Both the position numbers and the translations under genes were made by a program. From Candidatus Butyricimonas faecavium (lineage in GTDB: Bacteria; Bacteroidota; Bacteroidia; Bacteroidales; Marinifilaceae): a stretch of 64,000 bases of DNA. Shown here in pieces: positions 1 through 64,000 of this stretch. A model generated the notes under the pieces. It saw nothing but the letters and a program-made list of their open reading frames with translations, was not told where the DNA came from and did no database searches. The first letter of the stretch is position 1. Each line of letters begins with the position of its first letter. The stretch covers positions 62,001-126,000 of the forward strand of contig CALUKD010000007.1 of the NCBI GenBank assembly GCA_944321125.1. Direction: 5' to 3'.

Positions 1-1308
1 GAACCTAGCGATCGGTTGCTCGTTCTTGTTGATAAACATGGCTTTTACCACTCTCAAATAATAGTAGAGAGAGATAATGGTATTCAACAGGGCGATGAAA
101 ACCAGCACGTAATATCCTTGTTGTGCGGCGGCGGCAAATATGAAGAATTTACTGAAGAATCCGGCGAATGGCGGGATACCTGCCAATGAGAACAGGGCAA
201 TCATCATCACGAAGCTCAAACGGGGATTCGTGGTGTACAACCCGTTGTAATCATCAATCGTGATTTTACCGGAGCGGTGTTCTACCACGGCGATAACCCC
301 GAAAGCAGCCAAGTTTGATAACATATATACGAGTACATAATATACCAATCCCGTCATACCCATAGCGGTTCCGCTGATAACTCCCAACATGATATACCCG
401 GCTTGAGAGATGGAGGAATAGGCAAAGAATCGTTTCAGATTCTGTTGCCGTATGGCGAAAATATTGGCCAGCGTGATAGAGGCTATAATTACCCAGTAGA
501 GGATAGCCTGCCATTCATTCACGAGCGGGGCAAATACTTTGTAGAGAATCACCATCAGCACGAATGCCGCAGAACCTTTCGAGATTACCGACAAATAGGC
601 GGTGACGCTTGTCGGGGCACCCTCGTATACGTCTGGTGTCCATTGATGGAAAGGAACGAGTGATAATTTGAATCCCAATCCCACGAAAAAGAACACGAAG
701 GCCATCATCTGGAGCGGACTACTGTTGAGGCCGGCAGGGATGTCCTCGAAGTAAAGTGTTCCCGTTGTCCCGTAGATTAACGAGATTCCATACAATGATA
801 AGCCGGAAGCGAATACGGCGGTAAGGATGTATTTGGCACCGGCCTCTGCCGATTTTTGCTTGTACTTGTCGAAGGCGGCAAGTGTTGCCATCGGGATAGA
901 TGCTGTTTCCAACCCGATGAAGAACATTAGGAAGTTCCCGGCTGAAATCATGAAATACATACCTAGCAGCGTGGCCAACGTGATCATGTAGAACTCACCC
1001 CGGCGAATAATAGCGCGTTCGCTGGAAAGCCAGTTATTGGCTTGCATGAACACGAGTAGCGTACCGATGCTCAAGATGGATTTCATGACTCCCCCCATTG
1101 CCGTACTGTGATACATCCCCCCGAATGCTGTTACATCCGGGCTGGGCCAGATGTTCAACAGGATGTGGATTCCCACGAGGATGCAAGCTGTCGGTTGAAA
1201 GTACTTCAAGCTTTTCGGGGAGCCGAATATGTCGTAAATTAAGAGTATAACGATCACCGTAACCAGTGATATTTCCTCCTTCATTAATAAAAAATTAGCG
1301 TAAACCAT
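1..1308 (-). CDS. nuoN: NADH-quinone oxidoreductase-like complex, subunit N (partial, 3' end outside window)
   Basis: Proton-pumping antiporter-like membrane subunit of respiratory complex I. The frame opens with ATG at 1308 and stays open for 436 codons to the window edge without a stop, so only the last few dozen residues should be missing (family length about 450-480). The translation is a multi-helix membrane protein with the NuoN/Mrp-type core: a conserved Glu in [11 protein letters not shown] (about residue 125), the [17 protein letters not shown] segment, and the SSISQAGY helix. It is the last gene of the nuo operon in the order A-B-CD-H-I-J-K-L-M-N. The gap to nuoM holds a heptamer repeat. 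Identification is secure; the C-terminus is unseen. Confidence 0.95.
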
Positions 1309-1313
1309 GTTTT

Positions 1314-1440
1314 AATTTTAAATTTTAGATTTTAAATTTTAAGTTCCAGCCGTGCTGGGCCAACGCTTTGACTACCCCTTCTAACTCCCCCTGTGGGAGG
1401 GGTAGTTTTTTCATTCTAAATTCTACTTTCCGAATTTTCA
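1314..1440. repeat. Heptamer-periodic intergenic repeat with GC core (nuoN-nuoM gap)
   Basis: Four tandem 7-nt units of the AATTTTA/GATTTTA type at 1314-1341, then a core CCAGCCGTGCTGGGCCAACGC, a pyrimidine/purine hairpin (CTACCCCT at about 1372, AGGGGTAG near 1397-1405), and a right arm of CATTCTAAATTCTA type. The right arm is roughly the reverse complement of the left, so the spacer can fold on itself. Similar layouts lie in other nuo gaps. Confidence 0.7.
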
Positions 1441-1445
1441 ATTAC

Positions 1446-2936
1446 TTATTGCAGGGCAGCAAGTATGGAACCGAGTGATGCCCGGATCATATCGGAAAGC
1501 CATAATGGGGCCAGACCGATTCCCGCGATGGCAACAATCAGTATGATCGTGGAAAAGCGTTCATACCAGTTGGCATCGGTGAGGGCATAATGGTGCTCGT
1601 TGACCACGCTCCCGTAGAGCAGTTTCCCGACCACTCGCAGGATGTACACTGCCGTGATCACGATGGACGTGCAGGCAATGATCGTGAATACCCGGTGGAA
1701 GGTGTCTGTTTCTTGGAAAGCACCGACGAAGACGGTCATTTCAGCCACGAACCCGCTTAAACCGGGAAGACCGAGGGAAGCGAGACCGGCAATCACGTAG
1801 CATACCCCGAGGTAAGGCATGATCTTCATCAAACCACCCATTTCCCGGATGTCCCGGGTGTGCGTACGCCCGTAAATCATACCGATTAAGGCAAAGAACA
1901 AAGCTGTCATCAGTCCGTGAGAGAGCATTTGCATCACAGCTCCTGTCATGGCTGTCTGGTTTAGCATCAGAATGGCGAACAGTACCAACCCGCAGTGGCT
2001 CACGGATGAATAGGCGTTGATGTATTTCAAGTCCGTTTGCACGATAGCCGAGTAAGCCCCGTAAACGACGCTGATACCGGTGAGGATGATGAATATCCAT
2101 GAAAGTTCTTTGGCGGCTTCCGGCATCAAGTAGATGGCTACCCGGAAACACCCGTAGCCTCCGAGTTTCATCAATACCCCAGCATGGAGCATGGAGACTG
2201 CCGTGGGGGCAGAGGCATGACCATCGGGTGACCATGTATGGAACGGGAATAATGCCCCGAGTACCCCAAACCCGATGAATACCAGAGGGAAGAACCAGTG
2301 TTGCAGGTTTTCGGGCATGGCATGGGCTTGTGCGATTTCCTGCAAGTTCATCGTGAGTGCTCCCGTTGTTGAGGAGTGAAAGTAAATTCCAAGAATTCCC
2401 ACGAGCAACAAGGCAGATCCTCCCATCAACATCAATGTCAGTTTCATGGCAGCATATTCTTTCTTCCCGCTACCCCAAACGCCGATTAACAAGTACATAG
2501 GGATGAGGGCTACCTCGTAAAACATGAACATGGTAAAGAGGTCCACGGAAATAAAGAATCCGAATACCCCGATGGTCAGTAGGTTAAACCACAGGAAATA
2601 TTCTTTTTGCAGGAAGTCCATTTTCCAGGATGCGAATGTACCCGTGAAGACGATGATGGCGGAAAGTAGCAACATGGCTACCGAGATCCCGTCAACTCCC
2701 ACGGAATAGTGTATGTTTAAGGGGGCATACCAAACCGTGTCGGCGGTAAACAGCATTTCAGCCGTGTTACCTGCTCCCCGCTCTCCCAAGTATGCGAATA
2801 CCAATCCCACGGCCAGTGCCAGCAACAGGGAAGCTCCCGTGGCCACTACTACACGAATTTGTTGCAGGTTCTTTGAAAGAAACAACCCGCCCATCGTGAG
2901 TATTGGTATCAGAACGAATAATGATAAAAAGTTCAT
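1446..2936 (-). CDS. nuoM: NADH-quinone oxidoreductase-like complex, subunit M
   Basis: Proton-pumping antiporter-like subunit of complex I, 496 aa, within the normal NuoM range. About 14 hydrophobic segments are visible. The conserved proton-channel Glu sits in MFMFYEVALIPMYLLIGVWG (about residue 140), followed by a KLTLMLMGGSALLL helix and the typical FPFHTWSPDGHASAPTAVSMLHAG loop/helix, which is characteristic of the family. The ATG at 2936 gives the expected N-terminal helix. Nuo genes flank it on both sides in the same orientation, each separated by repeat-bearing spacers rather than overlapping. It acts in the inner membrane as part of the distal pumping arm. Confidence 0.97.
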   Translation of the reverse strand: MNFLSLFVLIPILTMGGLFLSKNLQQIRVVVATGASLLLALAVGLVFAYLGERGAGNTAEMLFTADTVWYAPLNIHYSVGVDGISVAMLLLSAIIVFTGTFASWKMDFLQKEYFLWFNLLTIGVFGFFISVDLFTMFMFYEVALIPMYLLIGVWGSGKKEYAAMKLTLMLMGGSALLLVGILGIYFHSSTTGALTMNLQEIAQAHAMPENLQHWFFPLVFIGFGVLGALFPFHTWSPDGHASAPTAVSMLHAGVLMKLGGYGCFRVAIYLMPEAAKELSWIFIILTGISVVYGAYSAIVQTDLKYINAYSSVSHCGLVLFAILMLNQTAMTGAVMQMLSHGLMTALFFALIGMIYGRTHTRDIREMGGLMKIMPYLGVCYVIAGLASLGLPGLSGFVAEMTVFVGAFQETDTFHRVFTIIACTSIVITAVYILRVVGKLLYGSVVNEHHYALTDANWYERFSTIILIVAIAGIGLAPLWLSDMIRASLGSILAALQ

Positions 2937-2940
2937 ATTT

Positions 2941-3122
2941 ATTTTAGATTTTAGATTTTAAATTTTTGATTGAACCTCTCTGGTTCCCCCTTTCCAATGG
3001 GAGGATTCGCTTTATTGTTACGTTTGAGCGCCTTCTCGCATCAGTCTCTCCTCCCGTGCATGGGGAAGTCGGTGGGGGTAGTTGGTTCTTCATTCTAAAT
3101 TCTATATTTTAAATTCTACATT
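2941..3122. repeat. Heptamer-periodic intergenic repeat (nuoM-nuoL gap)
   Basis: The left arm at 2941-2968 is ATTTTAG, ATTTTAG, ATTTTAA, ATTTTTG in register. The middle holds a CCCCC-rich and a GGGGGTAG-rich stretch. The right arm near 3091-3120 is the CATTCTAAATTCTA type. It has the same architecture as the nuoN-nuoM spacer. Confidence 0.65.
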
Positions 3123-5020
3123 ATTAATAAAACCACGATTAGTATTAATAGTGAGCCAAACAGGATCACGTAAGCGTATTGCTGTACTTGCCCGGATTGT
3201 AATCCCCGGATAGAGTAAGACAACCATTGGGTGACGTTTGCCAGACCGTTCAGCGATCCGTCGATCACGTGGCGGTCAAACCAAGCGATGGGGCGGGATA
3301 CGCAATTGAAGATAATACGTTTCGTGATAAAGAGGTACAACTCGTCCATGTAGAAACGCCTGTAAGCTGCACGATGTAACCCGCTAAACGTGGTTGCCAG
3401 ACGGTTTGGTATGGGATTCGATCCTTTGTAGAACCATGTGGCGAGGGCGATGGAAACTGCGGCGATAACGATGCTGGTTCCGGCTACCGTCCAATCCAGG
3501 TGGATGATATATTCCATCCCGTTGCTGCTGACAAATTTTCCGAAAGGTATGAACCCGGCGAAAAGTGTTACGACGGCAAGGAATATTAAGGGAAGAGTCA
3601 TGTTCTTCGGGGCTTCATGCGGTGTGTGTTCATGCGTACTTTCTTTACCCCAGAATATATTGTAGTAGAGACGGAACATGTAGAATGCCGTTAAGGCCGC
3701 GATGAAACTCATCACGATGCCAAGTACCGGGCTGAACATGAACGTGGCAGTTAAGATTTCGTCCTTACTGAAGAATCCGGAGAACGGGGGAATACCTGAG
3801 ATTGCAAGGCAAGCCACAAGGAACGTGATGTGCGTTACGGGCAGATATTTGCGAAGGCCTCCCATGTGGCTCATTTCGTTGCTATGGACGGCATGGATGA
3901 TGGCTCCCGCACCTAGGAATAACAGGGCCTTGAACATGGCATGCGTGAACAGGTGGAACATGGAAGCCATGTAACCCAGTCCCTCGTGTCCTTCCATCCC
4001 GGATACACCGAGGGCTACCATCATGAAACCGATTTGCGAGATCGTGGAAAAGGCCAGTACTCGCTTGATGTCTGTCTGCACGCAGGCAACTACCGCCGCG
4101 TAGAGGGACGTGACTGCTCCCACGACCGCGATTAGCACGAGTACTTCCGGCGTTTCAAAATAGTACACGGGGAATAGACGGGCCACGAGATAAACCCCGG
4201 CAACGACCATCGTGGCCGCATGGATCAATGCTGACACAGGGGTTGGACCTTCCATGGCATCCGGCAACCAAATGTGTAACGGGAACATGGCTGATTTTCC
4301 GGCACCACCCATGAAAATCAGGGCCATTGCCCAGCTCATCACGGAACATCCCATGAAAGTTGTTCCGGCTGCCCCGGCAAAGAGAGAGGTGTCACCCGAA
4401 GTCAGTAATTCGAACGAGAAAGTTTTCGTGTAGAACGAAAGTAAGAGGATACCAATCAGGAATCCAAGGTCGGCGAACCGCGTAACGATAAACGCTTTCT
4501 TGGAAGCGGCAACGGCTTCCGGTTTCGTGTAGTAGAACCCGATCAACAGGTAGGAAGAAACTCCCACCAACTCCCAGAAAATGTACATCTGGAAGATGTT
4601 CGTGGCTACCACGAGGCCTAGCATGGAGAAACTGAAAAGTGAAAGGAACGCGTAGTAACGCTGAAAACCTTTTTCCCCATGCATGTATCCCAAACTGTAA
4701 ACGTGTACCATCAACGATACGGTCGTGATTACTACAAGCATCATGACGGAAATCGGGTCTAACAAGATACCCAGATCAATATGCAGGTATTGCGTGAAAC
4801 GCAGCCATTCGAAGTTGAACGGTGTGACCGGGAGGCGTACGCCTTCTACCCGGGGCATCGAGAAGTATTGCCATGCCGTCATGTAAGCCAGCAGGGCGCA
4901 TAACGCCAAAGACAACGTTCCGATGCATCCGGCCGTGGTGGGCTTCAATTTCGTGCCCAATAGGCCTAACGCCAGAAACGTTAGCAATGGTAGTATCAAT
5001 ATTAAAATTGTATATTCCAT
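3116..5020 (-). CDS. nuoL: NADH-quinone oxidoreductase-like complex, subunit L
   Basis: Largest antiporter-like pumping subunit of complex I, 634 aa. The proton-channel Glu lies in IFWELVGVSSYLLIGFYY (about residue 150). The family segments MFPLHIWLPDAMEGPTPVSALIHAATMV and the SQIGFMMVALG helix follow. Beyond the 14-helix core is a C-terminal extension consistent with the long lateral helix HL and a terminal transmembrane helix (AYVILFGSLLILIVVLLIM), a NuoL hallmark that separates it from NuoM and NuoN. ATG at 5020. It lies upstream of nuoM and downstream of nuoK in the same transcription unit. Confidence 0.97.
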   Translation of the reverse strand: MEYTILILILPLLTFLALGLLGTKLKPTTAGCIGTLSLALCALLAYMTAWQYFSMPRVEGVRLPVTPFNFEWLRFTQYLHIDLGILLDPISVMMLVVITTVSLMVHVYSLGYMHGEKGFQRYYAFLSLFSFSMLGLVVATNIFQMYIFWELVGVSSYLLIGFYYTKPEAVAASKKAFIVTRFADLGFLIGILLLSFYTKTFSFELLTSGDTSLFAGAAGTTFMGCSVMSWAMALIFMGGAGKSAMFPLHIWLPDAMEGPTPVSALIHAATMVVAGVYLVARLFPVYYFETPEVLVLIAVVGAVTSLYAAVVACVQTDIKRVLAFSTISQIGFMMVALGVSGMEGHEGLGYMASMFHLFTHAMFKALLFLGAGAIIHAVHSNEMSHMGGLRKYLPVTHITFLVACLAISGIPPFSGFFSKDEILTATFMFSPVLGIVMSFIAALTAFYMFRLYYNIFWGKESTHEHTPHEAPKNMTLPLIFLAVVTLFAGFIPFGKFVSSNGMEYIIHLDWTVAGTSIVIAAVSIALATWFYKGSNPIPNRLATTFSGLHRAAYRRFYMDELYLFITKRIIFNCVSRPIAWFDRHVIDGSLNGLANVTQWLSYSIRGLQSGQVQQYAYVILFGSLLILIVVLLIM

Positions 5021-5052
5021 GTATTAATTTAGATTTTAAGTTTTAGATAACA

Positions 5053-5400
5053 CTAAATTCTCTCGTTTCCAATTGCTTTGTCTGTTGTTTCTTCTTTTAG
5101 CTCGTTCAAATTTTTCACCTGTATATTACGGATGTTCCGGTATATATTGATGATGATGGCTATGGCAACGGCTGTTTCGCAAGCGGACACCCCGATGGCA
5201 AATAAGGTGAAGAAAAAGCCTTCCAGTTGTTCGGGGAAGAGATAGCGATTGAACACGGCAAAGTTGATGTCCACTGAATTCAGAATCAACTCGATCGAGA
5301 TCAACACGGCGAGCAAGTTTCTCCGGGTAATAAAACCATAGATACCTGCAAAAAGCATAATCGTGCTGATCACCAAGTAATATTCCATGTGTAATTCCAT
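5053..5400 (-). CDS. nuoK: NADH-quinone oxidoreductase-like complex, subunit K
   Basis: Small three-helix membrane subunit of complex I. Helix 2 (NLLAVLISIELILNSVDINFAVF) carries the conserved Glu, and helix 3 (ETAVAIAIIINIYR) the second Glu; both belong to the half-channel at the junction of the pumping arm. At 115 aa it is about 15 residues longer than usual because of a charged C-terminal tail. Two starts are possible, ATG at 5400 or 5388 (giving MEYYLV); the second matches family lengths slightly better. It lies between nuoJ and nuoL. Confidence 0.95.
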   Translation of the reverse strand: MELHMEYYLVISTIMLFAGIYGFITRRNLLAVLISIELILNSVDINFAVFNRYLFPEQLEGFFFTLFAIGVSACETAVAIAIIINIYRNIRNIQVKNLNELKEETTDKAIGNERI

Positions 5401-5406
5401 ATACTA

Positions 5407-5525
5407 ATTTTAGATTTAATGATTTTAGATTTTAGATTCCTACCGCACGGGGCTGACGTTTCAACGCTTCCCTCTGGCTCTCCTTGTTTTTTCATTCTAA
5501 ATTCTAAACTCTATATTCTACATTT
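5407..5525. repeat. Heptamer-periodic intergenic repeat (nuoK-nuoJ gap)
   Basis: Units ATTTTAG and ATTTAAT at 5407-5420, then ATTTTAG twice at 5422-5435. The core is CCGCACGGGGCTGACG followed by TCAACGCTT. The right arm is ATTCTAA, ATTCTAA, ACTCTAT, ATTCTAC at about 5493-5522. The core resembles those near 1347 and 7683. Confidence 0.65.
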
Positions 5526-5529
5526 ATTG

Positions 5530-6042
5530 TTATCTTTTTCTTGCAATCATAATCCCACCGATGATGCAGGTCAATAACAGGACACTGATCACTTCGAAAG
5601 GAAGCAGGTACTGGTATTTTTCCGTGCCCATCAAGGCTGTTCCGATGACTTTCTGGTTTATTTCCCCACCAACGAAACGAGAAGGACCGAACGAGTGCAT
5701 TAACGTGATGTATACACATATTACCGCCCCGGCGAGAGCCGTGATTAGCCCGGCAAATACCTTGCTGTTCTTCAACTTGCTTACCTTGCTTTTGTCGGTC
5801 GTGGTGAGCAATATCGAGAACACGTACAGGATGATGATTCCCCCGGCGTAGATCGTCAATTGTACCGCTCCTAGGAATGAGTATTCCAACTGGAAGTATA
5901 TACCGGCTGTGGCAAAAAGCACGAATAGCAGGTAGGTAGCCGATCTTAAGATTCGGTTGGTCGTCACGGTCAAGATCGAGCAGACAACGATGACTGTTGC
6001 CAATATGAAAAAGACCGTTTCTTGTAGTTCTGCTGTACTCAT
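5530..6042 (-). CDS. nuoJ: NADH-quinone oxidoreductase-like complex, subunit J
   Basis: Five-helix membrane subunit of complex I, 170 aa, standard length. The signature helix 3, with SFLGAVQLTIYAGGIIILYVF at about residues 52-75, is diagnostic: it contains the region that forms a pi-bulge and transmits the quinone-site signal to the pumping arm. The last helix (EVISVLLLTCIIGGIMIARKR) ends in a basic tail. ATG at 6042. It sits between nuoI and nuoK and needs nothing beyond the operon to explain it. Confidence 0.95.
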   Translation of the reverse strand: MSTAELQETVFFILATVIVVCSILTVTTNRILRSATYLLFVLFATAGIYFQLEYSFLGAVQLTIYAGGIIILYVFSILLTTTDKSKVSKLKNSKVFAGLITALAGAVICVYITLMHSFGPSRFVGGEINQKVIGTALMGTEKYQYLLPFEVISVLLLTCIIGGIMIARKR

Positions 6043-6048
6043 ATATTA

Positions 6049-6080
6049 ATTTTAGATTTTAGATTTTAAATTTTAGATTC
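6049..6080. repeat. Heptamer-periodic repeat, single arm (nuoJ-nuoI gap)
   Basis: Four exact-register units, ATTTTAG, ATTTTAG, ATTTTAA and ATTTTAG, at 6049-6076, followed by ATTCCAGCTGCACGGG. The end overlaps the last codons of nuoI, so this copy lacks a right arm. Confidence 0.65.
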
Positions 6081-6561
6081 CAGCTGCACGGGTTTCCCCT
6101 TTTCCATTTTCAATTGTTTCGTCGTGTAGGTATTTTACCAGTTTACCGCGGGTGTAGACAGCGTGTTCGAACGTGGGTCTGAATTCGATGGCTTGTTGAG
6201 GGCACATCTTCACGCAGAGTTGGCAGAACATACAGCTACCTAAATCATAACGGTATTTAACCAATACCTTTTTCTTTTTTCCGGCTTCATCCGTGACGAA
6301 TTCGGACGTGATCTTGATTGTCCCGTTCGGGCAATTCATCTCGCAGATTCCGCAGGCGATGCATTTATGGTGATTATTCTCATCGTGGGGCATCACTAGT
6401 TCACCTCGGAAACGGTCAAACATTTTCAACGTGGCCCGGTTTTCCGGGTATTGCTCTGTCGTTTTCTTGGTAAAGAATTCTCGTAGCGTGACCTTCATCC
6501 CGGTCAGCAATGAGAAAAGTCCCTTGAAAAACGAGGTAATATATCTTATAATACTCTTCAT
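6073..6561 (-). CDS. nuoI: NADH-quinone oxidoreductase-like complex, subunit I (2x[4Fe-4S])
   Basis: Ferredoxin-like peripheral subunit that passes electrons toward the N2 cluster in NuoB. Two [4Fe-4S] ligand sets are visible: CIACGICEMNCP and CMFCQLCVKMCP. The reading frame extends upstream to 6597 and would overlap nuoH, but the ATG at 6561 (MKSIIRYITSFFKG) starts 11 nt after the nuoH stop and gives the usual N-terminal amphipathic region, so I prefer it. The C-terminus has a short tail. It is located between nuoH and nuoJ. Confidence 0.95.
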   Translation of the reverse strand: MKSIIRYITSFFKGLFSLLTGMKVTLREFFTKKTTEQYPENRATLKMFDRFRGELVMPHDENNHHKCIACGICEMNCPNGTIKITSEFVTDEAGKKKKVLVKYRYDLGSCMFCQLCVKMCPQQAIEFRPTFEHAVYTRGKLVKYLHDETIENGKGETRAAGI

Positions 6562-6571
6562 AATTTCGCCT

Positions 6572-7648
6572 TTAAAAATGTAGTTTAAATACGACAATGA
6601 TTACCATCAAGAAAAGGTTGATCAAGTTAATTGGTAACAGGTAGCGCCATTCCAGCCGGAGTAACTGGTCAATACGCAAGCGCGGAAAGGTCCATTTAAA
6701 CCACATGATGATGAATATCACCACGGCTGTTTTTCCGAAGAACCAGAAGATGGAAGGAATGTAATCCATGATTTGGTTGAAACTTTCCCAGCCGGGAATA
6801 TGTAATGGCATCCAACCGCCTAGGAATAAGGTACTGGCCACGGATGCGACCACGAACATATTCAAATATTCGGCGAGGTAGAAGAATCCGAAGTGCATAC
6901 CCGAATACTCTGTGTGGTATCCCGCGGTTAGCTCCGAGTCGGCCTCCGGCAAGTCGAAGGGCCCCCGGTTCGTTTCGGCAGTTCCGGCGATGATGTAAAC
7001 GATAAATGCGATACAAGCCGGGATATGTCCTCTGAATAGCAGCCACCCGTCTGCTTGACCTTCCACAATCGTAGAAAGTTGCATACTTCCTGTGAATACG
7101 ACCACGGTCAGGATGGATAACCCGATGGATAATTCATAACTGATCATTTGTGCACCGCTTCGCATGGCACCAATCAAGGAGTATTTATTATTACTAGCCC
7201 ACCCGGCAAGCAGGATGCCCACTATACCGATAGATGACACGGCGATCAGGAAGAAAATTCCCACGTTGAAGTCAATCACGTGCAGTCCTTTGGCGAAGGG
7301 AATACAACCGAAAGCCAATACCGACGCGATGATTACGACGAAAGGGGCGAGATTGAACAGAAAGCGGTCGATGTGGTTAATGTCAATGATCTCTTTGGTG
7401 AGCATTTTGATCATATCGGCCACGCTCTGTATGGTGCCGTAAGGTCCCACTCGGTTTGGTCCGATACGACACTGGAAAAAGGCACACACTTTACGTTCCA
7501 CGTAGATCAGCACGAGAGCGATTACGGCGTATCCCACGAGCAGGCAAAGTCCGATCAGTATGAACTCAACCAGCGTGGCGGCAGCGTGCGGGAGAAAACT
7601 CCTCAGAAGTTCATCTACCCATTGTGTTATTGTTGAGAAATCAAACAT
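6572..7648 (-). CDS. nuoH: NADH-quinone oxidoreductase-like complex, subunit H
   Basis: Membrane subunit forming the quinone-access chamber of complex I, 358 aa, about eight helices. Conserved features include the cytoplasmic-loop motif [21 protein letters not shown] near residue 51, the acidic quinone-site loop [20 protein letters not shown] near residue 230, and the [20 protein letters not shown]-terminal segment. ATG at 7648. In the canonical 14-gene operon nuoEFG would lie between nuoCD and nuoH; here that position holds only a repeat-filled spacer. Confidence 0.96.
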
Positions 7649-7654
7649 GTTTCT

Positions 7655-7785
7655 ATTTTAGATTTTAAATTTTAATTTTTAGATTCCAGCCGCACAAGGC
7701 CTGATTAATTTTAGATTTTAGATTTTAGCCACACAGGTCAACGCTTTTTGATTTCCAATTCTAAATTCTAAACTCTAAACTCTCT
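7655..7785. repeat. Double heptamer-periodic intergenic repeat (nuoH-nuoCD gap)
   Basis: The first arm is ATTTTAG, ATTTTAA, ATTTTAA, TTTTTAG at 7655-7682, followed by the core CCAGCCGCACAAGGCC. A second ATTTTAG run lies at about 7706-7726, followed by CACACAGGTCAACGCTT. The right arm is ATTCTAA, ATTCTAA, ACTCTAA, ACTCT at about 7760-7785. It looks like two nested copies of the spacer element. Confidence 0.65.
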
Positions 7786-7813
7786 TTTTATCTTTCAACT
7801 TTTATCTTCCAAG

Positions 7814-9439
7814 TTATCTGTCAATATCCGGAACAACATAATCGAGTGTTCCACCGATGGCGATCAAGTCGGCGATTTTGCCGCCTTTAGTGATCAGATC
7901 GACGATAGATACCAACGGCAGACAGGGAGAACGGAATTTTACCCGGTAAGGGTATTTGTCGCCCCGGCTTTCGAGGTAAACGCCGAATTCTCCCCGGCTG
8001 GCTTCCACGCTCTTGAAATAGTGACCTTCCGGTAATTTGATCAGCGGTTTGGTCTTCACGGCGTAGTCTCCCGCGGGGATGTTATCTACCAGTTGTTCCA
8101 ATATATGCAATGATTCTAGAATTTCTTCCATACGTACCATATAGCGGGCGAATGAGTCTCCTTCAGAGTGGAGGATTTCTTTGAAATCCACTTTATCATA
8201 TGCCCCGTACGGAGTATGTTTACGCACGTCGCATGACCACCCACAGGCTCGTCCCGTTGGTCCGGATGCCCCATAACTGATGGCATCTTCCTTCTTGAGA
8301 ATACCAACACCTTTCAGACGTTGCTGGGCGATTACGTTTCCCGTGAACACGTCGTGGTATTCTTTGATCATCGGGGGCAAGTATTTGACAAATTCTTTGA
8401 TTCGTTTTATCAAGTTCGGGTGAATATCAGCCATCACGCCTCCGATCACGTTGTAGTTCTGGATCAGTCGTCCTCCGGTGGTCTCTTCCATGATGTCCAG
8501 AACTTTTTCCCGGTCACGGAAACCGTAGAAGAAAGCGGTTAACGCTCCCATATCCATGCAGAGGCATGACCAGAACAATAGATGAGAGGAAAGACGGTTT
8601 AGCTCATCCATGATCGTACGGATGTATTTTACTCTCTCCGGGATTTCCAGTCCCAGCGCTTCCTCAATACACATACAGAGTGCATGGCGGTTTTGGTGGG
8701 CGGCAAGGTAATCCAGACGGTCTGTCAAGGCTAATGTTTGAGGGTAGGTGAGGCTTTCACATAGTTTCTCGATACCCCGGTGGATATATCCGCAGTTCAC
8801 GTCTACCTTTTTCACGATCTCTCCTTCCAGCGATACCCGAAAACGGAGTACACCGTGGGTAGCGGGGTGTTGCGGTCCGATATTTACCACGTATTCGTTT
8901 TCTTCGAACAGGATATTTTCCTTCTCGCTGATTTCTCCGTCTTTCGGGTTTATCTCGAAGGTGGAAGTTGCATCCAGCGTCTCTTCACTTTCCAAAGGTA
9001 CCGGATTTATCTCCGGATTTGCATCATAGTCTTTGCGTAACGGGTAACCGATCCAGTCATTCCGTAGGAACAAGCGTCGCATATCAGGATGGTTAATGAA
9101 CCGGATACCTAGAAAGTCGTACACTTCACGCTCGTTTAAATTCGCTGTGGCCCAAATATCTGAAACCGTGGGCAATTCCGGATTTTCACGGTCGGTTGTG
9201 AAGGTTTTTAAAAATAGCTTATGCTCGTGAACCGTGGATTGCAACAGGTTGATCACTCCCAGGGAATCTCCCCAATCCATTCCCGTCATGCAGATCATGA
9301 AGTCGAAGGACAGGTCCCGTTCTTCCTTCAGGCGGAGAGCCAGTTCCCTGTACTTTGCAGGCTCCACTGTTACGGTAAGAATACCGTTTTCATCGATCTC
9401 TGCTTCGGGGGCAATATTTTTAATTTTATCTACTAACAT
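7814..9439 (-). CDS. nuoCD: Fused complex I subunit C/D (30-kDa + 49-kDa)
   Basis: Peripheral-arm scaffold and quinone-binding subunit, 541 aa, made of two domains. Residues 1-165 are NuoC-like, with the signature NEREVYDFLGIRFINHPDMRR. Residues 178-541 are NuoD-like, opening with NIGPQHPATHG and ending with the conserved GGTLDYVVPDIDR. The domains are joined by a short acidic linker. C/D fusion is known from Enterobacteria and is usual in Bacteroidetes complex I. It lies between nuoB and nuoH with no room for nuoE, F or G. ATG at 9439. Confidence 0.96.
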   Translation of the reverse strand: MLVDKIKNIAPEAEIDENGILTVTVEPAKYRELALRLKEERDLSFDFMICMTGMDWGDSLGVINLLQSTVHEHKLFLKTFTTDRENPELPTVSDIWATANLNEREVYDFLGIRFINHPDMRRLFLRNDWIGYPLRKDYDANPEINPVPLESEETLDATSTFEINPKDGEISEKENILFEENEYVVNIGPQHPATHGVLRFRVSLEGEIVKKVDVNCGYIHRGIEKLCESLTYPQTLALTDRLDYLAAHQNRHALCMCIEEALGLEIPERVKYIRTIMDELNRLSSHLLFWSCLCMDMGALTAFFYGFRDREKVLDIMEETTGGRLIQNYNVIGGVMADIHPNLIKRIKEFVKYLPPMIKEYHDVFTGNVIAQQRLKGVGILKKEDAISYGASGPTGRACGWSCDVRKHTPYGAYDKVDFKEILHSEGDSFARYMVRMEEILESLHILEQLVDNIPAGDYAVKTKPLIKLPEGHYFKSVEASRGEFGVYLESRGDKYPYRVKFRSPCLPLVSIVDLITKGGKIADLIAIGGTLDYVVPDIDR

Positions 9440-9458
9440 ACTTCTAATTTATTAGTTT

Positions 9459-9512
9459 ATAAAGTGCATAAGGTCCGTGGACTTTATAAATTTTATGGAC
9501 TTTATAGACTTT
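9459..9512. repeat. Nonamer-periodic repeat (nuoCD-nuoB gap)
   Basis: Six contiguous 9-nt units fill the spacer: ATAAAGTGC, ATAAGGTCC, GTGGACTTT, ATAAATTTT, ATGGACTTT, ATAGACTTT. The array ends exactly where the nuoB stop codon begins. A related array sits at 15727-15771. Confidence 0.65.
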
Positions 9513-10076
9513 TCATTCTTTGTTTTCTTTCTCCTTGTGGTTTTTGCCACCGAGGAAACGTTCCACTTTTACTTTGCGTTGTAATTGGATCATTCCATAC
9601 AGGAGTGCCTCCGGTCGCGGGGGGCATCCGGGAATGTAGACATCGACGGGAATGATCGAGTCGACTCCTTGCACGACATGGTAAGAGTTTTTAAACGGTC
9701 CACCGGAAATGGCACATCCTCCCACGGCAATCACGTATTTGGGTTCGGCCATCTGGTCGTAAAGACGTTTTAGCACGGGAGCCATCTTGTGAACGATCGT
9801 TCCTGCCACCATGATAAAGTCGGCCTGACGGGGACTGGCACGTGTTACCTCAAACCCGAATCGGGAGAAATCGTAACGTGCCGCTCCCACTGCCATGAAT
9901 TCAATACCACAGCAGCTTGTTGCGAAGGTAAGTGGCCAGAGGGAATTCGAACGTCCCCAGTTGATAACATCGTCAAGGCATCCCACGATAACATTGGTAC
10001 CGGATGCCCTAAGTTGTTCAAGATATTCGTTATCGTTGAACTCTTCATATTTCATGGATTTGATTTTTACTTCCAT
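9513..10076 (-). CDS. nuoB: NADH-quinone oxidoreductase-like complex, subunit B (N2 cluster)
   Basis: Carries the terminal iron-sulfur cluster N2 that reduces quinone. The ligands are the adjacent Cys pair in [10 protein letters not shown], the Cys in VGGCAISGG, and the Cys in [11 protein letters not shown]. Reading frames start at 10097 (overlapping nuoA by 31 nt), 10076 or 10055; I chose ATG 10076, which overlaps the nuoA stop by about 10 nt, but ATG 10055 (MKYEEFN) is also plausible. The C-terminus is lysine/glutamate rich. Translational coupling to nuoA is likely given the overlap. Confidence 0.95.
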
Positions 10077-10417
10077 TCTAACGCTCCTTTCTTCCATGCG
10101 TAAGCCAATCCCAAAATAAGGATCAGCATGAAAAATAACACGTTAATTAAACCGTTAATTCCGGCATCTTGGACGGTGACAGCCCAAGGGTAGAGAAATA
10201 CGGTTTCTACATCAAACATTAAGAACAAGATGGCAAACAGGTAGTATCCTACCTTGAATTGCATCCATGATTTCCCTCGCGTGGGTACACCGCATTCGTA
10301 GGCTTCTCCCTTTTGTTTATTGAAGGTACGGGGAGAAATAGCCCGGGCGATACTCATCGCGATAACCACTAGCAAAATGGCTGTAATCAATACAACCACG
10401 AATAAAGTAAGATTCAT
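10067..10417 (-). CDS. nuoA: NADH-quinone oxidoreductase-like complex, subunit A
   Basis: First gene of the complex I operon, a three-helix membrane subunit of 116 aa. The family pattern [40 protein letters not shown] is recognisable; it includes the Cys-containing loop and the acidic helix 2 near the quinone chamber. ATG at 10417. No clear TAnnTTTG element is seen directly upstream on the minus strand, so the nuo promoter is unassigned. The leader between 10418 and 10556 contains two hairpins. Confidence 0.95.
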
Positions 10418-10518
10418 TTTAATAAAATGTTATAGGTTTAAAAGTTTTGTGCTACAAGTAAAGAATGAAAGTTACAGGAGTAAATGCGGCAAATTGTGAA
10501 TGTGTAATTGGCAATTTG

Positions 10519-10564
10519 CAGGCTATCGCCTAGCCTGTAACTTGTTTAGCCGGAAGCTAAACAA
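10519..10564. other. Paired hairpins upstream of nuoA
   Basis: Two adjacent inverted repeats. One is CAGGCTA-n5-TAGCCTG at 10519-10537. The other is TTGTTTAGC-n5-GCTAAACAA at 10542-10564, with a perfect 9-bp stem. On the minus strand they lie between the end of the small ORF at 10557 and nuoA. Neither is followed by a clear T-tract. They could end the upstream transcript or structure the nuo leader. Confidence 0.45.
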
Positions 10565-10931
10565 TGATTTTTCGCAAGGCAAAAACGTAGTATTTGGTCT
10601 TCCCCAGAGTCGAGTAAGGATGGAAGTACAAATTACATTTGGAAAGTGCTACCGTAATATTGTTTTTGTTGTTTCTTTGTCCGAAAAAGGGGACTAGTTG
10701 TGATTTGGAGTCCGGGACAACATGAGAGTAGCTTAGTGAAAGTTCGCAATTTTCATGGAAAAAGAATAGTAAAGGGATCGCAGATGTTTTGCAGATTTCG
10801 TTTCGACAGAAATTACATTCTAAACAGACTTCTTCCAAGGACAAATTTTGTCCTTTGGCTAGTATCCCATTGGAACAAACCAGTATGAATAATACAATTA
10901 ATATACTATTTTTCAGCATGTTCAACATCAT
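10557..10931 (-). CDS. Small Cys-rich exported protein of unknown function
   Basis: I do not recognise this 124-aa ORF. It starts with a good signal peptide (MLKNSILIVLFILVCSNGILA) and then a Cys-dense segment (VCLECNFCRNEIC, about residues 35-47) with later single Cys residues, so it may bind metal or form disulfides outside the cytoplasm. Support for it being real: an exact Bacteroidetes -7 element TATCTTTG (read on the minus strand) at 10951-10958, giving a leader of about 10 nt. Against: no recognised family and a low-information C-terminal half. The stop lies inside a hairpin. Confidence 0.45.
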   Translation of the reverse strand: MMLNMLKNSILIVLFILVCSNGILAKGQNLSLEEVCLECNFCRNEICKTSAIPLLFFFHENCELSLSYSHVVPDSKSQLVPFFGQRNNKNNITVALSKCNLYFHPYSTLGKTKYYVFALRKIIV

Positions 10932-10950
10932 TCTATTCTTTTAAGGTTCG

Positions 10951-10958
10951 CAAAGATA
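10951..10958 (-). promoter_or_regulatory. Promoter -7 element for the small exported ORF
   Basis: Minus-strand TATCTTTG matches TAnnTTTG exactly, 20 nt upstream of the ATG at 10931. A good -33 TTTG at the usual spacing is not seen. Confidence 0.4.
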
Positions 10959-11117
10959 ACCTAATTTTGAAATTTGATTGAAAAATGTGTGGTAAAGAAT
11001 GTTAATCATGAGACTAACAATTTGGTTCATAAAGTTAATAAACCCCTTTTCCTGGGTTTGTTTTTTTCTTACTTTTGTAATCTCTCCGGAAAAGGAGAAT
11101 ATTCCGGGGGTTAATAC

Positions 11118-13019
11118 ATGAAATTAGGAAAAAATATGAGTGATACCATTCATCATGAGTGTGGTTTTGCGTTGATTCGATTGCTAAAACCATTAGATTA
11201 TTATCAGAAAAAATACGGTTCTTTCCTTTATGGGCTAAACAGGTTGTACATATTAATGGAAAAACAGCGTAACCGCGGCCAAGATGGGGCGGGAGTAGTG
11301 GGTTTAAAACTTGATATGGAACCGGGGTATAAGTACATGGATCGTGTGCGCTCCTGTGATGCAAACCCGATACAGGATGTTTTTGACCGGATTCACGCAT
11401 CGTTTACGCCAGAGATCCACGGGAAGGATGCCGTTTGGGCAAAGCAGAACCTTCCATTTGTTTCCGAAATCTATTTGGGACATTTACGTTACGCGACTTT
11501 TGGAAAAAATAATATAGATTACGTTCATCCTTTGAAACGAGCAAGTAATTGGCGGGCGCATAACTTGGCGTTGGCGGCGAATTTTAACTTGACGAACGTG
11601 GACGAATTATTCGAGAGCCTAATCCGGGCGGGACAGTATCCACGGAATTATTCCGATACTGTAACTTTGCTTGAGAAAGTCGGCTATTTTTTAGATAGCG
11701 AGATTCAGGATTTATACCGTTTCTATAAGGAAAAGGGATTTTCGAAGCAGGAGATTACCCCGTTGATCGAGCGTACGATTGATTTACCTAAAGTCCTTTC
11801 TCGGAGTAGCGAGGATTGGGACGGTGGGTATGCTGTTGCAGGTGTAGTTGGACATGGTGATGCTTTCGTGATGCGTGACCCGTGGGGTATACGTCCGGCT
11901 TATTACTACAAGGACGATGAAGTGGTTGTGGTGGCTTCCGAGGCTTCCGTGATCCAGACAGCGTTTCAAGGGATGAACATGGAGATATCCGAGGTCCGAC
12001 CGGGGTATGCTCTGTTGATCAAAAAAGATGGGACCGTAACCGAGGAACTTGTGCGTGAACCGCAACAACGTGCCAGTTGTTCGTTTGAACGTATCTATTT
12101 CTCCCGAGGAAATGATAGGAATATATATCAGGAACGGAAAAAGCTGGGAGAGTTATTGACACCTCGTTTGGTGAAGGCCGTGGACGGAGATCTCGATAAT
12201 ACGGTATTTTCTTTCATTCCCAATACTGCTGAAACTTCTTTCTACGGGATGGTGAAAGGAATACAGCAGTATATGGTGGAGGAGAAAAAACGGTTGATCC
12301 GGGAGGGAAAGGCAGCATGGAGCGAGGAAACGCTTGACGAGATCATTTGCCGGGAACCCCGTATCGAGAAAATTGTGATCAAGGATGCCAAGTTACGTAC
12401 GTTTATTACTTCGGATTCCGGTCGTGACGGACTGGTGGGACATGTATATGACGTGACTTACGGGGCCGTGCAGCCTACGGATAATCTCGTGGTGATTGAT
12501 GACTCGATTGTGCGGGGAACGACGTTAAAGAAGAGTATTTTACGTATTCTCGACCGTCTTGGGCCGAAACGTATCGTGGTAGTGTCTTCTGCCCCGCAGA
12601 TTCGTTACCCCGACTGTTACGGGATCGATATGACCCGGATGAACGAATTTATTGCGTTTAATGCTGCCATCGAGTTGTTGAAGGAACGAGGCATGACGGA
12701 ATTGATTGACGAGGTGTACCGGAAGTGTAAGGCTCAACAAGGACTACCCAAAGAGCAGGTGGTAAATCATGTGAAAGAGATTTATGCTCCTTTTACCGAG
12801 GAGGAAATTTCTGATAAGATCGCCGAGATGGTGCGTGACGAGCATCTGAATGCCGAAGTGAAGGTGGTGTTCCAGTCCGTCGAAGATTTACATGTGGCTT
12901 GCCCGAATGACACGGGTGACTGGTATTTTACTGGAAATTATCCCACTCCCGGGGGTAACAAGGTAGTCAATACTGCTTATATTAATTGGGTGGAAGGGAG
13001 GAATGAACGGTCTTATTAA
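11118..13019 (+). CDS. Amidophosphoribosyltransferase-family protein, long form
   Basis: Class II glutamine amidotransferase fused to a phosphoribosyltransferase, as in PurF, which makes phosphoribosylamine at the first step of purine synthesis. The nucleophile Cys follows a short leader (MSDTIHHECGFALIR, so a propeptide may be removed). The glutaminase motif NRGQDGAGVVGL lies near residue 54. The PRPP loop VVIDDSIVRGTT lies near residue 460. At 633 aa it is about 130-150 residues longer than ordinary PurF. Start at 11118 or, more likely by family, ATG 11136. It stands alone and is convergent with the metalloprotease gene. Confidence 0.8.
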   Translation: MKLGKNMSDTIHHECGFALIRLLKPLDYYQKKYGSFLYGLNRLYILMEKQRNRGQDGAGVVGLKLDMEPGYKYMDRVRSCDANPIQDVFDRIHASFTPEIHGKDAVWAKQNLPFVSEIYLGHLRYATFGKNNIDYVHPLKRASNWRAHNLALAANFNLTNVDELFESLIRAGQYPRNYSDTVTLLEKVGYFLDSEIQDLYRFYKEKGFSKQEITPLIERTIDLPKVLSRSSEDWDGGYAVAGVVGHGDAFVMRDPWGIRPAYYYKDDEVVVVASEASVIQTAFQGMNMEISEVRPGYALLIKKDGTVTEELVREPQQRASCSFERIYFSRGNDRNIYQERKKLGELLTPRLVKAVDGDLDNTVFSFIPNTAETSFYGMVKGIQQYMVEEKKRLIREGKAAWSEETLDEIICREPRIEKIVIKDAKLRTFITSDSGRDGLVGHVYDVTYGAVQPTDNLVVIDDSIVRGTTLKKSILRILDRLGPKRIVVVSSAPQIRYPDCYGIDMTRMNEFIAFNAAIELLKERGMTELIDEVYRKCKAQQGLPKEQVVNHVKEIYAPFTEEEISDKIAEMVRDEHLNAEVKVVFQSVEDLHVACPNDTGDWYFTGNYPTPGGNKVVNTAYINWVEGRNERSY

Positions 13020-13415
13020 TTTCTTTATTTATGATTTTAGATTTATGGTTTCTTTCCCCGGTGAATCGGTATGGAGGGAATCTTAAATCTAAAATCACGA
13101 AATCTAAAGTCCAGAAGGTTTTCACTTTTCTGTTCAAAGTTATTGCAATTTGTTTGTAGATGTTTACGGGTATTAAAAAATCGGCTATAAAGCGAGGTAT
13201 GTAAAGTAATCCGTTAGTTGCATAAGTACGTAGAGAGAGACAAAAAGGGAAGGAGAAAAAGATTGTTCGGGACAAGTTGTAGATTTGTTATTACCACAAA
13301 AGGAGAAATAAGGAATTGCTCCATGGGTTTGAAGAGGCTGAATTCCAAGTTAAAATGAATTTGGTTTTAACTTAGAATTCACCTTCCGGATATTGCGTTT
13401 TTATTTCGTGATTGA
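13020..13415. other. Non-coding gap with heptamer repeat and terminator
   Basis: Contains ATTTATG, ATTTTAG, ATTTATG in register at 13027-13047 and a reverse-complement arm of CTAAAAT type near 13081-13112, flanking a GC-richer loop. The long hairpin at 13339-13381 follows. A minus-strand ORF at 12982-13275 is the translation of these repeats and not a gene. Confidence 0.6.
13339..13381. terminator. Bidirectional hairpin between convergent genes
   Basis: Arms TGAATTC-C-AAGTTAAAA (13339-13355) and TTTTAACTT-A-GAATTCA (13365-13381) pair with one mismatch around a 9-nt loop. It lies between the ends of the PurF-like gene (+) and the metalloprotease gene (-), so it can serve both. Confidence 0.65.
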
Positions 13416-14636
13416 CTATTTGATTATGAGCGGTTCCTCGATAATCATTGTGGCACGGCTAGTATTTTTTACTGTGATTTTCGGTCCCGGGATGAGGGGA
13501 CTGTAATCAAGGACGTGTCTGATACGGGCTCGTTGTTCAGGGGTGATTCGATCGCGATAACCATATTGATAGTCCATGATATTATATGATGTGAAGGTAA
13601 TCCCATTGCGACTTTGACGTTGTGCTGCTTGGGCAAAAGTTAATGTGTACATACTTGTCAACCAATTTTCATAAGCCGGACGATCATAATCAGGAGTGTC
13701 TTCACAATAATCGGTTGTTTGTCCATTGGTACCACCGGAAAATACATGGAATAACCCGAGATAATGTCCCAATTCATGGGCTAGAGTATTGGGCCATATT
13801 TGTTCTAGACCGTAAGGGCCTTGTTCTCTTTTACCAAAGAAAGCGCTGTTTATCATCACGGCCTGTACGGAGGTGGTAGGAAGGTTGGTATAAAATGTGT
13901 CATTTCTCCTTAAACCGGGTAGGGATTTGCCTTGTGGAGTGTACGGAGTTGTGGCAATTCCCGTTACGTTTTCTTCGGAGAAGGTGCAGACGATGATGTT
14001 GATGTATTTGTTAGGGTCCCATATTATTTCAGTTCCATTGTAACTATTTTCTTTAAGGTAGTTTTCAACATTGAATTGGGTAAATGGACTTTGAACGATG
14101 TGTACCCCGGGAATGGCCAAGGGAGTTCCTTCAGGCGTGGTTGTGGCAAGGATAAATTGTAGGTTAAGATTTTCACTTTTACCATTATTGCCACGGTAGA
14201 AGTTGTTTACATGGTCCATACATTCTTGAATGTAATAGCCTATGATTTCTGCGTTATATTCAGAACGATTCGTATACACATGGAAAATGACTGGAAGTTC
14301 AAAATAAGTTTCTCCGTTCTGGGTTATGGTGAGGATTTGTTGTTGGTCGGAATTGGAGACTGTGACAGTACCCGTGCGTTCGGTTGTGGTCGTGTTGACT
14401 TGAGTGTTAATTACGAGAGTATCTCCTTGCGGGGAGTTTACTTTACTCGCCCGGCACCAAGAGGTGGGGCTGGCAACTGACCAATCGGAACCGCTCCGAA
14501 GAGCAATGCGGATGGTTTGTTGCTCACTGCTTACCCGGATTTCATTACCCGTCGATAATTCTATGCCCTCGAACTTGTCCTTTTCGCAGGAAACAACAAG
14601 TAGAAACAAGAGGTAAATGAGAATGTATTTTTGCAT
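13416..14636 (-). CDS. Zinc metalloprotease lipoprotein with BACON domain
   Basis: Exported lipoprotein: lipobox LLVVSC with Cys17 after a short hydrophobic signal. Residues 28-115 form a BACON-type beta domain (SDWSVASPTSWC, TITQNG). The catalytic domain is a metzincin: zinc motif HELGHYLGLFH near residue 290 (third His and family residue present), followed by the Met-turn region SYNIMDYQ. It matches the Bacteroidetes 'zinc-dependent metalloproteinase lipoprotein' family in layout. It lies 11 nt after smpB in the same direction and is likely co-transcribed with it, though functionally unrelated. Confidence 0.85.
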   Translation of the reverse strand: MQKYILIYLLFLLVVSCEKDKFEGIELSTGNEIRVSSEQQTIRIALRSGSDWSVASPTSWCRASKVNSPQGDTLVINTQVNTTTTERTGTVTVSNSDQQQILTITQNGETYFELPVIFHVYTNRSEYNAEIIGYYIQECMDHVNNFYRGNNGKSENLNLQFILATTTPEGTPLAIPGVHIVQSPFTQFNVENYLKENSYNGTEIIWDPNKYINIIVCTFSEENVTGIATTPYTPQGKSLPGLRRNDTFYTNLPTTSVQAVMINSAFFGKREQGPYGLEQIWPNTLAHELGHYLGLFHVFSGGTNGQTTDYCEDTPDYDRPAYENWLTSMYTLTFAQAAQRQSRNGITFTSYNIMDYQYGYRDRITPEQRARIRHVLDYSPLIPGPKITVKNTSRATMIIEEPLIIK

Positions 14637-14647
14637 GTTTGTAGGTT

Positions 14648-15109
14648 TTATTTTTTCATGTAGCGGTCCATCTCTCGTTTGGCGTCTTTCTGTTTTAAGG
14701 TTTCTCGCTTGTCGTATTCTTTCTTTCCCCGGGCGAGGGCGATGCGGAGTTTGGCAAAGCCTTTCTCGTTGAGGAAGAGGCGGACGGGGACGATGGTGAG
14801 GCCTGATTCTTTAGTCTTACGTTCGAGTTTGACAAGTTCTTTCTTTTGCAGCAAGAGTTTACGTTCTCTGCGCTCGATGTGATTGTAGTAGGTTCCTAAC
14901 TTGTACTCGGCAACGTACATACCCTTAATCCACAGTTCGCCGTTGTGGAAGTAACAATAAGAATCTACCAATCCGGCTTTTCCGGCCCGGATGGATTTGA
15001 TCTCGGTACCGGTGAGCATGATACCGGCGGTGTATTCTTCCAAGAACTCGTAGTCGAAGGATGCCCGTCTATTTTTTATATTGATATTGTTTTGCATAGG
15101 TATTGACAT
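14648..15109 (-). CDS. smpB: SsrA-binding protein SmpB
   Basis: Binds tmRNA and delivers it to stalled ribosomes for trans-translation. The 153-aa protein shows the family core: [35 protein letters not shown], the [13 protein letters not shown] segment, the [29 protein letters not shown] block, and the basic C-terminal tail that inserts into the mRNA channel ([13 protein letters not shown]). ATG at 15109 directly abuts the stop of the upstream membrane-protein gene, so the two are probably translationally coupled. Confidence 0.95.
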
Positions 15110-15688
15110 TTAAGCGTAAATAGTGGGTATTCTGAATATAATCATCAGCAGTTGTTGTATAATGATCGGTGACACGATCACTAGCAAGCCGATGATGACG
15201 ATGGCACTTTTGCGGTATTGTACGTCGAGGGCTGTCAATTGGTTCAGTCCGACGTAGAGGGTACGCAGGCACAGCAGGCTACATATTGCCATGAGTTGGG
15301 ATATAAATCCTTCCGAGAGTCCACTGGAAAGGCAGTGAAACGGAATGAAAACAGCCGAGCTGTATACGGCAAGGCGAAGGGCCGTCCGGTTGGCTTCGGG
15401 CATTTTGTTGATGAGATATTCCCGGGATACCCGGTAGGTAATGTAGCTTCCCACGATGGAGGCCATGAACAGGATGATACCGATTCCGATGGCATAAAGG
15501 GGAGACGTGTACAACAAACGTAGTAATATTGCACATACAGAAGAAGTTATAGATAGAGGCACGAGGAAATTTTTAAAAAGTTCGATTCCCTCGATATTTT
15601 CCCGACTAATTGCCTGCCACTCCATTTCGGGGTGAAGTAGTAGCTTCCGGGGCCTCGTGAATATACTTTTAATGTCCAATTTCTTCAT
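15110..15688 (-). CDS. Yip1-domain-like integral membrane protein
   Basis: A 192-aa protein with a short basic N-terminus (residues 1-35) and about five hydrophobic helices (FLVPLSITSSVCAILLRLL, AIGIGIILFMASIVGSYITY, LAVYSSAVFIPFHCL, QLMAICSLLCLRTLYVG, AIVIIGLLVIVSPIIIQQLLMII). Layout and length fit the bacterial Yip1/YIPF-like family, whose biochemical role is not known. It is the first gene of a probable three-gene unit with smpB and the metalloprotease lipoprotein. Confidence 0.7.
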   Translation of the reverse strand: MKKLDIKSIFTRPRKLLLHPEMEWQAISRENIEGIELFKNFLVPLSITSSVCAILLRLLYTSPLYAIGIGIILFMASIVGSYITYRVSREYLINKMPEANRTALRLAVYSSAVFIPFHCLSSGLSEGFISQLMAICSLLCLRTLYVGLNQLTALDVQYRKSAIVIIGLLVIVSPIIIQQLLMIIFRIPTIYA

Positions 15689-16040
15689 AGTAACGCGAAA
15701 ATACTGTTTTTTATCGAGATTAGTTCGTAAAGTTTGTAAAGTTTATAAGGTCGATAAGGTGCGTAAGGTTCATGGTTCTTTGCAGGGGGCTTTGTCCAAG
15801 GACTCCGGCTCTTCATGGACCTTACGAAGTTTCACATGAAAATGTAGCCATCCTGTAACAAATATTTCATTTCTTCGTTAAAATTTACGTGAAGCAGAAG
15901 GCCGAGTATTTGGCTGGTGAGGTATTGAAACGGCAGTTTTTCTCTATCTCGGCAGACAAGAGCGTGTAAGTGTTGTTGATTGATTTTTTGGATAGAAACT
16001 TGTAATTTTATAACCTGTAATTTGTAACTAATTAAATAGT
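15689..16040. other. Non-coding gap with nonamer repeat
   Basis: Divergent intergenic region between the Yip1-like gene and lutA. It holds the nonamer array at 15727-15771 and an inverted counterpart near 15811-15832. The rest (15840-16040) shows no ORF or clear promoter; TAATTTG at about 16017 is a near-match to a -7 element for lutA. Confidence 0.55.
15727..15832. repeat. Nonamer-periodic repeat with inverted arm
   Basis: Five contiguous 9-nt units: GTAAAGTTT twice, ATAAGGTCG, ATAAGGTGC, GTAAGGTTC (15727-15771). An inverted arm CTTCATGGACCTTACGAAG lies at 15811-15829 after a GC-rich loop. Because 9 is a multiple of 3 the array reads as a repeating peptide in one frame, which is not a gene. 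Confidence 0.65.
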
Positions 16041-16778
16041 ATGAAAATAGGATTATTTATACCCTGTTACATTAATGCAATTTACCCGGGTGTGGGGGTG
16101 GCTTCGTACAAGTTGTTGGCTTCGTTGGGATTGGATGTCGATTATCCGCTGGACCAGACCTGTTGTGGGCAACCGATGGCGAATGGAGGGTTTGAGCGGG
16201 ATTCGATCGGGTTGGCCAGGCGGATGGAGAGATTGTTTGAGAAGTATGATTACGTGGTGGGACCGTCGGCCAGTTGTGTGGTTTTCGTGAAAGAGCATTA
16301 CCCGAGATTGTTGAACAGGGAAGAACATACTTGTATCAGTAGTCGTATTTACGAGATTTGCGAGTTCTTGCATGACGTGGTGAAGGTGGATAAGCTGAAT
16401 GCCTCTTTTCCGCATAAAGTGAGTATTCATAATAGTTGTCACGGGGAGAGGTTGTTGCATCTTTCTTCCCCGAGCGAGTTGATGATTCCCCGTTATTCGA
16501 AGTTGCGGGATTTGTTGTCACTGGTGAAAGATGTGAAGGTGTTCGAGCCCAAACGAGTGGATGAGTGTTGCGGTTTCGGGGGAATGTTTTCCGTGGAGGA
16601 GCCGGCGACCTCCGTGTGCATGGGACAAGATAAGGTGCATGACCATATGTCAACCGGGGCGGAATACATCACGGGAGCAGACAGTTCGTGCTTGATGCAT
16701 ATGGAAGGGATTATCCGCCGGGAGAAGTTACCGATAAAGACAATACACGTGGTGGAGATATTAAGTCAAGGGTTATAA
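16041..16778 (+). CDS. lutA: Lactate utilization protein A (Fe-S oxidoreductase, CCG domains)
   Basis: Subunit of the LutABC (YkgEFG) L-lactate oxidase complex that feeds electrons from lactate into metabolism. The 245-aa protein has two CCG-type cysteine-rich domains: TCCGQPMANGGF near residue 40 with SASCVVF, and SCHGERLLH with ECCGFGGMFSV near residue 178, which ligate an iron-sulfur cluster. ATG at 16041. It is followed by lutB after 35 nt and lutC, giving the standard three-gene operon. Confidence 0.9.
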   Translation: MKIGLFIPCYINAIYPGVGVASYKLLASLGLDVDYPLDQTCCGQPMANGGFERDSIGLARRMERLFEKYDYVVGPSASCVVFVKEHYPRLLNREEHTCISSRIYEICEFLHDVVKVDKLNASFPHKVSIHNSCHGERLLHLSSPSELMIPRYSKLRDLLSLVKDVKVFEPKRVDECCGFGGMFSVEEPATSVCMGQDKVHDHMSTGAEYITGADSSCLMHMEGIIRREKLPIKTIHVVEILSQGL

Positions 16779-16813
16779 AGTTCATGAGGTTTGTAAATTA
16801 AATAAAATAAAAA

Positions 16814-18181
16814 ATGAGTTCACACGCTAAAGCTGCCAAGAAATTTATAGCTGACCGAGAGAGAACGGCATGGCATGATCAGGCGCTGTTTTTCGTGCGG
16901 GAGAAACGGGACAGGATGGCCCATAATGTTCCTGAATGGGAAGCGTTGCGGGAGATGGCGAGTAATATGAAACTGCATACGATAGCCAATTTACCGTATT
17001 ATCTTGAAATGTTCGAGAAGAACGCCACGGCAAACGGGATTCATGTGCACTGGGCGAAAAATGCCGAAGAACATAACCGGATTGTTTACGAGATTATCCA
17101 GAAACACGGGGGAAAGAATCTCGTGAAGAGTAAGTCTATGCTGGCGGAAGAGTGCGGGTTGAGTCCTTACTTGGAGGCAAGAGGGATTGATGCCGTGGAG
17201 TCAGATTTGGGCGAACGGATCATGCAGTTTATGGGAACTCCGCCAAGTCATATTGTACTACCTGCCATTCACGTGAAGCGGGAAGAGGTAGGAAAGGTTT
17301 TCGAGAAGGAATTACATACGGAGCCGGGGAATAGTGATCCGACTTACCTGACTCATGCGGCTCGGGCTGCCTTGCGGGAGAAGTTCCTGCATGCGGATAT
17401 TGCTATGACGGGTGTTAATTTTGCCGTGGCTTCATCGGGGGCTTTCGTGGTTTGTACGAACGAGGGAAATGCCGATATGGGTACTTCTTTCCCCAAGGTG
17501 CATATTGCGATTATGGGATTGGAGAAAGTTGTGCCGGATTATGATGCACTGGCTCTGTACGTGAGGTTATTGGCCCGTTCGGCCACGGGGCAACCTTCAA
17601 CGACCTATACGTCACATTACAAGAAACCGATGGAGGGGCAGGAAATGCATATCGTGATCGTGGATAATGGGCGGAGTGATATTCTAGCTTGTACGGAACA
17701 CGTGAATATGTTGAAGTGTATCCGTTGCGGGTCATGTATTAACACTTGCCCCGTGTATCGCCGGACGGGGGGATATTCTTACTCTTATTTTATCCCGGGT
17801 CCCGTGGGGATCAACTTGGGTATGTTGAAGTCTCCGGAGAAGTATTCGGGAAATGTGTCGGCTTGTTCGCTTTGTTATTCCTGTTCGAATGTTTGTCCGG
17901 TAAAGATTGATTTGGCGGAACAGATTTATAAGTGGCGGCAGAATCTGGCGCCACTGCATTTGGCTGATCCGTCGAAGAAGTTGATGGTGAAGGGGATGAG
18001 GTTTATCATGAATCATCCCGGTTTATTTTATAACGCTATTGCTGCGGGACGTTTTGCGGAAAGGATGCCCCGTTTTGTGTTGTATAATTCTCTCGATGCA
18101 TGGGGCATCGGGCGAGAGCTTCCGGAATTTGCGAAGGAGACGTTTAATGAGATGTGGAAAAAGGGATTGAAAACCGATTAA
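16814..18181 (+). CDS. lutB: Lactate utilization protein B (LUD domain + 2x[4Fe-4S])
   Basis: Central subunit of the LutABC lactate-oxidising complex, 455 aa. The N-terminal two thirds is the LUD/YkgG-like fold (SKSMLAEECGL, HIVLPAIHVKREEVG, GVNFAVASSGAFVVCTNEGN). A ferredoxin module follows with CIRCGSCINTCPVYRR (near residue 300) and CSLCYSCSNVCPVKIDL (near residue 355). The C-terminal helical part is typical of LutB. It is the middle gene of lutABC, on the plus strand. Confidence 0.93.
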   Translation: MSSHAKAAKKFIADRERTAWHDQALFFVREKRDRMAHNVPEWEALREMASNMKLHTIANLPYYLEMFEKNATANGIHVHWAKNAEEHNRIVYEIIQKHGGKNLVKSKSMLAEECGLSPYLEARGIDAVESDLGERIMQFMGTPPSHIVLPAIHVKREEVGKVFEKELHTEPGNSDPTYLTHAARAALREKFLHADIAMTGVNFAVASSGAFVVCTNEGNADMGTSFPKVHIAIMGLEKVVPDYDALALYVRLLARSATGQPSTTYTSHYKKPMEGQEMHIVIVDNGRSDILACTEHVNMLKCIRCGSCINTCPVYRRTGGYSYSYFIPGPVGINLGMLKSPEKYSGNVSACSLCYSCSNVCPVKIDLAEQIYKWRQNLAPLHLADPSKKLMVKGMRFIMNHPGLFYNAIAAGRFAERMPRFVLYNSLDAWGIGRELPEFAKETFNEMWKKGLKTD

Positions 18182-18230
18182 GTGTTGATGGGTAGGTGGA
18201 AATTATAAACCAAAAATCTAAAATTAGAAT

Positions 18231-18809
18231 ATGAGTAGTAGAGATGATATATTGGCAAGATTGAAAAAGCATGCAGTGGATCAAGTGGAACGACCGGAGA
18301 TGACATTTGAACCGCTAGTATATTCTGATCCGCTGGAGCAGTTCAAAAAGATCATGAAGACTGTGGGAGGGAATTGTGTGGTATTGGAGGAAGGACAGGA
18401 CGTGAATGAGGTAATCCGGAGCGTGTTTCCAGAGGCGAGATCAATCGCATCGAATTTGCCGGAGGTGACGTGTGCCACGGTGAATCCCGATATGTTGGAT
18501 GATCCGCGAGAATTGAACGGTACGGATGTCGGGGTGATCCGAGGTGATTTTGGAATTTTGGAAAATGGGATGGTATGGATTAATCAACATACTCGTTATA
18601 AGGCTCTCTTTTTTATTTCCGAGGCTTTGGTGATTTTGCTTGACCGGAAGCGGTTGGTGAATAACATGCATGAGGCATATAAGCAACCCGCTTTTGATGA
18701 TTTCGAATACGGCTGTTTCATTTCCGGCCCCTCAAAGACGGCTGATATTGAACAGGCTCTGGTTGTTGGGGCACACGGGGCAAGGGCTGTGACAGTGATA
18801 TTGGAATAG
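18231..18809 (+). CDS. lutC: Lactate utilization protein C (LUD domain)
   Basis: Third LutABC subunit, 192 aa, a single LUD domain. Visible family blocks: a MSSRDDILARLKK N-terminus, an ELNGTDVGVIRGDFGILENGMVWI segment near residue 95-115, and the C-terminal SGPSKTADIEQALVVGAHGARAVTVIL, which closely follows the LutC/YkgG consensus. ATG at 18231, 49 nt after lutB. It is the end of the operon; the next gene is on the opposite strand. Confidence 0.9.
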   Translation: MSSRDDILARLKKHAVDQVERPEMTFEPLVYSDPLEQFKKIMKTVGGNCVVLEEGQDVNEVIRSVFPEARSIASNLPEVTCATVNPDMLDDPRELNGTDVGVIRGDFGILENGMVWINQHTRYKALFFISEALVILLDRKRLVNNMHEAYKQPAFDDFEYGCFISGPSKTADIEQALVVGAHGARAVTVILE

Positions 18810-18828
18810 GGGGATTTGGGGTAATCTT

Positions 18829-19071
18829 CTATTCTTCGTCTTTTTTCTTTCCTTCTTTCGAGAAGAAGAAATAAGCAATAATACACACGATCAACGGGAA
18901 CACGTAAATTAATCCCGGGGAGAAGATTGCAAAATACCACGGCATCCCCCATTCTTCATGAGCAACTATTTCCAAGGCTTTGTAGCCTACGTGAACAATT
19001 CCGATAGAGAGGAAAGCAACGGCGGCAATTCCGAATAATTTCTGATTTTTGGCAGCTTTTGTTTTATCCAT
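18829..19071 (-). CDS. Small two-helix membrane protein, unknown
   Basis: I do not recognise the family. This 80-aa protein has two clear transmembrane helices (LFGIAAVAFLSIGIVHVGYKAL and FSPGLIYVFPLIVCIIAYFFF) separated by an HEEWGMPWYF loop, with basic and acidic tails. It could be a small subunit accompanying the neighbouring transporter, whose gene is 103 nt upstream in the same orientation, but the long inverted repeat between them could end the transporter transcript. Confidence 0.65.
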   Translation of the reverse strand: MDKTKAAKNQKLFGIAAVAFLSIGIVHVGYKALEIVAHEEWGMPWYFAIFSPGLIYVFPLIVCIIAYFFFSKEGKKKDEE

Positions 19072-19111
19072 AATTTGATTCGCCTACGGTGAGTAACTGG
19101 TTATTGGTTGT

Positions 19112-19170
19112 AAGTTGCAGGTTTGCAAATTGCAGGTTCGAAAAACTTGTAACCTGCAAACCTGTAACTT
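19112..19170. repeat. 27-bp imperfect inverted repeat (GCAGGTTTGCA family)
   Basis: Arms at 19112-19138 and 19144-19170 match at 22 of 27 positions around a 5-nt loop. It sits directly after the stop of the sugar transporter (minus strand) and can act as its terminator. Related AACCTGTAAC words occur at about 10529-10545 and 16008-16026. Confidence 0.6.
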
Positions 19171-19174
19171 TTAG

Positions 19175-20449
19175 CTATTTTTTATAAAGATGTTTGATTC
19201 CAACCCGGTGTCCGGCTACCGCAAAATACAAGATGAATAGGTAGCAAGGCAACATCATCCAGTAAGCTCCTTGGTATCCCATGGAAGTGGTCAGAGAACC
19301 GTATAACATCGGAAGTAAAGCTCCCCCGGCAATGGCCATGATAAGCAGGGCCGATCCGGTCTTCGTGTGACGTCCCAACCCGAATATGGCAAGCGGGAAG
19401 ATGGCGGGCCACATGAGGGAGTTGGCCAAACTTAACAGGGTCAAGCACCAAATGGAGGTGTCTCCCGGCAACATGACGGTACAAATACCAAGGATCACTC
19501 CCAAAGTAGCACAGCATGCGAGGGCTTTTTCCTGACTGATGTATTTCGGGATGGCGATGATTCCGATAATGTAACCGACAATCATGGCGATCATGCCGTA
19601 AGTCGGGAATATGCGGGCGGTGTCCATGTCCATTTTCATGGATTGGGCGTAACCGATAATCGTGTCGATTGCAATTACTTCAACTCCCACGTACAAGAAT
19701 AAGGTAATAATTCCGATCCATAGGTGAGGAAAACTGAATATGCTTGACTTTCCGCCGTGTTGTAGGCTGCCTTCCTCTTCTTCTGGGTCTTCGATTTGGG
19801 GAAGCGGGGAAAAACGAACGAATAGTGCCAGCACGATAAGCGATACCATGATTACGATGTAAGGTATGATAGATTTGGAGGCTAAGAAGTCGAGCTCTGC
19901 GGCTTTTTGTACGGCATCCATTGTTTGTAATTTTGCCTCAAGTAAGTCGATGTCTTTTAGCATAATTGATCCGAGGATTAACGGACTGATGGCACCGGCC
20001 ACTTTGTTACAGATACCCATGATACTCACGCGTTGAGCCGCACTTTCGGCGGGGCCAAGTTCGATCACGTAAGGGTTGGATGCAGTCTGAAGCACGGATA
20101 GTCCCGTACCCATGATGAATAATCCAAATAGGAATAATCCGTAGGTGCGGGTCGTGGCGGCTGGGATGAACAGTAACGCTCCGACGGCCATCACGAGAAG
20201 ACCGAGCATCATACCGTTCTTGTATCCTGTTTTCCGTAGTACCCAGGATGAGGGCAATGCCATGACGAAATAAGCGATATAGAAAGCGAAAGTTACGAGA
20301 TAACCCTGCCATTCATGTTGCAGTTCGCAGGCGATTTTAAGGTAAGGGATCAAGGTGGCATTTAACCACGTGACGAACCCGAAGATAAAGAAGAGGATAC
20401 CGATAATGATAATCCCCATACTGTAAGAATTTTTCTTTTGTTCCATCAT
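19175..20449 (-). CDS. Sugar MFS transporter, FHS family (fucose/glucose/galactose:H+ symporter type)
   Basis: Inner-membrane sugar/proton symporter, 424 aa with 12 predicted helices. Family features: GILFFIFGFVTWLNATLIPYLK in helix 1, FYIAYFVMALPSSWVLRKTGYK after helix 2, the TASNPYVIELGP motif near residue 125, and a C-half repeat beginning near HLWIGIITLFLYVGVEVIA. These place it with FucP/GluP-type carriers; the exact sugar cannot be read from sequence. A minus-strand -7 element TAACTTTG lies at 20497-20504. No sugar-catabolic genes are adjacent. Confidence 0.88.
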   Translation of the reverse strand: MMEQKKNSYSMGIIIIGILFFIFGFVTWLNATLIPYLKIACELQHEWQGYLVTFAFYIAYFVMALPSSWVLRKTGYKNGMMLGLLVMAVGALLFIPAATTRTYGLFLFGLFIMGTGLSVLQTASNPYVIELGPAESAAQRVSIMGICNKVAGAISPLILGSIMLKDIDLLEAKLQTMDAVQKAAELDFLASKSIIPYIVIMVSLIVLALFVRFSPLPQIEDPEEEEGSLQHGGKSSIFSFPHLWIGIITLFLYVGVEVIAIDTIIGYAQSMKMDMDTARIFPTYGMIAMIVGYIIGIIAIPKYISQEKALACCATLGVILGICTVMLPGDTSIWCLTLLSLANSLMWPAIFPLAIFGLGRHTKTGSALLIMAIAGGALLPMLYGSLTTSMGYQGAYWMMLPCYLFILYFAVAGHRVGIKHLYKK

Positions 20450-20891
20450 CTTTTCGTTAAAATATACATAAACACGTAAACACTTTCAAGAGTTCACAAA
20501 GTTATTAATTTTTGCTAATGATGGATGAAATTAGGGAAAATTATTCGTGATGGATATTTTAATGTCTTCCGGGGGAGGGCTAGGTGGTAGAAAGGTGTTA
20601 CCGGATGAATAAAAAGGAGGCTGTCTCTTTATTTTTTAGAATATGTTTCTTATGCTTTGTGAAACCTTTGAACTATACTTGAAAAACCTCATGTAATTAT
20701 ATAAACATATCTTTTCAGTTAGCTAATATACTATATGATATGTCTTACTTGCAAGTATAATTTTAGTAAAAATCAATTTAATCGAAGGTGAATGCAAGAT
20801 GAATGCTTCGTGGTCTAAATGAACTATCAATAAACTCTCAAGAAAGTAATAATTAAATATGGCTTAAAGCTAGAGTAATACCAGTCTTTTA

Positions 20892-21048
20892 CTAAGGTAA
20901 TAATCTCCCCGTGTCCTTTCATCACCCTTTTCTCGCCCTTTCATAGCCCATTGTCAATATACCGGGAAGGGGGAGGAACAGTTGTGATGTGGGGAACGAG
21001 AGATTATTAGGGATATAAAACTATGGGATGACGATGGTATTACCTTAG
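20892..21048. repeat. 157-bp imperfect inverted repeat
   Basis: The outer arms CTAAGGTAATA (20892-20902) and TATTACCTTAG (21038-21048) are perfect over 11 bp. Inside, CTCCCC pairs with GGGGA, and CATCACCCTTT faces a GAAGGGGGAGG...GTGATG stretch. The whole looks like a MITE remnant or a structured RNA. Confidence 0.45.
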
Positions 21049-21157
21049 GAAAATTTACGTTATTCGGAGGAGATATTGGGGAACCGTTTTAAAATTGTGG
21101 ACGTTAATTCGAGGAGGAAGTAAGGACTCGTTTTTCGGATTAAAATGGATTTTTGAA

Positions 21158-21206
21158 TTGTTACATTGAAAAAAAATTTATACCTTGTCAACTCATTTTG
21201 ACAAGG
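21158..21206 (+). promoter_or_regulatory. Probable promoter with overlapping dyad before the aminopeptidase gene
   Basis: TTG (21158-21160), 20 nt, then TACCTTG (21181-21187) approximates the Bacteroidetes promoter with one T short in the -7 box. A perfect dyad CCTTGTCAA-n6-TTGACAAGG (21183-21206) overlaps the expected start site, 23 nt before the ATG, so it could be an operator or a 5' hairpin. Confidence 0.45.
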
Positions 21207-21228
21207 AAAATTAATCATTAAATAAATA

Positions 21229-22626
21229 ATGAATATGTTTGATAAAAGCGTGTATGTAAATAGAAGAAAGCAACTTATCGACAAGATGAGTGGCGGCTTA
21301 GTATTGATACTGGGTAATGAGGAGGCTCCTGCGAATTATCCGTCTAACACGTATAAATTCCGTCAGGATAGTTCTTTCCTTTATTTCTTTGGATTGAATA
21401 TGCCCGGGTTTGCCGGGTTGATGGACGTGGATTCCGGGGAAGTTTGCCTGTATGGAAACGACGTGGATATGGACGATATTATCTGGATGGGACCCCAACC
21501 GAGCGTGAGGGATTTGGCTGCCAGCGTGGGCGTGACTTGTTCTGCTCCTTTCGGTAAACTGGCCGAGGCTTTGAAAGAAGCTATCAGCCAAGGACGCAAG
21601 ATTCATTTCTTACCGCCTTATCGTTATCACAACATGTTGTTGTTGGAAGATTTGCTGGGTATTCACCACTCGCTGATCAAGAGTTATTCTTCTTTGGAAT
21701 TAATCAAGGCAGTGGTGGCTTTGCGTTCCGTGAAAGAGGATTGCGAGATCGAGCAAATTAACTTGGCTTGTAACATTGGTTACGAAATGCATGTGGCTGC
21801 CATGAAACATGCCTTGCCTGGACAAAAAGAGCAATATATTGCCGGGTTGATCGAAGGAATTGCCGCCTCTTACGGAAGTCTGGTTTCTTTTCCAGTGATT
21901 CTTTCCCAAAATGGCGAGACATTACATAATCACGACCACAGTAAGACATTGACCGTGGGACGAATGATGCTGACGGATGCCGGGGCGGAGAATAATATGA
22001 ATTATTGTTCCGATTTTACCCGTACGGTTCCCGTGGGCGGACGTTTCGATCAACGTCAGAAAGATATATATAATATTGTATTGGCTTGTAACAACAAGGC
22101 GATGGAGATTGCCCGTCCGGGAGTGACGTATCAGTACGTGCATCTGGAAGTATGCAAAATTCTGGCTCAAGGATTGAAAGACCTTGGTTTGATGAAAGGT
22201 GACGTGAATGCTGCTGTGGCAGCCGGGGCTCATGCTTTGTTCATGCCTCACGGGTTAGGTCACATGATGGGACTTGACGTGCATGATATGGAGGATTTGG
22301 GACAAATTTACGTGGGGTATGATGACGAGACTCGTCCAATCAATCAGTTTGGTACTTCTTCTTTACGTATGGGGCGTAAGTTGCAACCGGGATTCGTGGT
22401 TACTGATGAGCCGGGTTGTTATTTCATCCCTGCTTTGATTGACCAATGGAGAGAACAAGGATTACACAAGGAATTTTTGGTATATGACAAGATCGAGACC
22501 TATAAAGACTTTGGTGGTATCCGTTTGGAAGATGATATTTTGATCACGGAGAACGGGTGTAAATGTATGGGTGACCGTCGGGCGCCGATTACGGTAGAAG
22601 AGGTGGAAAATACGATAAATGGATAA
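21229..22626 (+). CDS. Xaa-Pro aminopeptidase (M24B, PepP-like)
   Basis: Dinuclear metallo-aminopeptidase releasing N-terminal residues before proline, 465 aa. The N-terminal creatinase-like domain (residues 1-170) includes SSFLYFFGLNMPGF. The catalytic pita-bread domain shows the metal ligands: Asp in LTDAGAENNMNYCSDFTRT (two Asp), His in HGLGHMMGLDVHD, Glu in VTDEPGCYF, and Glu in GGIRLEDDILIT. Starts at 21229 (MNMFDK) or ATG 21235. It is probably cytoplasmic, as there is no signal peptide. dnaN follows after 17 nt, so they may share a transcript. Confidence 0.93.
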   Translation: MNMFDKSVYVNRRKQLIDKMSGGLVLILGNEEAPANYPSNTYKFRQDSSFLYFFGLNMPGFAGLMDVDSGEVCLYGNDVDMDDIIWMGPQPSVRDLAASVGVTCSAPFGKLAEALKEAISQGRKIHFLPPYRYHNMLLLEDLLGIHHSLIKSYSSLELIKAVVALRSVKEDCEIEQINLACNIGYEMHVAAMKHALPGQKEQYIAGLIEGIAASYGSLVSFPVILSQNGETLHNHDHSKTLTVGRMMLTDAGAENNMNYCSDFTRTVPVGGRFDQRQKDIYNIVLACNNKAMEIARPGVTYQYVHLEVCKILAQGLKDLGLMKGDVNAAVAAGAHALFMPHGLGHMMGLDVHDMEDLGQIYVGYDDETRPINQFGTSSLRMGRKLQPGFVVTDEPGCYFIPALIDQWREQGLHKEFLVYDKIETYKDFGGIRLEDDILITENGCKCMGDRRAPITVEEVENTING

Positions 22627-22643
22627 AATTATAAAGAGCAGAT

Positions 22644-23768
22644 ATGAAATTCGTTGTATCAAGTAGTAGTTTTTTGATGCGGTTGCAGGCCGTGAGTAAG
22701 GTGATTAGTGGAAAACCTGCACAACCGATTCTGGATAATATTTTGTTGGTCGCCAAAGACGATATGTTGTATGCTACGGCATCCGACAAGGAAACGACGA
22801 TGGAGGCCAAGATCGAATTGGATAACTTGGAAACTCCGGGAAGTATTACGATCCCGGCGAAGTTGTTACTGGATATTTTGAAAGAGTTCCCGGAACAACC
22901 CTTGACGTTTGATATTAACACGGGAACAAATGAGGTGAAGATTATCTCGGACAAAGGAGAGTTTTCCGTGCCGGGAGAGAGTGCCGAGGATTACCCGATA
23001 CAATCCGGAATGGACGAGAGTGTGAACACGATAGCAACGAATTGCGGTATGTTATTGGAGGGAATTACCCGCACGGTTTTTGCCACGGCGAATGATGATT
23101 TGCGTCCGGTGATGAATTGTATCCTGATGGAGATGGGACCGGAAAATTTCACATTCGTGGCTTCGGATGCTCATAAGTTAGTGCGTTACAAACGTTTTGA
23201 CGCCAAGACGGACGGGGATCAGTTTGCATTGATCCTGCCGAAGAAACCGTCTTTGTTGTTAAAGAATATATTACCGAAGGATGATAGCGAGTTGCGTTTA
23301 CAATTCAACGAGAAAATGGCTTGCTTTACGTTCGGAAATTACAAGATGATTTGTACGTTGGTGGAAGGACGTTTCCCGAACTATAATTCTGTGATCCCGC
23401 AAAATAATCCCAAAAAGATTATTATAGAGAAGAAGGAGTTGTATAATTCGTTGAGACGGGTTTCCGTGATGGCAAACCAAGCTAGTAATTTGGTAAAGTT
23501 TGACTTGAGTAACGGAACGATCGTGATTTCCGCCCAAGATGTGGATTATGCTATGTCTGGACACGAAACAATTACTTGTCAATACGAGGGAGAAGAGATG
23601 GCCATTGGGTTTAAGTCTCCTTTTGTACAAGAGATATTATCCAACCTCAACACGGAATCTCTGGTATTGGAATTGTCCGATCCGAGTCGTCCGGGATTGT
23701 TCTTGCCTTACGAGAGTGATAACGAGAACGAGGATTTGTTGATGTTGTTGATGCCGATGATGGTTTAA
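22644..23768 (+). CDS. dnaN: DNA polymerase III beta subunit (sliding clamp)
   Basis: Ring-shaped processivity clamp, 374 aa, with three repeated clamp domains (about 1-120, 125-245, 250-374). Family segments visible: PILDNILLVAKDDMLYATASDKETT, DLRPVMNCILMEM, DAHKLVRYKR, and the C-terminal clamp ending VLELSDPSRPGLFLPYE with LMLLMPMMV, the classic hydrophobic C-terminus. ATG at 22644. It is not next to dnaA; it lies between an aminopeptidase gene and an exonuclease gene. Its stop codon is buried in a 20-bp perfect hairpin. Confidence 0.96.
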   Translation: MKFVVSSSSFLMRLQAVSKVISGKPAQPILDNILLVAKDDMLYATASDKETTMEAKIELDNLETPGSITIPAKLLLDILKEFPEQPLTFDINTGTNEVKIISDKGEFSVPGESAEDYPIQSGMDESVNTIATNCGMLLEGITRTVFATANDDLRPVMNCILMEMGPENFTFVASDAHKLVRYKRFDAKTDGDQFALILPKKPSLLLKNILPKDDSELRLQFNEKMACFTFGNYKMICTLVEGRFPNYNSVIPQNNPKKIIIEKKELYNSLRRVSVMANQASNLVKFDLSNGTIVISAQDVDYAMSGHETITCQYEGEEMAIGFKSPFVQEILSNLNTESLVLELSDPSRPGLFLPYESDNENEDLLMLLMPMMV

Positions 23769-23803
23769 TCAGTAAGGCGAAAATTTCGCCTTACTGATTA
23801 AAC
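23763..23803 (+). terminator. 20-bp perfect hairpin overlapping the dnaN stop codon
   Basis: The arms GTTTAATCAGTAAGGCGAAA (23763-23782) and its exact reverse complement (23784-23803) are separated by one A. The TAA stop of dnaN is at 23766-23768, inside the left arm. There is no T-tract after it, so it may act as an mRNA 3' stabiliser or a rho-independent-like stop. A heptamer repeat follows. Confidence 0.6.
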
Positions 23804-23804
23804 T

Positions 23805-23914
23805 AATTTAAAATTTAGAGTTTAGAATTTAGAATGAATAAACTACCTCTCTAACTCTCTTTGTGTAGGGGGAGACTGTGGGATAATCTAAAGTCTAAAA
23901 TCATTAAATCTAAA
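23805..23914. repeat. Heptamer-periodic inverted repeat (dnaN-exonuclease gap)
   Basis: The left arm is AATTTAA, AATTTAG, AGTTTAG, AATTTAG (23805-23832). The right arm is AATCTAA, AGTCTAA, AATCATTA, AATCTAA (about 23885-23913), its approximate reverse complement, around a loop with CCTCTCTAACTCTC and GGGGGAGACTGTGGG. It is the clearest two-armed example outside the nuo operon. Confidence 0.65.
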
Positions 23915-23925
23915 ATGAATAAGTT

Positions 23926-24702
23926 TTGGAATTAAAATTGACTAGCCCGATTGTGTTCTTTGATTTGGAGACTACGGGTATTAATATCGCGAAGGACAAG
24001 ATTGTGGAGATTTCTGTTTTGAAGGTGATGCCTAACGGGAAAGAAGAACAGAAAACGATCCGGGTGAATCCGGAGATGCATATACCGGAACAGGCGTCTG
24101 CCATTCACGGAATTTATGATGATGATGTGAAGAATTGTCCGACGTTTAAAGAGATCGCCAAGGATTTGGCACGTTTTATCGAGGGGTGTGATCTGGGAGG
24201 ATATAACTCGAATCGTTTTGATATTCCATTACTGGCAGAGGAATTTTTGCGTGTGGACGTGGATTTTGATATGCGAAAACGAAAGTTCGTGGATGTACAA
24301 ACGATTTTTCACAAGATGGAGCAACGTACGTTAAGTGCGGCGTATCGTTTTTATTGTAACAAGAATTTGGAAGATGCTCATACGGCAGCTGCCGACACAA
24401 CGGCTACCTATGAGGTGTTGAAAGCCCAATTGGATCGCTATAGTGACACATTGGAGAACGATATTACTTTCTTGAGCAAGTTTTCAACACAGAATAACAC
24501 GGCTGATTTTGCCGGATTTATCATCTATAACGAAGAGGGTGTAGAGGTATTTAATTTCGGGAAGAATAAAGGAGTTCCCGTGGTGAAAGTACTGAAAGAA
24601 CAACCCGGTTATTTTGCGTGGATGTTGAATGGGGAGTTCCCGTTGTACACGAAAAAAATTTTAACCGAAATACGTTTGAGAACGGCGGGTTTGGTGAAAT
24701 AG
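23926..24702 (+). CDS. DEDDh 3'-5' exonuclease (DnaQ/Pol III epsilon-like)
   Basis: Proofreading-type exonuclease, 258 aa. The catalytic motifs are present: ExoI FFDLETTG (Asp14, Glu16 numbering from this start), ExoII GYNSNRFDIPLL, and ExoIII DAHTAAADTTATYEVL, with the general-base His and last Asp. The C-terminal 90 residues carry an extra domain common in Bacteroidetes homologues (FNFGKNKGVPVVKVLKEQPGYFAWMLNGEFP). The only start giving the full N-terminal beta strand is TTG at 23926; a nearby ATG at 23915 is in another frame and stops at once. Follows dnaN. Confidence 0.88.
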   Translation: MELKLTSPIVFFDLETTGINIAKDKIVEISVLKVMPNGKEEQKTIRVNPEMHIPEQASAIHGIYDDDVKNCPTFKEIAKDLARFIEGCDLGGYNSNRFDIPLLAEEFLRVDVDFDMRKRKFVDVQTIFHKMEQRTLSAAYRFYCNKNLEDAHTAAADTTATYEVLKAQLDRYSDTLENDITFLSKFSTQNNTADFAGFIIYNEEGVEVFNFGKNKGVPVVKVLKEQPGYFAWMLNGEFPLYTKKILTEIRLRTAGLVK

Positions 24703-24729
24703 GATTATCATTTATTTTAAATATGGTGA

Positions 24730-24765
24730 ATAAAAGGGGAAAATTGTGAAGTTTTCCCCTTTTAT
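24730..24765 (+). terminator. Terminator after the exonuclease gene
   Basis: AAAAGGGGAAAA (24732-24743) pairs perfectly with TTTTCCCCTTTT (24752-24763) around an 8-nt loop, starting 29 nt after the stop. The right arm supplies the T-run. Confidence 0.75.
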
Positions 24766-24910
24766 CTGTTTTATCCATAACATACAACTTTGTTTTTTTA
24801 TTTCCGTATACAAGTCAGATTCATTGGTCGGTAGGATGGTTAGGGGAGTGCATGGAGTCGAGGGGAGGAACTCTAATTATAAGATTATTTGTTAAAATGT
24901 TCCGTATGGT

Positions 24911-26026
24911 ATGTCCATAGGTATGTGGCTTAGCGATAGAATGAAAATGATTTATAATAAATTAAGAAGTTTGTTTATGGGATTTAAATGGATGGTTTAT
25001 GTTGCACTTGTCCTTTTATGGAGTGGCTGCAAAGGGAAAAAGGATAACACGTATCAGGATATTGTACGTCCTGTAAGGGTGGTAAACGTGGAGTCGTTAG
25101 GGGCTATCAATAAGTTATATACGGGCGTTGTGGAGGCCGAGGAGTATAGTAATCTGGCGTTTAAATTATCGGGGCCGCTGATTGCGATGAATGTGGATGA
25201 GGGGCAGAAGGTGAAAAAGGGACAGGTGGTTGCGGCGGTTGACCCGTTGGATTATCGCTTGCAATTCGAGGCTAACAAAGCGGCTTATTTAACGGCTAAA
25301 TCACAGTTGGAACGTAACAAGAGATTGCTTTCCATGCAGGCGATTTCACAGCAGGAGTACGAGATTGCCGAAGCAAATTATATAAGAGGTAAATCGGCTT
25401 ACGAGATATCTGCAAACACCTTGGAAGATACGAAGTTAAGGGCTCCATTTGACGGGTTTGTGGAAAGAAAGTTCGTGGAGAATTTCCAGAAGGTTAATCC
25501 GGGCGAGTCTATTATCAAATTGGTTAACCCGAATAAATTAGCGGTGAGTTTTACGTTGCCGGAGACAAGTGTTGACCTGACCCGTACGCCCATGATGGTG
25601 ACCGTGGAGTTTGACACCTACAAGGGGATATGGTTTAAGGCGAAGGTGAAAGAATTTATCGATGCCTCTCCCGATGGTACGGGTATTCCGGTGAAGTTGG
25701 TGATTGACGATTCCCGGTTTTCAAGGGATAAGCATAATATATATCCCGGTTTTTCCTGTAAAGTAAATTTAAAGATTGAGACCCCGGTAGAGGATAGTTA
25801 TATTGTACCAATGAGTGCTTTGTTCCAAAATCCGACCACGAATGAGACGAGTGTTTGGGTATATGATCCGAAGACGGAGACTGTGGTTAGCCGTACCGTG
25901 GAGATCGGGCAGTTATTCGGGAATGATAAAATAATGGTGCATAAGGGGCTCACGAATGAGGATACGATTGTCGTGGCGGGAGCGAATTATATAACGGAAG
26001 GTCAAAAGGTGAAGTTGCTTAAATAG
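24911..26026 (+). CDS. RND efflux periplasmic adaptor (HlyD/MFP family) lipoprotein
   Basis: Membrane-fusion protein that links the RND pump to TolC across the periplasm. The lipobox VLLWSGC marks a lipoprotein. The first ATG is 24911, but the signal sequence fits better from ATG 24941 or 24977 (MGFKWMVYVALVLLWSGC). The lipoyl half (FKLSGPLIAMNVDEGQKVKKGQVVAAVDP) is followed by an alpha-hairpin (about residues 110-165), a second lipoyl half (KLRAPFDGFVERKFVE), and beta-barrel and proximal domains. It is the first gene of a three-gene efflux operon, 9 nt before the pump gene. Confidence 0.9.
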   Translation: MSIGMWLSDRMKMIYNKLRSLFMGFKWMVYVALVLLWSGCKGKKDNTYQDIVRPVRVVNVESLGAINKLYTGVVEAEEYSNLAFKLSGPLIAMNVDEGQKVKKGQVVAAVDPLDYRLQFEANKAAYLTAKSQLERNKRLLSMQAISQQEYEIAEANYIRGKSAYEISANTLEDTKLRAPFDGFVERKFVENFQKVNPGESIIKLVNPNKLAVSFTLPETSVDLTRTPMMVTVEFDTYKGIWFKAKVKEFIDASPDGTGIPVKLVIDDSRFSRDKHNIYPGFSCKVNLKIETPVEDSYIVPMSALFQNPTTNETSVWVYDPKTETVVSRTVEIGQLFGNDKIMVHKGLTNEDTIVVAGANYITEGQKVKLLK

Positions 26027-26035
26027 GTTGATATT

Positions 26036-29000
26036 ATGAATATAGCTAGATATTCGCTGGAAAATACGAAGGTGGTTTATTTCTTCTTGGCCATTTTGTT
26101 AGTGGGTGGGGTTTTATCTTTCGATCTACTGGGAAAAAAGGAGGATTCGCCTTTCGTGATCAAAACGGCGGTCATTATAACGAGATACCCGGGGGCTACT
26201 CCGAACGAGGTGGAACAACTAATCACTGAGCCAATCGAGCGGGAAATTCAATCCATGCGCCGGGTGCATAAGATCAAATCGGATTCCTATTACGGGATGT
26301 CTAAAATACAAATCGAGTTGAGTCCGGCAACTCCACCGGAGGAAATGCCTCAGATGTGGGACGAGTTACGGCGTAAAGTGCTGAATATACAACCTTCATT
26401 ACCTCAAGGAGCCTCTACGATCAGCGTGTCAGATGATTTCGGTGACGTGTTCGGGATATATTACGGACTAACGGCCGGGGAGGGTTTTTCTTATCACGAT
26501 TTGCGGGAGTGGGGACAAAAATTGAAGACCCAACTTGTTTCCGTGGATGGGGTACTGAAAGTGGCCCTCTACGGGGAGCAGACGGAGGTGGTAAATGTAT
26601 TTATCTCCATGTCAAAGTTAGCGAATTCGGGGATTGATCTGAACTCTTTGATACAGACGATCAAGTCGCAAAATTCATTGATTAATACGGGAGAGAAACG
26701 GGCAGGTAATTTGGAATTGAAGATATTGGCTGACGGGACGTACAAAACGCTGGATGATATTCGAAATCAGTTGATTGTAACCCAAACGGGACAACAGGTG
26801 CGGTTGGGGGATATTACTACGATTGAAAAAGGATACCTAGATCCGCCGAGTAGTTTGATGAGGGTGAACGGGAAACGGGCTATCGCTATCGGTATTTCGA
26901 CCGATCCGGAACGTGACGTGGTGAAAACGGGGGATAAGGTGAAGGAGCGGTTGAGTCAATTGGAGGAGTTGATGCCTGTGGGAATCGAACTGGTGACTCT
27001 TTATCCGGAGAATGAGATTGCACGGGAGGCAAATAACGGTTTTTTGTTGAACTTGGTGGAGTCCGTGGTGATCGTGATTTTTATTATTTTGTTGGTAATG
27101 GGGACCCGTGCAGGCTTCCTGATTGGTTCATCATTGATTTTCTCGATCGGGGGTACGATGTTGATCATGCAATTTATGGGAGTGGGGTTGAACAGGACAT
27201 CACTGGCTGCCTTTATTATAGCGATGGGGATGCTCGTGGATAATGCTATCGTGGTGACGGATAATGCCCAAATATTGATCAAAAAGGGGATGCGGCGGTG
27301 GGATGCTTTGATCAAGGGGGCGACGGTTCCGCAATGGGGATTGCTGGGGGCCACGTTGATTGCTATATTTTCATTTCTACCTTTATATTTGGCACCTTCT
27401 TCCGTGGCGGAGATGGTGAAACCGTTGTTTATCGTGCTGGCGGTTTCTCTGGGATTGAGTTGGATTCTGGCGTTGACGCAGACAACGGTGTTTGGTAATT
27501 TTATATTGAAGGAGAATACCGGAGATTCGAGTAAAGATCCTTACGATACGAAGTTCTATAACCGGTTTGTTTCCATGCTGCGGGGATTGATCAAATATAA
27601 GGTGATCACGATGATTTCGGTGGTCTGTTTATTCTTGGTATCCATGTATATCATGGGGATTATGCCACAGAATTTCTTCCCGAGTATGGATAAGCCTTAT
27701 TTCCGGGCAGATTGTTTTTTACCGGAAGGGTTCAGTATTCGGGAGTCGGAGAATATGATGTCGGATATTGAAGCTTATTTGTTGGAACAGGATGAGGTGG
27801 TAAACGTGTCGGTGACGATCGGGGGATCGCCATTGCGGTATTATCTGGCAAGCACGTCTTTCGGACCGAAGGCGAATTTCGGGAATTTGTTGATAGAGGT
27901 GGAGAAGAAAGAGCAGTCTCCGATGGTGGAGGAGCGTTTGAATACTTACGTGCGGGAGAATTACCCGGATATGTTGATCCGTTCCTCTTTGTTCAAGTTG
28001 TCTCCGGCAGTGGAGGCTGCTATCGAGATCGGATTTATCGGGGAGAACGTTGACACGCTCGCTGCCTTGACGGAACGGGCGATGAGTATCATGCGGGAAT
28101 GTGATATGGTGACGGATATTCGAAGTAGTTGGGGAAATCAAGTTCCCGTTTGGGAACCTGCTTACTCGCAGGAACGGGGACAACGTCTAGGGATTACTCG
28201 TCAGTCGGTGGCTTACGCTTTGAAGATTGCCACGAACGGGTTGGCCATCGGGGATTTCCGGGAGAAAGATTTGTTTATGCCGATATTGCTGAAAGAGGAT
28301 GGATTTGATCGTAAGAATCTTGATAATATGAAGACGTTGCCCGTGTTTGCCACGCAAGGGTTCACGGTACCTTTAGCGCAAGTAGTGGATAGTTTTGCGT
28401 ATGATTACCATTATAACGTGATCAAGCGGTATAATCGGGACCGGGTGATGATGGCGCAATGTGATCCCAAGCGGGGAGCTAATACGAAAGCGGCTTTCTC
28501 GGAAGTATGGGACAAGGTGAAGCGTATGGAAATGCCGGAAGGGTACCGGATGAAGATTTTCGGGGAGGACGAAAGTCAGGTAGAGTCTAACGAGGCTTTG
28601 GCGGCTAATATGCCGTTGACATTTATCTTGATGTTTATCGTGTTGCTGTTACTTTTTAGGACGTACCGGAAACCGATCATTATATTGCTGATGGTGCCGT
28701 TGATTTTTATTGGGGTGGTCTTCGGTTTACTGGTAATGGGGAAAATGTTTGACTTTTTCGCTTTACTGGGCGTGTTGGGATTGGTTGGGATGAATATCAA
28801 AAATGCGATTGTGCTGGTGGATCAGATTGGTATTGAACAGGAAAACGGGTTGGCACCGCTGGATGCCGTGTTGCAGGCCACGAAATCAAGAATTATCCCG
28901 GTAGCTATGGCTTCGGGTACGACAATATTGGGTATGCTACCTTTGTTGTTTGATGCGATGTTTGGCGGTATGGCAGCCTGTATCATGGGGGGCTTGTTGG

Positions 29001-29071
29001 TGGCCAGCTTATTGACGATCGTGGTATTACCTGTGACGTATTGTTTGATATTTAGGATAAAAGCGGCGTGA
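26036..29071 (+). CDS. RND multidrug-type efflux pump (AcrB/HAE family)
   Basis: Inner-membrane proton-driven pump of 1011 aa. The hydrophobic pattern (helix 1 near residue 12; helices 2-6 at about 335-480; helix 7 near 525; helices 8-12 at 860-1005) and two large periplasmic loops match RND transporters. The proton-relay helix 4 carries GMLVDNAIVVTDNA with its Asp. Periplasmic signatures include ITRYPGATPNEVEQLITEPIE and the internal repeat in LLGVLGLVGMNIKNAIVLVDQI. The substrate is not readable from sequence. It is followed by the TolC-like gene. Confidence 0.93.
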   Translation: MNIARYSLENTKVVYFFLAILLVGGVLSFDLLGKKEDSPFVIKTAVIITRYPGATPNEVEQLITEPIEREIQSMRRVHKIKSDSYYGMSKIQIELSPATPPEEMPQMWDELRRKVLNIQPSLPQGASTISVSDDFGDVFGIYYGLTAGEGFSYHDLREWGQKLKTQLVSVDGVLKVALYGEQTEVVNVFISMSKLANSGIDLNSLIQTIKSQNSLINTGEKRAGNLELKILADGTYKTLDDIRNQLIVTQTGQQVRLGDITTIEKGYLDPPSSLMRVNGKRAIAIGISTDPERDVVKTGDKVKERLSQLEELMPVGIELVTLYPENEIAREANNGFLLNLVESVVIVIFIILLVMGTRAGFLIGSSLIFSIGGTMLIMQFMGVGLNRTSLAAFIIAMGMLVDNAIVVTDNAQILIKKGMRRWDALIKGATVPQWGLLGATLIAIFSFLPLYLAPSSVAEMVKPLFIVLAVSLGLSWILALTQTTVFGNFILKENTGDSSKDPYDTKFYNRFVSMLRGLIKYKVITMISVVCLFLVSMYIMGIMPQNFFPSMDKPYFRADCFLPEGFSIRESENMMSDIEAYLLEQDEVVNVSVTIGGSPLRYYLASTSFGPKANFGNLLIEVEKKEQSPMVEERLNTYVRENYPDMLIRSSLFKLSPAVEAAIEIGFIGENVDTLAALTERAMSIMRECDMVTDIRSSWGNQVPVWEPAYSQERGQRLGITRQSVAYALKIATNGLAIGDFREKDLFMPILLKEDGFDRKNLDNMKTLPVFATQGFTVPLAQVVDSFAYDYHYNVIKRYNRDRVMMAQCDPKRGANTKAAFSEVWDKVKRMEMPEGYRMKIFGEDESQVESNEALAANMPLTFILMFIVLLLLFRTYRKPIIILLMVPLIFIGVVFGLLVMGKMFDFFALLGVLGLVGMNIKNAIVLVDQIGIEQENGLAPLDAVLQATKSRIIPVAMASGTTILGMLPLLFDAMFGGMAACIMGGLLVASLLTIVVLPVTYCLIFRIKAA

Positions 29072-29097
29072 TTTTAGATTTTCAATTTTCAATTATT
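29072..29097. repeat. Short heptamer-periodic repeat (pump-TolC gap)
   Basis: TTTTAGA, TTTTCAA, TTTTCAA, TTATT units span 29072-29097 and fill the whole space before the TolC-like ATG. Confidence 0.5.
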
Positions 29098-30360
29098 ATG
29101 AAGATATTATTTAGTATAGGAATTGTTTTGTTACTGGTGGGGACGGTTAAAGCGCAGACCTTAACAGTAGAGGAGTACCGGGAAAAAGTGTTGGATTATA
29201 ATCAAGACATCAGACAATCGAGGGAAGCTGTCAAGGCGGCTATATATGCGTTGAAAGGGGTTAAAACGGGATTTTTCCCGAAATTGCAGTTGAGTGGGAA
29301 TTATTCATATCAGATAGAGGATGTTGAATTTATGCAAGGGGTTGATACGAAGCATAATAATTATTCGGCAGAGGCGGCATTGTCACAGAGCGTGTATGCC
29401 GGGAGCATGGTGCGTAAGCAACAGGAGGCAGCGAAATTACAAAAAGCGATTGCCCGTTTGGGAGAAGAGTTGACAATGGATAATATCGTTTATGCGGCTG
29501 ACGTGAGTTATTGGACATTGGCGGCTAATGAGAGTTTGTTTTACATTTCCCAAGAGTTTGTGTTGATCGTGAAGGAGCTGGACGAGATTGTACAAAAACG
29601 TTTTGACGAGGGGGCGATTAGCAAGACGGATTTGCTGATGGTGAAGACTCGCTTGAAGGAAGCTGAGTTACAAGAATCTACCCGGAACATGAATTACCAG
29701 ACGGCGATGCAGTCGTTTAAAATCATGATGGGGGTTCCTTTGGAGGAAAAGTGGGTTATTATTGACTCGATCCAAAAACCGATGGCCATTCCGGGTTTGC
29801 AACCGTTGGAAGTGGCCTTGAAGCGGAGAGCCGATTACCAGATTGCCGTGCAGGATTTTAATCTGACCAAGCAACAAACCAAAATCATACGTTCTAAGTA
29901 TTTACCGCAGTTTGCCGTGGGGGTAAAGGAAACTTGGGGTACACCGTTGATTAATATTTCCGGTGATGAAAAATTCGCAACGGTAGCTTTTGCCAAGGTA
30001 AGTATGCCTGTTTTTAACTGGGGGGAAAAACACCAGAATGTGAAACGAAATCGAGCGATGGAAACAAGTAAAGAATTAGCTATGAGTAAAGTGAAGGATC
30101 AAGTGAAGGAAGAATTGGCAAATGCTTGGGTGAAGCTGAATGAGAACCGGAAACAGGTGGAGATTGCTAATTCTACGTTAGAGATAGCCCGGGAGAATTT
30201 GAAATTGAATACTTTTAGTTACAATGAGGGAAAATTACCGATTTTGGATGTGCTCTCTTCGCAGGCAACTTGGTTACAAGCTTACACGAATGTGGTTTCA
30301 GCTAATTATCAATATAAGGTGGCGTATGCGGAGTATATAAGGATTTTGGGAGGACTATAA
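29098..30360 (+). CDS. TolC-family outer-membrane efflux protein
   Basis: Outer-membrane channel partner of the RND pump, about 420 aa from ATG 29098. An upstream in-frame start at 29068 would add ten residues encoded by the heptamer repeat, so I reject it. Signal peptide MKILFSIGIVLLLVGTVKAQ is cleaved after AQ. Two OEP repeats are visible: LTVEEYREKVLDYNQDIRQSREAVKAAIYALKGVKTGFFPKLQLSG and a second half around LKRRADYQIAVQDFNLTKQQTKIIRSKYLPQFAVG. The coiled-coil helices end with LPILDVLSSQATWLQAYTN. Last gene of the operon. Confidence 0.9.
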   Translation: MKILFSIGIVLLLVGTVKAQTLTVEEYREKVLDYNQDIRQSREAVKAAIYALKGVKTGFFPKLQLSGNYSYQIEDVEFMQGVDTKHNNYSAEAALSQSVYAGSMVRKQQEAAKLQKAIARLGEELTMDNIVYAADVSYWTLAANESLFYISQEFVLIVKELDEIVQKRFDEGAISKTDLLMVKTRLKEAELQESTRNMNYQTAMQSFKIMMGVPLEEKWVIIDSIQKPMAIPGLQPLEVALKRRADYQIAVQDFNLTKQQTKIIRSKYLPQFAVGVKETWGTPLINISGDEKFATVAFAKVSMPVFNWGEKHQNVKRNRAMETSKELAMSKVKDQVKEELANAWVKLNENRKQVEIANSTLEIARENLKLNTFSYNEGKLPILDVLSSQATWLQAYTNVVSANYQYKVAYAEYIRILGGL

Positions 30361-30361
30361 G

Positions 30362-30396
30362 ATTTATGATTTAAGATTTAAGATTTATGATTTCGG
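30362..30396. repeat. Heptamer-periodic repeat after the efflux operon
   Basis: Five units in strict register: ATTTATG, ATTTAAG, ATTTAAG, ATTTATG, ATTTCGG (30362-30396), directly after the TolC-like stop codon. Confidence 0.65.
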
Positions 30397-30556
30397 TCTC
30401 GAATGGTTAGTACTTTTTGATTGTTATAAATCGTGAATTGATTCAGTTGTAAATTAAGTTTTTTTTGTTTTTGTGATTTTTGAGAAATCATGGGAACAGG
30501 GGAAAAATTATGTCGTTTTTTTTCGGGTTTAGCGGGGAATTTATAGCAAGAAATTG

Positions 30557-30564
30557 TATTTTTG
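30557..30564 (+). promoter_or_regulatory. Promoter -7 element for argS
   Basis: TATTTTTG matches TAnnTTTG, 39 nt upstream of the argS ATG. The -33 region is not a good TTTG. Confidence 0.4.
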
Positions 30565-30603
30565 CAGATTAATGGATAATACAGTATTAAAAGTTTGAGA
30601 GAT

Positions 30604-32391
30604 ATGACGATAGAAAAAATGCTTACTCAGCAGGTGTTGGAGGCCGTAAAGGCTTGTTATGGGGTTGAATTAACCGAGAAAGACGTACAATTGCAGGAAA
30701 CCCGGAGAGAATTTGCCGGTGATTTGACCGTGGTCGTTTTCCCGTTCACCCGATATTCCAAGAAGTCGCCCGAGGAAACGGCTAAAGAGCTGGGAGAGTA
30801 TTTGAAACAAAATATTGAAGAGGTGGAAACTTACAACGTGATCAAGGGATTCTTGAACGTGGTGATTTCTTCCGCTTACTGGATCGAGGTGTTGAATGAC
30901 GTGGCAAAAGAGGAAAAATATGGTTATGCAAAGGAATCCAGCGGGAAGACTTACATGATTGAATATTCTTCACCGAACACGAATAAACCATTGCATTTGG
31001 GACATATCCGGAATAATTTTCTAGGATGGTCAGTTTCCGAGATACAGAAGGCAAACGGGCATAACGTGATTATGGTGAACTTGGTGAACGATCGAGGCAT
31101 TCATATCTGCAAGAGTATGATTGCTTGGGAGAAGTTTGCTAATGGGGCTACTCCGGAAAGTACAGGAATCAAGGGGGATCATTTCGTGGGGGATTATTAC
31201 GTGCGTTTTGATAAGGAGTATAAGGCGCAAGTCAAGGAATTGATGGAGCAGGGCAAGACGGAAGAGGAGGCGAAAAAAGAGGCCCCGATATTGTTAGAGG
31301 CTCAGGAAATGTTGCGTAAATGGGAAGCCGGTGACGAGAAGGTTGTTTCTTTGTGGCGGACTATGAATGATTGGGTATTGAAAGGTTTTGACGAGACTTA
31401 TAAAATAATGGGAATCTCGTTCGATAAAGTATATTTCGAGTCTCAGACTTACAAAAAAGGACGTGACCTTGTGTTGAAAGGTTTGGCTGACGGTGTGTTG
31501 TACCGGAAAGATACCGGAAGCGTGTGGGCTGATCTTACTGGTGATGGGTTGGATCACAAGTTATTGTTACGGGATGACGGTACTTCTGTTTATATGACGC
31601 AGGATATTGGTACGGCATACGATCGATTCAATGAGTTTAATATGGATCAGGAGATATACGTGGTGGGTAACGAGCAGAATTATCATTTCCAAGTGTTATC
31701 GTTGGTTTGTAAGAAGCTGGGATTTGATTGGGCTGACAAGATTAAGCATCTTTCTTACGGTATGGTTGAATTACCGGAGGGGAAAATGAAATCCCGCGAG
31801 GGTACGGTGGTGGATGCCGACGATTTGATCGAGGAGATGATTCACACGGCTCGTACGACTTCCGAGGAGTTGGGTAAACTGGACGGTTACACGAAGGATG
31901 AGGCTGAGGATGTGTACCGTAAGGTCGCTCTTGGGGCGTTGAAGTATTTTATATTGAAGGTTGACCCGAAGAAGACCATGATGTTTAACCCGAAAGAATC
32001 GATTGATTTTAACGGGAATACGGGGCCGTTTATCCAGTACACTTATACTCGTATCAAGTCGGTTTTGCGTAAGGCGGAAGAGGCTGGAATTAAGATTGTT
32101 CCGGGAGATATTCATACGATATTGACCGAGAAGGAACAGAACTTGGTTAAATTGATTGCTAAATTGCCCGCAGTTGTGAAAGAGGCTGGGGATAATTATA
32201 GTCCGGCATTGATCGGGAATTATGCTTATGAACTGGCAAAGGAATTTAACCAGTTCTATCATGATTACTCTATTCTGAAGGAGGAGAACGAGCAAGTGCG
32301 TAATTTGCGTTTGTTGCTGGCTCAGCAATGTAGCGTGGCTATACAGAATGCTATGGGAATGTTGGGGATAGAGATGCCGGAGAGAATGTAA
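30604..32391 (+). CDS. argS: Arginyl-tRNA synthetase
   Basis: Class I synthetase charging tRNA-Arg, 595 aa from ATG 30604 (an in-frame TTG at 30595 only adds MRD and is unlikely). Order of domains: the N-terminal Add-1 domain (residues 1-85), the Rossmann core with SSPNTNKPLHLGHIRN (HIGH signature) near residue 115-130, a DRGIHICKSM block, a KMSK-type loop LPEGKMKSREGTVVDADDL near residue 390, and a C-terminal anticodon-binding DALR domain ending GMLGIEMPERM. It is a complete, ordinary length enzyme. Confidence 0.97.
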   Translation: MTIEKMLTQQVLEAVKACYGVELTEKDVQLQETRREFAGDLTVVVFPFTRYSKKSPEETAKELGEYLKQNIEEVETYNVIKGFLNVVISSAYWIEVLNDVAKEEKYGYAKESSGKTYMIEYSSPNTNKPLHLGHIRNNFLGWSVSEIQKANGHNVIMVNLVNDRGIHICKSMIAWEKFANGATPESTGIKGDHFVGDYYVRFDKEYKAQVKELMEQGKTEEEAKKEAPILLEAQEMLRKWEAGDEKVVSLWRTMNDWVLKGFDETYKIMGISFDKVYFESQTYKKGRDLVLKGLADGVLYRKDTGSVWADLTGDGLDHKLLLRDDGTSVYMTQDIGTAYDRFNEFNMDQEIYVVGNEQNYHFQVLSLVCKKLGFDWADKIKHLSYGMVELPEGKMKSREGTVVDADDLIEEMIHTARTTSEELGKLDGYTKDEAEDVYRKVALGALKYFILKVDPKKTMMFNPKESIDFNGNTGPFIQYTYTRIKSVLRKAEEAGIKIVPGDIHTILTEKEQNLVKLIAKLPAVVKEAGDNYSPALIGNYAYELAKEFNQFYHDYSILKEENEQVRNLRLLLAQQCSVAIQNAMGMLGIEMPERM

Positions 32392-32425
32392 TGATTTTAG
32401 GTTTGTGGTTTTAGATTGTGTGATT
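32392..32425. repeat. Heptamer-periodic repeat after argS
   Basis: GATTTTA, GGTTTGT, GGTTTTA, GATTGTG, TGATTCC occupy about 32393-32427. It is a degenerate example of the same 7-nt periodicity. Confidence 0.45.
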
Positions 32426-32466
32426 CCGGTTATTTGAAACCGGTAGTCGGTAAAAAGATATAAAAT

Positions 32467-32970
32467 ATGAAAAAGATTGCGCCGAAAGATATAGACAAGA
32501 ATGTGATTAAGTTGATCGGTCAGGATTGGATGCTGGTGACGGCTGGGGATAAGGAGAAGTTCAATATGATGACGGCTAGCTGGGGTACGATGGGGTATTT
32601 GTGGAATAAGCCCGTGGTGATGGTGTTCGTGCGTCCGCAACGTTATACGTTCGAGTTTACGGAGAAAAAGGATGAGTTTACCTTGTCGTTTTTTGATGAG
32701 AAGTTCCGTCATGCTTTGAATGTATGTGGTGCTGTTTCCGGACGTGACGTAAACAAGGTGCAGGAAAGCGGATTGACACCTTATTTCACGGAGGCCGGAA
32801 ATCCGGCTTTTGAGGAAGCTACGTTGGTGTTGGAGTGTAAGAAATTATATACGGATTTTTTGAAGGAGGATGCTTTTTTAGATAAGAAGATCGTGGATAT
32901 CCAGTACGGCCAAAAGGATTTCCACAAGGTGTACGTGGCCGAAATTGTTCATGCTTGGGTGAAGGAGTAA
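32467..32970 (+). CDS. Flavin reductase-like (flavoredoxin-type) protein
   Basis: FMN-binding split-barrel protein of 167 aa. Family segments: DWMLVTAGDKEKFNMMTASWGTMGYLWNKPVVMVFVRPQRYT (residues 20-62) and DEFTLSFFDEKFRHALNVCGAVSGRDVNK, which together form the flavin pocket. Its redox partner is unknown; in anaerobes such proteins are often flavoredoxins. ATG at 32467. It ends 3 nt before the PHP phosphatase gene, so the pair is probably translated together. Confidence 0.85.
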   Translation: MKKIAPKDIDKNVIKLIGQDWMLVTAGDKEKFNMMTASWGTMGYLWNKPVVMVFVRPQRYTFEFTEKKDEFTLSFFDEKFRHALNVCGAVSGRDVNKVQESGLTPYFTEAGNPAFEEATLVLECKKLYTDFLKEDAFLDKKIVDIQYGQKDFHKVYVAEIVHAWVKE

Positions 32971-32973
32971 CTG

Positions 32974-33816
32974 ATGGATTTATGTACATATCATAGTCAT
33001 TGTAGTTTTTGTGACGGGAAAGCTCCGGCGGAAGATTTTGTGAAAGCGGCCATCGAGGCCGGATTTCACAGTTACGGTATTTCTTCGCATTCGCCGCTTC
33101 CTTTTGAGACTCGTTGGTCTTTGAGTAAAAGGAATGTGGAGACTTACTTGAGGGAAATAAAGCGTTTGAAAGAGAAGTATGCGGGACAGATTGAGCTTTA
33201 CGTGGGGATGGAAATTGATTATCTGAATGATGATTGGGGGCCGGCAGTAGAGTATTTTCAGCGTTTACCGTTGGATTACCGTATCGGTTCTGTCCATCTT
33301 GTAACAGAGGAACAGACGGGAGAGGTTATGGATATGGACGGGAAGTTTGAGGATTTCAGGGAGAATTTGCGTTTGGTTTTTCGTGATGATCTGAAATATC
33401 TCGTGGAAGCTTATTTCAAGGCATCTTTCCGGATGGTGGAGTTGGGAGGTTTTGACTTTGTGGCACATTTGGATAAAATATCCATGAATGGTTCATTGAT
33501 GGATAGTACGCTAATGGAGCAAGAGTGGTATAACCGGTTATTATGGGATTATATGTCTTTGATAGCGGAGAAGGGTGTTATGGTAGAGGTGAATACGAAA
33601 GCATACTCGAAAAAGGGAATGATGTTTCCGAACGTGAAATATTTCAAGTGGTTGAAGGAGTTGAATATTCCCGTGATGGTGAATTCTGATGCTCATTTAC
33701 CCCAGTTGGTAAATGACAATCGGGCGTTGGCATTCGAGTGGTTGCGGGAAGTCGGAATAAAAAGCACGATGCGTTTGTATCAAGGTGCGTGGATAGAAGT
33801 TCCAATAGATAAATAG
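32974..33816 (+). CDS. PHP-domain phosphatase (histidinol-phosphatase, HisK/HisJ-like)
   Basis: Metal-dependent phosphoesterase of the PHP family, 280 aa. The metal-site residues are visible in order: YHSHCSFCDG (residues 6-15), ISSHSPLPF, GMEIDYL, GSVHLV, DFVAHLDK, and VNSDAHLP. The architecture and length fit histidinol-phosphatase of the HisK type, but no histidine-pathway gene is near, so the substrate is inferred only from family resemblance. ATG at 32974, 3 nt after the flavin reductase gene. Confidence 0.8.
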   Translation: MDLCTYHSHCSFCDGKAPAEDFVKAAIEAGFHSYGISSHSPLPFETRWSLSKRNVETYLREIKRLKEKYAGQIELYVGMEIDYLNDDWGPAVEYFQRLPLDYRIGSVHLVTEEQTGEVMDMDGKFEDFRENLRLVFRDDLKYLVEAYFKASFRMVELGGFDFVAHLDKISMNGSLMDSTLMEQEWYNRLLWDYMSLIAEKGVMVEVNTKAYSKKGMMFPNVKYFKWLKELNIPVMVNSDAHLPQLVNDNRALAFEWLREVGIKSTMRLYQGAWIEVPIDK

Positions 33817-33823
33817 TAGTATA

Positions 33824-34870
33824 ATGAATAAATTTCTGGTTCTATTAGGCAGTTTGTTTGCGTTGATATTCTTCGGTTGTAATAACGATGAAGAGGAGCT
33901 TGATTTAATTGATACATTGGAAAATGAGAAGATTGCGATCCACGAGTATCTGAGTCAAATTACCACGCCTATTCTTTATCTTGAGTATTATAGCGTGCAT
34001 GGTATGTTGATTGATACGGTTTTTATTTTCAATTACGATAATAGTGGTGAGGTTGCGAAAGATTCGGGTTGGGTGTTGATGGATTACGAGAAATTTTATC
34101 TGAATGGGGATAAATTGGATACAACATCTCCTGAACAAGGTGATTCCACGTTTACTTATGTCTTTGGCGGACCAGTACTTTATCGTTATGACACGATAAA
34201 GAAATATGACTATGTGGCAGAAGCGTTTCGGCATATTAGTGTTGGAAGTGTGGGAGGAGAAATGATTGTGCCTTCTATTTTGGCCGGAGATAGGAATAGT
34301 TATGGGAAGCCGTTACATTATAAGTTAAAGGCACATAAGCTCATTAACGATGTGAAGGTGAATGAATATGAGTTGATTCAAAATTATTTGGGGAGTAGTT
34401 TTTTTGTCGGAAAGCCTTTTGAGGATTTTCCTACTCATGAAATAGCTTCAGTTACAGAGCGGGATACGGTTACTTATACTGCTATCGTGGAGAAAGGAAC
34501 GGGGGATCGGAATATTCAAGTGGGGGATTCTGTCTTATTGGAAATGGATTATGGTTTGTTGGATGATGTGGGATTGCAGAATCGAGTGTTGAGAAGTATG
34601 GGACGTGATTCTATTTATTTCTTATTTAATGAGACTTGGCAGAAAAATTATCCGGTAGGGTTGGTAAAGGGATTACAGCATTTACAGGCTGGAGATTCTG
34701 CACATATTATTGTGCCTTATGGAATGGCTTACGGAGCGGTAGGTACAACCCGAGAAATAACCTTTCGAGATCGTACTAAATTAAAACAATATTTAATTCC
34801 TCCATATTCGACATTGTGGTATTGGATACGGATTCGTAAAGTGATTCCTCCTAAAACGGGAGAAGAATAA
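33824..34870 (+). CDS. FKBP-like peptidyl-prolyl isomerase lipoprotein (copy 1)
   Basis: Exported lipoprotein, 348 aa, with lipobox ALIFFGC (Cys19) and an acidic linker (NNDEEELD). The C-terminal part has FKBP-type features: IQVGDSVLLEMDYGLLDD, GLVKGLQHLQAGDSAHIIVPYGMAYGA, and the closing beta strand STLWYWIRIRKV. The N-terminal half (residues 30-220) resembles a second, degenerate FKBP-like repeat (GGPVLYRYDTIKK; VGSVGGEMIVPSILAG). Likely a periplasmic or surface folding helper. It is tandem with a diverged paralogue that follows after 32 nt. Confidence 0.7.
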   Translation: MNKFLVLLGSLFALIFFGCNNDEEELDLIDTLENEKIAIHEYLSQITTPILYLEYYSVHGMLIDTVFIFNYDNSGEVAKDSGWVLMDYEKFYLNGDKLDTTSPEQGDSTFTYVFGGPVLYRYDTIKKYDYVAEAFRHISVGSVGGEMIVPSILAGDRNSYGKPLHYKLKAHKLINDVKVNEYELIQNYLGSSFFVGKPFEDFPTHEIASVTERDTVTYTAIVEKGTGDRNIQVGDSVLLEMDYGLLDDVGLQNRVLRSMGRDSIYFLFNETWQKNYPVGLVKGLQHLQAGDSAHIIVPYGMAYGAVGTTREITFRDRTKLKQYLIPPYSTLWYWIRIRKVIPPKTGEE

Positions 34871-34902
34871 TTTGAAAAATAACAGCTAAATAGAAATGGG
34901 AA

Positions 34903-35907
34903 ATGAAAAGTAGTTATTTATTTATGGTGCTTGCTTTGCTGGCAAGCGGTTTCATCGGGTGTTCTGATGATGACGGAGATAACTGGAAGAAAATATTTGA
35001 GGATGAGCAGGAAAATATAAAAGAATTTGTGTATAGTAAAGATTCTGATCCGAAAGTTTTCGAGTATGAATATACTTACAAAAAGGAAAAGGTCAAAGAT
35101 TATGCTTATTTGTTTAATTACCAAAAAGAAGGGAAAAAAGCGACCTATGGTGATTTTGTTTGGATCAATTATACACAAAAGGATTTGACAGGAAATATTA
35201 TTGATTCTTCAGATCCGAGTGTTGCTGTTGGGGCCGGGGTTTCTCCCTATTATACTTTAGGTGGACCGATATTGGTGCAGATGAATACGGATGCAGAAAA
35301 ATATGTTGACCCGTTATCAGATATTTTAATGAATATTCCGGAAGGGACAACGGGAAGTTCTATTGTTTCGAGTATCATGAGCTTGTCTTCTGTTTTAGTT
35401 TATCGGGATTATACTGTGGAAAGTATTGTGGAAGAGGATAATCTGTTGGATTATGAGAATAGTATGATCAAGCGGTATTTTGCAGATGAAAACTTAGAGT
35501 TTTTTGAAACAGTTCCTTTACACGAGGGAAAGACCGATACGATTGCTTTTATAGCTAAAACGAAAGAAAATTTGAATGGAACTCCTATTCAAGCAACGGA
35601 TAGTGTCACAGTATGGGCGGAAGGTAGAATTTTGGATGAATTCAATTCATCATTACATCAGTTTTTGAAAATGGATAGTGATGATGAAGTGAAGTGGTTT
35701 TTACCGGATATGATAAAAGGAATTTCTTTAACTTTACCTGAACTTAAAGTTGGAGAGGAAGCTACAATTCTTTTTTCATCGGGAATGGGATACGGTTATA
35801 GAGGGTTGCGTAATTATGATGGGACTTATGTTGTTCCGGCTTATTCAACTTTGTTGTTTAAGGTGAAAATTATTGATACAAAGGAAAATCCTAAAAAGGA
35901 TAAATAA
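34903..35907 (+). CDS. FKBP-like peptidyl-prolyl isomerase lipoprotein (copy 2)
   Basis: Paralogue of the preceding gene, 334 aa. Lipobox ASGFIGC with Cys20, then an Asp-rich stretch (SDDDGDN). It shares layout with copy 1: an N-terminal half with FVWINYTQKDLTGNIIDSSDP and LGGPILVQM, and a C-terminal FKBP-like half with IQATDSVTVWAEGRILDEF, DMIKGISLTLPELKVGEEATILFSSGMGYGY, and a final YSTLLFKVKIID strand. Isomerase activity is not proven; several FKBP active-site aromatics are not evident. It ends 10 nt before the IMPase-type gene. Confidence 0.68.
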   Translation: MKSSYLFMVLALLASGFIGCSDDDGDNWKKIFEDEQENIKEFVYSKDSDPKVFEYEYTYKKEKVKDYAYLFNYQKEGKKATYGDFVWINYTQKDLTGNIIDSSDPSVAVGAGVSPYYTLGGPILVQMNTDAEKYVDPLSDILMNIPEGTTGSSIVSSIMSLSSVLVYRDYTVESIVEEDNLLDYENSMIKRYFADENLEFFETVPLHEGKTDTIAFIAKTKENLNGTPIQATDSVTVWAEGRILDEFNSSLHQFLKMDSDDEVKWFLPDMIKGISLTLPELKVGEEATILFSSGMGYGYRGLRNYDGTYVVPAYSTLLFKVKIIDTKENPKKDK

Positions 35908-35917
35908 TTTTGTTGTT

Positions 35918-36691
35918 ATGAATATCGATTTGGAAAACACATTGGAGCTTGCTGTTGCGTGGGCGAAGGAAGTTGGGGAAGTGCAACTGTCTTACTTCAG
36001 AAATGGTCATTTGGATATAGAAACGAAGTCAACGGTGCACGATGTCGTGACGAAAGTGGATAAACTAAGTGAGTCCATACTGATTGAACGTATTAATGAG
36101 TGTTTTCCTGATCATAGTGTGTTGGGGGAAGAAAGCGGGGAACATGATGTTCATAGTGACTATCTGTGGGTGGTAGACCCTTTGGATGGGACAAATAACT
36201 ACAGTCAGGGATTACCTGTATTTTGTGTGTCTATCGGACTGCAATATCAAGGGAAAACTTTACTCGGGGTGGTGTACGCTCCCTACTTGGACGAGTTGTA
36301 TACGGCTATCCGGGGGAAAGGGGCTTTTTTGAATCATGTTTCGATCCATGTTTCTGATAAAACAGAACTCGATCGCTCGGTTTTAGCCACCGGTTTCCCT
36401 TATGACAAGGGAATTCATCCTGTAAATAATATAGATAATCTAAGTCGAATTTTACCACATTTACGAGGAATACGACGTATGGGGTCTGCCGCTTACGATC
36501 TTTGCGGAGTGGCGGCTGGATTCCTTGATGGATATTGGGAATTGGGCTTGAAACTCTGGGATGTATGTGCCGGAGTGCTTATCGTCCAAGAGGCTGGAGG
36601 TTATGTTGAACCTTTCCGGGATGACCGGGGAATTGCGATATTATCGGGTAATCCGAAGATCGTGGAGAAAATGAAAGAATATATAAACTGA
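35918..36691 (+). CDS. Inositol-monophosphatase-family phosphatase
   Basis: Mg2+-dependent sugar/inositol phosphatase fold, 257 aa from ATG 35918; an in-frame TTG at 35873 overlaps the preceding gene and is rejected. Metal-site motifs: GEESGEH near residue 70, WVVDPLDGTNNY near residue 87-98, and the C-terminal LWDVCAGVLIVQEAGGYVE near residue 215. It could be SuhB-, CysQ- or histidinol-phosphatase-like; the sequence alone does not choose. Cytoplasmic. Confidence 0.88.
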   Translation: MNIDLENTLELAVAWAKEVGEVQLSYFRNGHLDIETKSTVHDVVTKVDKLSESILIERINECFPDHSVLGEESGEHDVHSDYLWVVDPLDGTNNYSQGLPVFCVSIGLQYQGKTLLGVVYAPYLDELYTAIRGKGAFLNHVSIHVSDKTELDRSVLATGFPYDKGIHPVNNIDNLSRILPHLRGIRRMGSAAYDLCGVAAGFLDGYWELGLKLWDVCAGVLIVQEAGGYVEPFRDDRGIAILSGNPKIVEKMKEYIN

Positions 36692-36782
36692 GCTTCATTT
36701 TCTGAAATTGACGTGGGTAAATTGCGTTAGATTAATAATGGTATGCCCAGATCGGGTGAAAGGGGCATCCAATGGGCAGAAA

Positions 36783-38084
36783 TCACCTTGAAATTTCTAT
36801 TTTAGCACGCATATTTTTGATTTTTTCTTTTCGAATGAGTGAAATAAGCTTTCTTAAATTACCCCGTTTTACAGCGACAAAAGAATGGTAATCTTTTACC
36901 TCTATTTTGCCGATATCTTCTTTTTTCAGTTTTCCTTTCTGGCATAAGAATCCGACGACATCCATTTTGTTTACTTTGTCTTTTTTACCTTTTCCAATGT
37001 AGAGGGTTGACCAGTATGGTTCTGCCGGGGCAGGATATTTACCGACAGGAGTATATGTTTCCGGGACATCAGCTAAATAATCCGGGAGAGGAGCATCTTT
37101 TTCAAGTAAGAGGAAAGCGGTCCCGGATGCATTCATTCGTGCTGTTCTCCCGTTTCGATGTATAAAAGATTCCGTTTTTTCAGATAGGTGATAGTGAATA
37201 ATATATTTTATTTCCGGAATATCTAGGCCACGGGATGCGAGGTCGGTAGAAATGAAGATGTAGGTACTTCCGTTACGGAATTTGCACAGCACTCGTTCGC
37301 GTTCTTCTTGTTTCATGCCTCCATGAAAATACTCGTTGTTCACGTTTTTATCCCATAGGTAGTTGCTTACTTCTTCTGCTTGTTCTCGATAGTTACAAAA
37401 AATTAACGTAGGACCTTCTTCCAAGTCGCAGAGTAATTTGTAGAGTGTGGCAAGTTTATTATGATTTTCGATGTACACACTTTTAAGGGTTAATTTGATG
37501 GGAGAAGCTCCTTCAAGAAAATTTAGCACGAGAGGAGTTCGTAGACCCGTGAATTCGGGTATCTTGACGGCTGATGTTGCAGAGGTTAAGACTCGCTTTT
37601 GTAAGTGTGGTAAGTGCGAGAAGATGGTTTCCATGTCTTCTTGAAATCCAAATTCCAGTGCTTTGTCGAATTCATCAAGGATGATCGTGGAGATGGAGTC
37701 CGTGTCAATTGTTCCCCGGGTGATGTGGTCAAGTATTCGTCCGGGAGTCCCGATGATCAGCGTGGGTATGTATGATAGACTACGGCTTTCCACGTTAATA
37801 TCATGTCCCCCATAGCAACATACGACTTTGAAGCCACTTTTCAGAGAGCGGAATACTTGTTCTATCTGTAAGGCCAGTTCTCTTGATGGTACTAGGATAA
37901 TAGCCTGTGCTTTCGTACTGTCCGGATCTAGGTTTTCCAATAAGGGTAACAGAAAGGCCAAAGTTTTGCCTGATCCGGTGGGAGAGAGCAGGATGATGTG
38001 GTCATTTTCCCGGTGGGCTTTCAGCGAGGTTTCTTGTATTTCGTTTAACGAGGATATTCCAAGGGTTTGTAGGATGGGTAACAT
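36783..38084 (-). CDS. DEAD-box-type RNA helicase, DbpA-like
   Basis: ATP-dependent RNA helicase, 433 aa. Motifs: Walker A LLSPTGSGKT (about residue 33-42), Ia VPSRELA, Ib GTPGR, II reads DEFD instead of DEAD, III SAT, and VI HRNGRTAR. The C-terminal 70 residues (KMDVVGFLCQKGKLKKEDIGKIEV...FVAVKRGNLRKLI) match the DbpA-type RNA-binding domain that targets 23S rRNA in E. coli DbpA, so a ribosome-assembly role is likely. ATG at 38084. Confidence 0.88.
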   Translation of the reverse strand: MLPILQTLGISSLNEIQETSLKAHRENDHIILLSPTGSGKTLAFLLPLLENLDPDSTKAQAIILVPSRELALQIEQVFRSLKSGFKVVCCYGGHDINVESRSLSYIPTLIIGTPGRILDHITRGTIDTDSISTIILDEFDKALEFGFQEDMETIFSHLPHLQKRVLTSATSAVKIPEFTGLRTPLVLNFLEGASPIKLTLKSVYIENHNKLATLYKLLCDLEEGPTLIFCNYREQAEEVSNYLWDKNVNNEYFHGGMKQEERERVLCKFRNGSTYIFISTDLASRGLDIPEIKYIIHYHLSEKTESFIHRNGRTARMNASGTAFLLLEKDAPLPDYLADVPETYTPVGKYPAPAEPYWSTLYIGKGKKDKVNKMDVVGFLCQKGKLKKEDIGKIEVKDYHSFVAVKRGNLRKLISLIRKEKIKNMRAKIEISR

Positions 38085-38157
38085 GGAATTGGTTTTAAGT
38101 GTGTGATTTATGATTTTAGACTTCCTTGTACAAGAAAAATATATTTTGAGATCAAAT

Positions 38158-38964
38158 TTATTGGTGCATTAAGCTAGTTAATTTTTTCATGATCTTAGGG
38201 CGGGCGAATACAATTTTAGCTTGTTGGTAACCTTCCTCTACAATTTTATCAATGTTGTTGAGGTCGAACATACTGTATCGGCTGATGTGTTTGGGTATAA
38301 TTACTATGTCACACAGGCGAGTGTCGATATTCATGTTTGACAGGATTCCCATGTGAAAGGACCGTTCTGCCAGGTGTACCATGCTTTTGATTTGATTGCA
38401 GGGCTCCAGCGGGTCGATATGGACTCCTATGACTGTGTCACACAAATCCCGGATTGGCCGTACGGGCAAGTTCATAAATACTCCTCCATCCGAATATTGC
38501 TGGTGATTAATTGTGACGGGTACGAACACGATCGGAATGGAACAGGAGGCTAGCACGCAAGGAATTACTTTTCCCGTACTGAAATGTGTGGGTATACCTA
38601 AATTCATGTTGGTGGCAGTAACGATTAGGGGAATTTGTAGTTTTTCGAATGTATCGATATGGATAAATTCGGATAACTTTTTTTCCATTCCTGCCATGTT
38701 CATGATACCGGTTTTGGAAACTAAAGGACGTGCAAAATCGAGTAGTTTTTTATTTTTAAAGAATTTAAGTCCTTCCTCAGCCGAGTGTCCAGATGCGAAT
38801 ATAAGCCCTGCTATTGCACCTGCACTGGTTCCCGAAATAATGTCCGGTTTGATTCCCAATTCTTGCATAGCTTTGTATACTCCTAAATGAGCAAAACCTC
38901 TTGCTCCTCCTCCGCTTAATGCCAATCCCAATTTGTATGGTCGTTGTTGTTGGTCGTTTTCCAT
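38158..38964 (-). CDS. Patatin-like phospholipase
   Basis: Serine lipid hydrolase of the patatin/RssA type, 268 aa, without a signal peptide. The catalytic parts are all present: oxyanion motif LSGGGARGFAHLG (residues 15-27), nucleophile elbow GTSAG (Ser about 45), and the Asp of YSDGGVFMNLP near residue 158. Small single-domain members act on cytoplasmic or membrane lipids; the substrate is unknown. It lies downstream of gapA, separated by that gene's terminator, and is on the same strand. Confidence 0.9.
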   Translation of the reverse strand: MENDQQQRPYKLGLALSGGGARGFAHLGVYKAMQELGIKPDIISGTSAGAIAGLIFASGHSAEEGLKFFKNKKLLDFARPLVSKTGIMNMAGMEKKLSEFIHIDTFEKLQIPLIVTATNMNLGIPTHFSTGKVIPCVLASCSIPIVFVPVTINHQQYSDGGVFMNLPVRPIRDLCDTVIGVHIDPLEPCNQIKSMVHLAERSFHMGILSNMNIDTRLCDIVIIPKHISRYSMFDLNNIDKIVEEGYQQAKIVFARPKIMKKLTSLMHQ

Positions 38965-38992
38965 GTGGTTAGTGAGTGTATGTTTGGGAACT

Positions 38993-39017
38993 AAAAAAGG
39001 GGCGATCGCCCCTTTTT

Positions 39018-39019
<2 letters not shown>
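38993..39019 (-). terminator. Terminator of gapA
   Basis: The palindrome GGGGCGATCGCCCC (38999-39012) is flanked by an A-run and a T-run, giving an intrinsic terminator readable on both strands. It sits immediately after the gapA stop on the minus strand. Confidence 0.85.
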
Positions 39020-40127
<1,108 letters not shown>

Positions 40128-40161
40128 TTAGTTATACGCGAACGTTTTTTTTCTTAAAAAA

Positions 40162-40193
40162 GTTTGCGCAAACGTTTTAAATATATATCTTTG
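40162..40193 (+). promoter_or_regulatory. Divergent consensus promoter with palindromic operator candidate
   Basis: TTTG (40163-40166), exactly 19 nt, then TATCTTTG (40186-40193) on the plus strand. The -33 box lies inside a perfect 12-bp palindrome GTTTGCGCAAAC (40162-40173), which looks like a repressor site. There is no plus-strand gene downstream, only a terminator about 65 bp on. Confidence 0.65.
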
Positions 40194-40199
40194 CCCAAT

Positions 40200-40282
40200 A
40201 ATCAAAGGAAATGTTTTTTGCTTTTATAAGTGTAGTAAATTTATTGTTAGTGTGTTAAAAAGAGGCCATCGGCCTCTTTTTT
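40200..40282 (+). ncRNA. Candidate small RNA between gapA and tilS
   Basis: A consensus promoter (40163-40193) and an intrinsic terminator (40257-40282) enclose about 80 nt with no ORF, on the plus strand, opposite both neighbours. The body is A/T rich (AAAGGAAATG near 40204, TAAGTGTAGTAAAT near 40227). Only the transcription signals are seen; no known RNA family is recognised. Confidence 0.5.
40257..40282. terminator. Bidirectional terminator (tilS / small RNA candidate)
   Basis: AAAAAGAGGCC-ATC-GGCCTCTTTTTT has an 11-bp perfect stem with a 3-nt loop and T-runs on both strands. It lies 11 nt after the tilS stop on the minus strand. Confidence 0.85.
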
Positions 40283-40293
40283 CTTTTCCATAA

Positions 40294-41631
40294 TTATGGA
40301 ATAATTCCTTTTAATTGTTTAATAATTAGAACTCTTTTTGTGGCGGGAGATACCTTGTAGCGATCGTCTATGCGGTGACCGACTACCCAAATAATGTCCT
40401 TGCCGGATTGTAGGAGAAGACAGTCTTTTTTCTGCTTGGCACTGAATTTCTGATCTGTGAAAAAGTCACTTAATTTTTTTTTACTACGTTTCATTCCGAG
40501 AGGACAGAACCAGTCACCCCGAGACCAGTGACGTAACACGAGCGGATAGGTGATTTTGTCGAGATCAAAACAACCTGTATTAAGGTCACGAGGAACAATG
40601 AAGGCATCATCGATATCTTGTTCTTCGAGTTGGAAGATCATGTTATCAACGTGGTATTCTCCACTGTCGGCTAAAAGAGTACGTTCGTTTTCTTTTTCTA
40701 GAATATTGAACAGGCGCCAGTAGGTTCGACCTTTCGTGAGTAAGTATTCTTCTGCTTCAAATTGTTTCCCGGGAATGGCATCACTACTTGCTAAAATGTC
40801 CTCGATTTGAGTAGCATTGAATCCATATGGCCGAAGTATTTCGAATAAGAGAGTGTAAGGGGCTGGGGCTGCCAGCGTTTTCTGTATATCAATGAGAATT
40901 TCCCCGTTTTCTTCGCTAATCACTTTTTCTTTTAGACGGTTGATGCCATAGCGGTAAATTTGTTCTACTTCTTTGAGAGTATTACAGTTCTCTCGAACCG
41001 TATTGAGGAACGAGGGGTTGATGTCTTTGCAGACCGGGATGATCATGTGGCGTATTTTATTGCGCACGTAGTCGAGCGAGTTGTTAGTTGAGTCAGTACG
41101 ATATCCCAATTGGTTTTGTTCAATGTAAGCGATGATTTCTTCCCGGGAACGAGACAAGAGTGGACGCAGAATACGATCTTTCACTGGACGGATACCGGTA
41201 AGTCCTTTGATTCCTGTTCCGCGACATATATTAATAAAGAGAGTTTCGGCAAGGTCATCTGCATGGTGCCCTACGACAATGTAATCCATTTTCTTTTTTT
41301 GGCGCATTTCTTCGAACCATTCGTAGCGTAGCTCCCGTGCGGCCATTTCTATGCTAATGCCTTTTTTCTTGGCGTATTCTTGTGTGTCAAAGCGTTTCAC
41401 GCTCATGGGAATACCATAGGTTTCACAGAATCGTTTTACAAATTGCTCATCCATGTTTGATTCCTTGCCCCGCAAGTTGAAGTTACAATGCAAAGCATGT
41501 AGGCGTAGGTTCAAGTATTTGAACGCATGGAGTAAAGTAATCGAATCGGCTCCCCCGCTAACGGCGATGATAAATCCCGCTTTTTGATCAATCTTGTGTT
41601 CCTTGAGGAACTGTTTTATCGTGTCCAACAT
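40294..41631 (-). CDS. tilS: tRNA(Ile)-lysidine synthetase
   Basis: Modifies C34 of the tRNA-Ile(CAU) anticodon to lysidine, essential for AUA decoding. The N-terminal PP-loop motif is AVSGGADSITLLHAF (residues 24-38). The family block HHADDLAETLFINICRGTGIKGLTGI lies near residue 127-152. A central helical domain and a C-terminal TilS domain (LRHWSRGDWFCPLGMKRSKKKLSDFF) follow. 445 aa, normal length. ATG at 41631. Confidence 0.95.
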   Translation of the reverse strand: MLDTIKQFLKEHKIDQKAGFIIAVSGGADSITLLHAFKYLNLRLHALHCNFNLRGKESNMDEQFVKRFCETYGIPMSVKRFDTQEYAKKKGISIEMAARELRYEWFEEMRQKKKMDYIVVGHHADDLAETLFINICRGTGIKGLTGIRPVKDRILRPLLSRSREEIIAYIEQNQLGYRTDSTNNSLDYVRNKIRHMIIPVCKDINPSFLNTVRENCNTLKEVEQIYRYGINRLKEKVISEENGEILIDIQKTLAAPAPYTLLFEILRPYGFNATQIEDILASSDAIPGKQFEAEEYLLTKGRTYWRLFNILEKENERTLLADSGEYHVDNMIFQLEEQDIDDAFIVPRDLNTGCFDLDKITYPLVLRHWSRGDWFCPLGMKRSKKKLSDFFTDQKFSAKQKKDCLLLQSGKDIIWVVGHRIDDRYKVSPATKRVLIIKQLKGIIP

Positions 41632-41715
41632 AACCTTGTTCTTTTATGAATAGCCTAAATTAGCGATTTTTCTTGAAAGAAAAGGGGAAATTAAGAATAA
41701 AAGTGCGGATTTATT

Positions 41716-43548
41716 TTACCAGAAGCGTTGCTTCCCATTTTGAATTGTGAATATACGCTCTTCTTTACCTGCCGTGTGATTGCGTAACCAGTAAATAGCA
41801 TTTGAAGGAACATTTTCAAACTCAATAGAATAGTCTGTGGCAATTTTACAACCAAGGGATTGCCAACCATTGAGGTCGAAATAGAAAAGTTCATATTCGT
41901 TACCGGGGTATATGCCATTAGCATCGTTGCGGGGTAGATAAATCATTTCCGATATACAGACGGGATGGCCGAAATCCACGATGAGTTGGTGGGATACTCT
42001 GCCGTGGGAAAGTGGGTCATTGTCGAAAAGATTAGCGAGATGAGCGCCCTTGCCTTCAGGATCTATGATTGTTCCGGTTAGAGTATGGCCCTGATTGTTC
42101 TTAAATTTCCATTCGGCAAGTTCCACGATCTTCGAGTGGTTAAATCGCCAATAACGGTATTTTTGCGTGGTGTCAACCGGAACAATGACGGGGTACATAT
42201 TGGGATTACGGGTGATATCGTGGATGTGTGTAGCGTTCTGAAACGATGGGTCGTTCGAAGCTTGGAATGCCGCCCCGATAAGAGCATTGCCGTGGTACAC
42301 CTTATTGTGATGCAAGGGGTATTTACGAGAGAGAATGAGAGTCTTGCGTTGTGTCGTATCAGGACGTAGTATGACGGTTGTTCCGTTGGCTCGCAGGATA
42401 AAAGGATAGGCTAAGTTACGTTGGTATTCTTTTTCGAAGTAGACCGGAAAATATACAATCTCGGGTCCCATGGAATGAAAGCTGTATTTGCCTTGTTGCA
42501 CTTTGCTCCAATCGACAATTTGAAGTTCCCGACTATTGAATATGGCGAGATAGGCGTGACGAGCCTGTACGGGGACGGAGGCTGCGATGGTGACATCCGA
42601 AGTGTGTAGATATTTATCGGTGACATCCCGGTTGAAAGGATTGGTGAAGAATGGGGGAATGTATTCGTCTTTTTCAGGGATGGGGATAGGGTTGACCGAG
42701 TACGTGCGGCGATACACTTTCGGGGCGTTTTTTATTTCGATTTGTCCGGAGAGAATGTCTTTGTTTTTGGTGTCAATGATAACTGCCCATTCGTGGAAAC
42801 CGTTCATGTCGGCCCAGTAGGGTACGTGATCTATGGCTGCGGGAATACCTGCCATACGATATGCCAGTAATTGGAGTTGGCTGGAGAAAACGCATTCTTT
42901 GGTCGAGATGGGAATTCCCGCCAGATTGTCATTTCCTGAATCAAGGCCTAAAGCATGACCGTAGACGATCTGTGCCATATTGTAAGGGGAGTATTTTTGA
43001 TTATCAAAGTACAAACTAGCCTCTTGTAGACGATTTTTTAATCGGGAATCAATGGAATCCCGCCAATAGTCGAGGGGTTCGTTACCTATCCGGTAGGGTA
43101 GCAGGTATTCGAGGAAATCATCGAAAGCGAGGTCTTCTAACCAAGGACTAGTGGCCCATAACTGGAAAGTTTGGTCAATTTGATGAATGAGATAGTCAGC
43201 TTTCACTTGTTCGATGTCTGGTTCCACTCGAAGTTGTTGGCGAGAACGAGGATAGCGGAAAGGTTGCATGAGAATGACTTTTTTCATCAAATAGGGTGTT
43301 TTCGTGCTGTCAATGATCCGTTGGAGTTGTTGGAGGTAAGGACCATCGAGAGAGTAGTGGCCCGGCATGTTCTCTATAAGAAAAATGGCTGCTTCCCGTT
43401 TTAGGCTGTCATCGGAATAGTGTTCCAGCACTTTTTGGAGTTCCGATCCATTGTCGCCGGCGAGTTGCAGGGCTTGATCGAGTCGAGAGGTTGCTTCCCG
43501 GCAGGAGTGCAGGAAGACCACTAGAGATAGGTAAAGAATAAGGCGCAC
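41716..43548 (-). CDS. Transglutaminase-like lipoprotein with discoidin-type C-terminus
   Basis: Exported lipoprotein, 610 aa, lipobox VVFLHSC (Cys16). The central part (residues 195-300) has a transglutaminase-like core: STKECVFSSQLQLLAYRMAGIPAAIDHVPYW with the candidate Cys, then NGFHEWAVIID with His, consistent with a Cys-His pair. The C-terminal 140 residues (LANLFDNDPLSHGRVSHQLIVDFGHPVCISEMIYLPRND) look like a galactose-binding/discoidin domain. Role unknown; probably surface protein or glycan binding. A TACATTTG -7 box lies on the minus strand at 43583-43590. Confidence 0.75.
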   Translation of the reverse strand: MRLILYLSLVVFLHSCREATSRLDQALQLAGDNGSELQKVLEHYSDDSLKREAAIFLIENMPGHYSLDGPYLQQLQRIIDSTKTPYLMKKVILMQPFRYPRSRQQLRVEPDIEQVKADYLIHQIDQTFQLWATSPWLEDLAFDDFLEYLLPYRIGNEPLDYWRDSIDSRLKNRLQEASLYFDNQKYSPYNMAQIVYGHALGLDSGNDNLAGIPISTKECVFSSQLQLLAYRMAGIPAAIDHVPYWADMNGFHEWAVIIDTKNKDILSGQIEIKNAPKVYRRTYSVNPIPIPEKDEYIPPFFTNPFNRDVTDKYLHTSDVTIAASVPVQARHAYLAIFNSRELQIVDWSKVQQGKYSFHSMGPEIVYFPVYFEKEYQRNLAYPFILRANGTTVILRPDTTQRKTLILSRKYPLHHNKVYHGNALIGAAFQASNDPSFQNATHIHDITRNPNMYPVIVPVDTTQKYRYWRFNHSKIVELAEWKFKNNQGHTLTGTIIDPEGKGAHLANLFDNDPLSHGRVSHQLIVDFGHPVCISEMIYLPRNDANGIYPGNEYELFYFDLNGWQSLGCKIATDYSIEFENVPSNAIYWLRNHTAGKEERIFTIQNGKQRFW

Positions 43549-43582
43549 GGTCTATTTTTGTTTGCTGGTTAATATCATAATG

Positions 43583-43635
43583 CAAATGTATTTAATTTAT
43601 TCAAGAATGAATATTGAAAATATTATTTATCTTTG
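43583..43635. promoter_or_regulatory. Back-to-back -7 elements between divergent genes
   Basis: TACATTTG on the minus strand (43583-43590) points to the lipoprotein gene. TATCTTTG on the plus strand (43628-43635) lies 25 nt before the thioredoxin ATG. Both match TAnnTTTG; the -33 boxes are weak. Confidence 0.45.
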
Positions 43636-43660
43636 TTGAGAACCAAATAAAGAAAAGGTT

Positions 43661-44173
43661 ATGAAAAGGGTATTTATTTTTGTAGTTTTCTTATTTATGC
43701 TAGGAGGCTTAACTCGGGTTAATGCCCAAGAAAAGGAAACTTTGGTGAAAGTCGGGGATGATGTTCCCGAATTTGTCGTGGAGATGTTTGACGGACAAAA
43801 AATCGATATTAAAGATTTGAAAGGGAAAATCGTGTTAATTAATTTCTGGGCCACGTGGTGTCCTCCGTGTCAAGAGGAATTGAAGCGGGTACAGAAAGAG
43901 ATCATCGACCGTTTTAAAGGAAAAGATTTCGTGTTTTTGGCAATTTCCCGCGAGGAAACCAAAGAACAGGTGAAAAAATTCCGGGAGAGAAATGGTTACA
44001 CTTTTCCAATGGGACTTGATCCGGAACGTAAGATTTATTCCAAGTTTGCCACGGCATCAATCCCTAGAAATTTTATTGTTGATAAAAAAGGAAAGATTGT
44101 GGAAATTGAAATAGGTTATACCAAAGAGTCTTTTACCAAGATGATTGAGAAATTGGAAAAGTTGCTGAAATAA
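43661..44173 (+). CDS. TlpA/ResA-like thioredoxin-fold protein (WCPPC)
   Basis: Periplasmic disulfide oxidoreductase, 170 aa. Signal peptide MKRVFIFVVFLFMLGGLTRVNAQ, then an AhpC/TSA-TlpA-type domain: DDVPEFVVEMFDGQKIDIKDLKGKIVLINFWATWCPPC (active site near residue 67-71) and cis-Pro segment ASIPRNFIVDKKGKIV. The WCPPC dipeptide is typical of TlpA/ResA reductases. It stands alone with its own promoter and a terminator-like hairpin, and may not belong to the downstream locus, whose thioredoxins it resembles. Confidence 0.88.
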   Translation: MKRVFIFVVFLFMLGGLTRVNAQEKETLVKVGDDVPEFVVEMFDGQKIDIKDLKGKIVLINFWATWCPPCQEELKRVQKEIIDRFKGKDFVFLAISREETKEQVKKFRERNGYTFPMGLDPERKIYSKFATASIPRNFIVDKKGKIVEIEIGYTKESFTKMIEKLEKLLK

Positions 44174-44199
44174 TATTTGCTTGCTTGTTTTTATTGTAA

Positions 44200-44242
44200 A
44201 ACCCCGGGATAATCGTTTAGATATGGTATTGTCCCGGGGGTT
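44200..44242 (+). terminator. GC-rich hairpin after the thioredoxin gene
   Basis: AACCCCGGGA (44200-44209) pairs with TCCCGGGG-GTT (44232-44242) around a 22-nt loop, 27 nt after the stop. The T-tract is poor. Confidence 0.55.
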
Positions 44243-44354
44243 GTTATGGTATGTCGCAAGCATAAGGTAAGTGACGGTATTAATAAATAGAATGCTTTAA
44301 AGGAAGATTGGAATTCTTTAGGAGAGAATATGGTGTATTTTTCGTTAAATATAA

Positions 44355-44362
44355 TATCTTTG
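44355..44362 (+). promoter_or_regulatory. Promoter -7 element before the ECF sigma gene
   Basis: TATCTTTG matches TAnnTTTG, 40 nt before the ATG at 44403. No good -33 box is seen. Confidence 0.4.
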
Positions 44363-44402
44363 CCTTTGGTTATGAATAAAGGATCGATTATTGGTATCAA
44401 GA

Positions 44403-44979
44403 ATGCAGAATGTTGAGAAGATAAATATACGGAAACAGGAGGTGTTTGATAGCTATTTTCGGCGTTATTATCAGATACTGTTATTTTGCGTGTCATTATC
44501 TGAAGGAGCAGGATGAAGCGGAAGATGTGGTTCAAGACGTGTTTATGAAACTATTGAACGGGGAAGAGTGTTTTGATAGCGAAAATCATTTGAAACATTA
44601 TCTTTATAAGGCTGTTCGTAATAGTTGCCTAAATCAAATAAAAATGACCGGTATTCGTTCTGATATATTGGGATCTATACAAAAAAATGCGGAGGAAGAT
44701 GAGAATAATTTTTTTGTGAATGTCGTACGGGCTGAAATCTACCAAGAGATCATGGAAGCTATACAGGAGTTACCAACGGAATGTGGGCGAATTTTTAAAT
44801 TGGCTTACGTGGAGGGTTTCAGTAATGATGAGATTGCGACACAACTTTCAATTAGTGTGAATACTGTGAAAGCCCAAAAAAATAAAGCGAAAATCCAACT
44901 ACGAGAAAAATTGAAAGGATTATATCCGGTAATGTTGTTATTACTAAGTAATTATTGGGAGTATTATCTTTTTTTATAA
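44403..44979 (+). pseudogene. ECF sigma-70 factor gene with a +1 frameshift
   Basis: Regulatory gene of the SusCD locus. The true N-terminus starts at ATG 44403 (MQNVEKINIRKQEVFDSYF, then RRYYQILLF) and runs out of frame. The rest (ACHYLKEQDEAEDVVQDVF, region 2, then region 4 with FSNDEIATQLSISVNTVKAQK) is read one base on. Removing one T from the TTTT at 44484-44487 gives a continuous 191-aa sigma factor, a normal length. The ORF seen in the second frame opens only with TTG at 44446 and lacks the first half of region 2. Either a mutation, a sequence error, or a +1 recoding site. FecR follows 66 nt later. Confidence 0.75.
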
Positions 44980-45045
44980 AAAAGTTGTCTTTTGCGTAAT
45001 CCTTTTATTCAAGTTATTTGTAATAGGGGAAATTTTACGAAAGAG

Positions 45046-46209
45046 ATGAAAAATCCATTTGAATTTGCAAAAGAGTTATTACAGTATAACCGGGGGGAAC
45101 TTTCCGATGTGAAGAAGGAAAGTGTGGAAGAGATGTTGTCTAAAGTGAAAAGATTAGATAGGCTAGCGGGAGAATTAAAGGATAAAAAACATGTTGAGAA
45201 TGAGTTACGTGTGATAGAAAGCTTCGATGTGGAGAAGGCTTTGGTACGGTTGAAAAAAAGACAACGTGGAAAGAAACGTTTGTTTTTACCTTGGGTAGCA
45301 GCAGCATCGGTTGTGGTAATTGTGGGTATTTCTGTATTTTTGTCGATGAACCGGGAAGTGGAGGTGGTGAATTTATCCATGGAGGAAAAAATAGAGCCAG
45401 GTAAAGCAATGGTTACATTGGAGATGGCTTCCGGGCTAAAGTATCGATTAGACACCTTGTCTTCAATAGTGCGTAATAATCGGGTAAATGTTGCTTTTGA
45501 TAATAATAGAGGGGTTCTGAAAGTAAAGGAACAAGATTCTACGGATCATCTATTGCAAGAAGTGGGATGTAATACGATAAACGTTCCGTATAGAGGAACT
45601 TATACCGTGGAATTATGTGATGGTACAAAAGTATACTTGAATTCAGGAACAAAGTTGGAGTTCCCCTCCCGGTTTGACGGGGACATGCGTAGCGTAAGTT
45701 TGAAAGGGGAAGCTTATTTTGAAGTTGCTCGGAATGAAAGTAAGCCATTTGTCGTAGAGGTGGATGAAATGAAAGTAAAAGTTCTGGGGACGGCTTTTAA
45801 CGTTAAGTCGTATGTTGATGAACCGGGTGTTTATACAACATTGGTTCAGGGAAGCGTCGCAATTCTTCGGGATGGGCAACCGGAGAAGAAAATTGAGCCG
45901 GGAGAGCAGGCTTATTATAATAAGGGTGTAGGGACGTTGAGTATTTCCCGAGTGGACGTGAACGAGTTTACGGCTTGGAAAGATGGTTTATTTTATTTTA
46001 AGGATATTGCTTTGGAAGAAATTTTGCGTATTGTGGCAAGATGGTATGATCTTGAAATATTTTACATGAATCAAGGAGTGAAGAGTGTGGTGTATAGTGG
46101 AAAAATGCCAATGTATTCTTCTGTGGAGAATGTGTTGCGAAAGTTTGAAATGTCTGGTGATGTACGTTTTGAATTAAAAGGTAGAACATTAACTGTTTTT
46201 GATAAATAA
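45046..46209 (+). CDS. FecR-family anti-sigma factor
   Basis: Inner-membrane anti-sigma/signal-transfer protein, 387 aa from ATG 45046 (MKNPFEFAKELLQYNRG); the longer frame from TTG 44992 is unlikely. Residues 1-80 are the cytoplasmic sigma-binding part, one transmembrane helix follows (LPWVAAASVVVIVGISVFL), then the FecR domain (YRGTYTVELCDGTKVYLNSGTKLEFPSRF, SLKGEAYFEVARNESKPFVVEV, VLGTAFNVKSY) and a C-terminal domain that meets the SusC STN domain. It is intact although its sigma partner is frameshifted. Confidence 0.92.
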   Translation: MKNPFEFAKELLQYNRGELSDVKKESVEEMLSKVKRLDRLAGELKDKKHVENELRVIESFDVEKALVRLKKRQRGKKRLFLPWVAAASVVVIVGISVFLSMNREVEVVNLSMEEKIEPGKAMVTLEMASGLKYRLDTLSSIVRNNRVNVAFDNNRGVLKVKEQDSTDHLLQEVGCNTINVPYRGTYTVELCDGTKVYLNSGTKLEFPSRFDGDMRSVSLKGEAYFEVARNESKPFVVEVDEMKVKVLGTAFNVKSYVDEPGVYTTLVQGSVAILRDGQPEKKIEPGEQAYYNKGVGTLSISRVDVNEFTAWKDGLFYFKDIALEEILRIVARWYDLEIFYMNQGVKSVVYSGKMPMYSSVENVLRKFEMSGDVRFELKGRTLTVFDK

Positions 46210-46211
46210 TA

Positions 46212-46261
46212 AAACGGGATTGGGCAATCCCGTTTATGTACCCGCTCGTAGGGCAACGAGC
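46212..46261 (+). terminator. Tandem hairpins between fecR and susC
   Basis: AAACGGGATT-n4-AATCCCGTTT (46212-46235) and GCTCGT-n6-ACGAGC (46244-46261). The first has a T-triplet only. It may end the sigma/fecR transcript or attenuate readthrough into susC. Confidence 0.6.
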
Positions 46262-46296
46262 AGAATAAATGTTTAATTTAATTGAATTACAAATCT

Positions 46297-49200
46297 ATGA
46301 AAAAAGTTTGGGATTTGTTGTTAAATTTTTGGCAACATCGGAAATCTAAATTCTTTTTACGTATGAAAATCTCGATGATTTTATTATTGGTGGGGATTAT
46401 GCATCTTTCTGCTAGTACATTTTCACAGACGAAAGTGTCTTTGAATATGAAAGATGCGACTGTTCAGGAAATCTTTTCCAGTTTGGAGAAGATGACAAAC
46501 TACACGTTTCTTTACAAGTTGGATCTTGTTGACAAATGTGGTAGAATGGATGTAAATGCCACAGATAAGGATTTTAACCAATTGTTGGAAGATTTATTAA
46601 GGCCATTGGGATTGTCTTTTAAGATTGATGATAGAGTCGTGGTGATTACTGCTAGAGAAGATGAGGAAAAGAAAGATATGGTAATCATTAAAGGAGTAGT
46701 GAAAGATGAGAACGGACAATCGCTTCCTGGGGTAACAATTGTTTTGAAAGGTACAAGTGTGGGAGTTGCTTCTGATATGGAGGGTAAATTTACTTTAAGT
46801 GCTCCGAAACAAGAAAATCTGAAATTATTATTTTCTTTCGTTGGAATGAAGACTAAAGAAGTTGTTTGGAAGGGAGAGAAAATGTTAAATGTTATATTGG
46901 AAGAAGATTCTCAACAGATGGATGAGGTTGTTGTTACGGGGTACCAAACTGTTAATAGACGAGATATGGTGGGATCTTATACGACAGTGAGAGCGGAAGA
47001 TATTATTATGCCGGCCTATACTTCAATTGACCAGATGTTACAAGGGCAGGTTGCCGGAATGGTTGTGATGAATACGAGTTCGCGTGTCGGTACGAGTCCT
47101 AAAATTAAAATTCGGGGAACAACGACTATTTTAGGTAATCAATCTCCAATTTGGGTGGTTGATGGTATTATTCAGGAGGATCCGATAGAATTAGAGGCAT
47201 CCACATATATGACACAAGATTTGAAAACAATTATTGGTAGTCAGATATCGTGGTTGAATCCGATGGATATAGAAACAATTACAGTGTTGAAAGATGCTTC
47301 TGCAACAGCTATTTATGGTTCTAAGGCTTCTAATGGAGTAATTGTAATCACAACGAAAAAAGGTAAAGTGGATCGTTTGACAGTTAATTATACTGGGAAT
47401 GTATCAATAAATTCAAAACCGAATTATGGTCAATTCAATTATATGAATTCTCAGGAGAGGATTATCTTTTCCCAAGAGGCATTTAATGCCGGTGCTTTTT
47501 ATTTGGAAGAACCATTAATGCAACCTTATACTTATGAAGGGGCCATGCAAATGTTTTTGCAGGGAGAACTTAGTAGGGATGAGTTTAACGAACGAAAAAC
47601 GTATCTAGAATCAATAAATACAGATTGGTTTGATTTGTTGACCCAGTCCGCAGTAAGCCAGAATCATAATGTGAGTGTTTCCGGTGGATCTGAAAAAGTT
47701 ACGTATAATATCTCTGCTGGATACAGTAATTCGCTTGGACAGGAAATAGGAAATAGTAGTGAGAAATTGACAGGAAGAGTTGCTGTTGATGTGCGCTTGA
47801 GAGAAAATTTGCGAATTAGTGCAAATGTGAATGGAAATACAGGTATTAATAAAGCATTTGGAGAGGGAGTGAATCCCATGGGGTATGCAACAAGTACAAG
47901 TAGGGCTATACCTGCTTACGATGAGAATGGTGATCCATTATTTTATAGAGAAAGAGCGGGATATGTTTATAATGAAAATGTAACCTCTTTAGGATATAAT
48001 TTTGAAAATGAGAGAGATAATAGTGGGTCAAGGGTGGAGAATACATATTTTTTTTCTGCATTGAATTTTAGTTGGGATATAGTAGATTGGTTAAGATATG
48101 AATTTAGTGGCGGTTATACACGTAGCCAAACTAATAATGAATCTTGGGCTTTAGAGAAAACTTTTAAAATTGCAAGGGAATATAGAGGATATGATTATAA
48201 TGCGGTAGATCCGGGAAGTGCAGAATTTAAAGCAGCAATCATGCCTTTTGGAGGAGGATTGTTTACTTCCGATGCTTTGCAGAGTTCTTATAATATTCAG
48301 AATAAATTATTGATATCAAAGTCATTTAATGAAGATCACCGTCTTAACGTAATGTTAGGTATGGAGATACGTTCTTCTCGGGTGAAAAATAATTCAAATA
48401 CTGTGTATGGATATGCACCAGACCGGGGAGAAAAAATTATTAAACCGACTTATCCTGAAAATATTGTACCTATTACGGGTAATGTAAATGAAAACTGGGG
48501 AATTTTAGAGGGTTTATACCAAGGTCGGTGGAGTCGGAACAAAAAAACAGTTAATTATCTATCGTTTATTGATGTTATTGTGTATAAAGATGGATTTTAT
48601 TTATATATGTGATTTGTAGGTGATTATGTTTTAGAGAATATAAATAATATATCTAATTTACTACTATTTGATGGATCTTAATAAACGATCGTTTTTTGCA
48701 ACAATGGCGTATTCTTTAAAGAATCGTTATGTATTTAACTTTTCAATTCGTAATGATGTTTCAAATCGTTTTGGACAGGATGTTAACCATCGTATAGATC
48801 CGACTTATTCATTTGGATTGTCATGGAGGGTAATGGAAGAACCGTTTTTTACAAGGGTGACCTCATGGTTGAATGCCTTAAATTTACGTTTAACTTACGG
48901 AATTCAAGGAAATGCTCTTACCCGGGTCGGACCGGATTTAACTCTTATTCAAGGTTCTGTTGTAGATGTTTATAATCAATTTGCATCAATAATTGCATCT
49001 ATACCTAATCCAAATCTATCTTGGGAAAAAACACATACATTTGATTTTGGTGTTGATTTTGAGTTGTTTAAAATGTTTACAATGACATTTGATTATTATT
49101 TGAGAAGTTCTAATGCAGTTGTTTCTCAAGATTTAGCTTATGAGTATGGGATTCCAACAATGCAATTAAACGGAGGAAAGATTCAGAATAGTGGTGTAGA

Positions 49201-50032
49201 ATTTACAGTTAGTTTTACTCCTATACAGCGTAAAGATTGGGCTTTGAGCGTTTCTTTGAATTCTTCTAAGAATTGGAATGAGGCTAAAAGTCAGCAATAT
49301 GCAGCTAAAAGAGGAGAAATGTTAACCGGATCAAGTGATAAAATTTTGAAAGAAGGTTATCCGCTTACGGGTTTCTGGTCATATTCTTTTGCTGGATTGA
49401 GTCCGGAAGATGGAAGGCCTTTGTTTAATTATTTAGATGTTCCGGAAGATAAAAGGGATTCTAATATAGATCCGTCGACTTTTTTGGTATATTCTGGAGA
49501 AACAGAGCCGGCTTTCACTGGAGGGTTGAATTTGAGCTTACGTTATAAAAATTTGTCTTTATCTTCAAGTTTCGCCTTGTTGTTAGGTGCTAAAAAGCGT
49601 TTGCCATCTCCTTATGAACCATTTAATTATGGTGTTTATATACCTAAAGAAACGGATAATTTGAGTAAAGATTTGAATAAAAGGTGGAAAAAACCCGGAG
49701 ATGAGGAACACACAATTATACCGGGATTTGTAACATCGCAACAATTTTCACTTACCTTGCCGGATAATGGTACTGAGTACTGGATGGATGCTTGGGCAAA
49801 ATCGGATGCCATGGTGGTAGACGCTTCTTTCTTCAGATGTCGCCAACTGACATTGTCTTGGAATATGGGACAAGAGTTATGTAAAAAGATAGGAATTAAG
49901 AGCTTAGGTCTAAGTGCTAGTGTCGACAATGTATTTGTTATTGCAAATAAGCGTTTTAATGGTTTTGATCCTGAATTAGGTGATAGTGTACAACCTAAAA
50001 ACTATTCATTTGGAATAAATGTTGGATTTTAA
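46297..50032 (+). pseudogene. SusC/RagA-type TonB-dependent transporter with STN domain, interrupted
   Basis: Outer-membrane importer. Fragment 1 (46297-48612; ATG 46297, the upstream TTG is rejected) has a signal peptide, an STN signalling domain (residues 45-125), a carboxypeptidase-regulatory-like domain (GVVKDENGQSLPGVTIVLKG), TonB box/plug (MDEVVVTGYQ, SPIWVVDGIIQ) and the first barrel half, ending in a stop. Fragment 2 (48671-50032) is the second barrel half. Deleting 127 bp (48563-48689) joins them in frame as ...NYLSFFATMAYSLKNRY..., 1202 aa. Loss of function is expected unless fragments complement. Confidence 0.85.
48561..48689. mobile_element. 127-bp MITE-like insertion in susC
   Basis: A 125-bp element bounded by terminal inverted repeats CGTTTATT (48563-48570) and AATAAACG (48680-48687), flanked by AT at 48561-48562 and 48688-48689, a probable 2-bp target duplication. 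Including the flanks the inverted match is 10 bp. Removing 127 bp restores the frame and the SusC consensus. No transposase is encoded. It is very A/T rich, with stops in all frames. Confidence 0.7.
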
Positions 50033-50043
50033 AATGTAATAAG

Positions 50044-51603
50044 ATGAAATATTTTTTACTTGTTATTGTAACCGTGGGATTATTCTCTTCGTGTTCTGAT
50101 TTTTTGGAACCTCAATCTCAAAGTGAATATGTTCCTCAAGATGCCGTCTCGTTAAATGAGATGCTTTTGGGAGAAGCTTATCCTCAGGCAGGTTCTCCTG
50201 CAGCAATTATGGATATACTCTCTATTTTAGATGACGATATTTGTTGTACGGATACACTTGGAGGGGTTATCGGTATAAATGATGATCGGGATTTTATTGC
50301 TTTGAAAGCGGCATTTTCTTGGCAGCCGAATTTTTGGACTGTGATGAAAGAAAATTCTGATTTATATGAAAATTATTGGGAGACTTTTTATCAATTCATT
50401 TTAGGAGCTAATGCTGCTTTGGATTATATTGATGGGGTTTCAGGTACTGTCGAGGAAAAAAACTTAGTAAAAGCTCAGGCATATGCTTTACGTGCATTTT
50501 ACTATTTTCAACTGGTGAATCTTTTCGGAGAACCTTATAATTATAATAAAGATGCGTTGGGGGTGCCATTAAAATTAACCAGTGCAATGGAAAATAAAGA
50601 ATTGCCAAGGAACACGGTAAAAGAAGTATATGATCAGGTTTTAGAAGATTTGACCGAAGCTGAAAAAATGTATGAATCTTTACCGGAAAATATGCAATTC
50701 CGACGTGACTATAGAACGAATCTTCCTATGGTACAGTTATTAAGATCTAGGGTACTTTTATATATGGAAGATTGGAAAAATGCTGCTATTTATGCGCAAA
50801 AAGTGATTGATAATGAGAATTTTTCATTAATAGATTTGAAGTCTTTACCTGCAAAGACGGAACAACAGCCTTATTATAATTTTATTTCAATGGAAAGTTC
50901 TTCAGAATGTATATGGGTTTTTGGAAATATTGATAGTTATTTAAATCTTTTAGATATAAATTTAACAGTGTTGGAAGATCCCTCGAATCCATTAGGGGAA
51001 TCAAGATATTTTTATAACCAATTTAATGCATCTCCAGAGTTATTGGGGGCTTATGTGGAAGGTGATTTGAGAAAAGAGAATTATATTTTGAAAGGTCGAA
51101 ACAAGGAACAAATAGGTAATAATCAGGTAATTATTCATCCAGATGGTTATTATCCCTATGGAAAATTTGCTATAAGTTCAGAATATGCAGCTGTTGTTGG
51201 AAATGACTTTGCTTATGCTTTTCGTTTGTCAGAAGCTTATTTGAATCTGGCAGAAGCAGCAGCAAATGATAATGATCCGGAAACAGCGTTAAGTGCATTA
51301 AATACGTTACGTTCCTATCGATTTGAAGAAGGGGTTGAGGAAGTTTCGGGAATTACCGGGGATGCTTTGATTGAACGAATTCGTCTAGAACGTCGTTTGG
51401 AGTTGTGTTATGAGGGGCATCGGTGGTTTGATTTACGTCGTTATGGTATGCCTTCTTTTTCTAGGACTTGGAAAGTTGGGGGTGTTACAGTCCAAACTTA
51501 TCAGTTGCAGGAAAAAGATCCGTCTTATACATTACCTATTCCACAAGATGTATTGGATCGCAATAGAAATCTAGAGCAAAATAAGTTAGCTAATCCTAGG
51601 TAG
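50044..51603 (+). CDS. SusD/RagB-type surface lipoprotein
   Basis: Substrate-capturing lid of the SusC transporter, 519 aa, lipobox LFSSC (Cys17). SusD features: the N-terminal SDFLEPQSQSEYVPQDAVSLNEMLLGEAYP, a helical TPR-rich core with LVKAQAYALRAFYYFQLVNLFGEPY, and the C-terminal IRLERRLELCYEGHRWFDLRRYGMP signature. It follows susC after 11 nt. The intact lid beside a broken barrel suggests the damage is recent. In RagAB-like pairs the substrate is peptide, which would fit the protease-like genes downstream. Confidence 0.92.
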   Translation: MKYFLLVIVTVGLFSSCSDFLEPQSQSEYVPQDAVSLNEMLLGEAYPQAGSPAAIMDILSILDDDICCTDTLGGVIGINDDRDFIALKAAFSWQPNFWTVMKENSDLYENYWETFYQFILGANAALDYIDGVSGTVEEKNLVKAQAYALRAFYYFQLVNLFGEPYNYNKDALGVPLKLTSAMENKELPRNTVKEVYDQVLEDLTEAEKMYESLPENMQFRRDYRTNLPMVQLLRSRVLLYMEDWKNAAIYAQKVIDNENFSLIDLKSLPAKTEQQPYYNFISMESSSECIWVFGNIDSYLNLLDINLTVLEDPSNPLGESRYFYNQFNASPELLGAYVEGDLRKENYILKGRNKEQIGNNQVIIHPDGYYPYGKFAISSEYAAVVGNDFAYAFRLSEAYLNLAEAAANDNDPETALSALNTLRSYRFEEGVEEVSGITGDALIERIRLERRLELCYEGHRWFDLRRYGMPSFSRTWKVGGVTVQTYQLQEKDPSYTLPIPQDVLDRNRNLEQNKLANPR

Positions 51604-51614
51604 AATAAAAATTA

Positions 51615-52577
51615 ATGTATAAAATTATGAAGTGGAGAAATATATTTGTATTAATGATATTTGTAACAATCTTTTCTGCTTGTTACGATGAAGATAAGAT
51701 TATCCCTTTGGAATCGGATGATGAAATTTTAAGGTACGAATTCCCTCAGGGAGAAAATGCTTGGGATCAGGATATTGTTGAAATTAGTGAACAATTTGGT
51801 GTATATTTAATTTATAAAAATTTTAAAGAGAATGATTTTAATCGTTCTTGGACGGGATCCGGATTAGGAGGGACTCTTTATTATGGTTATGATTTAACTG
51901 ATGAACAAGCTGAGTTCTCGACTAATTTTATGAAAAATCATATTTTTGCTCATTTGAATAAGGCTATTGTTAATAAAGTGTTACCAATGTATTGGTATAT
52001 GGTTTATGATTATCATACTTCCACTGAATTTATACCGGGAATGGCCTTTAAAGTTGCTCAACGTTTTTATGATGAAGGATTAGATTTTTGGGGAATATGT
52101 TTATTTTATGGGGATCCTTGTCCGTTAACTGGAGAAACAATAGAAACTCCAGAGACTCCAGAAGAATTTAGGCTTCGCCGTTGTGCGACTTTGGGGGAAA
52201 TTTTCCAAGAGTCTTTTGACAAAGGTAATTTTGTAATACCGACAGGTTTTACTGATGGATTTGATTATAAGACGGAAGTTTTAAGTAATGATGCGGACAA
52301 ACTAGATGAGAATTATTATATAATGCGTGGATTTCCGGGAATAATGGATCCAGATTTTGACGGTTTTAGTCCTGTTTATAAAAATCCGACTCCTTTAAAT
52401 CAACATTTCATGGAATATATAAAAATTGCTATGCGTTATACGAAAGCTGAATATGAAGAAATGTGGCCTTCTGCAACTTATAGATTAATTCATGAGAAAC
52501 GGCAATTTGTGATTGATTATATGAAAAATACATATGGTGTTGATTTAGAAAAAATTGCGGAATTAATTGGAGAATAG
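51615..52577 (+). CDS. SusCD-associated exported lipoprotein, unknown
   Basis: A 320-aa lipoprotein; start at ATG 51615 or 51627, lipobox VTIFSAC. I do not assign a firm family. The position (third after susC, susD), the length, and the C-terminus (YMKNTYGVDLEKIAELIGE) resemble the substrate-import-associated zinc metallohydrolase lipoproteins of Bacteroidetes, but no HExxH motif is present, so if related it has lost its active site. A stretch DPDFDGFSPVYKNPTPLNQHFMEYIK near residue 255 is the kind seen in that group before its C-terminal helix. Confidence 0.6.
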   Translation: MYKIMKWRNIFVLMIFVTIFSACYDEDKIIPLESDDEILRYEFPQGENAWDQDIVEISEQFGVYLIYKNFKENDFNRSWTGSGLGGTLYYGYDLTDEQAEFSTNFMKNHIFAHLNKAIVNKVLPMYWYMVYDYHTSTEFIPGMAFKVAQRFYDEGLDFWGICLFYGDPCPLTGETIETPETPEEFRLRRCATLGEIFQESFDKGNFVIPTGFTDGFDYKTEVLSNDADKLDENYYIMRGFPGIMDPDFDGFSPVYKNPTPLNQHFMEYIKIAMRYTKAEYEEMWPSATYRLIHEKRQFVIDYMKNTYGVDLEKIAELIGE

Positions 52578-52587
52578 AAGAAAGGTG

Positions 52588-52634
52588 CAAGATTGTTCCG
52601 AGGGATACTTTTAGTTGATTTTGGAACAATCTTG
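52588..52634 (+). other. 12-bp perfect hairpin before the DUF4369/TlpA gene
   Basis: CAAGATTGTTCC (52588-52599) and GGAACAATCTTG (52623-52634) enclose a 23-nt loop, and lie 10 nt after one stop and 8 nt before the next ATG. No T-run follows, so a leader structure is more likely than a terminator. Confidence 0.5.
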
Positions 52635-52642
52635 TGTAAAAA

Positions 52643-53653
52643 ATGAAGCATATGTTGAAATTGTATCTAATATCGATTTTATTTTTTGGAGGATATTGGG
52701 AACTTGGGGCTCAAATCGGAGTAAAAATATCCGGAAAAATCCGAGTATTGGAGCCGACAACAATGAAAGTTGAAACAATCACAGGTGAATTACTACTTTC
52801 TACAAAAATCGGGAAAGATGGTGTGTTTTCTGTTGGTCCTAAAGAAATAGAACCGGATGTTTATTTTATTTGTTTTGGAGAAACGAAGCAACCTATTTAT
52901 TTAACGAATAATCAGATAACAGTAAAGGGATTTTATAATTGTCGGAATGTGGAGAGTAGTTCTCTGGAATTTACTGGTATTGATACTTATTATGAGTTGT
53001 TAGAATGGTTACCAAAAGGGGAGTTTTCACGAGATAAGACAATTAATCCAGAGGTTGAAGGAAGGTTGCAGGGAAATATGTATAGTGCATTAGCTTATAT
53101 AGCCGATATGTCAACTTATGAGCCGAATAAATTTTTATTGGATTGTATGTCGGAGGAAGCTTTGAAGACAGCTTCTGGTAAGTGGTTGAAGCATCGGGTT
53201 GATAGTTTATACCACTATTCTATAGGGGCACCTGCGTATAATTTTACTTTTCAAGATTCTTATGGAAAGAAAGTAAGTTTGACAAATTTTAGGGGAAAAT
53301 TGGTATTAATAGATTTTTGCGCATCTTGGTGTGGACCATGTCGTAATGAAATGAAAAGTTTATTGCAAATATATAATGAGTTGAAAGGAGATGACTTGGA
53401 ATTTATCAGTATATCTTTGGATTCGAAAGAAGAGAACTGGAGGAAAATGTTGGAGGAAGAAAAACTACCTTGGGTTATGTTGTGGGATGAAGAAGGATTT
53501 GTAATTGGTAATAAGCCGAATAAAATTCAGCAGGCATATGGTTTTTATAGTATTCCTTTTATTGTTTTGATTGATAAGGAAGGACGTTTGTTGGCTAAAG
53601 ATTTACGGGGAGAACAAGTACGAGAAGAGATTCTGAAGGCTAGGGCTAATTAG
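52643..53653 (+). CDS. Exported TlpA-like thioredoxin with N-terminal beta domain (WCGPC)
   Basis: A 336-aa periplasmic protein. Start ATG 52643, signal peptide ending ...GGYWELGAQ. Residues 24-105 form a beta-rich domain resembling DUF4369 (KVETITGELLLSTKIGKDGVFSVGP), then a helical spacer, then a TlpA/ResA domain (VSLTNFRGKLVLIDFCASWCGPCRNEMKSL) with the WCGPC site near residue 230-234 and cis-Pro in FYSIPFIVLIDKEG. It presumably reduces or isomerises disulfides in imported substrate or partner proteins. Part of the SusCD-downstream string. Confidence 0.85.
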   Translation: MKHMLKLYLISILFFGGYWELGAQIGVKISGKIRVLEPTTMKVETITGELLLSTKIGKDGVFSVGPKEIEPDVYFICFGETKQPIYLTNNQITVKGFYNCRNVESSSLEFTGIDTYYELLEWLPKGEFSRDKTINPEVEGRLQGNMYSALAYIADMSTYEPNKFLLDCMSEEALKTASGKWLKHRVDSLYHYSIGAPAYNFTFQDSYGKKVSLTNFRGKLVLIDFCASWCGPCRNEMKSLLQIYNELKGDDLEFISISLDSKEENWRKMLEEEKLPWVMLWDEEGFVIGNKPNKIQQAYGFYSIPFIVLIDKEGRLLAKDLRGEQVREEILKARAN

Positions 53654-53748
53654 AGAATTTTAATATTAACGTTTTATAATCAGGGATTTAACGGTCAATA
53701 AGATAGATCGTTCGCTAATGTATTGTAAAAAAATAAAAACTGTAGAGT

Positions 53749-55449
53749 ATGAAAAAGTATTTTCTTTTATTGATGGCCAGTGTATGTATTAGTGTTGCAG
53801 AGGCCCAGTTAGTAAAACAGAATGATCAGGGACAGAAAAAACAATCTGACTTGGATTGGTATAATTGTTCTTTTGATAAAGATGGGGTGTATGGGGCGGA
53901 AATAAATAAAGCGTATGATTTTTTGAAAGGGAAAAAAATAAAAAAAAGACCGGTTGTTGCTTTGATTGGATCGGGAATGGATGTTGAGCATGAAGATCTG
54001 AAACAAGCGATTTGGGTGAATCCGAAAGAAAAGTCAGATGGAAAAGATAATGATAAAAACGGTTTGATTGATGATATAAACGGTTGGAATTTTTTAGGAG
54101 GAAAAGATGGACAAGTGATGGAAAGTACGATGCGGGAAGGTGACCGAGAATATTTGCGTTTGAAAGATAAATATGCTGATTATATTTTTGATGGTAAAAA
54201 TTATTACAAAGTTATTAATGGAAAATTGACTAAAGTTGCTGCACCAGAGAATATAGAAGAGTATAATTATTATCGAGATCAAGTGTTACCGGAATCTCAG
54301 ATGGCCGGGACTTATGGCGGTTGGATGCTTTCTTATGTGATAAAGGATTATGCAGAGAAATTCGATCAAATGATGAAAGAACGTTTTCCTGGGAAGAAGT
54401 TGACCCAAACAGAATTCGGTATTTGTTATGATCCGAAGGCTCCTCGTGATTCTTTGTCAGAAGTTGCATTTATGGTTTGCGTCATGGGGTTCAATATTTA
54501 TAAAACGAATGAATGGGAAACTGTTTATGCAGGAATTAAGAGTGGAACTCAAATCGAGCAAGCTAAAGCAGATTATGAAGCTAAAGTAAAACGATTTGGG
54601 GCTGACGGACGGAAAGAGATAGTTGGTGATAATTATTTGGATATAAATGATAATCATTATGGAAATAATGTGTTATTAACGGCTGATGCGGGTATTGGTA
54701 CGATGGAGGCGGGTGTTATTGCTGCTAAGAGGGAAAATGGATTAGGAGGTAACGGTATTATGGATCAGGCTGAAATCATGACTTTAAGAGTTGCTGCCGA
54801 AGGAGAACCTTATTTGAAAGATATTGCTCTGGCCATTCGTTATGCGGTTGATCATGGTGCAGATGTGATAATGTTGCCTGTTCAAAATACACTTTATCCT
54901 GAAAATCAAAAAATATGGATTAATGAAGCATTAAAATATGCAGAGGATAAAGGAGTATTCGTTGTAGCTCCTGCTTGGGAGGCTGCCCAAGATTTATCTG
55001 TGACAACTTACTATCCCAATCGTTGGATGACCGGGGAGAAAGAATTGACGAATTTAATGATCGTTTCTTCTTCAGATAAAAACGGTAATCCTTCGATGAA
55101 TTCTAATTATGGTGCTAAAGAGGTTGATTTGTATGCTCCAGGGATGAATATTTATTCTACATATACAGGAGATACATACCAGAATGGTACGGGACTTGGC
55201 TTGGCTGCTGCAACGACAGCTGGAGTTGCAGCTTTGATTAAAGCCTATTATCCTCATTTAACAGGTACTCAGATTCGGAATATTCTTTTGGAAACTGTTA
55301 CTTCTAGAAAAGATGTAGAAGTAGAGAAAGGGATTATCGTGGATGGAAAACAGACGCAGGATTTGTTTTTGTTTGGTGATTTGTGTCTTTCCGGTGGTAT
55401 TATAAATGCTTATCAAGCAGTGATAGCTGCAGATAAAATCACTAAATAA
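53749..55449 (+). CDS. Exported subtilisin-fold pseudoprotease (S8 family, triad lost)
   Basis: 566 aa, signal peptide MKKYFLLLMASVCISVAEAQ. The S8 fold of Bacteroidetes peptidases is clear (DVEHEDLKQAIWVNPKE, DNDKNGLIDDINGWNFLGG, ATTAGVAALIKAYYP). Each catalytic residue is replaced: Asp by Gly in LIGSGMDVEH (residue 74), His by Ile where HGTHVAG should be (IGTMEAG, about 317), the oxyanion Asn by Trp in APAWEAA (about 408), and Ser by Gly in the GTS-equivalent GLG (about 483). The frame is intact over 566 codons, so it is probably a functional non-enzyme (binding, chaperone or regulator) rather than a decaying gene. Confidence 0.85.
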   Translation: MKKYFLLLMASVCISVAEAQLVKQNDQGQKKQSDLDWYNCSFDKDGVYGAEINKAYDFLKGKKIKKRPVVALIGSGMDVEHEDLKQAIWVNPKEKSDGKDNDKNGLIDDINGWNFLGGKDGQVMESTMREGDREYLRLKDKYADYIFDGKNYYKVINGKLTKVAAPENIEEYNYYRDQVLPESQMAGTYGGWMLSYVIKDYAEKFDQMMKERFPGKKLTQTEFGICYDPKAPRDSLSEVAFMVCVMGFNIYKTNEWETVYAGIKSGTQIEQAKADYEAKVKRFGADGRKEIVGDNYLDINDNHYGNNVLLTADAGIGTMEAGVIAAKRENGLGGNGIMDQAEIMTLRVAAEGEPYLKDIALAIRYAVDHGADVIMLPVQNTLYPENQKIWINEALKYAEDKGVFVVAPAWEAAQDLSVTTYYPNRWMTGEKELTNLMIVSSSDKNGNPSMNSNYGAKEVDLYAPGMNIYSTYTGDTYQNGTGLGLAAATTAGVAALIKAYYPHLTGTQIRNILLETVTSRKDVEVEKGIIVDGKQTQDLFLFGDLCLSGGIINAYQAVIAADKITK

Positions 55450-55458
55450 ATATAGAGT

Positions 55459-56595
55459 ATGAAGATAAGATATATTCTCGGCTTGATATTATTTTTACTT
55501 GTTGCCCCGCTTTCGGCGCAACAAGTAAAAAGTGTAATTCCTTATCGAATGGTGGGAGGAAAAATGCTTGTGGACATGAATGTAAACGGTCAGGTGCGTT
55601 CATTTATATTTGACACAGGTGGACAGACGGCTTTAACGGGAGAGCTTTGTGAAGAGTTAAATATTGCGGTAGTGGATTCTGTGAATGTAACGGATGTAAA
55701 TGGTAAAGAAATAGGATTACCCAGAGTTGCCATTAATAGTTTATTAACCCCAGATGAACGGATTAACTTTTCGGGTGTGCCAGCAATGAAGTTAGCTACT
55801 CCTTCTCCCTTTGAATGTTTTCATGCTGATGGGTTGATAGGAAGTGATTTGTTTAAAAATTTGATTATTGAGATTGATAGTAAGACAAAAACAATAACAG
55901 TTTGTTCGGCGGAAAAAGCTTCAGTAGTTTCTTTACGTAAAATGCTTCCTTTTTCTGGGAAAGGTTTTATGCCAATTATAACTTTACAGGCTGGTATGGG
56001 AAATAATTTGGTTGTTTTATTTGATACAGGATGTCCCAGTTTTTTATCTTTAAAAGATACGGATTACGAAAACTTATTTTCTAGTGGAGCTTTTCAGGTA
56101 ATGAGTGAAGGCCTTGGAGGTGGATCAATAGGTGTGGGTGGGATGGCAGAGACTGGTATTTCATATCGAGTAAAATTCCCTCTTCTATCTATCGGTTCTA
56201 CAAAATTTAAACAGGTAACGACTGAAACTTTTACACCTCCTTATACATTATTAGGGGTGAAATTATTGGAATATGGTAAAGTTACGATTGATTATTCCCG
56301 TAGGCGTTGGTATTTCGAAGCTTATGAACAAGAGTTTGATCTTACAAGTAAACATTATAACGTGAATTTGCAGGTGAAAGATGGAGATTTGGTTATAGCG
56401 ACTGTATGGTCTGCCATGAAAGGTGTTGTAGAAGTTGGGGATAAGGTGGTGAAAATTAATGGTAAACCTACGAGTAAATATGATTTTTGTGAAAGTATTA
56501 TTACGGGAATACCAGAGTTGAAAGCTAAGAAAAAAACGAAATTGACTGTTCTCACGAAACAGGGAGAGAAAGTGATTATATACGAAAAAGAGTAG
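55459..56595 (+). CDS. Exported bilobal aspartic protease with PDZ domain (copy 1)
   Basis: 378 aa, signal peptide MKIRYILGLILFLLVAPLSAQ. Two retropepsin-like lobes: lobe 1 (about 22-155) with active-site FDTGGQTALTG and the psi-loop GLIGSDLF; lobe 2 (about 160-295) with FDTGCPSFLSL and LLGVKLLEYGKVTID. A C-terminal PDZ-like domain (about 300-378; GVVEVGDKVVKINGKPTSKYD) follows. Both DTG triads are complete, so it should be an active peptidase in the periplasm or at the surface. Starts 9 nt after the pseudo-subtilisin gene. Tandem duplicate of the next gene. Confidence 0.85.
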   Translation: MKIRYILGLILFLLVAPLSAQQVKSVIPYRMVGGKMLVDMNVNGQVRSFIFDTGGQTALTGELCEELNIAVVDSVNVTDVNGKEIGLPRVAINSLLTPDERINFSGVPAMKLATPSPFECFHADGLIGSDLFKNLIIEIDSKTKTITVCSAEKASVVSLRKMLPFSGKGFMPIITLQAGMGNNLVVLFDTGCPSFLSLKDTDYENLFSSGAFQVMSEGLGGGSIGVGGMAETGISYRVKFPLLSIGSTKFKQVTTETFTPPYTLLGVKLLEYGKVTIDYSRRRWYFEAYEQEFDLTSKHYNVNLQVKDGDLVIATVWSAMKGVVEVGDKVVKINGKPTSKYDFCESIITGIPELKAKKKTKLTVLTKQGEKVIIYEKE

Positions 56596-56598
56596 GAT

Positions 56599-57768
56599 AT
56601 GTTAAATATACAATTCAAAGTTTTTTTGTGTAGTATTTTCATGCTTTTTTTTGTACATGGATTTACTCAACAACAATCGGTTAAACGGGTTTGTGATACG
56701 ATTCATTATGAATTTATTCAAGGAAAAATTGTTATTCCGGTAGTTGTGAATGGGGTGAAGGTAAAATATATTGTGGATACGGGTGGCCAGACAGGGACTG
56801 ATTGGGAGTATGTGAAGAAAATGGGTGGAGTTGCTACGGGGGCGTCCAATTCAATATCTGATCATAATGATATTAAAGAACTTTATCAGATAGCAGAAGT
56901 ACAAAATGTACAGCTAAGTCCGAATTATACTTTAAGTAAGATGAAAACGATGGTTTTTCCTATTATCGGAGGATTTAGAAATATAGGAGCTGTTGGAATT
57001 TTAGGTGGAGATGCTTTTGCTCAATCTGTGATTACTTTTGATGCAAGGGAACAAATTATGGTTATAAATTATCCTTATCGTCCAGATCGTTTGAAAATTA
57101 CGGATGGTGTTAAAATGTTTCCGGGAACTACGCATCATTCTATTCTTAACGTAAATTTAGGTGGAATTGAGAAACAAGTGTTGTTTGATACAGGTGCTGG
57201 TGGATTTCTTTTGTTGAAGAGTAATGATTTTAAAGATATAGAAGCTGCAGGGAAGGGAGAGAAAACAGCACGTGGTTTTGGAATTAACGGTGTCGGGTTA
57301 GAAGGATTGAGTCATCCAGTGGAGATGAATAAAGTTAATGTGAAAGAAATGACTGTTTTGGGTAAAAAATTTACTAATGTCGGGAGTATTATTTCGGATA
57401 AGTCAACAACAATCGTAGGGGTTGATTTGCTTAATTATGGAAAAGTCGTTATTGATTATATGCGAAATCGATTTTATTTTTTCCCTTTTGATACTGAAAT
57501 TGTAGATATGGGAGGAGCACCTAAAACTTGGAATGTAAGTATTTTACCGGCCAATGAACGTTTTGAAATTACTACCGTGTGGGATACTATGAAAGATGTG
57601 GTAACTTTTGGAGATCAGGTGGTGGATATTAACGGTACGGATATAACAGGATTCCCGATGAGTCAGCCAGCTGTGGATAGTGTAATGAATGCTATAAAAG
57701 GTGACACTGCTTATATTGTTGTATTAAGGGACGGGAAAAAGAAAAAAATAGAAATTAGAAGAGAATAA
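56599..57768 (+). CDS. Exported bilobal aspartic protease with PDZ domain (copy 2)
   Basis: 389 aa, starting 3 nt after copy 1 with a signal peptide (FLCSIFMLFFVHGFTQ). Same layout: lobe 1 VDTGGQTGTDW with psi-loop GILGGDAF, lobe 2 FDTGAGGFLLL with IVGVDLLNYGKVVID, then a PDZ-like domain (VVTFGDQVVDINGTDITGFP). Both DTG motifs are intact. It has diverged strongly from copy 1 outside these motifs, suggesting different substrates or a paired role. No close family assignment beyond retropepsin-like plus PDZ. Confidence 0.85.
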   Translation: MLNIQFKVFLCSIFMLFFVHGFTQQQSVKRVCDTIHYEFIQGKIVIPVVVNGVKVKYIVDTGGQTGTDWEYVKKMGGVATGASNSISDHNDIKELYQIAEVQNVQLSPNYTLSKMKTMVFPIIGGFRNIGAVGILGGDAFAQSVITFDAREQIMVINYPYRPDRLKITDGVKMFPGTTHHSILNVNLGGIEKQVLFDTGAGGFLLLKSNDFKDIEAAGKGEKTARGFGINGVGLEGLSHPVEMNKVNVKEMTVLGKKFTNVGSIISDKSTTIVGVDLLNYGKVVIDYMRNRFYFFPFDTEIVDMGGAPKTWNVSILPANERFEITTVWDTMKDVVTFGDQVVDINGTDITGFPMSQPAVDSVMNAIKGDTAYIVVLRDGKKKKIEIRRE

Positions 57769-57778
57769 GAGAATGTCT

Positions 57779-57799
57779 ATTTATGATTTGTAATTTATG
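57779..57799. repeat. Heptamer repeat supplying a start codon
   Basis: ATTTATG, ATTTGTA, ATTTATG in register. The ATG ending the third unit (57797-57799) is the initiation codon of the next gene. Confidence 0.55.
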
Positions 57800-59071
57800 A
57801 TTAAGAAGAGTTTGATAATACTTGGGTTGTGTTTGGTTGGTGTGATGACATGGGCCCAGTCGAAGAATACCTCGGTAGAAGTGAAAGATTACCGGGAGGT
57901 TGATGGTAAAATTATATTAGAGATGGTTGTGAATGGGGTGATTGCGGATTTTGCACTGGATTTAGCTGGTCATAATGCAATATTGCCAGAGTATGTGGAG
58001 AAGTTGAAGATTGATCCTAATGTGGCAGGAGATTTTCGTTATGATTCGTTTCAATATAAAAAAGTTCCGGTTGAGAAATCTGTAAAAATTGAAAGTATTT
58101 CTTTTGGAAATAGTGTGTTCGGGAATGAAGTTGCCGCATTTGTGTTAAAAGATGCATCTTATTTACGAAAATTAGGTGTGGCCGGAGTGATTGGTAGTTC
58201 ATTGTTTAATAATGTCGTACTAACGATTGATTCAAAAAGGAAAAAAATTACGATGAGCAACCCTTATCGTCCCTCTTATATGAAACTGGATCATCGTTCC
58301 AATATGGAGTTAATTACAGCTTCCGGGGTGGTTTGCCCCGTTGTATTGGATGGGGTAACTTATCCGTTATTATTAGATACGTGGAACGATGGAATGGTTA
58401 CTTTAAATACGGCAGATTTTGCTAAACTGAATGGAGAGGATGGAAAAGAAGTAAAAGTTTATGAAGGGTATACTGATACCGGAGTATCCGCAAGAAGTAA
58501 AATTGTTGGGGAATGTCGTTTTGTGAAAAGTGATTTCTCAAATATTGCCGTTGCTGAGAATGGAACGTTACCTCGTTCGATATTAGGAAACGGTGTTTTG
58601 AAGAAAGGTTTACTTTCCATTGATTATGGAAGGAGAAAAGTATATTTCCAGCCGTTTGATCTAACCGAGGTAAAAGATGAGATACATGGGGCGGATGATG
58701 TAAAAGTTGAAGCTGGTAAATTGAATCCGATAACCCGGGAATATTTTTTAGAACATATTTATGATTATCGGAAAGATAAGGAGTTTGTGTTTAAAGGAGA
58801 CAAACCGGTTGTAATTGATTTTTGGGCTACTTGGTGTGGACCTTGTATGCGTCTAATTCCTGAACTGGAAAAGATGGCAGAGAAATATAAAGATCAGGTA
58901 ATATTTTTGAAAGTAAATGCTGATAAGGAAAAAGAGTTGTGTGGAATGTTTAATATTGTCGCTTTACCGACTTTGTTTTTTATTCCGGTGGGAGGAAAGC
59001 CTATTATAGAAATGGGGGCTACTCCGGAAAAGTTTGTTGAAATAATAGAAAATCAGTTGTTAAAAAAATAA
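57797..59071 (+). CDS. Aspartic-protease-like protein with altered DTG motifs fused to a thioredoxin domain
   Basis: 424 aa, signal peptide MIKKSLIILGLCLVGVMTWAQ. Residues 25-295 align in layout with the two preceding bilobal proteases (psi-loops GVIGSSLF and ILGNGVLKKGLLSID are kept), but the catalytic triads read DLAGH and DTWND instead of DTG, so activity is doubtful although both Asp remain. In place of the PDZ domain is a thioredoxin domain (about 315-424): VVIDFWATWCGPCMRLIPELEKMA and cis-Pro ALPTLFF. The fusion physically couples a protease-like clamp to a disulfide reductase. Confidence 0.85.
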   Translation: MIKKSLIILGLCLVGVMTWAQSKNTSVEVKDYREVDGKIILEMVVNGVIADFALDLAGHNAILPEYVEKLKIDPNVAGDFRYDSFQYKKVPVEKSVKIESISFGNSVFGNEVAAFVLKDASYLRKLGVAGVIGSSLFNNVVLTIDSKRKKITMSNPYRPSYMKLDHRSNMELITASGVVCPVVLDGVTYPLLLDTWNDGMVTLNTADFAKLNGEDGKEVKVYEGYTDTGVSARSKIVGECRFVKSDFSNIAVAENGTLPRSILGNGVLKKGLLSIDYGRRKVYFQPFDLTEVKDEIHGADDVKVEAGKLNPITREYFLEHIYDYRKDKEFVFKGDKPVVIDFWATWCGPCMRLIPELEKMAEKYKDQVIFLKVNADKEKELCGMFNIVALPTLFFIPVGGKPIIEMGATPEKFVEIIENQLLKK

Positions 59072-59080
59072 TTGTAGATT

Positions 59081-60190
59081 ATGAAATTAACAGGGATTGT
59101 ATTCTTATTGTTTATATCTTTGAGTGGTATAGCACAACAGCCAGAGTCGTTGAAGGATAGTGTGATAAAAAAATGGGAGAATATACAACTTCCGGAAAAA
59201 GGAGCGGTAAGAACAATACTGGCTGAACGTGAGGAAATTGCTCGTTATTTAAAAATGAATGATGCACCTGCTGAAGTTTTTCAGGAAAATGGAGCTCAAG
59301 CTATTCATCGAATAGCGGATTTGTGTAAAAAAGTTGGAGAAGAGTTACAATTAAAACCTTCTGTTATCAAGAAAGTGCTAAAAGGAGTGGATTTATCGAC
59401 AAAAGAATTTCTTGCTTGTACGAATCTGGGGCTTGTTATTGAGGATTATTACGGTTTGAAGGCGGTTGCCGAAGGAGCTCCCGTGGGAGAGGCTTGGGGT
59501 AGTATGTGGTTTAATACTACGGTGGAGACGATAGGTAATGAATATGATTATTCAAGGTATCGTCAAATACTTGAATTGAATAATCCAGAATTGTCGCTAG
59601 CTTATTTATCTTGTTTGAAATCTGTTTTTCGGTATAATGGTTACACTAAAGGGTTAGACGAACTTCGACCATTATTTGAAAAAAATATGCCGGAAGGAGA
59701 ATTGAAAGATGAAATTAATAAGTTATACGAGAGTTATGCCCATTTGAAAGAGGGAAATGTAGCTCCGGCGTTTACGTTGAAAGATTTTAGGGGTAAAGAA
59801 CATTCTTTGGCTGATTACAAAGGAAAAGTTTTGGTGGTAGATGTATGGGCTACGTGGTGTGGAGGATGTATCGCTAAATTACCTAAATACATGGAAATGA
59901 GTGAAAAGTATAAAGATAGGGATGATATTGAATTTATAACTATTTCAATAGATGATAAAGGAGTTTATAATAGTTGGAAATATGCTTTACCGCGCTTGAA
60001 ACTAATGGGAATGACGAATTTATTAGCTTCTGAAGGAGAGTGTACTTTTCAAGAAGATTATAATATTACGGGGATACCTCGTTATTTTCTGATTGATAAA
60101 GAAGGGAAAATTGTTTCTGTTTATGCACCGACGCCTGGAAAGGATTTTGAAACGTTGATTAATAGAACACTGAAAAATAGTAATGATTGA
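59081..60190 (+). CDS. Exported TlpA-like thioredoxin with helical N-terminal domain (WCGGC)
   Basis: 369 aa, signal peptide MKLTGIVFLLFISLSGIAQ. Residues 25-225 are a helical domain without recognised homology (EREEIARYLKMND, ELNNPELSLAYLSCLKSVF), then a TlpA/AhpC-type domain (GNVAPAFTLKDFRGKEHSLADYKGKVLVVDVWATWCGGC) with site WCGGC near residue 260-264 and cis-Pro GIPRYFLIDKEG. Gly-Gly in the redox centre is unusual for reductases and may shift redox potential. Same layout as the last gene of the string. Confidence 0.83.
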   Translation: MKLTGIVFLLFISLSGIAQQPESLKDSVIKKWENIQLPEKGAVRTILAEREEIARYLKMNDAPAEVFQENGAQAIHRIADLCKKVGEELQLKPSVIKKVLKGVDLSTKEFLACTNLGLVIEDYYGLKAVAEGAPVGEAWGSMWFNTTVETIGNEYDYSRYRQILELNNPELSLAYLSCLKSVFRYNGYTKGLDELRPLFEKNMPEGELKDEINKLYESYAHLKEGNVAPAFTLKDFRGKEHSLADYKGKVLVVDVWATWCGGCIAKLPKYMEMSEKYKDRDDIEFITISIDDKGVYNSWKYALPRLKLMGMTNLLASEGECTFQEDYNITGIPRYFLIDKEGKIVSVYAPTPGKDFETLINRTLKNSND

Positions 60191-60205
60191 AAATAATGGT
60201 TAATT

Positions 60206-61036
60206 ATGAAAAGAGTTATATGGTTTGTACTTTTTTGTTCTATCATGATTATTCAATCTACTTATGCCCAAAATAAAGTAACGGAACAACAAAAGAGTGA
60301 ATATGCAAAGGGGAATCGAGATCGGGATTTTTTAAAAGAGTATATAGAAGCGTTGAAAGTTGATGGTCAGACAGAGATTTTGAATGATGTGATTGATGAA
60401 TATTTAATGACATTACCTTTTAATGAACGTTATGTGGGGGAAAATTTGTCTGATTTTATGGAGTATGTCACTCGTGTGGATGCGCGGACATTTATTGATA
60501 TTATTAAGAATTGGGAAAAACTTTCGTTAAGTCAAGAACAGGCAGATCAGGTTGCGGTAAAAGTGGATAACATGTGTAAGATGGATTTATTCAACGTGAT
60601 GATGGAAAAGGAAGAGGAAAATGGGAAAAGACCTGCTAAAGATTATACTGATTTGCAAACAATATTGAAAAAATCTAGTATTCCGATATCCGATATGCGG
60701 CGCTATATGATTGATATGTGGCAATGTTGGGGGAAAAATGATGTTTCTGGGATGATCCAAGTACTTGGAAAAATGGTTGGGGATTCGGATTCTTCTCAAG
60801 AATATGAAAAAAATGGAAATTCTCTTAGTTTGGATACAATGTTTGAAGGTGTGGTCATAGGGAATATGATGAATTATGTACTTGAAGAATGTAATCTTGA
60901 TCAATGTAGCCAAATACTTGAGATTATGGATCATGCTATAGAAAAAAACGGTCGTACAGGTCGAATGGAAATGTTTGCTAGAATGAGAGATAATTTTGAG
61001 GGAAAAAAGATGATGATGGAAATGGGAGAGGAGTGA
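60206..61036 (+). CDS. Exported helical protein, unknown function
   Basis: 276 aa with a signal peptide (MKRVIWFVLFCSIMIIQSTYAQ). I do not recognise a family. The remainder is charged and almost all helical (DFLKEYIEALKVDGQTEILNDVIDEYLM, MMNYVLEECNLDQCSQILEIMDHAIEKNGR), with scattered Cys and many Met near the C-terminus (GKKMMMEMGEE). It resembles in style the helical N-terminal domains of the TlpA-like neighbours without the thioredoxin half. Position in the string suggests a partner or adaptor; there is no evidence of catalysis. Confidence 0.7.
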   Translation: MKRVIWFVLFCSIMIIQSTYAQNKVTEQQKSEYAKGNRDRDFLKEYIEALKVDGQTEILNDVIDEYLMTLPFNERYVGENLSDFMEYVTRVDARTFIDIIKNWEKLSLSQEQADQVAVKVDNMCKMDLFNVMMEKEEENGKRPAKDYTDLQTILKKSSIPISDMRRYMIDMWQCWGKNDVSGMIQVLGKMVGDSDSSQEYEKNGNSLSLDTMFEGVVIGNMMNYVLEECNLDQCSQILEIMDHAIEKNGRTGRMEMFARMRDNFEGKKMMMEMGEE

Positions 61037-61074
61037 TTGGGAAGTAAGAATGATAATAAGCGATAAGTTGAGAT

Positions 61075-62163
61075 ATGAAGTTATTTATTGTTTTTTTAGT
61101 AATTTGTTGTGTTGGTTGTACACAATCATCACGTTATCAGTTTTGTTTAAAAGGAAAAATTGAGGGGGTGAAGTACGGAAAGGCATTCTTGATTCTCCCG
61201 GGTGATACTTCGAAGATTTTGTACACTACTGATTTGGACAAGGGAAAATTTGAAATGAGAGGTGAATTAGATGAACCGAGACAGGTCATATTAAAAGTAA
61301 ACCGACGACAGACTTATTTCTTTATGGATGGAGAGGAAATGGAAATTTCTTGTCCCTATATTTCTTTAAGTGATAAATATTTGAAAGGTGCTCCGGCAAA
61401 TGATTTGTCTGCAGTTTATAATCAACTTGTTCAAGAAGGTTATTATAAAGAATTTAATACGTTATTGGGGGAATATAAAGAATTATTGGATGCTGGCGAT
61501 CAAAAAGGGGCAGATGAGAAATTGACTCAAGCTTTGAAGATGGAAGATAAGCGTTTTGAGTTAACTCAAGAATTCGTGAGACAACATCCGGATAATATCT
61601 TTTCTGCCTATATATCTGATGTCGTGAAAGGGGAAAGTTATGAAAAAGGAAAAGCTTTATATGATTTACTTACCCCGAAAATTCAAAATTCTTTTTATGG
61701 GCAATTATTGAAACAAAATACGGATTCTCTAGCGATATCGGCGTTGGGTGTACCCTGTCCTAATTTTGTTGCAACAGATGAGTCTGGTAATAAAATTTCA
61801 ATGGATGCACAGAAAGGAGGGATTATGGTACTTGATTTCTGGGCATCTTGGTGTGGCCCTTGTCGACAGGAGATGAAAAATTTGCGGGAACAATATGCAG
61901 AGTTTAAGGATAAAGGTGTACGATTTATGAGCATATCTTTAGACGATTCGGAGGAAAAGTGGAAAAAAGCTTGTGAAGAAGAACAAATACCTTGGATCAG
62001 TGTGAGAGATGATAATGGTTGGTCTAAATCTGAGATTCGTAAATTATTCGGAATACAGGCTATCCCATTTATTGTATTGTTAGATAAGGATGGGAATATT
62101 GTTGCCAAGAATATTCGCCGGAATAGTTTGCGTGAAAAGATTTTGGAACTGTTACAAAAATAG
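61075..62163 (+). CDS. TlpA-like thioredoxin lipoprotein with DUF4369-type domain (WCGPC)
   Basis: 362 aa lipoprotein (lipobox VICCVGC, Cys15), hence anchored in a membrane unlike its soluble relatives. The N-terminal beta domain (residues 20-110, FCLKGKIEGVKYGKAFLILPGD) matches the DUF4369 style, a helical spacer follows, then the TlpA domain: GIMVLDFWASWCGPCRQEMKNLREQY (WCGPC near residue 260) and cis-Pro QAIPFIVLLDKDG. It is close in design to the 52643 gene. Downstream neighbour begins 7 nt later. Confidence 0.86.
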   Translation: MKLFIVFLVICCVGCTQSSRYQFCLKGKIEGVKYGKAFLILPGDTSKILYTTDLDKGKFEMRGELDEPRQVILKVNRRQTYFFMDGEEMEISCPYISLSDKYLKGAPANDLSAVYNQLVQEGYYKEFNTLLGEYKELLDAGDQKGADEKLTQALKMEDKRFELTQEFVRQHPDNIFSAYISDVVKGESYEKGKALYDLLTPKIQNSFYGQLLKQNTDSLAISALGVPCPNFVATDESGNKISMDAQKGGIMVLDFWASWCGPCRQEMKNLREQYAEFKDKGVRFMSISLDDSEEKWKKACEEEQIPWISVRDDNGWSKSEIRKLFGIQAIPFIVLLDKDGNIVAKNIRRNSLREKILELLQK

Positions 62164-62170
62164 GATCGTT

Positions 62171-63250
62171 ATGAAAGTGGTAAATGTTATTTGGATGTGT
62201 GTTGTAATTTGTTTTGGAGGAGTGATTTCTTGTTTTGCTCAACAGGGTACAAAGAATCAAGTTTTATTGGAACGGATTGCAAGGATATATGCTATTATAC
62301 CTCAGGATTTGAAGGCTGACGAGTTGTTGGAAAAAATTGATGAGGTAGACAAACAGGTAAATTTGTTAATTGATTCTATCTCCAATCAAGAGTTGAAGAG
62401 TAAGGCTCAATTGCTTCGTTTTAATGGATTATTGTGGAGTATGAAACAGACGGACGAGGTGATAAGAAAGGATTTGGAGAAACGGATTCATGGTTTGGAT
62501 TTGGATTCCCCGGAATTAGAATTACTAAGTGACGTTGAGGTTACTAATTTGTTGAATGGCTATTTCCAAGTGTTTATGCCAGATGCCTCTGCTGTCGAAC
62601 GGGCTACTTACGTGTTGTATAATATAGGAAGTGAAAAAGTCAGAAACTCTTATGTTCCTTTTGTTTTAATTTCTGCGTTGAAAAAGAATGGATATACTAG
62701 TGACGTGGAAGGATTAATGGAAGACATTGAACTTTGTTCAAAGACGGAAGCAACAATACAAAAAGCAAAAGAATTAAAAAATAGCTATTATCCGGTTCGG
62801 GAGGGTGCTGTAGCTCCGGACTTTGAAATGGAAGATGAGTATGGTAATCGGGTAAAATTATCGGATTTTAGGGGTAAAATTGTTTTTATTGATGTTTGGG
62901 CAACTTGGTGTGATGGTTGTGTGAAAGGGCTTCCGGCGTTTATTGCTTTAAGAGATCAATATAAGGATCGTGATGATATTGTATTTTTAACAATTTCAGA
63001 TGATGGAATTGAGTCAAAATCTCATTGGCTTAAATTTTTGAAAGAAAGAAAATATTCCGGTAAGATTCCTCATTTGATAGCTAACAATGCGAAGGATCAT
63101 TTTGTAAAAGATTATTGTATAACCGGAATTCCCCGGTATATATTGGTCAATAGAGAAGGAAAAATTGTAAATGCATGGCATATAGCTGCTAATCATGAGT
63201 TCTTCTCTTGGATGTTTGAGATGGAGTTGAAAGGTTTAGCGGGAGAATAA
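62171..63250 (+). CDS. Exported TlpA-like thioredoxin with helical N-terminal domain (WCDGC)
   Basis: 359 aa from ATG 62171 (the frame continues upstream to 62090 within the previous gene, rejected because the signal peptide MKVVNVIWMCVVICFGGVISCFAQ begins here). Residues 28-220 are helical. The TlpA domain has AVAPDFEMEDEYGNRVKLSDFRGKIVFIDVWATWCDGC, site WCDGC near residue 257-261, and cis-Pro GIPRYILVNREGKIV. The last gene of the string; a terminator follows. Pairs in layout with the 59081 gene. Confidence 0.84.
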   Translation: MKVVNVIWMCVVICFGGVISCFAQQGTKNQVLLERIARIYAIIPQDLKADELLEKIDEVDKQVNLLIDSISNQELKSKAQLLRFNGLLWSMKQTDEVIRKDLEKRIHGLDLDSPELELLSDVEVTNLLNGYFQVFMPDASAVERATYVLYNIGSEKVRNSYVPFVLISALKKNGYTSDVEGLMEDIELCSKTEATIQKAKELKNSYYPVREGAVAPDFEMEDEYGNRVKLSDFRGKIVFIDVWATWCDGCVKGLPAFIALRDQYKDRDDIVFLTISDDGIESKSHWLKFLKERKYSGKIPHLIANNAKDHFVKDYCITGIPRYILVNREGKIVNAWHIAANHEFFSWMFEMELKGLAGE

Positions 63251-63272
63251 TTCTGGATATGGAGGTGTGAAG

Positions 63273-63300
63273 TCCCGGTTTGGCTTTGACCAGACCGGGA
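63273..63300 (+). terminator. Terminator of the SusCD/TlpA locus
   Basis: TCCCGGTTTGG (63273-63283) pairs with CCAGACCGGGA (63290-63300), 6-nt loop, followed by TTATTATATT. It closes the string 22 nt after the final stop. Confidence 0.75.
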
Positions 63301-63411
63301 TTATTATATTGTGTCAATATATAATCATGATAAAAGGAATAATCTTAATGTATATAAAATGAAATAATTTAAATTGTAACTTTAACTTGGTTTAGATATG
63401 GATTAAATAAC

Positions 63412-63419
63412 TACCTTTG
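63412..63419 (+). promoter_or_regulatory. Promoter -7 element before the second ECF sigma gene
   Basis: TACCTTTG is an exact TAnnTTTG, 31 nt before the ATG. A TTG at 63387-63389 is a possible -33 box at 22-nt spacing. Confidence 0.5.
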
Positions 63420-63450
63420 TAACTATTATCAGGATATTACAAGAGGAGTT

Positions 63451-64000
63451 ATGGAAATGTTCTTGCGTGCATTGCAAAAGGGAGATGAGAAAGCTTTCCG
63501 ATTGCTGTTTGATGAATTTTATACTGCACTTTGTCTATTTGCAGAACGTTTCCTAAAAGATCGGGAAGCTGCGGAAGATGTGGTTCAAGAGGTGTTTTTG
63601 AAATATTGGGATAGGCATTCTGATTTTGATAATTACTACAAGATAAAATCATTCCTTTACGTGGTCGTGCGGCATACGTGTTTGAATCAACTTCGTAATA
63701 AACGAGTTCACGTAGAGATTGCAGAAGATGTTGCTATTGAGTCAGATGATTTTTTTCGGGAGCAGGTTATGGAAGAGGAGGCGTATCGAATGTTTTACCG
63801 TTCGATTGAAGAGTTACCGCAGCAAATGCGGAGTGTTATTTGTTATGCTTTAGAAGGATTGAAGAATTCGGAGATTGCTAAAAAAATGGGTGTTTCCGAT
63901 CATGCTGTTCATGCTTATAAAAAAGAAGCATACAAAAGATTGAAAATCAAGATGAAAAATCATTATTATTTATTGCAAGTATTCTGTTATATACTATTTG
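63451..64000 (+). CDS. ECF sigma-70 factor (FecI/RpoE-like; 3' end at window edge)
   Basis: Alternative sigma factor, 183 codons visible without a stop. ATG at 63451 with a GAGGAG stretch 4 nt before it, an unusually good Shine-Dalgarno for this group. Region 2: GDEKAFRLLFDEFYTALCLFAERFLKDREAAEDVVQEVFLKYWD. Region 4: LPQQMRSVICYALEGLKNSEIAKKMGVSDHAVHAYKKEAYKRL. It is probably complete apart from the last few residues. Expected partner FecR and a SusC would lie beyond the window. It starts a new unit just downstream of the locus terminator. Confidence 0.92.
   Translation, partial: MEMFLRALQKGDEKAFRLLFDEFYTALCLFAERFLKDREAAEDVVQEVFLKYWDRHSDFDNYYKIKSFLYVVVRHTCLNQLRNKRVHVEIAEDVAIESDDFFREQVMEEEAYRMFYRSIEELPQQMRSVICYALEGLKNSEIAKKMGVSDHAVHAYKKEAYKRLKIKMKNHYYLLQVFCYILF

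Follow-up and report, generated by a model that had tools for sequence, protein, structure and literature searches.

Subtilisin-fold pseudoproteases are known from few cases. In Clostridioides difficile, the subtilase CspB has two catalytically degenerate relatives, CspC and CspA, and in CspC the pseudotriad consists of G485/T170/D105 (PMC6636752). In Plasmodium, PIMMS2 is a putative subtilase pseudoenzyme in which triad residues or motifs are missing in several orthologues (PMC5520436). Among nutrient uptake systems, RagAB takes up gingipain-cleaved peptides and shows that a SusCD-type system is able to transport peptides (PMC11817032), SusCD can enter stable complexes with accessory lipoproteins, as in utilisomes (PMC7618045), and in Fus/PqqL a TonB-dependent transporter is genetically linked to a periplasmic protease (PMC6793856). 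In the open-licence literature, looking for a pseudo-subtilase in Bacteroidetes and for a SusCD peptide utilisation locus, we found no paper that describes the family analysed here.

The window, meaning the whole 64,000-nucleotide stretch of DNA that was analysed, carries a subtilase relative that lacks all of the catalytic residues and is encoded within a SusCD-type locus. The genes of this locus are listed below with their coordinates, strand, and the evidence for their assignment.

44446 to 44979, plus strand: ECF sigma factor (Pfam Sigma70_r2/r4_2; a sigma-like gene lies upstream in most homologous loci)
44992 to 46209, plus strand: FecR-type anti-sigma factor (Pfam FecR and FecR_C)
46282 to 50032, plus strand: SusC-type TonB-dependent transporter with an STN domain, split (Pfam STN, Plug, TonB_dep_Rec_b-barrel)
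50044 to 51603, plus strand: SusD-type lipoprotein (Pfam SusD_RagB)
51615 to 52577, plus strand: lipoprotein with a zinc-metallopeptidase (Mx1) fold lacking HExxH (motif, profile, fold match)
52643 to 53653, plus strand: TlpA-like thiol-disulfide protein with CxxC kept (Pfam AhpC-TSA/Thioredoxin_8)
53749 to 55449, plus strand: pseudo-subtilase, S8 fold without the catalytic Asp, His, and Ser or the oxyanion Asn (Pfam, phmmer, alignment, AlphaFold2)
55459 to 56595, plus strand: AP1, aspartic peptidase with two intact DTG motifs and a C terminus that is PDZ-like by eye (Pfam Asp_protease_2)
56599 to 57768, plus strand: AP2, aspartic peptidase with two intact DTG motifs (Pfam, motif check)
57797 to 59071, plus strand: AP3-Trx, aspartic-peptidase relative (DLAG, DTW) fused to thioredoxin with CxxC intact (hhalign, motifs)
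59081 to 60190, plus strand: TlpA-like protein 2 (Pfam Redoxin; kept in four genus-mates)
60206 to 61036, plus strand: 276-aa secreted protein without a Pfam match (kept in four genus-mates)
61075 to 62163, plus strand: TlpA-like protein 3 with DUF4369 (Pfam)
62090 to 63250, plus strand: TlpA-like protein 4 (Pfam)

The SusC and SusD genes are adjacent and accompanied by a regulator, as in a SusCD uptake locus. The order sigma factor, FecR, SusC, SusD, lipoprotein, TlpA, pseudo-subtilase, one or two aspartic peptidases, and AP3-Trx was kept in about 28 loci from several families plus Pedobacter; TlpA is absent in a few of these, and single loci lack SusCD or contain an insertion. The gaps 3' of the pseudo-subtilase measure 9 bases (the spacing to AP1), 3 bases, and 28 bases, which fits an operon. 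SusC is a single open reading frame of about 1200 aa in most relatives, whereas in the window it is split into open reading frames at 46282 to 48612 and 48668 to 50032 that lie in different frames; in a tblastn search with the intact SusC of locus L117, the reading frame shifted and some 104 additional bases were present. Either a mutation or an assembly error may account for the split, and because SusC is interrupted, transport by the window's version of the locus may be impaired or absent. Another sigma-factor gene starts at the window end (63451 to 64000), so a further locus of the same kind may lie beyond it.

The pseudo-subtilase open reading frame begins with ATG and runs for 566 codons with no internal stop. 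Its leader is of the signal-peptidase-I type, ending ...AEA-Q, and the subtilase alignment begins at residue 30, placing the domain directly after the signal peptide. Since the pseudo-subtilases listed have signal peptides without a lipobox, the sequences point to a periplasmic location. The protein matched Pfam PF00082 (Peptidase_S8) at 92.5 bits (E = 3.7e-26), above the curated cut-off of 21.8, and phmmer matched it to 115 distinct PDB sequences, the matches listed all being subtilases. An AlphaFold2 model built from an 82-sequence alignment reached a pLDDT of 93.1 and a pTM of 0.90. Its best solved match was deseasin MCP-01 (3vv3; VIA Z 42.3, 312 residues, rmsd 2.1 A); Plasmodium SUB1 and thermitase came next. 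On the strength of these matches and of the confidence score, the predicted fold is that of subtilisin with a helical insert of ~170 residues (at about residues 120 to 290) between the Asp and His positions. Pfam, the model, and the leader thus agree with the earlier note, in which this gene had been read as encoding a full-length subtilisin-fold protein with a good signal peptide.

The catalytic positions were mapped on subtilisin BL (1st3) by using an alignment of 119 homologues and phmmer matches to PDB subtilases. Four of the features below replace active-site residues, and two replace glycines of subtilisin that we take to lie on the two strands holding the substrate.

53968 to 53970, plus strand: Gly74, in place of the catalytic Asp (homologue alignment, 1st3 mapping)
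54694 to 54696, plus strand: Ile316, in place of the catalytic His (phmmer against PDB, 1st3 mapping)
54808 to 54810, plus strand: Pro354, clade-invariant, at subtilisin Gly102 in the P4-binding strand (28/28 pseudo-subtilases, 0/87 intact relatives)
54883 to 54885, plus strand: Gln379, nearly clade-invariant, at subtilisin Gly127 in the P3-binding strand (27/28 pseudo-subtilases, 0/87 intact relatives)
54979 to 54981, plus strand: Glu411, in place of the oxyanion Asn (phmmer against PDB, 1st3 mapping)
55198 to 55200, plus strand: Gly484, in place of the catalytic Ser (homologue alignment, 1st3 mapping)

Neither the Asp-His-Ser triad of family S8 nor its oxyanion Asn is therefore present (G74, I316, G484, E411). 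The earlier note had the replacements of Asp by Gly, His by Ile, and Ser by Gly right, and its assignment of the oxyanion Asn to Trp was one residue off, as Trp410 occupies the position of the preceding Gly and the Asn itself corresponds to Glu411. No triad was found at other positions in the alignment, which contains no clade-specific invariant His; the sole His invariant in the clade, H81, is shared with 97% of the intact relatives. Because Pro354 and Gln379 mark clade-wide changes on both substrate strands, canonical substrate binding by the pseudo-subtilase is probably gone. By the same alignment, the surface around these strands is nevertheless strongly constrained, and two further clade-specific invariants, Glu134 and Arg137, lie in the insert helix. 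Together, Pro354, Gln379, Glu134, and Arg137 suggest a fixed partner surface.

The pseudo-subtilase belongs to a clade of 29 homologues, of which 28, including the window protein, are full length (the other being L131), with 43 to 88% identity to the window protein and members in Butyricimonas, Bacteroides, Hoylesella, Pedobacter, and Bacteroidales MAGs. Every member, including all 28 of full length, lacks the catalytic Asp and His. The Asp position is Gly in 27/28 and the oxyanion Asn position is Glu or Asp in 27/28, while the His and Ser positions vary widely. By contrast, D, H, N, and S were all kept in the 87 sampled relatives outside the clade, with the exception of a separate degenerate pair, L139/L140. 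In a quick maximum-likelihood tree calculated with the catalytic columns removed, the clade had a support (SH-aLRT) of 100, and the branches adjoining it contained intact relatives only; because of these intact neighbors, the loss of the active site is best read as derived, provided that the root of this unrooted tree falls outside the clade. The degenerate pair (D, E, D, K/R) joined the clade at a support of only 86, and it is therefore possible that catalysis was lost once or twice. The pair itself (L139, 8264 to 9892; L140, 8201 to 9832) represents a second degenerate S8 form from a related SusCD locus, with D kept, H replaced by E, N by D, and S by R or K. Its residue at position 127 is still Gly, its dN/dS is 0.07, and it possibly arose by an independent inactivation.

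Pairwise dN/dS values (Nei-Gojobori) among the pseudo-subtilases were 0.04 to 0.11, like those of intact paralogues (0.045 to 0.18 for other S8 pairs), although these values are rough, with dS >1 in several pairs. On this evidence, the pseudo-subtilases are an old, selectively maintained family under purifying selection. All six genomes of the window's genus carry a pseudo-subtilase, most with at least two paralogues, as do 4 of the 393 genomes sampled from the order, a count that takes in the window's own; in the phylum sample, the window's genome was the only carrier. Species identified by name as carriers include Bacteroides xylanisolvens, B. congonensis, B. reticulotermitis, Hoylesella pleuritidis, and Pedobacter cryotolerans. 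This patchy distribution suggests lateral transfer.

Other proteins of the locus are also relatives of proteases. The lipoprotein adjacent to SusD has an invariant lipobox Cys23 and lacks HExxH in 30/30 loci, whereas the motif is present in 9/9 genuine relatives of its family. Its profile matched that of the genuine HExxH lipoproteins (hhalign probability 98.8, E = 5.7e-17), and its predicted fold most resembles that of 4l7a, a zinc metallopeptidase (Z 13.1); the matches ranked below it have far lower Z values and are for the most part metallopeptidase folds as well. It is thus related to the TIGR04549 metallohydrolases by homology and by fold, but it scores 22.8 bits against a model cut-off of 75. 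The genus has many more lipoproteins whose matches to the HExxH lipoprotein family fall short of the cut-off (for example, L163 at G000:C2:40580-41209), and the three that were examined (L163 to L165) all lack HExxH; from these sequences, the disabled form seems common in the genus.

The aspartic peptidases next to the pseudo-subtilase were described in the earlier note as active, and their sequences are consistent with this: D[TS]G occurs at both motifs of AP1 in 21/21 copies and likewise in every aligned copy of AP2. The AP3 domain is homologous to AP1 and AP2 (hhalign E = 3.9e-39). Across the 28 loci in which AP3-Trx was found, both DTG motifs have been lost without exception, the first being of the D[LIM][ASTN]G type and the second D[TS]W. 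The AP3 domain is likely inactive, with less certainty than for the other two protease relatives because its Asp residues are kept except in Hoylesella. In Hoylesella pleuritidis (L043, 11911 to 13059), both Asp residues are lost and the thioredoxin CxxC is kept. AP3-like genes near an intact S8 gene in L136 and L138 were set aside as weak matches (<60 bits). Judged by the motifs, this locus combines intact aspartic peptidases with disabled relatives of proteases from three catalytic classes.

Between the window and locus L115, the identities of SusC, SusD, and the lipoprotein are 49, 35, and 26%, whereas those of the pseudo-subtilase, AP1, AP2, and AP3-Trx are 88, 85, 88, and 85%. In L115/L116, the SusC-SusD-lipoprotein cassette resembles those of Hoylesella L043 and of L119 to L122 more than that of the window (46282 to 52577), and the pseudo-subtilase stays 81 to 88% identical where these three proteins have been exchanged or have diverged. 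On these identities, the outer-membrane cassette is exchanged above an unchanged periplasmic module, an argument that relies mainly on one clear case, L115/L116; surface proteins may simply evolve faster.

We propose, with a probability of roughly 0.45, that in a peptide import locus the pseudo-subtilase serves the periplasmic set of peptidases and thioredoxin proteins as a scaffold or regulatory subunit. The locus would take up a protein or peptide in a TonB-dependent manner; a peptide is favored over other ligands because peptidases are encoded alongside. SusC, SusD, and the dead-metallopeptidase lipoprotein would capture the substrate at the outer membrane, the TlpA and thioredoxin domains would reduce it in the periplasm, and the intact peptidases AP1 and AP2 would cut it there. 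The partners bound by the pseudo-subtilase would be constant, with AP1/AP2 and AP3-Trx the likeliest, and it may also keep hold of the imported chain while leaving it uncut. Exchange of the cassette, together with the clade-invariant residues on the substrate strands and the insert helix, argues for a constant partner over a variable ligand. The earlier note had deduced selection for binding or scaffolding, and part of this holds: a fold that is kept while its active site is lost under purifying selection argues for a selected noncatalytic role, but simple retention of substrate binding does not agree with the altered substrate strands. More tentatively, reuse may extend to the whole locus, as an import machine in which serine, metallo, and aspartic protease relatives that have lost their active sites act as modules for capture, scaffolding, and redox presentation, arranged around one or two aspartic peptidases that still work.

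The main rival is that the pseudo-subtilase is a substrate-binding receptor or chaperone that uses its peptide cleft for the imported peptide, as a counterpart of the glycan-binding proteins of polysaccharide loci. The fold and the cleft scaffold are kept, the setting is an import locus, and the loss of catalysis would spare the ligand. However, the Pro at Gly102 and the Gln at Gly127 throughout the clade make canonical binding unlikely, and a specificity determinant would not be expected to stay so similar beneath exchanged transporters. We favor a scaffold since the pseudo-subtilase ranks with the best-conserved proteins of the locus, whereas the outer-membrane genes are exchanged, and we consider a ligand-specific receptor unlikely.

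It is quite improbable that the pseudo-subtilase regulates a cognate active subtilase, as CspC and CspA do for CspB (PMC6636752, PMC12880746). Besides this precedent, locus L006 of the same genome encodes both a pseudo-subtilase and an intact subtilase (785 to 2413). However, an intact S8 gene lies inside only 1 of about 28 loci, so that a cognate active subtilase in every locus was rejected, and genome G003 has two pseudo-subtilases with no intact 540-aa relative among its matches, only a distant 773-aa S8 protein. The paralogous locus L006 (785 to 3865) also encodes a 479-aa secreted protein that looks gingipain-like by eye, for which no family is claimed as it has no Pfam match at 1e-4. Outside the pseudo-subtilase family, L005 (G000:C12) has an intact S8 domain behind an apparent membrane anchor (transmembrane segment by eye) and a neighbor of similar architecture.

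We give as little weight to a role as ligand sensor for the sigma/FecR signalling branch. An ECF sigma factor, FecR, and an STN-domain SusC are all present in the locus, and pseudoproteases such as CspC can be sensors. However, STN-type transporters and FecR already account for sigma signalling in known systems, and we saw no feature of the pseudo-subtilase that links it to FecR. A hydrolase with a rebuilt active site is highly implausible; the Glu or Asp conserved at the oxyanion position would suit it, but the clade offers no invariant His of its own for a new triad, and residues vary freely at the Ser and His positions. Decay, sequencing error, or chance similarity, for which the interrupted neighboring SusC might speak, is refuted by the 28 full-length homologues with the same losses, their low dN/dS, and the absence of stops.

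Compared with the uptake systems described so far, the locus shares with RagAB and other SusCD systems a TonB-dependent barrel and a lipoprotein lid, but it adds several secreted peptidase relatives and thioredoxin-like proteins, and no pseudo-subtilase is mentioned for RagAB or the utilisomes. With Fus/PqqL it shares protease-linked TonB-dependent import; that system combines an active M16 protease with FusA, whereas here aspartic peptidases and disabled protease folds accompany SusC and SusD, and Pfam gave no M16 match among the ten proteins encoded at 51615 to 63250. The lipoprotein resembles the TIGR04549/PF15890 zinc metallohydrolase lipoproteins in its lipobox, fold (4l7a), profile homology, and SusC/SusD-type neighbors, and it differs from them in the missing HExxH.

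Among the bacteria with pseudo-subtilases are gut species that can be cultured, such as Butyricimonas and Bacteroides xylanisolvens, and the locus is compact and conserved; the pseudo-subtilases offer a testable model for the reuse of protease folds in nutrient uptake; annotation pipelines will label such proteins as active S8 peptidases or metallopeptidases. Like PIMMS2, the window protein has a subtilisin-like domain with missing triad residues, but PIMMS2 is eukaryotic, has a transmembrane domain, and lacks an operon context. By analogy, the best precedent for a dead subtilase that still has a function is provided by CspC and CspA, whose S8 fold with its degenerate triad is maintained and works without catalysis. 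They are members of a different subgroup, have lost only two of the three residues (CspC keeps its Asp), and act with an active subtilase, whereas the window protein has lost all four residues. CspC also has a prodomain and a jelly-roll insert; the window protein has neither, its insert is helical, and it scored 29.5 bits against the NCBIfam CspC model NF040808 (cut-off 675). Unlike CspC, the pseudo-subtilase is set in a SusCD import locus.

Follow-up and report, generated by a model that had tools for sequence, protein, structure and literature searches.

Degenerate aspartic-protease lobes fused to thioredoxin in a SusCD-linked operon of Butyricimonas and related genera

To our knowledge, the handling of disulfide-bonded dietary and host proteins by gut Bacteroidota is little understood compared with that of glycans. 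Among the pseudo-aspartic proteases, the plant gamma-conglutin, 7S globulin and TAXI-type proteins are inactive and have binding or inhibitor roles. Peptide uptake systems of the SusCD/RagAB kind (BT_2263/2264 and RagAB; 8ypt, 5fq6, 6sli) are TonB-dependent, consist of SusC and SusD and are accompanied by an ECF sigma/FecR pair. The C. difficile pseudo-subtilases CspC and CspA have been described as forming a heterodimer that takes part in signalling (PMC6636752, PMC12880746). Among open-access papers, no published description of the fusion or of the pseudo-protease operon presented below was found.

The window analysed in this study is a stretch of 64,000 nucleotides from Candidatus Butyricimonas faecavium. 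A single open reading frame of 424 residues occupies exactly positions 57797-59071 of its forward strand and encodes the fusion protein referred to here as FUS. Reverse-strand coding at this position was rejected, the opposite frame being full of stops. The features of FUS and of the surrounding genes are listed below with their positions in the window.

44446..44979, + strand: ECF-type sigma factor
44992..46209, + strand: FecR anti-sigma factor
46282..50032, + strand: SusC/RagA TonB-dependent receptor, interrupted in the window genome (Pfam)
50044..51603, + strand: SusD-like lipoprotein (PF07980, PF14322; 8ypt_A, E=7e-40)
51615..52577, + strand: Mx1-like lipoprotein without HExxH, a putative pseudo-metallopeptidase (weak PF15890; Foldseek, 4l7a)
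52643..53653, + strand: TlpA1, exported TlpA/ResA-like thiol reductase with CGPC
53749..55449, + strand: pseudo-subtilase of S8 fold, with Asp replaced by Gly, His lost and Ser replaced by Gly (PF00082, E=3.7e-26)
55459..56595, + strand: AspA, intact-motif aspartic protease with two DTG motifs and a weak PDZ match (PF13650)
56599..57768, + strand: AspB, intact-motif aspartic protease with two DTG motifs and a weak PDZ match (PF13650)
57797..59071, + strand: FUS, 424 residues, signal peptide, degenerate aspartic-protease lobes and thioredoxin (ORF, Pfam, BLASTP, AlphaFold, Foldseek)
57860..58696, + strand: two-lobed pepsin/retropepsin-like pseudo-protease region of FUS, residues 22-300 (BLASTP, PF13650, Foldseek)
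57959..57970, + strand: degenerate motif of lobe 1, D55-L-A-G in place of D-T-G-G (26-copy comparison)
58376..58384, + strand: degenerate motif of lobe 2, D194-T-W in place of D-T-G (26-copy comparison)
58703..59068, + strand: thioredoxin domain of FUS, residues 303-424 (PF00085, PDB relatives)
58832..58846, + strand: WCGPC redox active site (20 aligned rows)
59081..63250, + strand: three further TlpA-like thioredoxins (59081, 61075 and 62090) and a 276-residue protein (60206)

All motifs that the preliminary description had read in FUS are present, with DLAGH at residue 55, DTWND at residue 194 and WCGPC at residues 346-350. When both halves were subjected to domain search, the thioredoxin was recognized by PF00085 (E=8.9e-24), and the approximately 280 residues between the signal peptide and the thioredoxin, which have no Pfam recognition in the window copy, were matched directly by PF13650 (Asp_protease_2) in 10 of 20 homologues (best E=4.5e-8). 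BLASTP aligned the lobes with AspA and AspB over about 300-380 residues (E=3e-21 and 1e-23, respectively). An AlphaFold model of FUS, built with 20 natural homologues (mean pLDDT 87, pTM 0.78), was compared with the PDB by Foldseek, and a putative endopeptidase of B. fragilis was matched (9iy9, E=4.5e-12); BACE1, aspergillopepsin and chymosin (E about 1e-9 to 1e-8), histo-aspartic protease, gamma-conglutin (4pph) and TrxP were also matched. The TM-scores were moderate (0.44 at maximum, 0.3-0.4 against the pepsins), as is expected because a multi-domain query with flexible lobes was compared with one domain. A sequence search of the PDB with a profile of the pseudo-lobes returned no significant match. 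The N-terminal part of FUS is a two-lobed member of the aspartic-protease superfamily by descent. An unrelated beta fold for residues 25-295, a doubt that the preliminary description itself had raised, was rejected on the BLASTP hits to the neighbours, the PF13650 matches of the homologues and the Foldseek matches.

With the plant pseudo-aspartic proteases FUS shares the aspartic-protease fold; these proteins are of plant origin and have neither a thioredoxin nor an operon. With the Asp_protease_2 proteins carrying PDZ, represented here by AspA and AspB, it shares export and two homologous lobes (25-29% similarity over about 300+ residues), but it lacks the Gly of D-T-G in both lobes and has a thioredoxin where PDZ would be. 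The two DTG motifs ascribed earlier to each of AspA and AspB were confirmed, whereas their PDZ-like end turned out to be a weak match (PDZ_2, E=0.0014; PDZ_6, E=0.019; both short of the Pfam cut-off).

Comparison of the 26 full-length FUS copies identified in this study revealed that every copy retains the catalytic Asp in both lobes and has lost the Gly of D-T-G from both, none of them (0/26) having D-[TS]-G in both lobes. In contrast, all full-length copies of AspA and AspB retain D[TS]G twice. The lobe 1 motif is DL[AST]G or DING, except for DSRG in Pedobacter; that of lobe 2 is D[TS]W, with Trp for Gly, in 25 of the copies and DFY in the Pedobacter one. D55, D194 and W196 are invariant across 20 aligned rows, and both lobes largely preserve their hydrophobic-hydrophobic-Gly element. 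Because the Gly has gone from both motifs throughout, the lobes are probably inactive as peptidases; this is a prediction, since both aspartates persist in all copies and residual or altered activity would be compatible with them. It is the Thr/Gly context that has been lost, and the persistence of the catalytic aspartates themselves had not been mentioned in the preliminary description. Those aspartates and the retained hydrophobic-hydrophobic-Gly elements would fit an aspartic peptidase that is active through an unusual D-L-A / D-T-W site and employs both of them. Such an enzyme appears very improbable, considering the Gly missing from both motifs in all copies, the Thr missing from lobe 1, the bulky Trp in lobe 2, the intact paralogues alongside that keep D[TS]G without exception, and the S8 and Mx1 neighbours, whose own lack of catalytic residues fits a general pseudo-enzyme pattern.

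The 26 full-length copies were distributed among 15 genomes, and two fragments were also found. The fusion of protease lobes to thioredoxin, noticed at the outset in one stretch of DNA, is therefore genuine and recurrent, and it is under purifying selection. A search of 60 relatives detected full-length FUS in all sampled Butyricimonas and in some neighbouring genera, and the family search placed it in 10 of 59 genomes, among them those of all six Butyricimonas species covered. Scanning 84,980 species genomes with two peptide patterns, which gives a lower bound, added three Bacteroides, one Bacteroidales MAG and one Pedobacter. FUS was not found in the class sample of 394 other genomes (E<=1e-20) or in the phylum sample of 394 other genomes (E<=1e-15). 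The 26 copies are monophyletic with a support of 0.951 (FastTree, midpoint-rooted). The lobes had a dN/dS ratio of 0.04-0.10 and the entire protein one of 0.04-0.13, the latter as low as in AspA and AspB; dS was saturated in the wider pairs, and the close pairs yielded 0.10-0.13. FUS is a real and old family. Chance, mis-assembly or a single-genome artefact was rejected as its origin by the number of copies and genomes, and a decaying pseudogene by the dN/dS values and the intact reading frames. The two fragments, one with lobe 2 and thioredoxin only (L050:8489-9184, G018:C1) and the other with thioredoxin only (G003:C1:2505659-2505925), are apparently decayed copies.

Between orthologues, FUS is most strongly conserved in its thioredoxin half (non-synonymous difference 0.027-0.069, compared with 0.078-0.205 for the lobes), as might be expected if the thioredoxin alone mattered and the lobes were baggage or a passive tether, left by an accidental fusion that became fixed in one ancestor. 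We consider this explanation improbable: the lobes are under strong purifying selection, D55, D194 and W196 do not vary in the aligned rows and, besides the fragments, neither stand-alone descendants of the pseudo-lobes nor secondary losses of the lobes were seen in the relatives searched.

The thioredoxin half belongs with the TrxP-like thioredoxins in fold, in the CxxC of WCGPC and in the cis-Pro, its closest solved relatives being 2l5l and B. fragilis TrxP (3hxs, 3hyp) at about 36-43% identity. Trp346, Cys347, Cys350 and Pro391, the cis-Pro after the active-site sheet, are invariant in 20 of 20 rows; a few copies have an altered motif such as WCKPC or WCAPC, with Trp and both Cys kept. Compared with TrxP and 2l5l, which were solved as stand-alone proteins, the thioredoxin of FUS is fused to pseudo-protease lobes, and relative to TrxP it carries C382 as a third Cys, which does not vary among the 20 rows aligned. 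The WCGPC motif suggests that this half reduces disulfides, and the signal peptide, with no consistent lipobox, points to a periplasmic location of FUS.

The genes around FUS form a SusCD uptake operon, with a TonB-dependent receptor, a SusD lipoprotein and an ECF sigma/FecR pair, and the recurring order is ECF sigma, FecR, SusC, SusD, Mx1-like lipoprotein, TlpA, S8, AspA (followed in some cases by AspB) and FUS. The portion from SusC through SusD, Mx1, TlpA, S8 and Asp to FUS is kept in most FUS loci, Bacteroides included, and the Pedobacter locus has the same genes in a different order. The genes at 59081..63250 are conserved downstream of FUS in the four closest loci. The 276-residue protein among them (60206-61036), which has no significant Pfam match, lies between TlpB and TlpC in these four loci and also occurs beside S8 and Asp genes in sister operons. 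A few FUS copies (L031, L046) have no adjacent intact aspartic protease, so coupling to AspA/AspB is not obligatory. In L031:785-3865, the second FUS copy of its genome, FUS is followed by a 479-residue protein without Pfam match and then by a subtilase with intact triad.

In comparison with the known SusCD/RagAB systems, the accessory genes of this locus are pseudo-proteases, aspartic proteases and thioredoxins and not glycoside hydrolases, and this accessory gene content suggests a peptide or protein as the substrate. Solved relatives of its SusC include RagA and BT_2264, which we take to be peptide importers. In the window, about 104 AT-rich bases that contain stops break the SusC frame at about 48586-48688; a tblastn match of a related SusC stops at 48585 and restarts at 48689, and a 21-nt imperfect direct repeat (48551-48571 and 48678-48698) flanks the interruption. 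A sequence 70% identical to the insert was found in two related genomes, at a distance of roughly 13-15 kb from the FUS copies there. In this strain the locus may be impaired, or it may depend on a different transporter.

The S8 neighbour of FUS has the subtilase fold, and its catalytic Asp, His and Ser are absent in 19 of 19 copies. Six further copies all lack Asp and His, with the Ser position kept in L058 alone, so that Asp and His are lost in 25/25 overall. The strong class of pseudo-S8 (>700 bits) and full-length FUS coincide completely among the 59 family genomes, both occurring in the same 10 and in no others. In 25 of the 26 loci, the pseudo-subtilase either neighbours FUS or is fused with it. 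The fused case, a single observation on one MAG contig, is an Odoribacteraceae sequence (L058:1120-4020, same contig as G459) in which pseudo-S8 and FUS share one frame of 966 residues; it is regarded as a genuine fusion and not a lost stop, since the two parts are joined by a short Pro-rich linker and the internal FUS signal peptide is gone. At loci without FUS, several S8 relatives have an intact triad (L111, L120, L127, L130) or are half-degenerate (L128/L129). In sister operons without FUS, TlpA genes and an aspartic protease of the PDZ type likewise accompany an S8 whose triad is intact (L132:2079-3725) or half-degenerate (L131:7264-8892), and these two operons possibly represent an earlier state of the FUS system.

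The lipoprotein at 51615-52577 contains HExxH in none of 16 homologues. Its AF2 model had chains B and A of 4l7a as top Foldseek matches (E=1.8e-4 and 2.1e-4, TM 0.42-0.51) and PF15890 was matched weakly by 5 of the 16 homologues, which lends moderate support to an Mx1 fold. The Mx1 relatives L097 and L098, which come from one genome and pass the Pfam cut-off, also have no HExxH, and the zinc site may thus have been lost widely in this group. Judged by the loss of catalytic motifs, FUS is not a lone odd protein but one of a set of predicted pseudo-proteases that also includes the degenerate S8 and the Mx1 lipoprotein, whose degeneration had escaped the preliminary description.

The close pairing of FUS with the pseudo-subtilase, including the direct fusion, bears on the main rival explanation, according to which FUS serves a regulatory or structural purpose, docking through its dead lobes to the pseudo-subtilase and/or to AspA/AspB, and its thioredoxin keeps a partner cysteine reduced or isomerises the partners. 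Conserved cysteines in the possible partners (S8 Cys546 in 19/19 and Cys40 in 17/19; AspA Cys120 and Cys344 in 16/16) are in line with such a role. A precedent is offered by CspC and CspA (PMC6636752, PMC12880746), which resemble the pseudo-subtilase next to FUS in subtilase fold, lost catalytic residues and solubility; they differ in phylum, operon and presumably function, and the likeness is limited to the pseudo-enzyme state. The docking role would leave unexplained the one to four extra TlpA-type reductases of the operons, and we judge it somewhat unlikely.

That a single operon with many thiol reductases contains pseudo-enzymes of the metallo, serine and aspartic classes might also be explained if the three were decoys capturing protease inhibitors, which are proteinaceous and often disulfide-rich, with the reductases opening the inhibitors and the live aspartic proteases staying active. 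This idea derives purely from operon composition, and degenerate active sites have often lost inhibitor binding as well; its probability seems very slight.

A second fusion with the opposite order was identified in three Butyricimonas genomes (G001, G003 and G004), consisting of Trx, a long helical middle part, Asp lobes and a PDZ-like end. The two copies that were read (L135:5951-8329 and L137:5006-7357) have 783-792 residues, lobe 1 reads DTCAG, and the N-terminal half also occurs as a stand-alone protein in other genomes. This differently ordered protein shows that the coupling of thioredoxin to aspartic-protease lobes has evolved at least twice.

Our preferred reading, to which we assign a probability of roughly 0.45, is that FUS is an exported non-catalytic scaffold with a TrxP-type reductase in a SusCD-linked operon for periplasmic digestion of proteins or peptides. 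The domain make-up, the motif loss, the purifying selection, the conserved operon and the pairing with the pseudo-subtilase form its observed basis, and the interrupted SusC of the window locus, the retained aspartates and the FUS copies that have no intact aspartic protease beside them count against it. Under the scaffold reading, the SusC/SusD transporter would import the substrate and the ECF sigma/FecR pair would sense this uptake; the Mx1-like pseudo-metallopeptidase, the pseudo-subtilase and FUS would either catch the polypeptide as it arrives or keep the complex assembled; the disulfides of the polypeptide would be reduced by the FUS thioredoxin and by TlpA-type proteins; and AspA and AspB would cleave it. 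The FUS lobes and the pseudo-subtilase may accordingly bind the polypeptide or each other, and the holding of substrate by the lobes with reduction-coupled unfolding, as first proposed for this gene, is a conjecture from sequence. The Trp that replaces Gly in lobe 2 could occupy some of the groove, in which case it would oppose substrate binding there.

A bolder version of the scaffold reading, which we think unlikely, is that disulfide-bonded proteins are trapped in the periplasm by a largely non-catalytic complex of metallo-, serine- and aspartic-type pseudo-proteases, which passes them in reduced form to the aspartic-protease pair, as an unprecedented machine for uptake-linked unfolding and digestion. 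In either version, the FUS operon, with purifying selection acting on probably dead proteases of three kinds beside two intact ones and with one of the three attached to a disulfide reductase, would represent a novel coupling of reduction, capture and cleavage, and it would be a clear test case for the function of pseudo-proteases.
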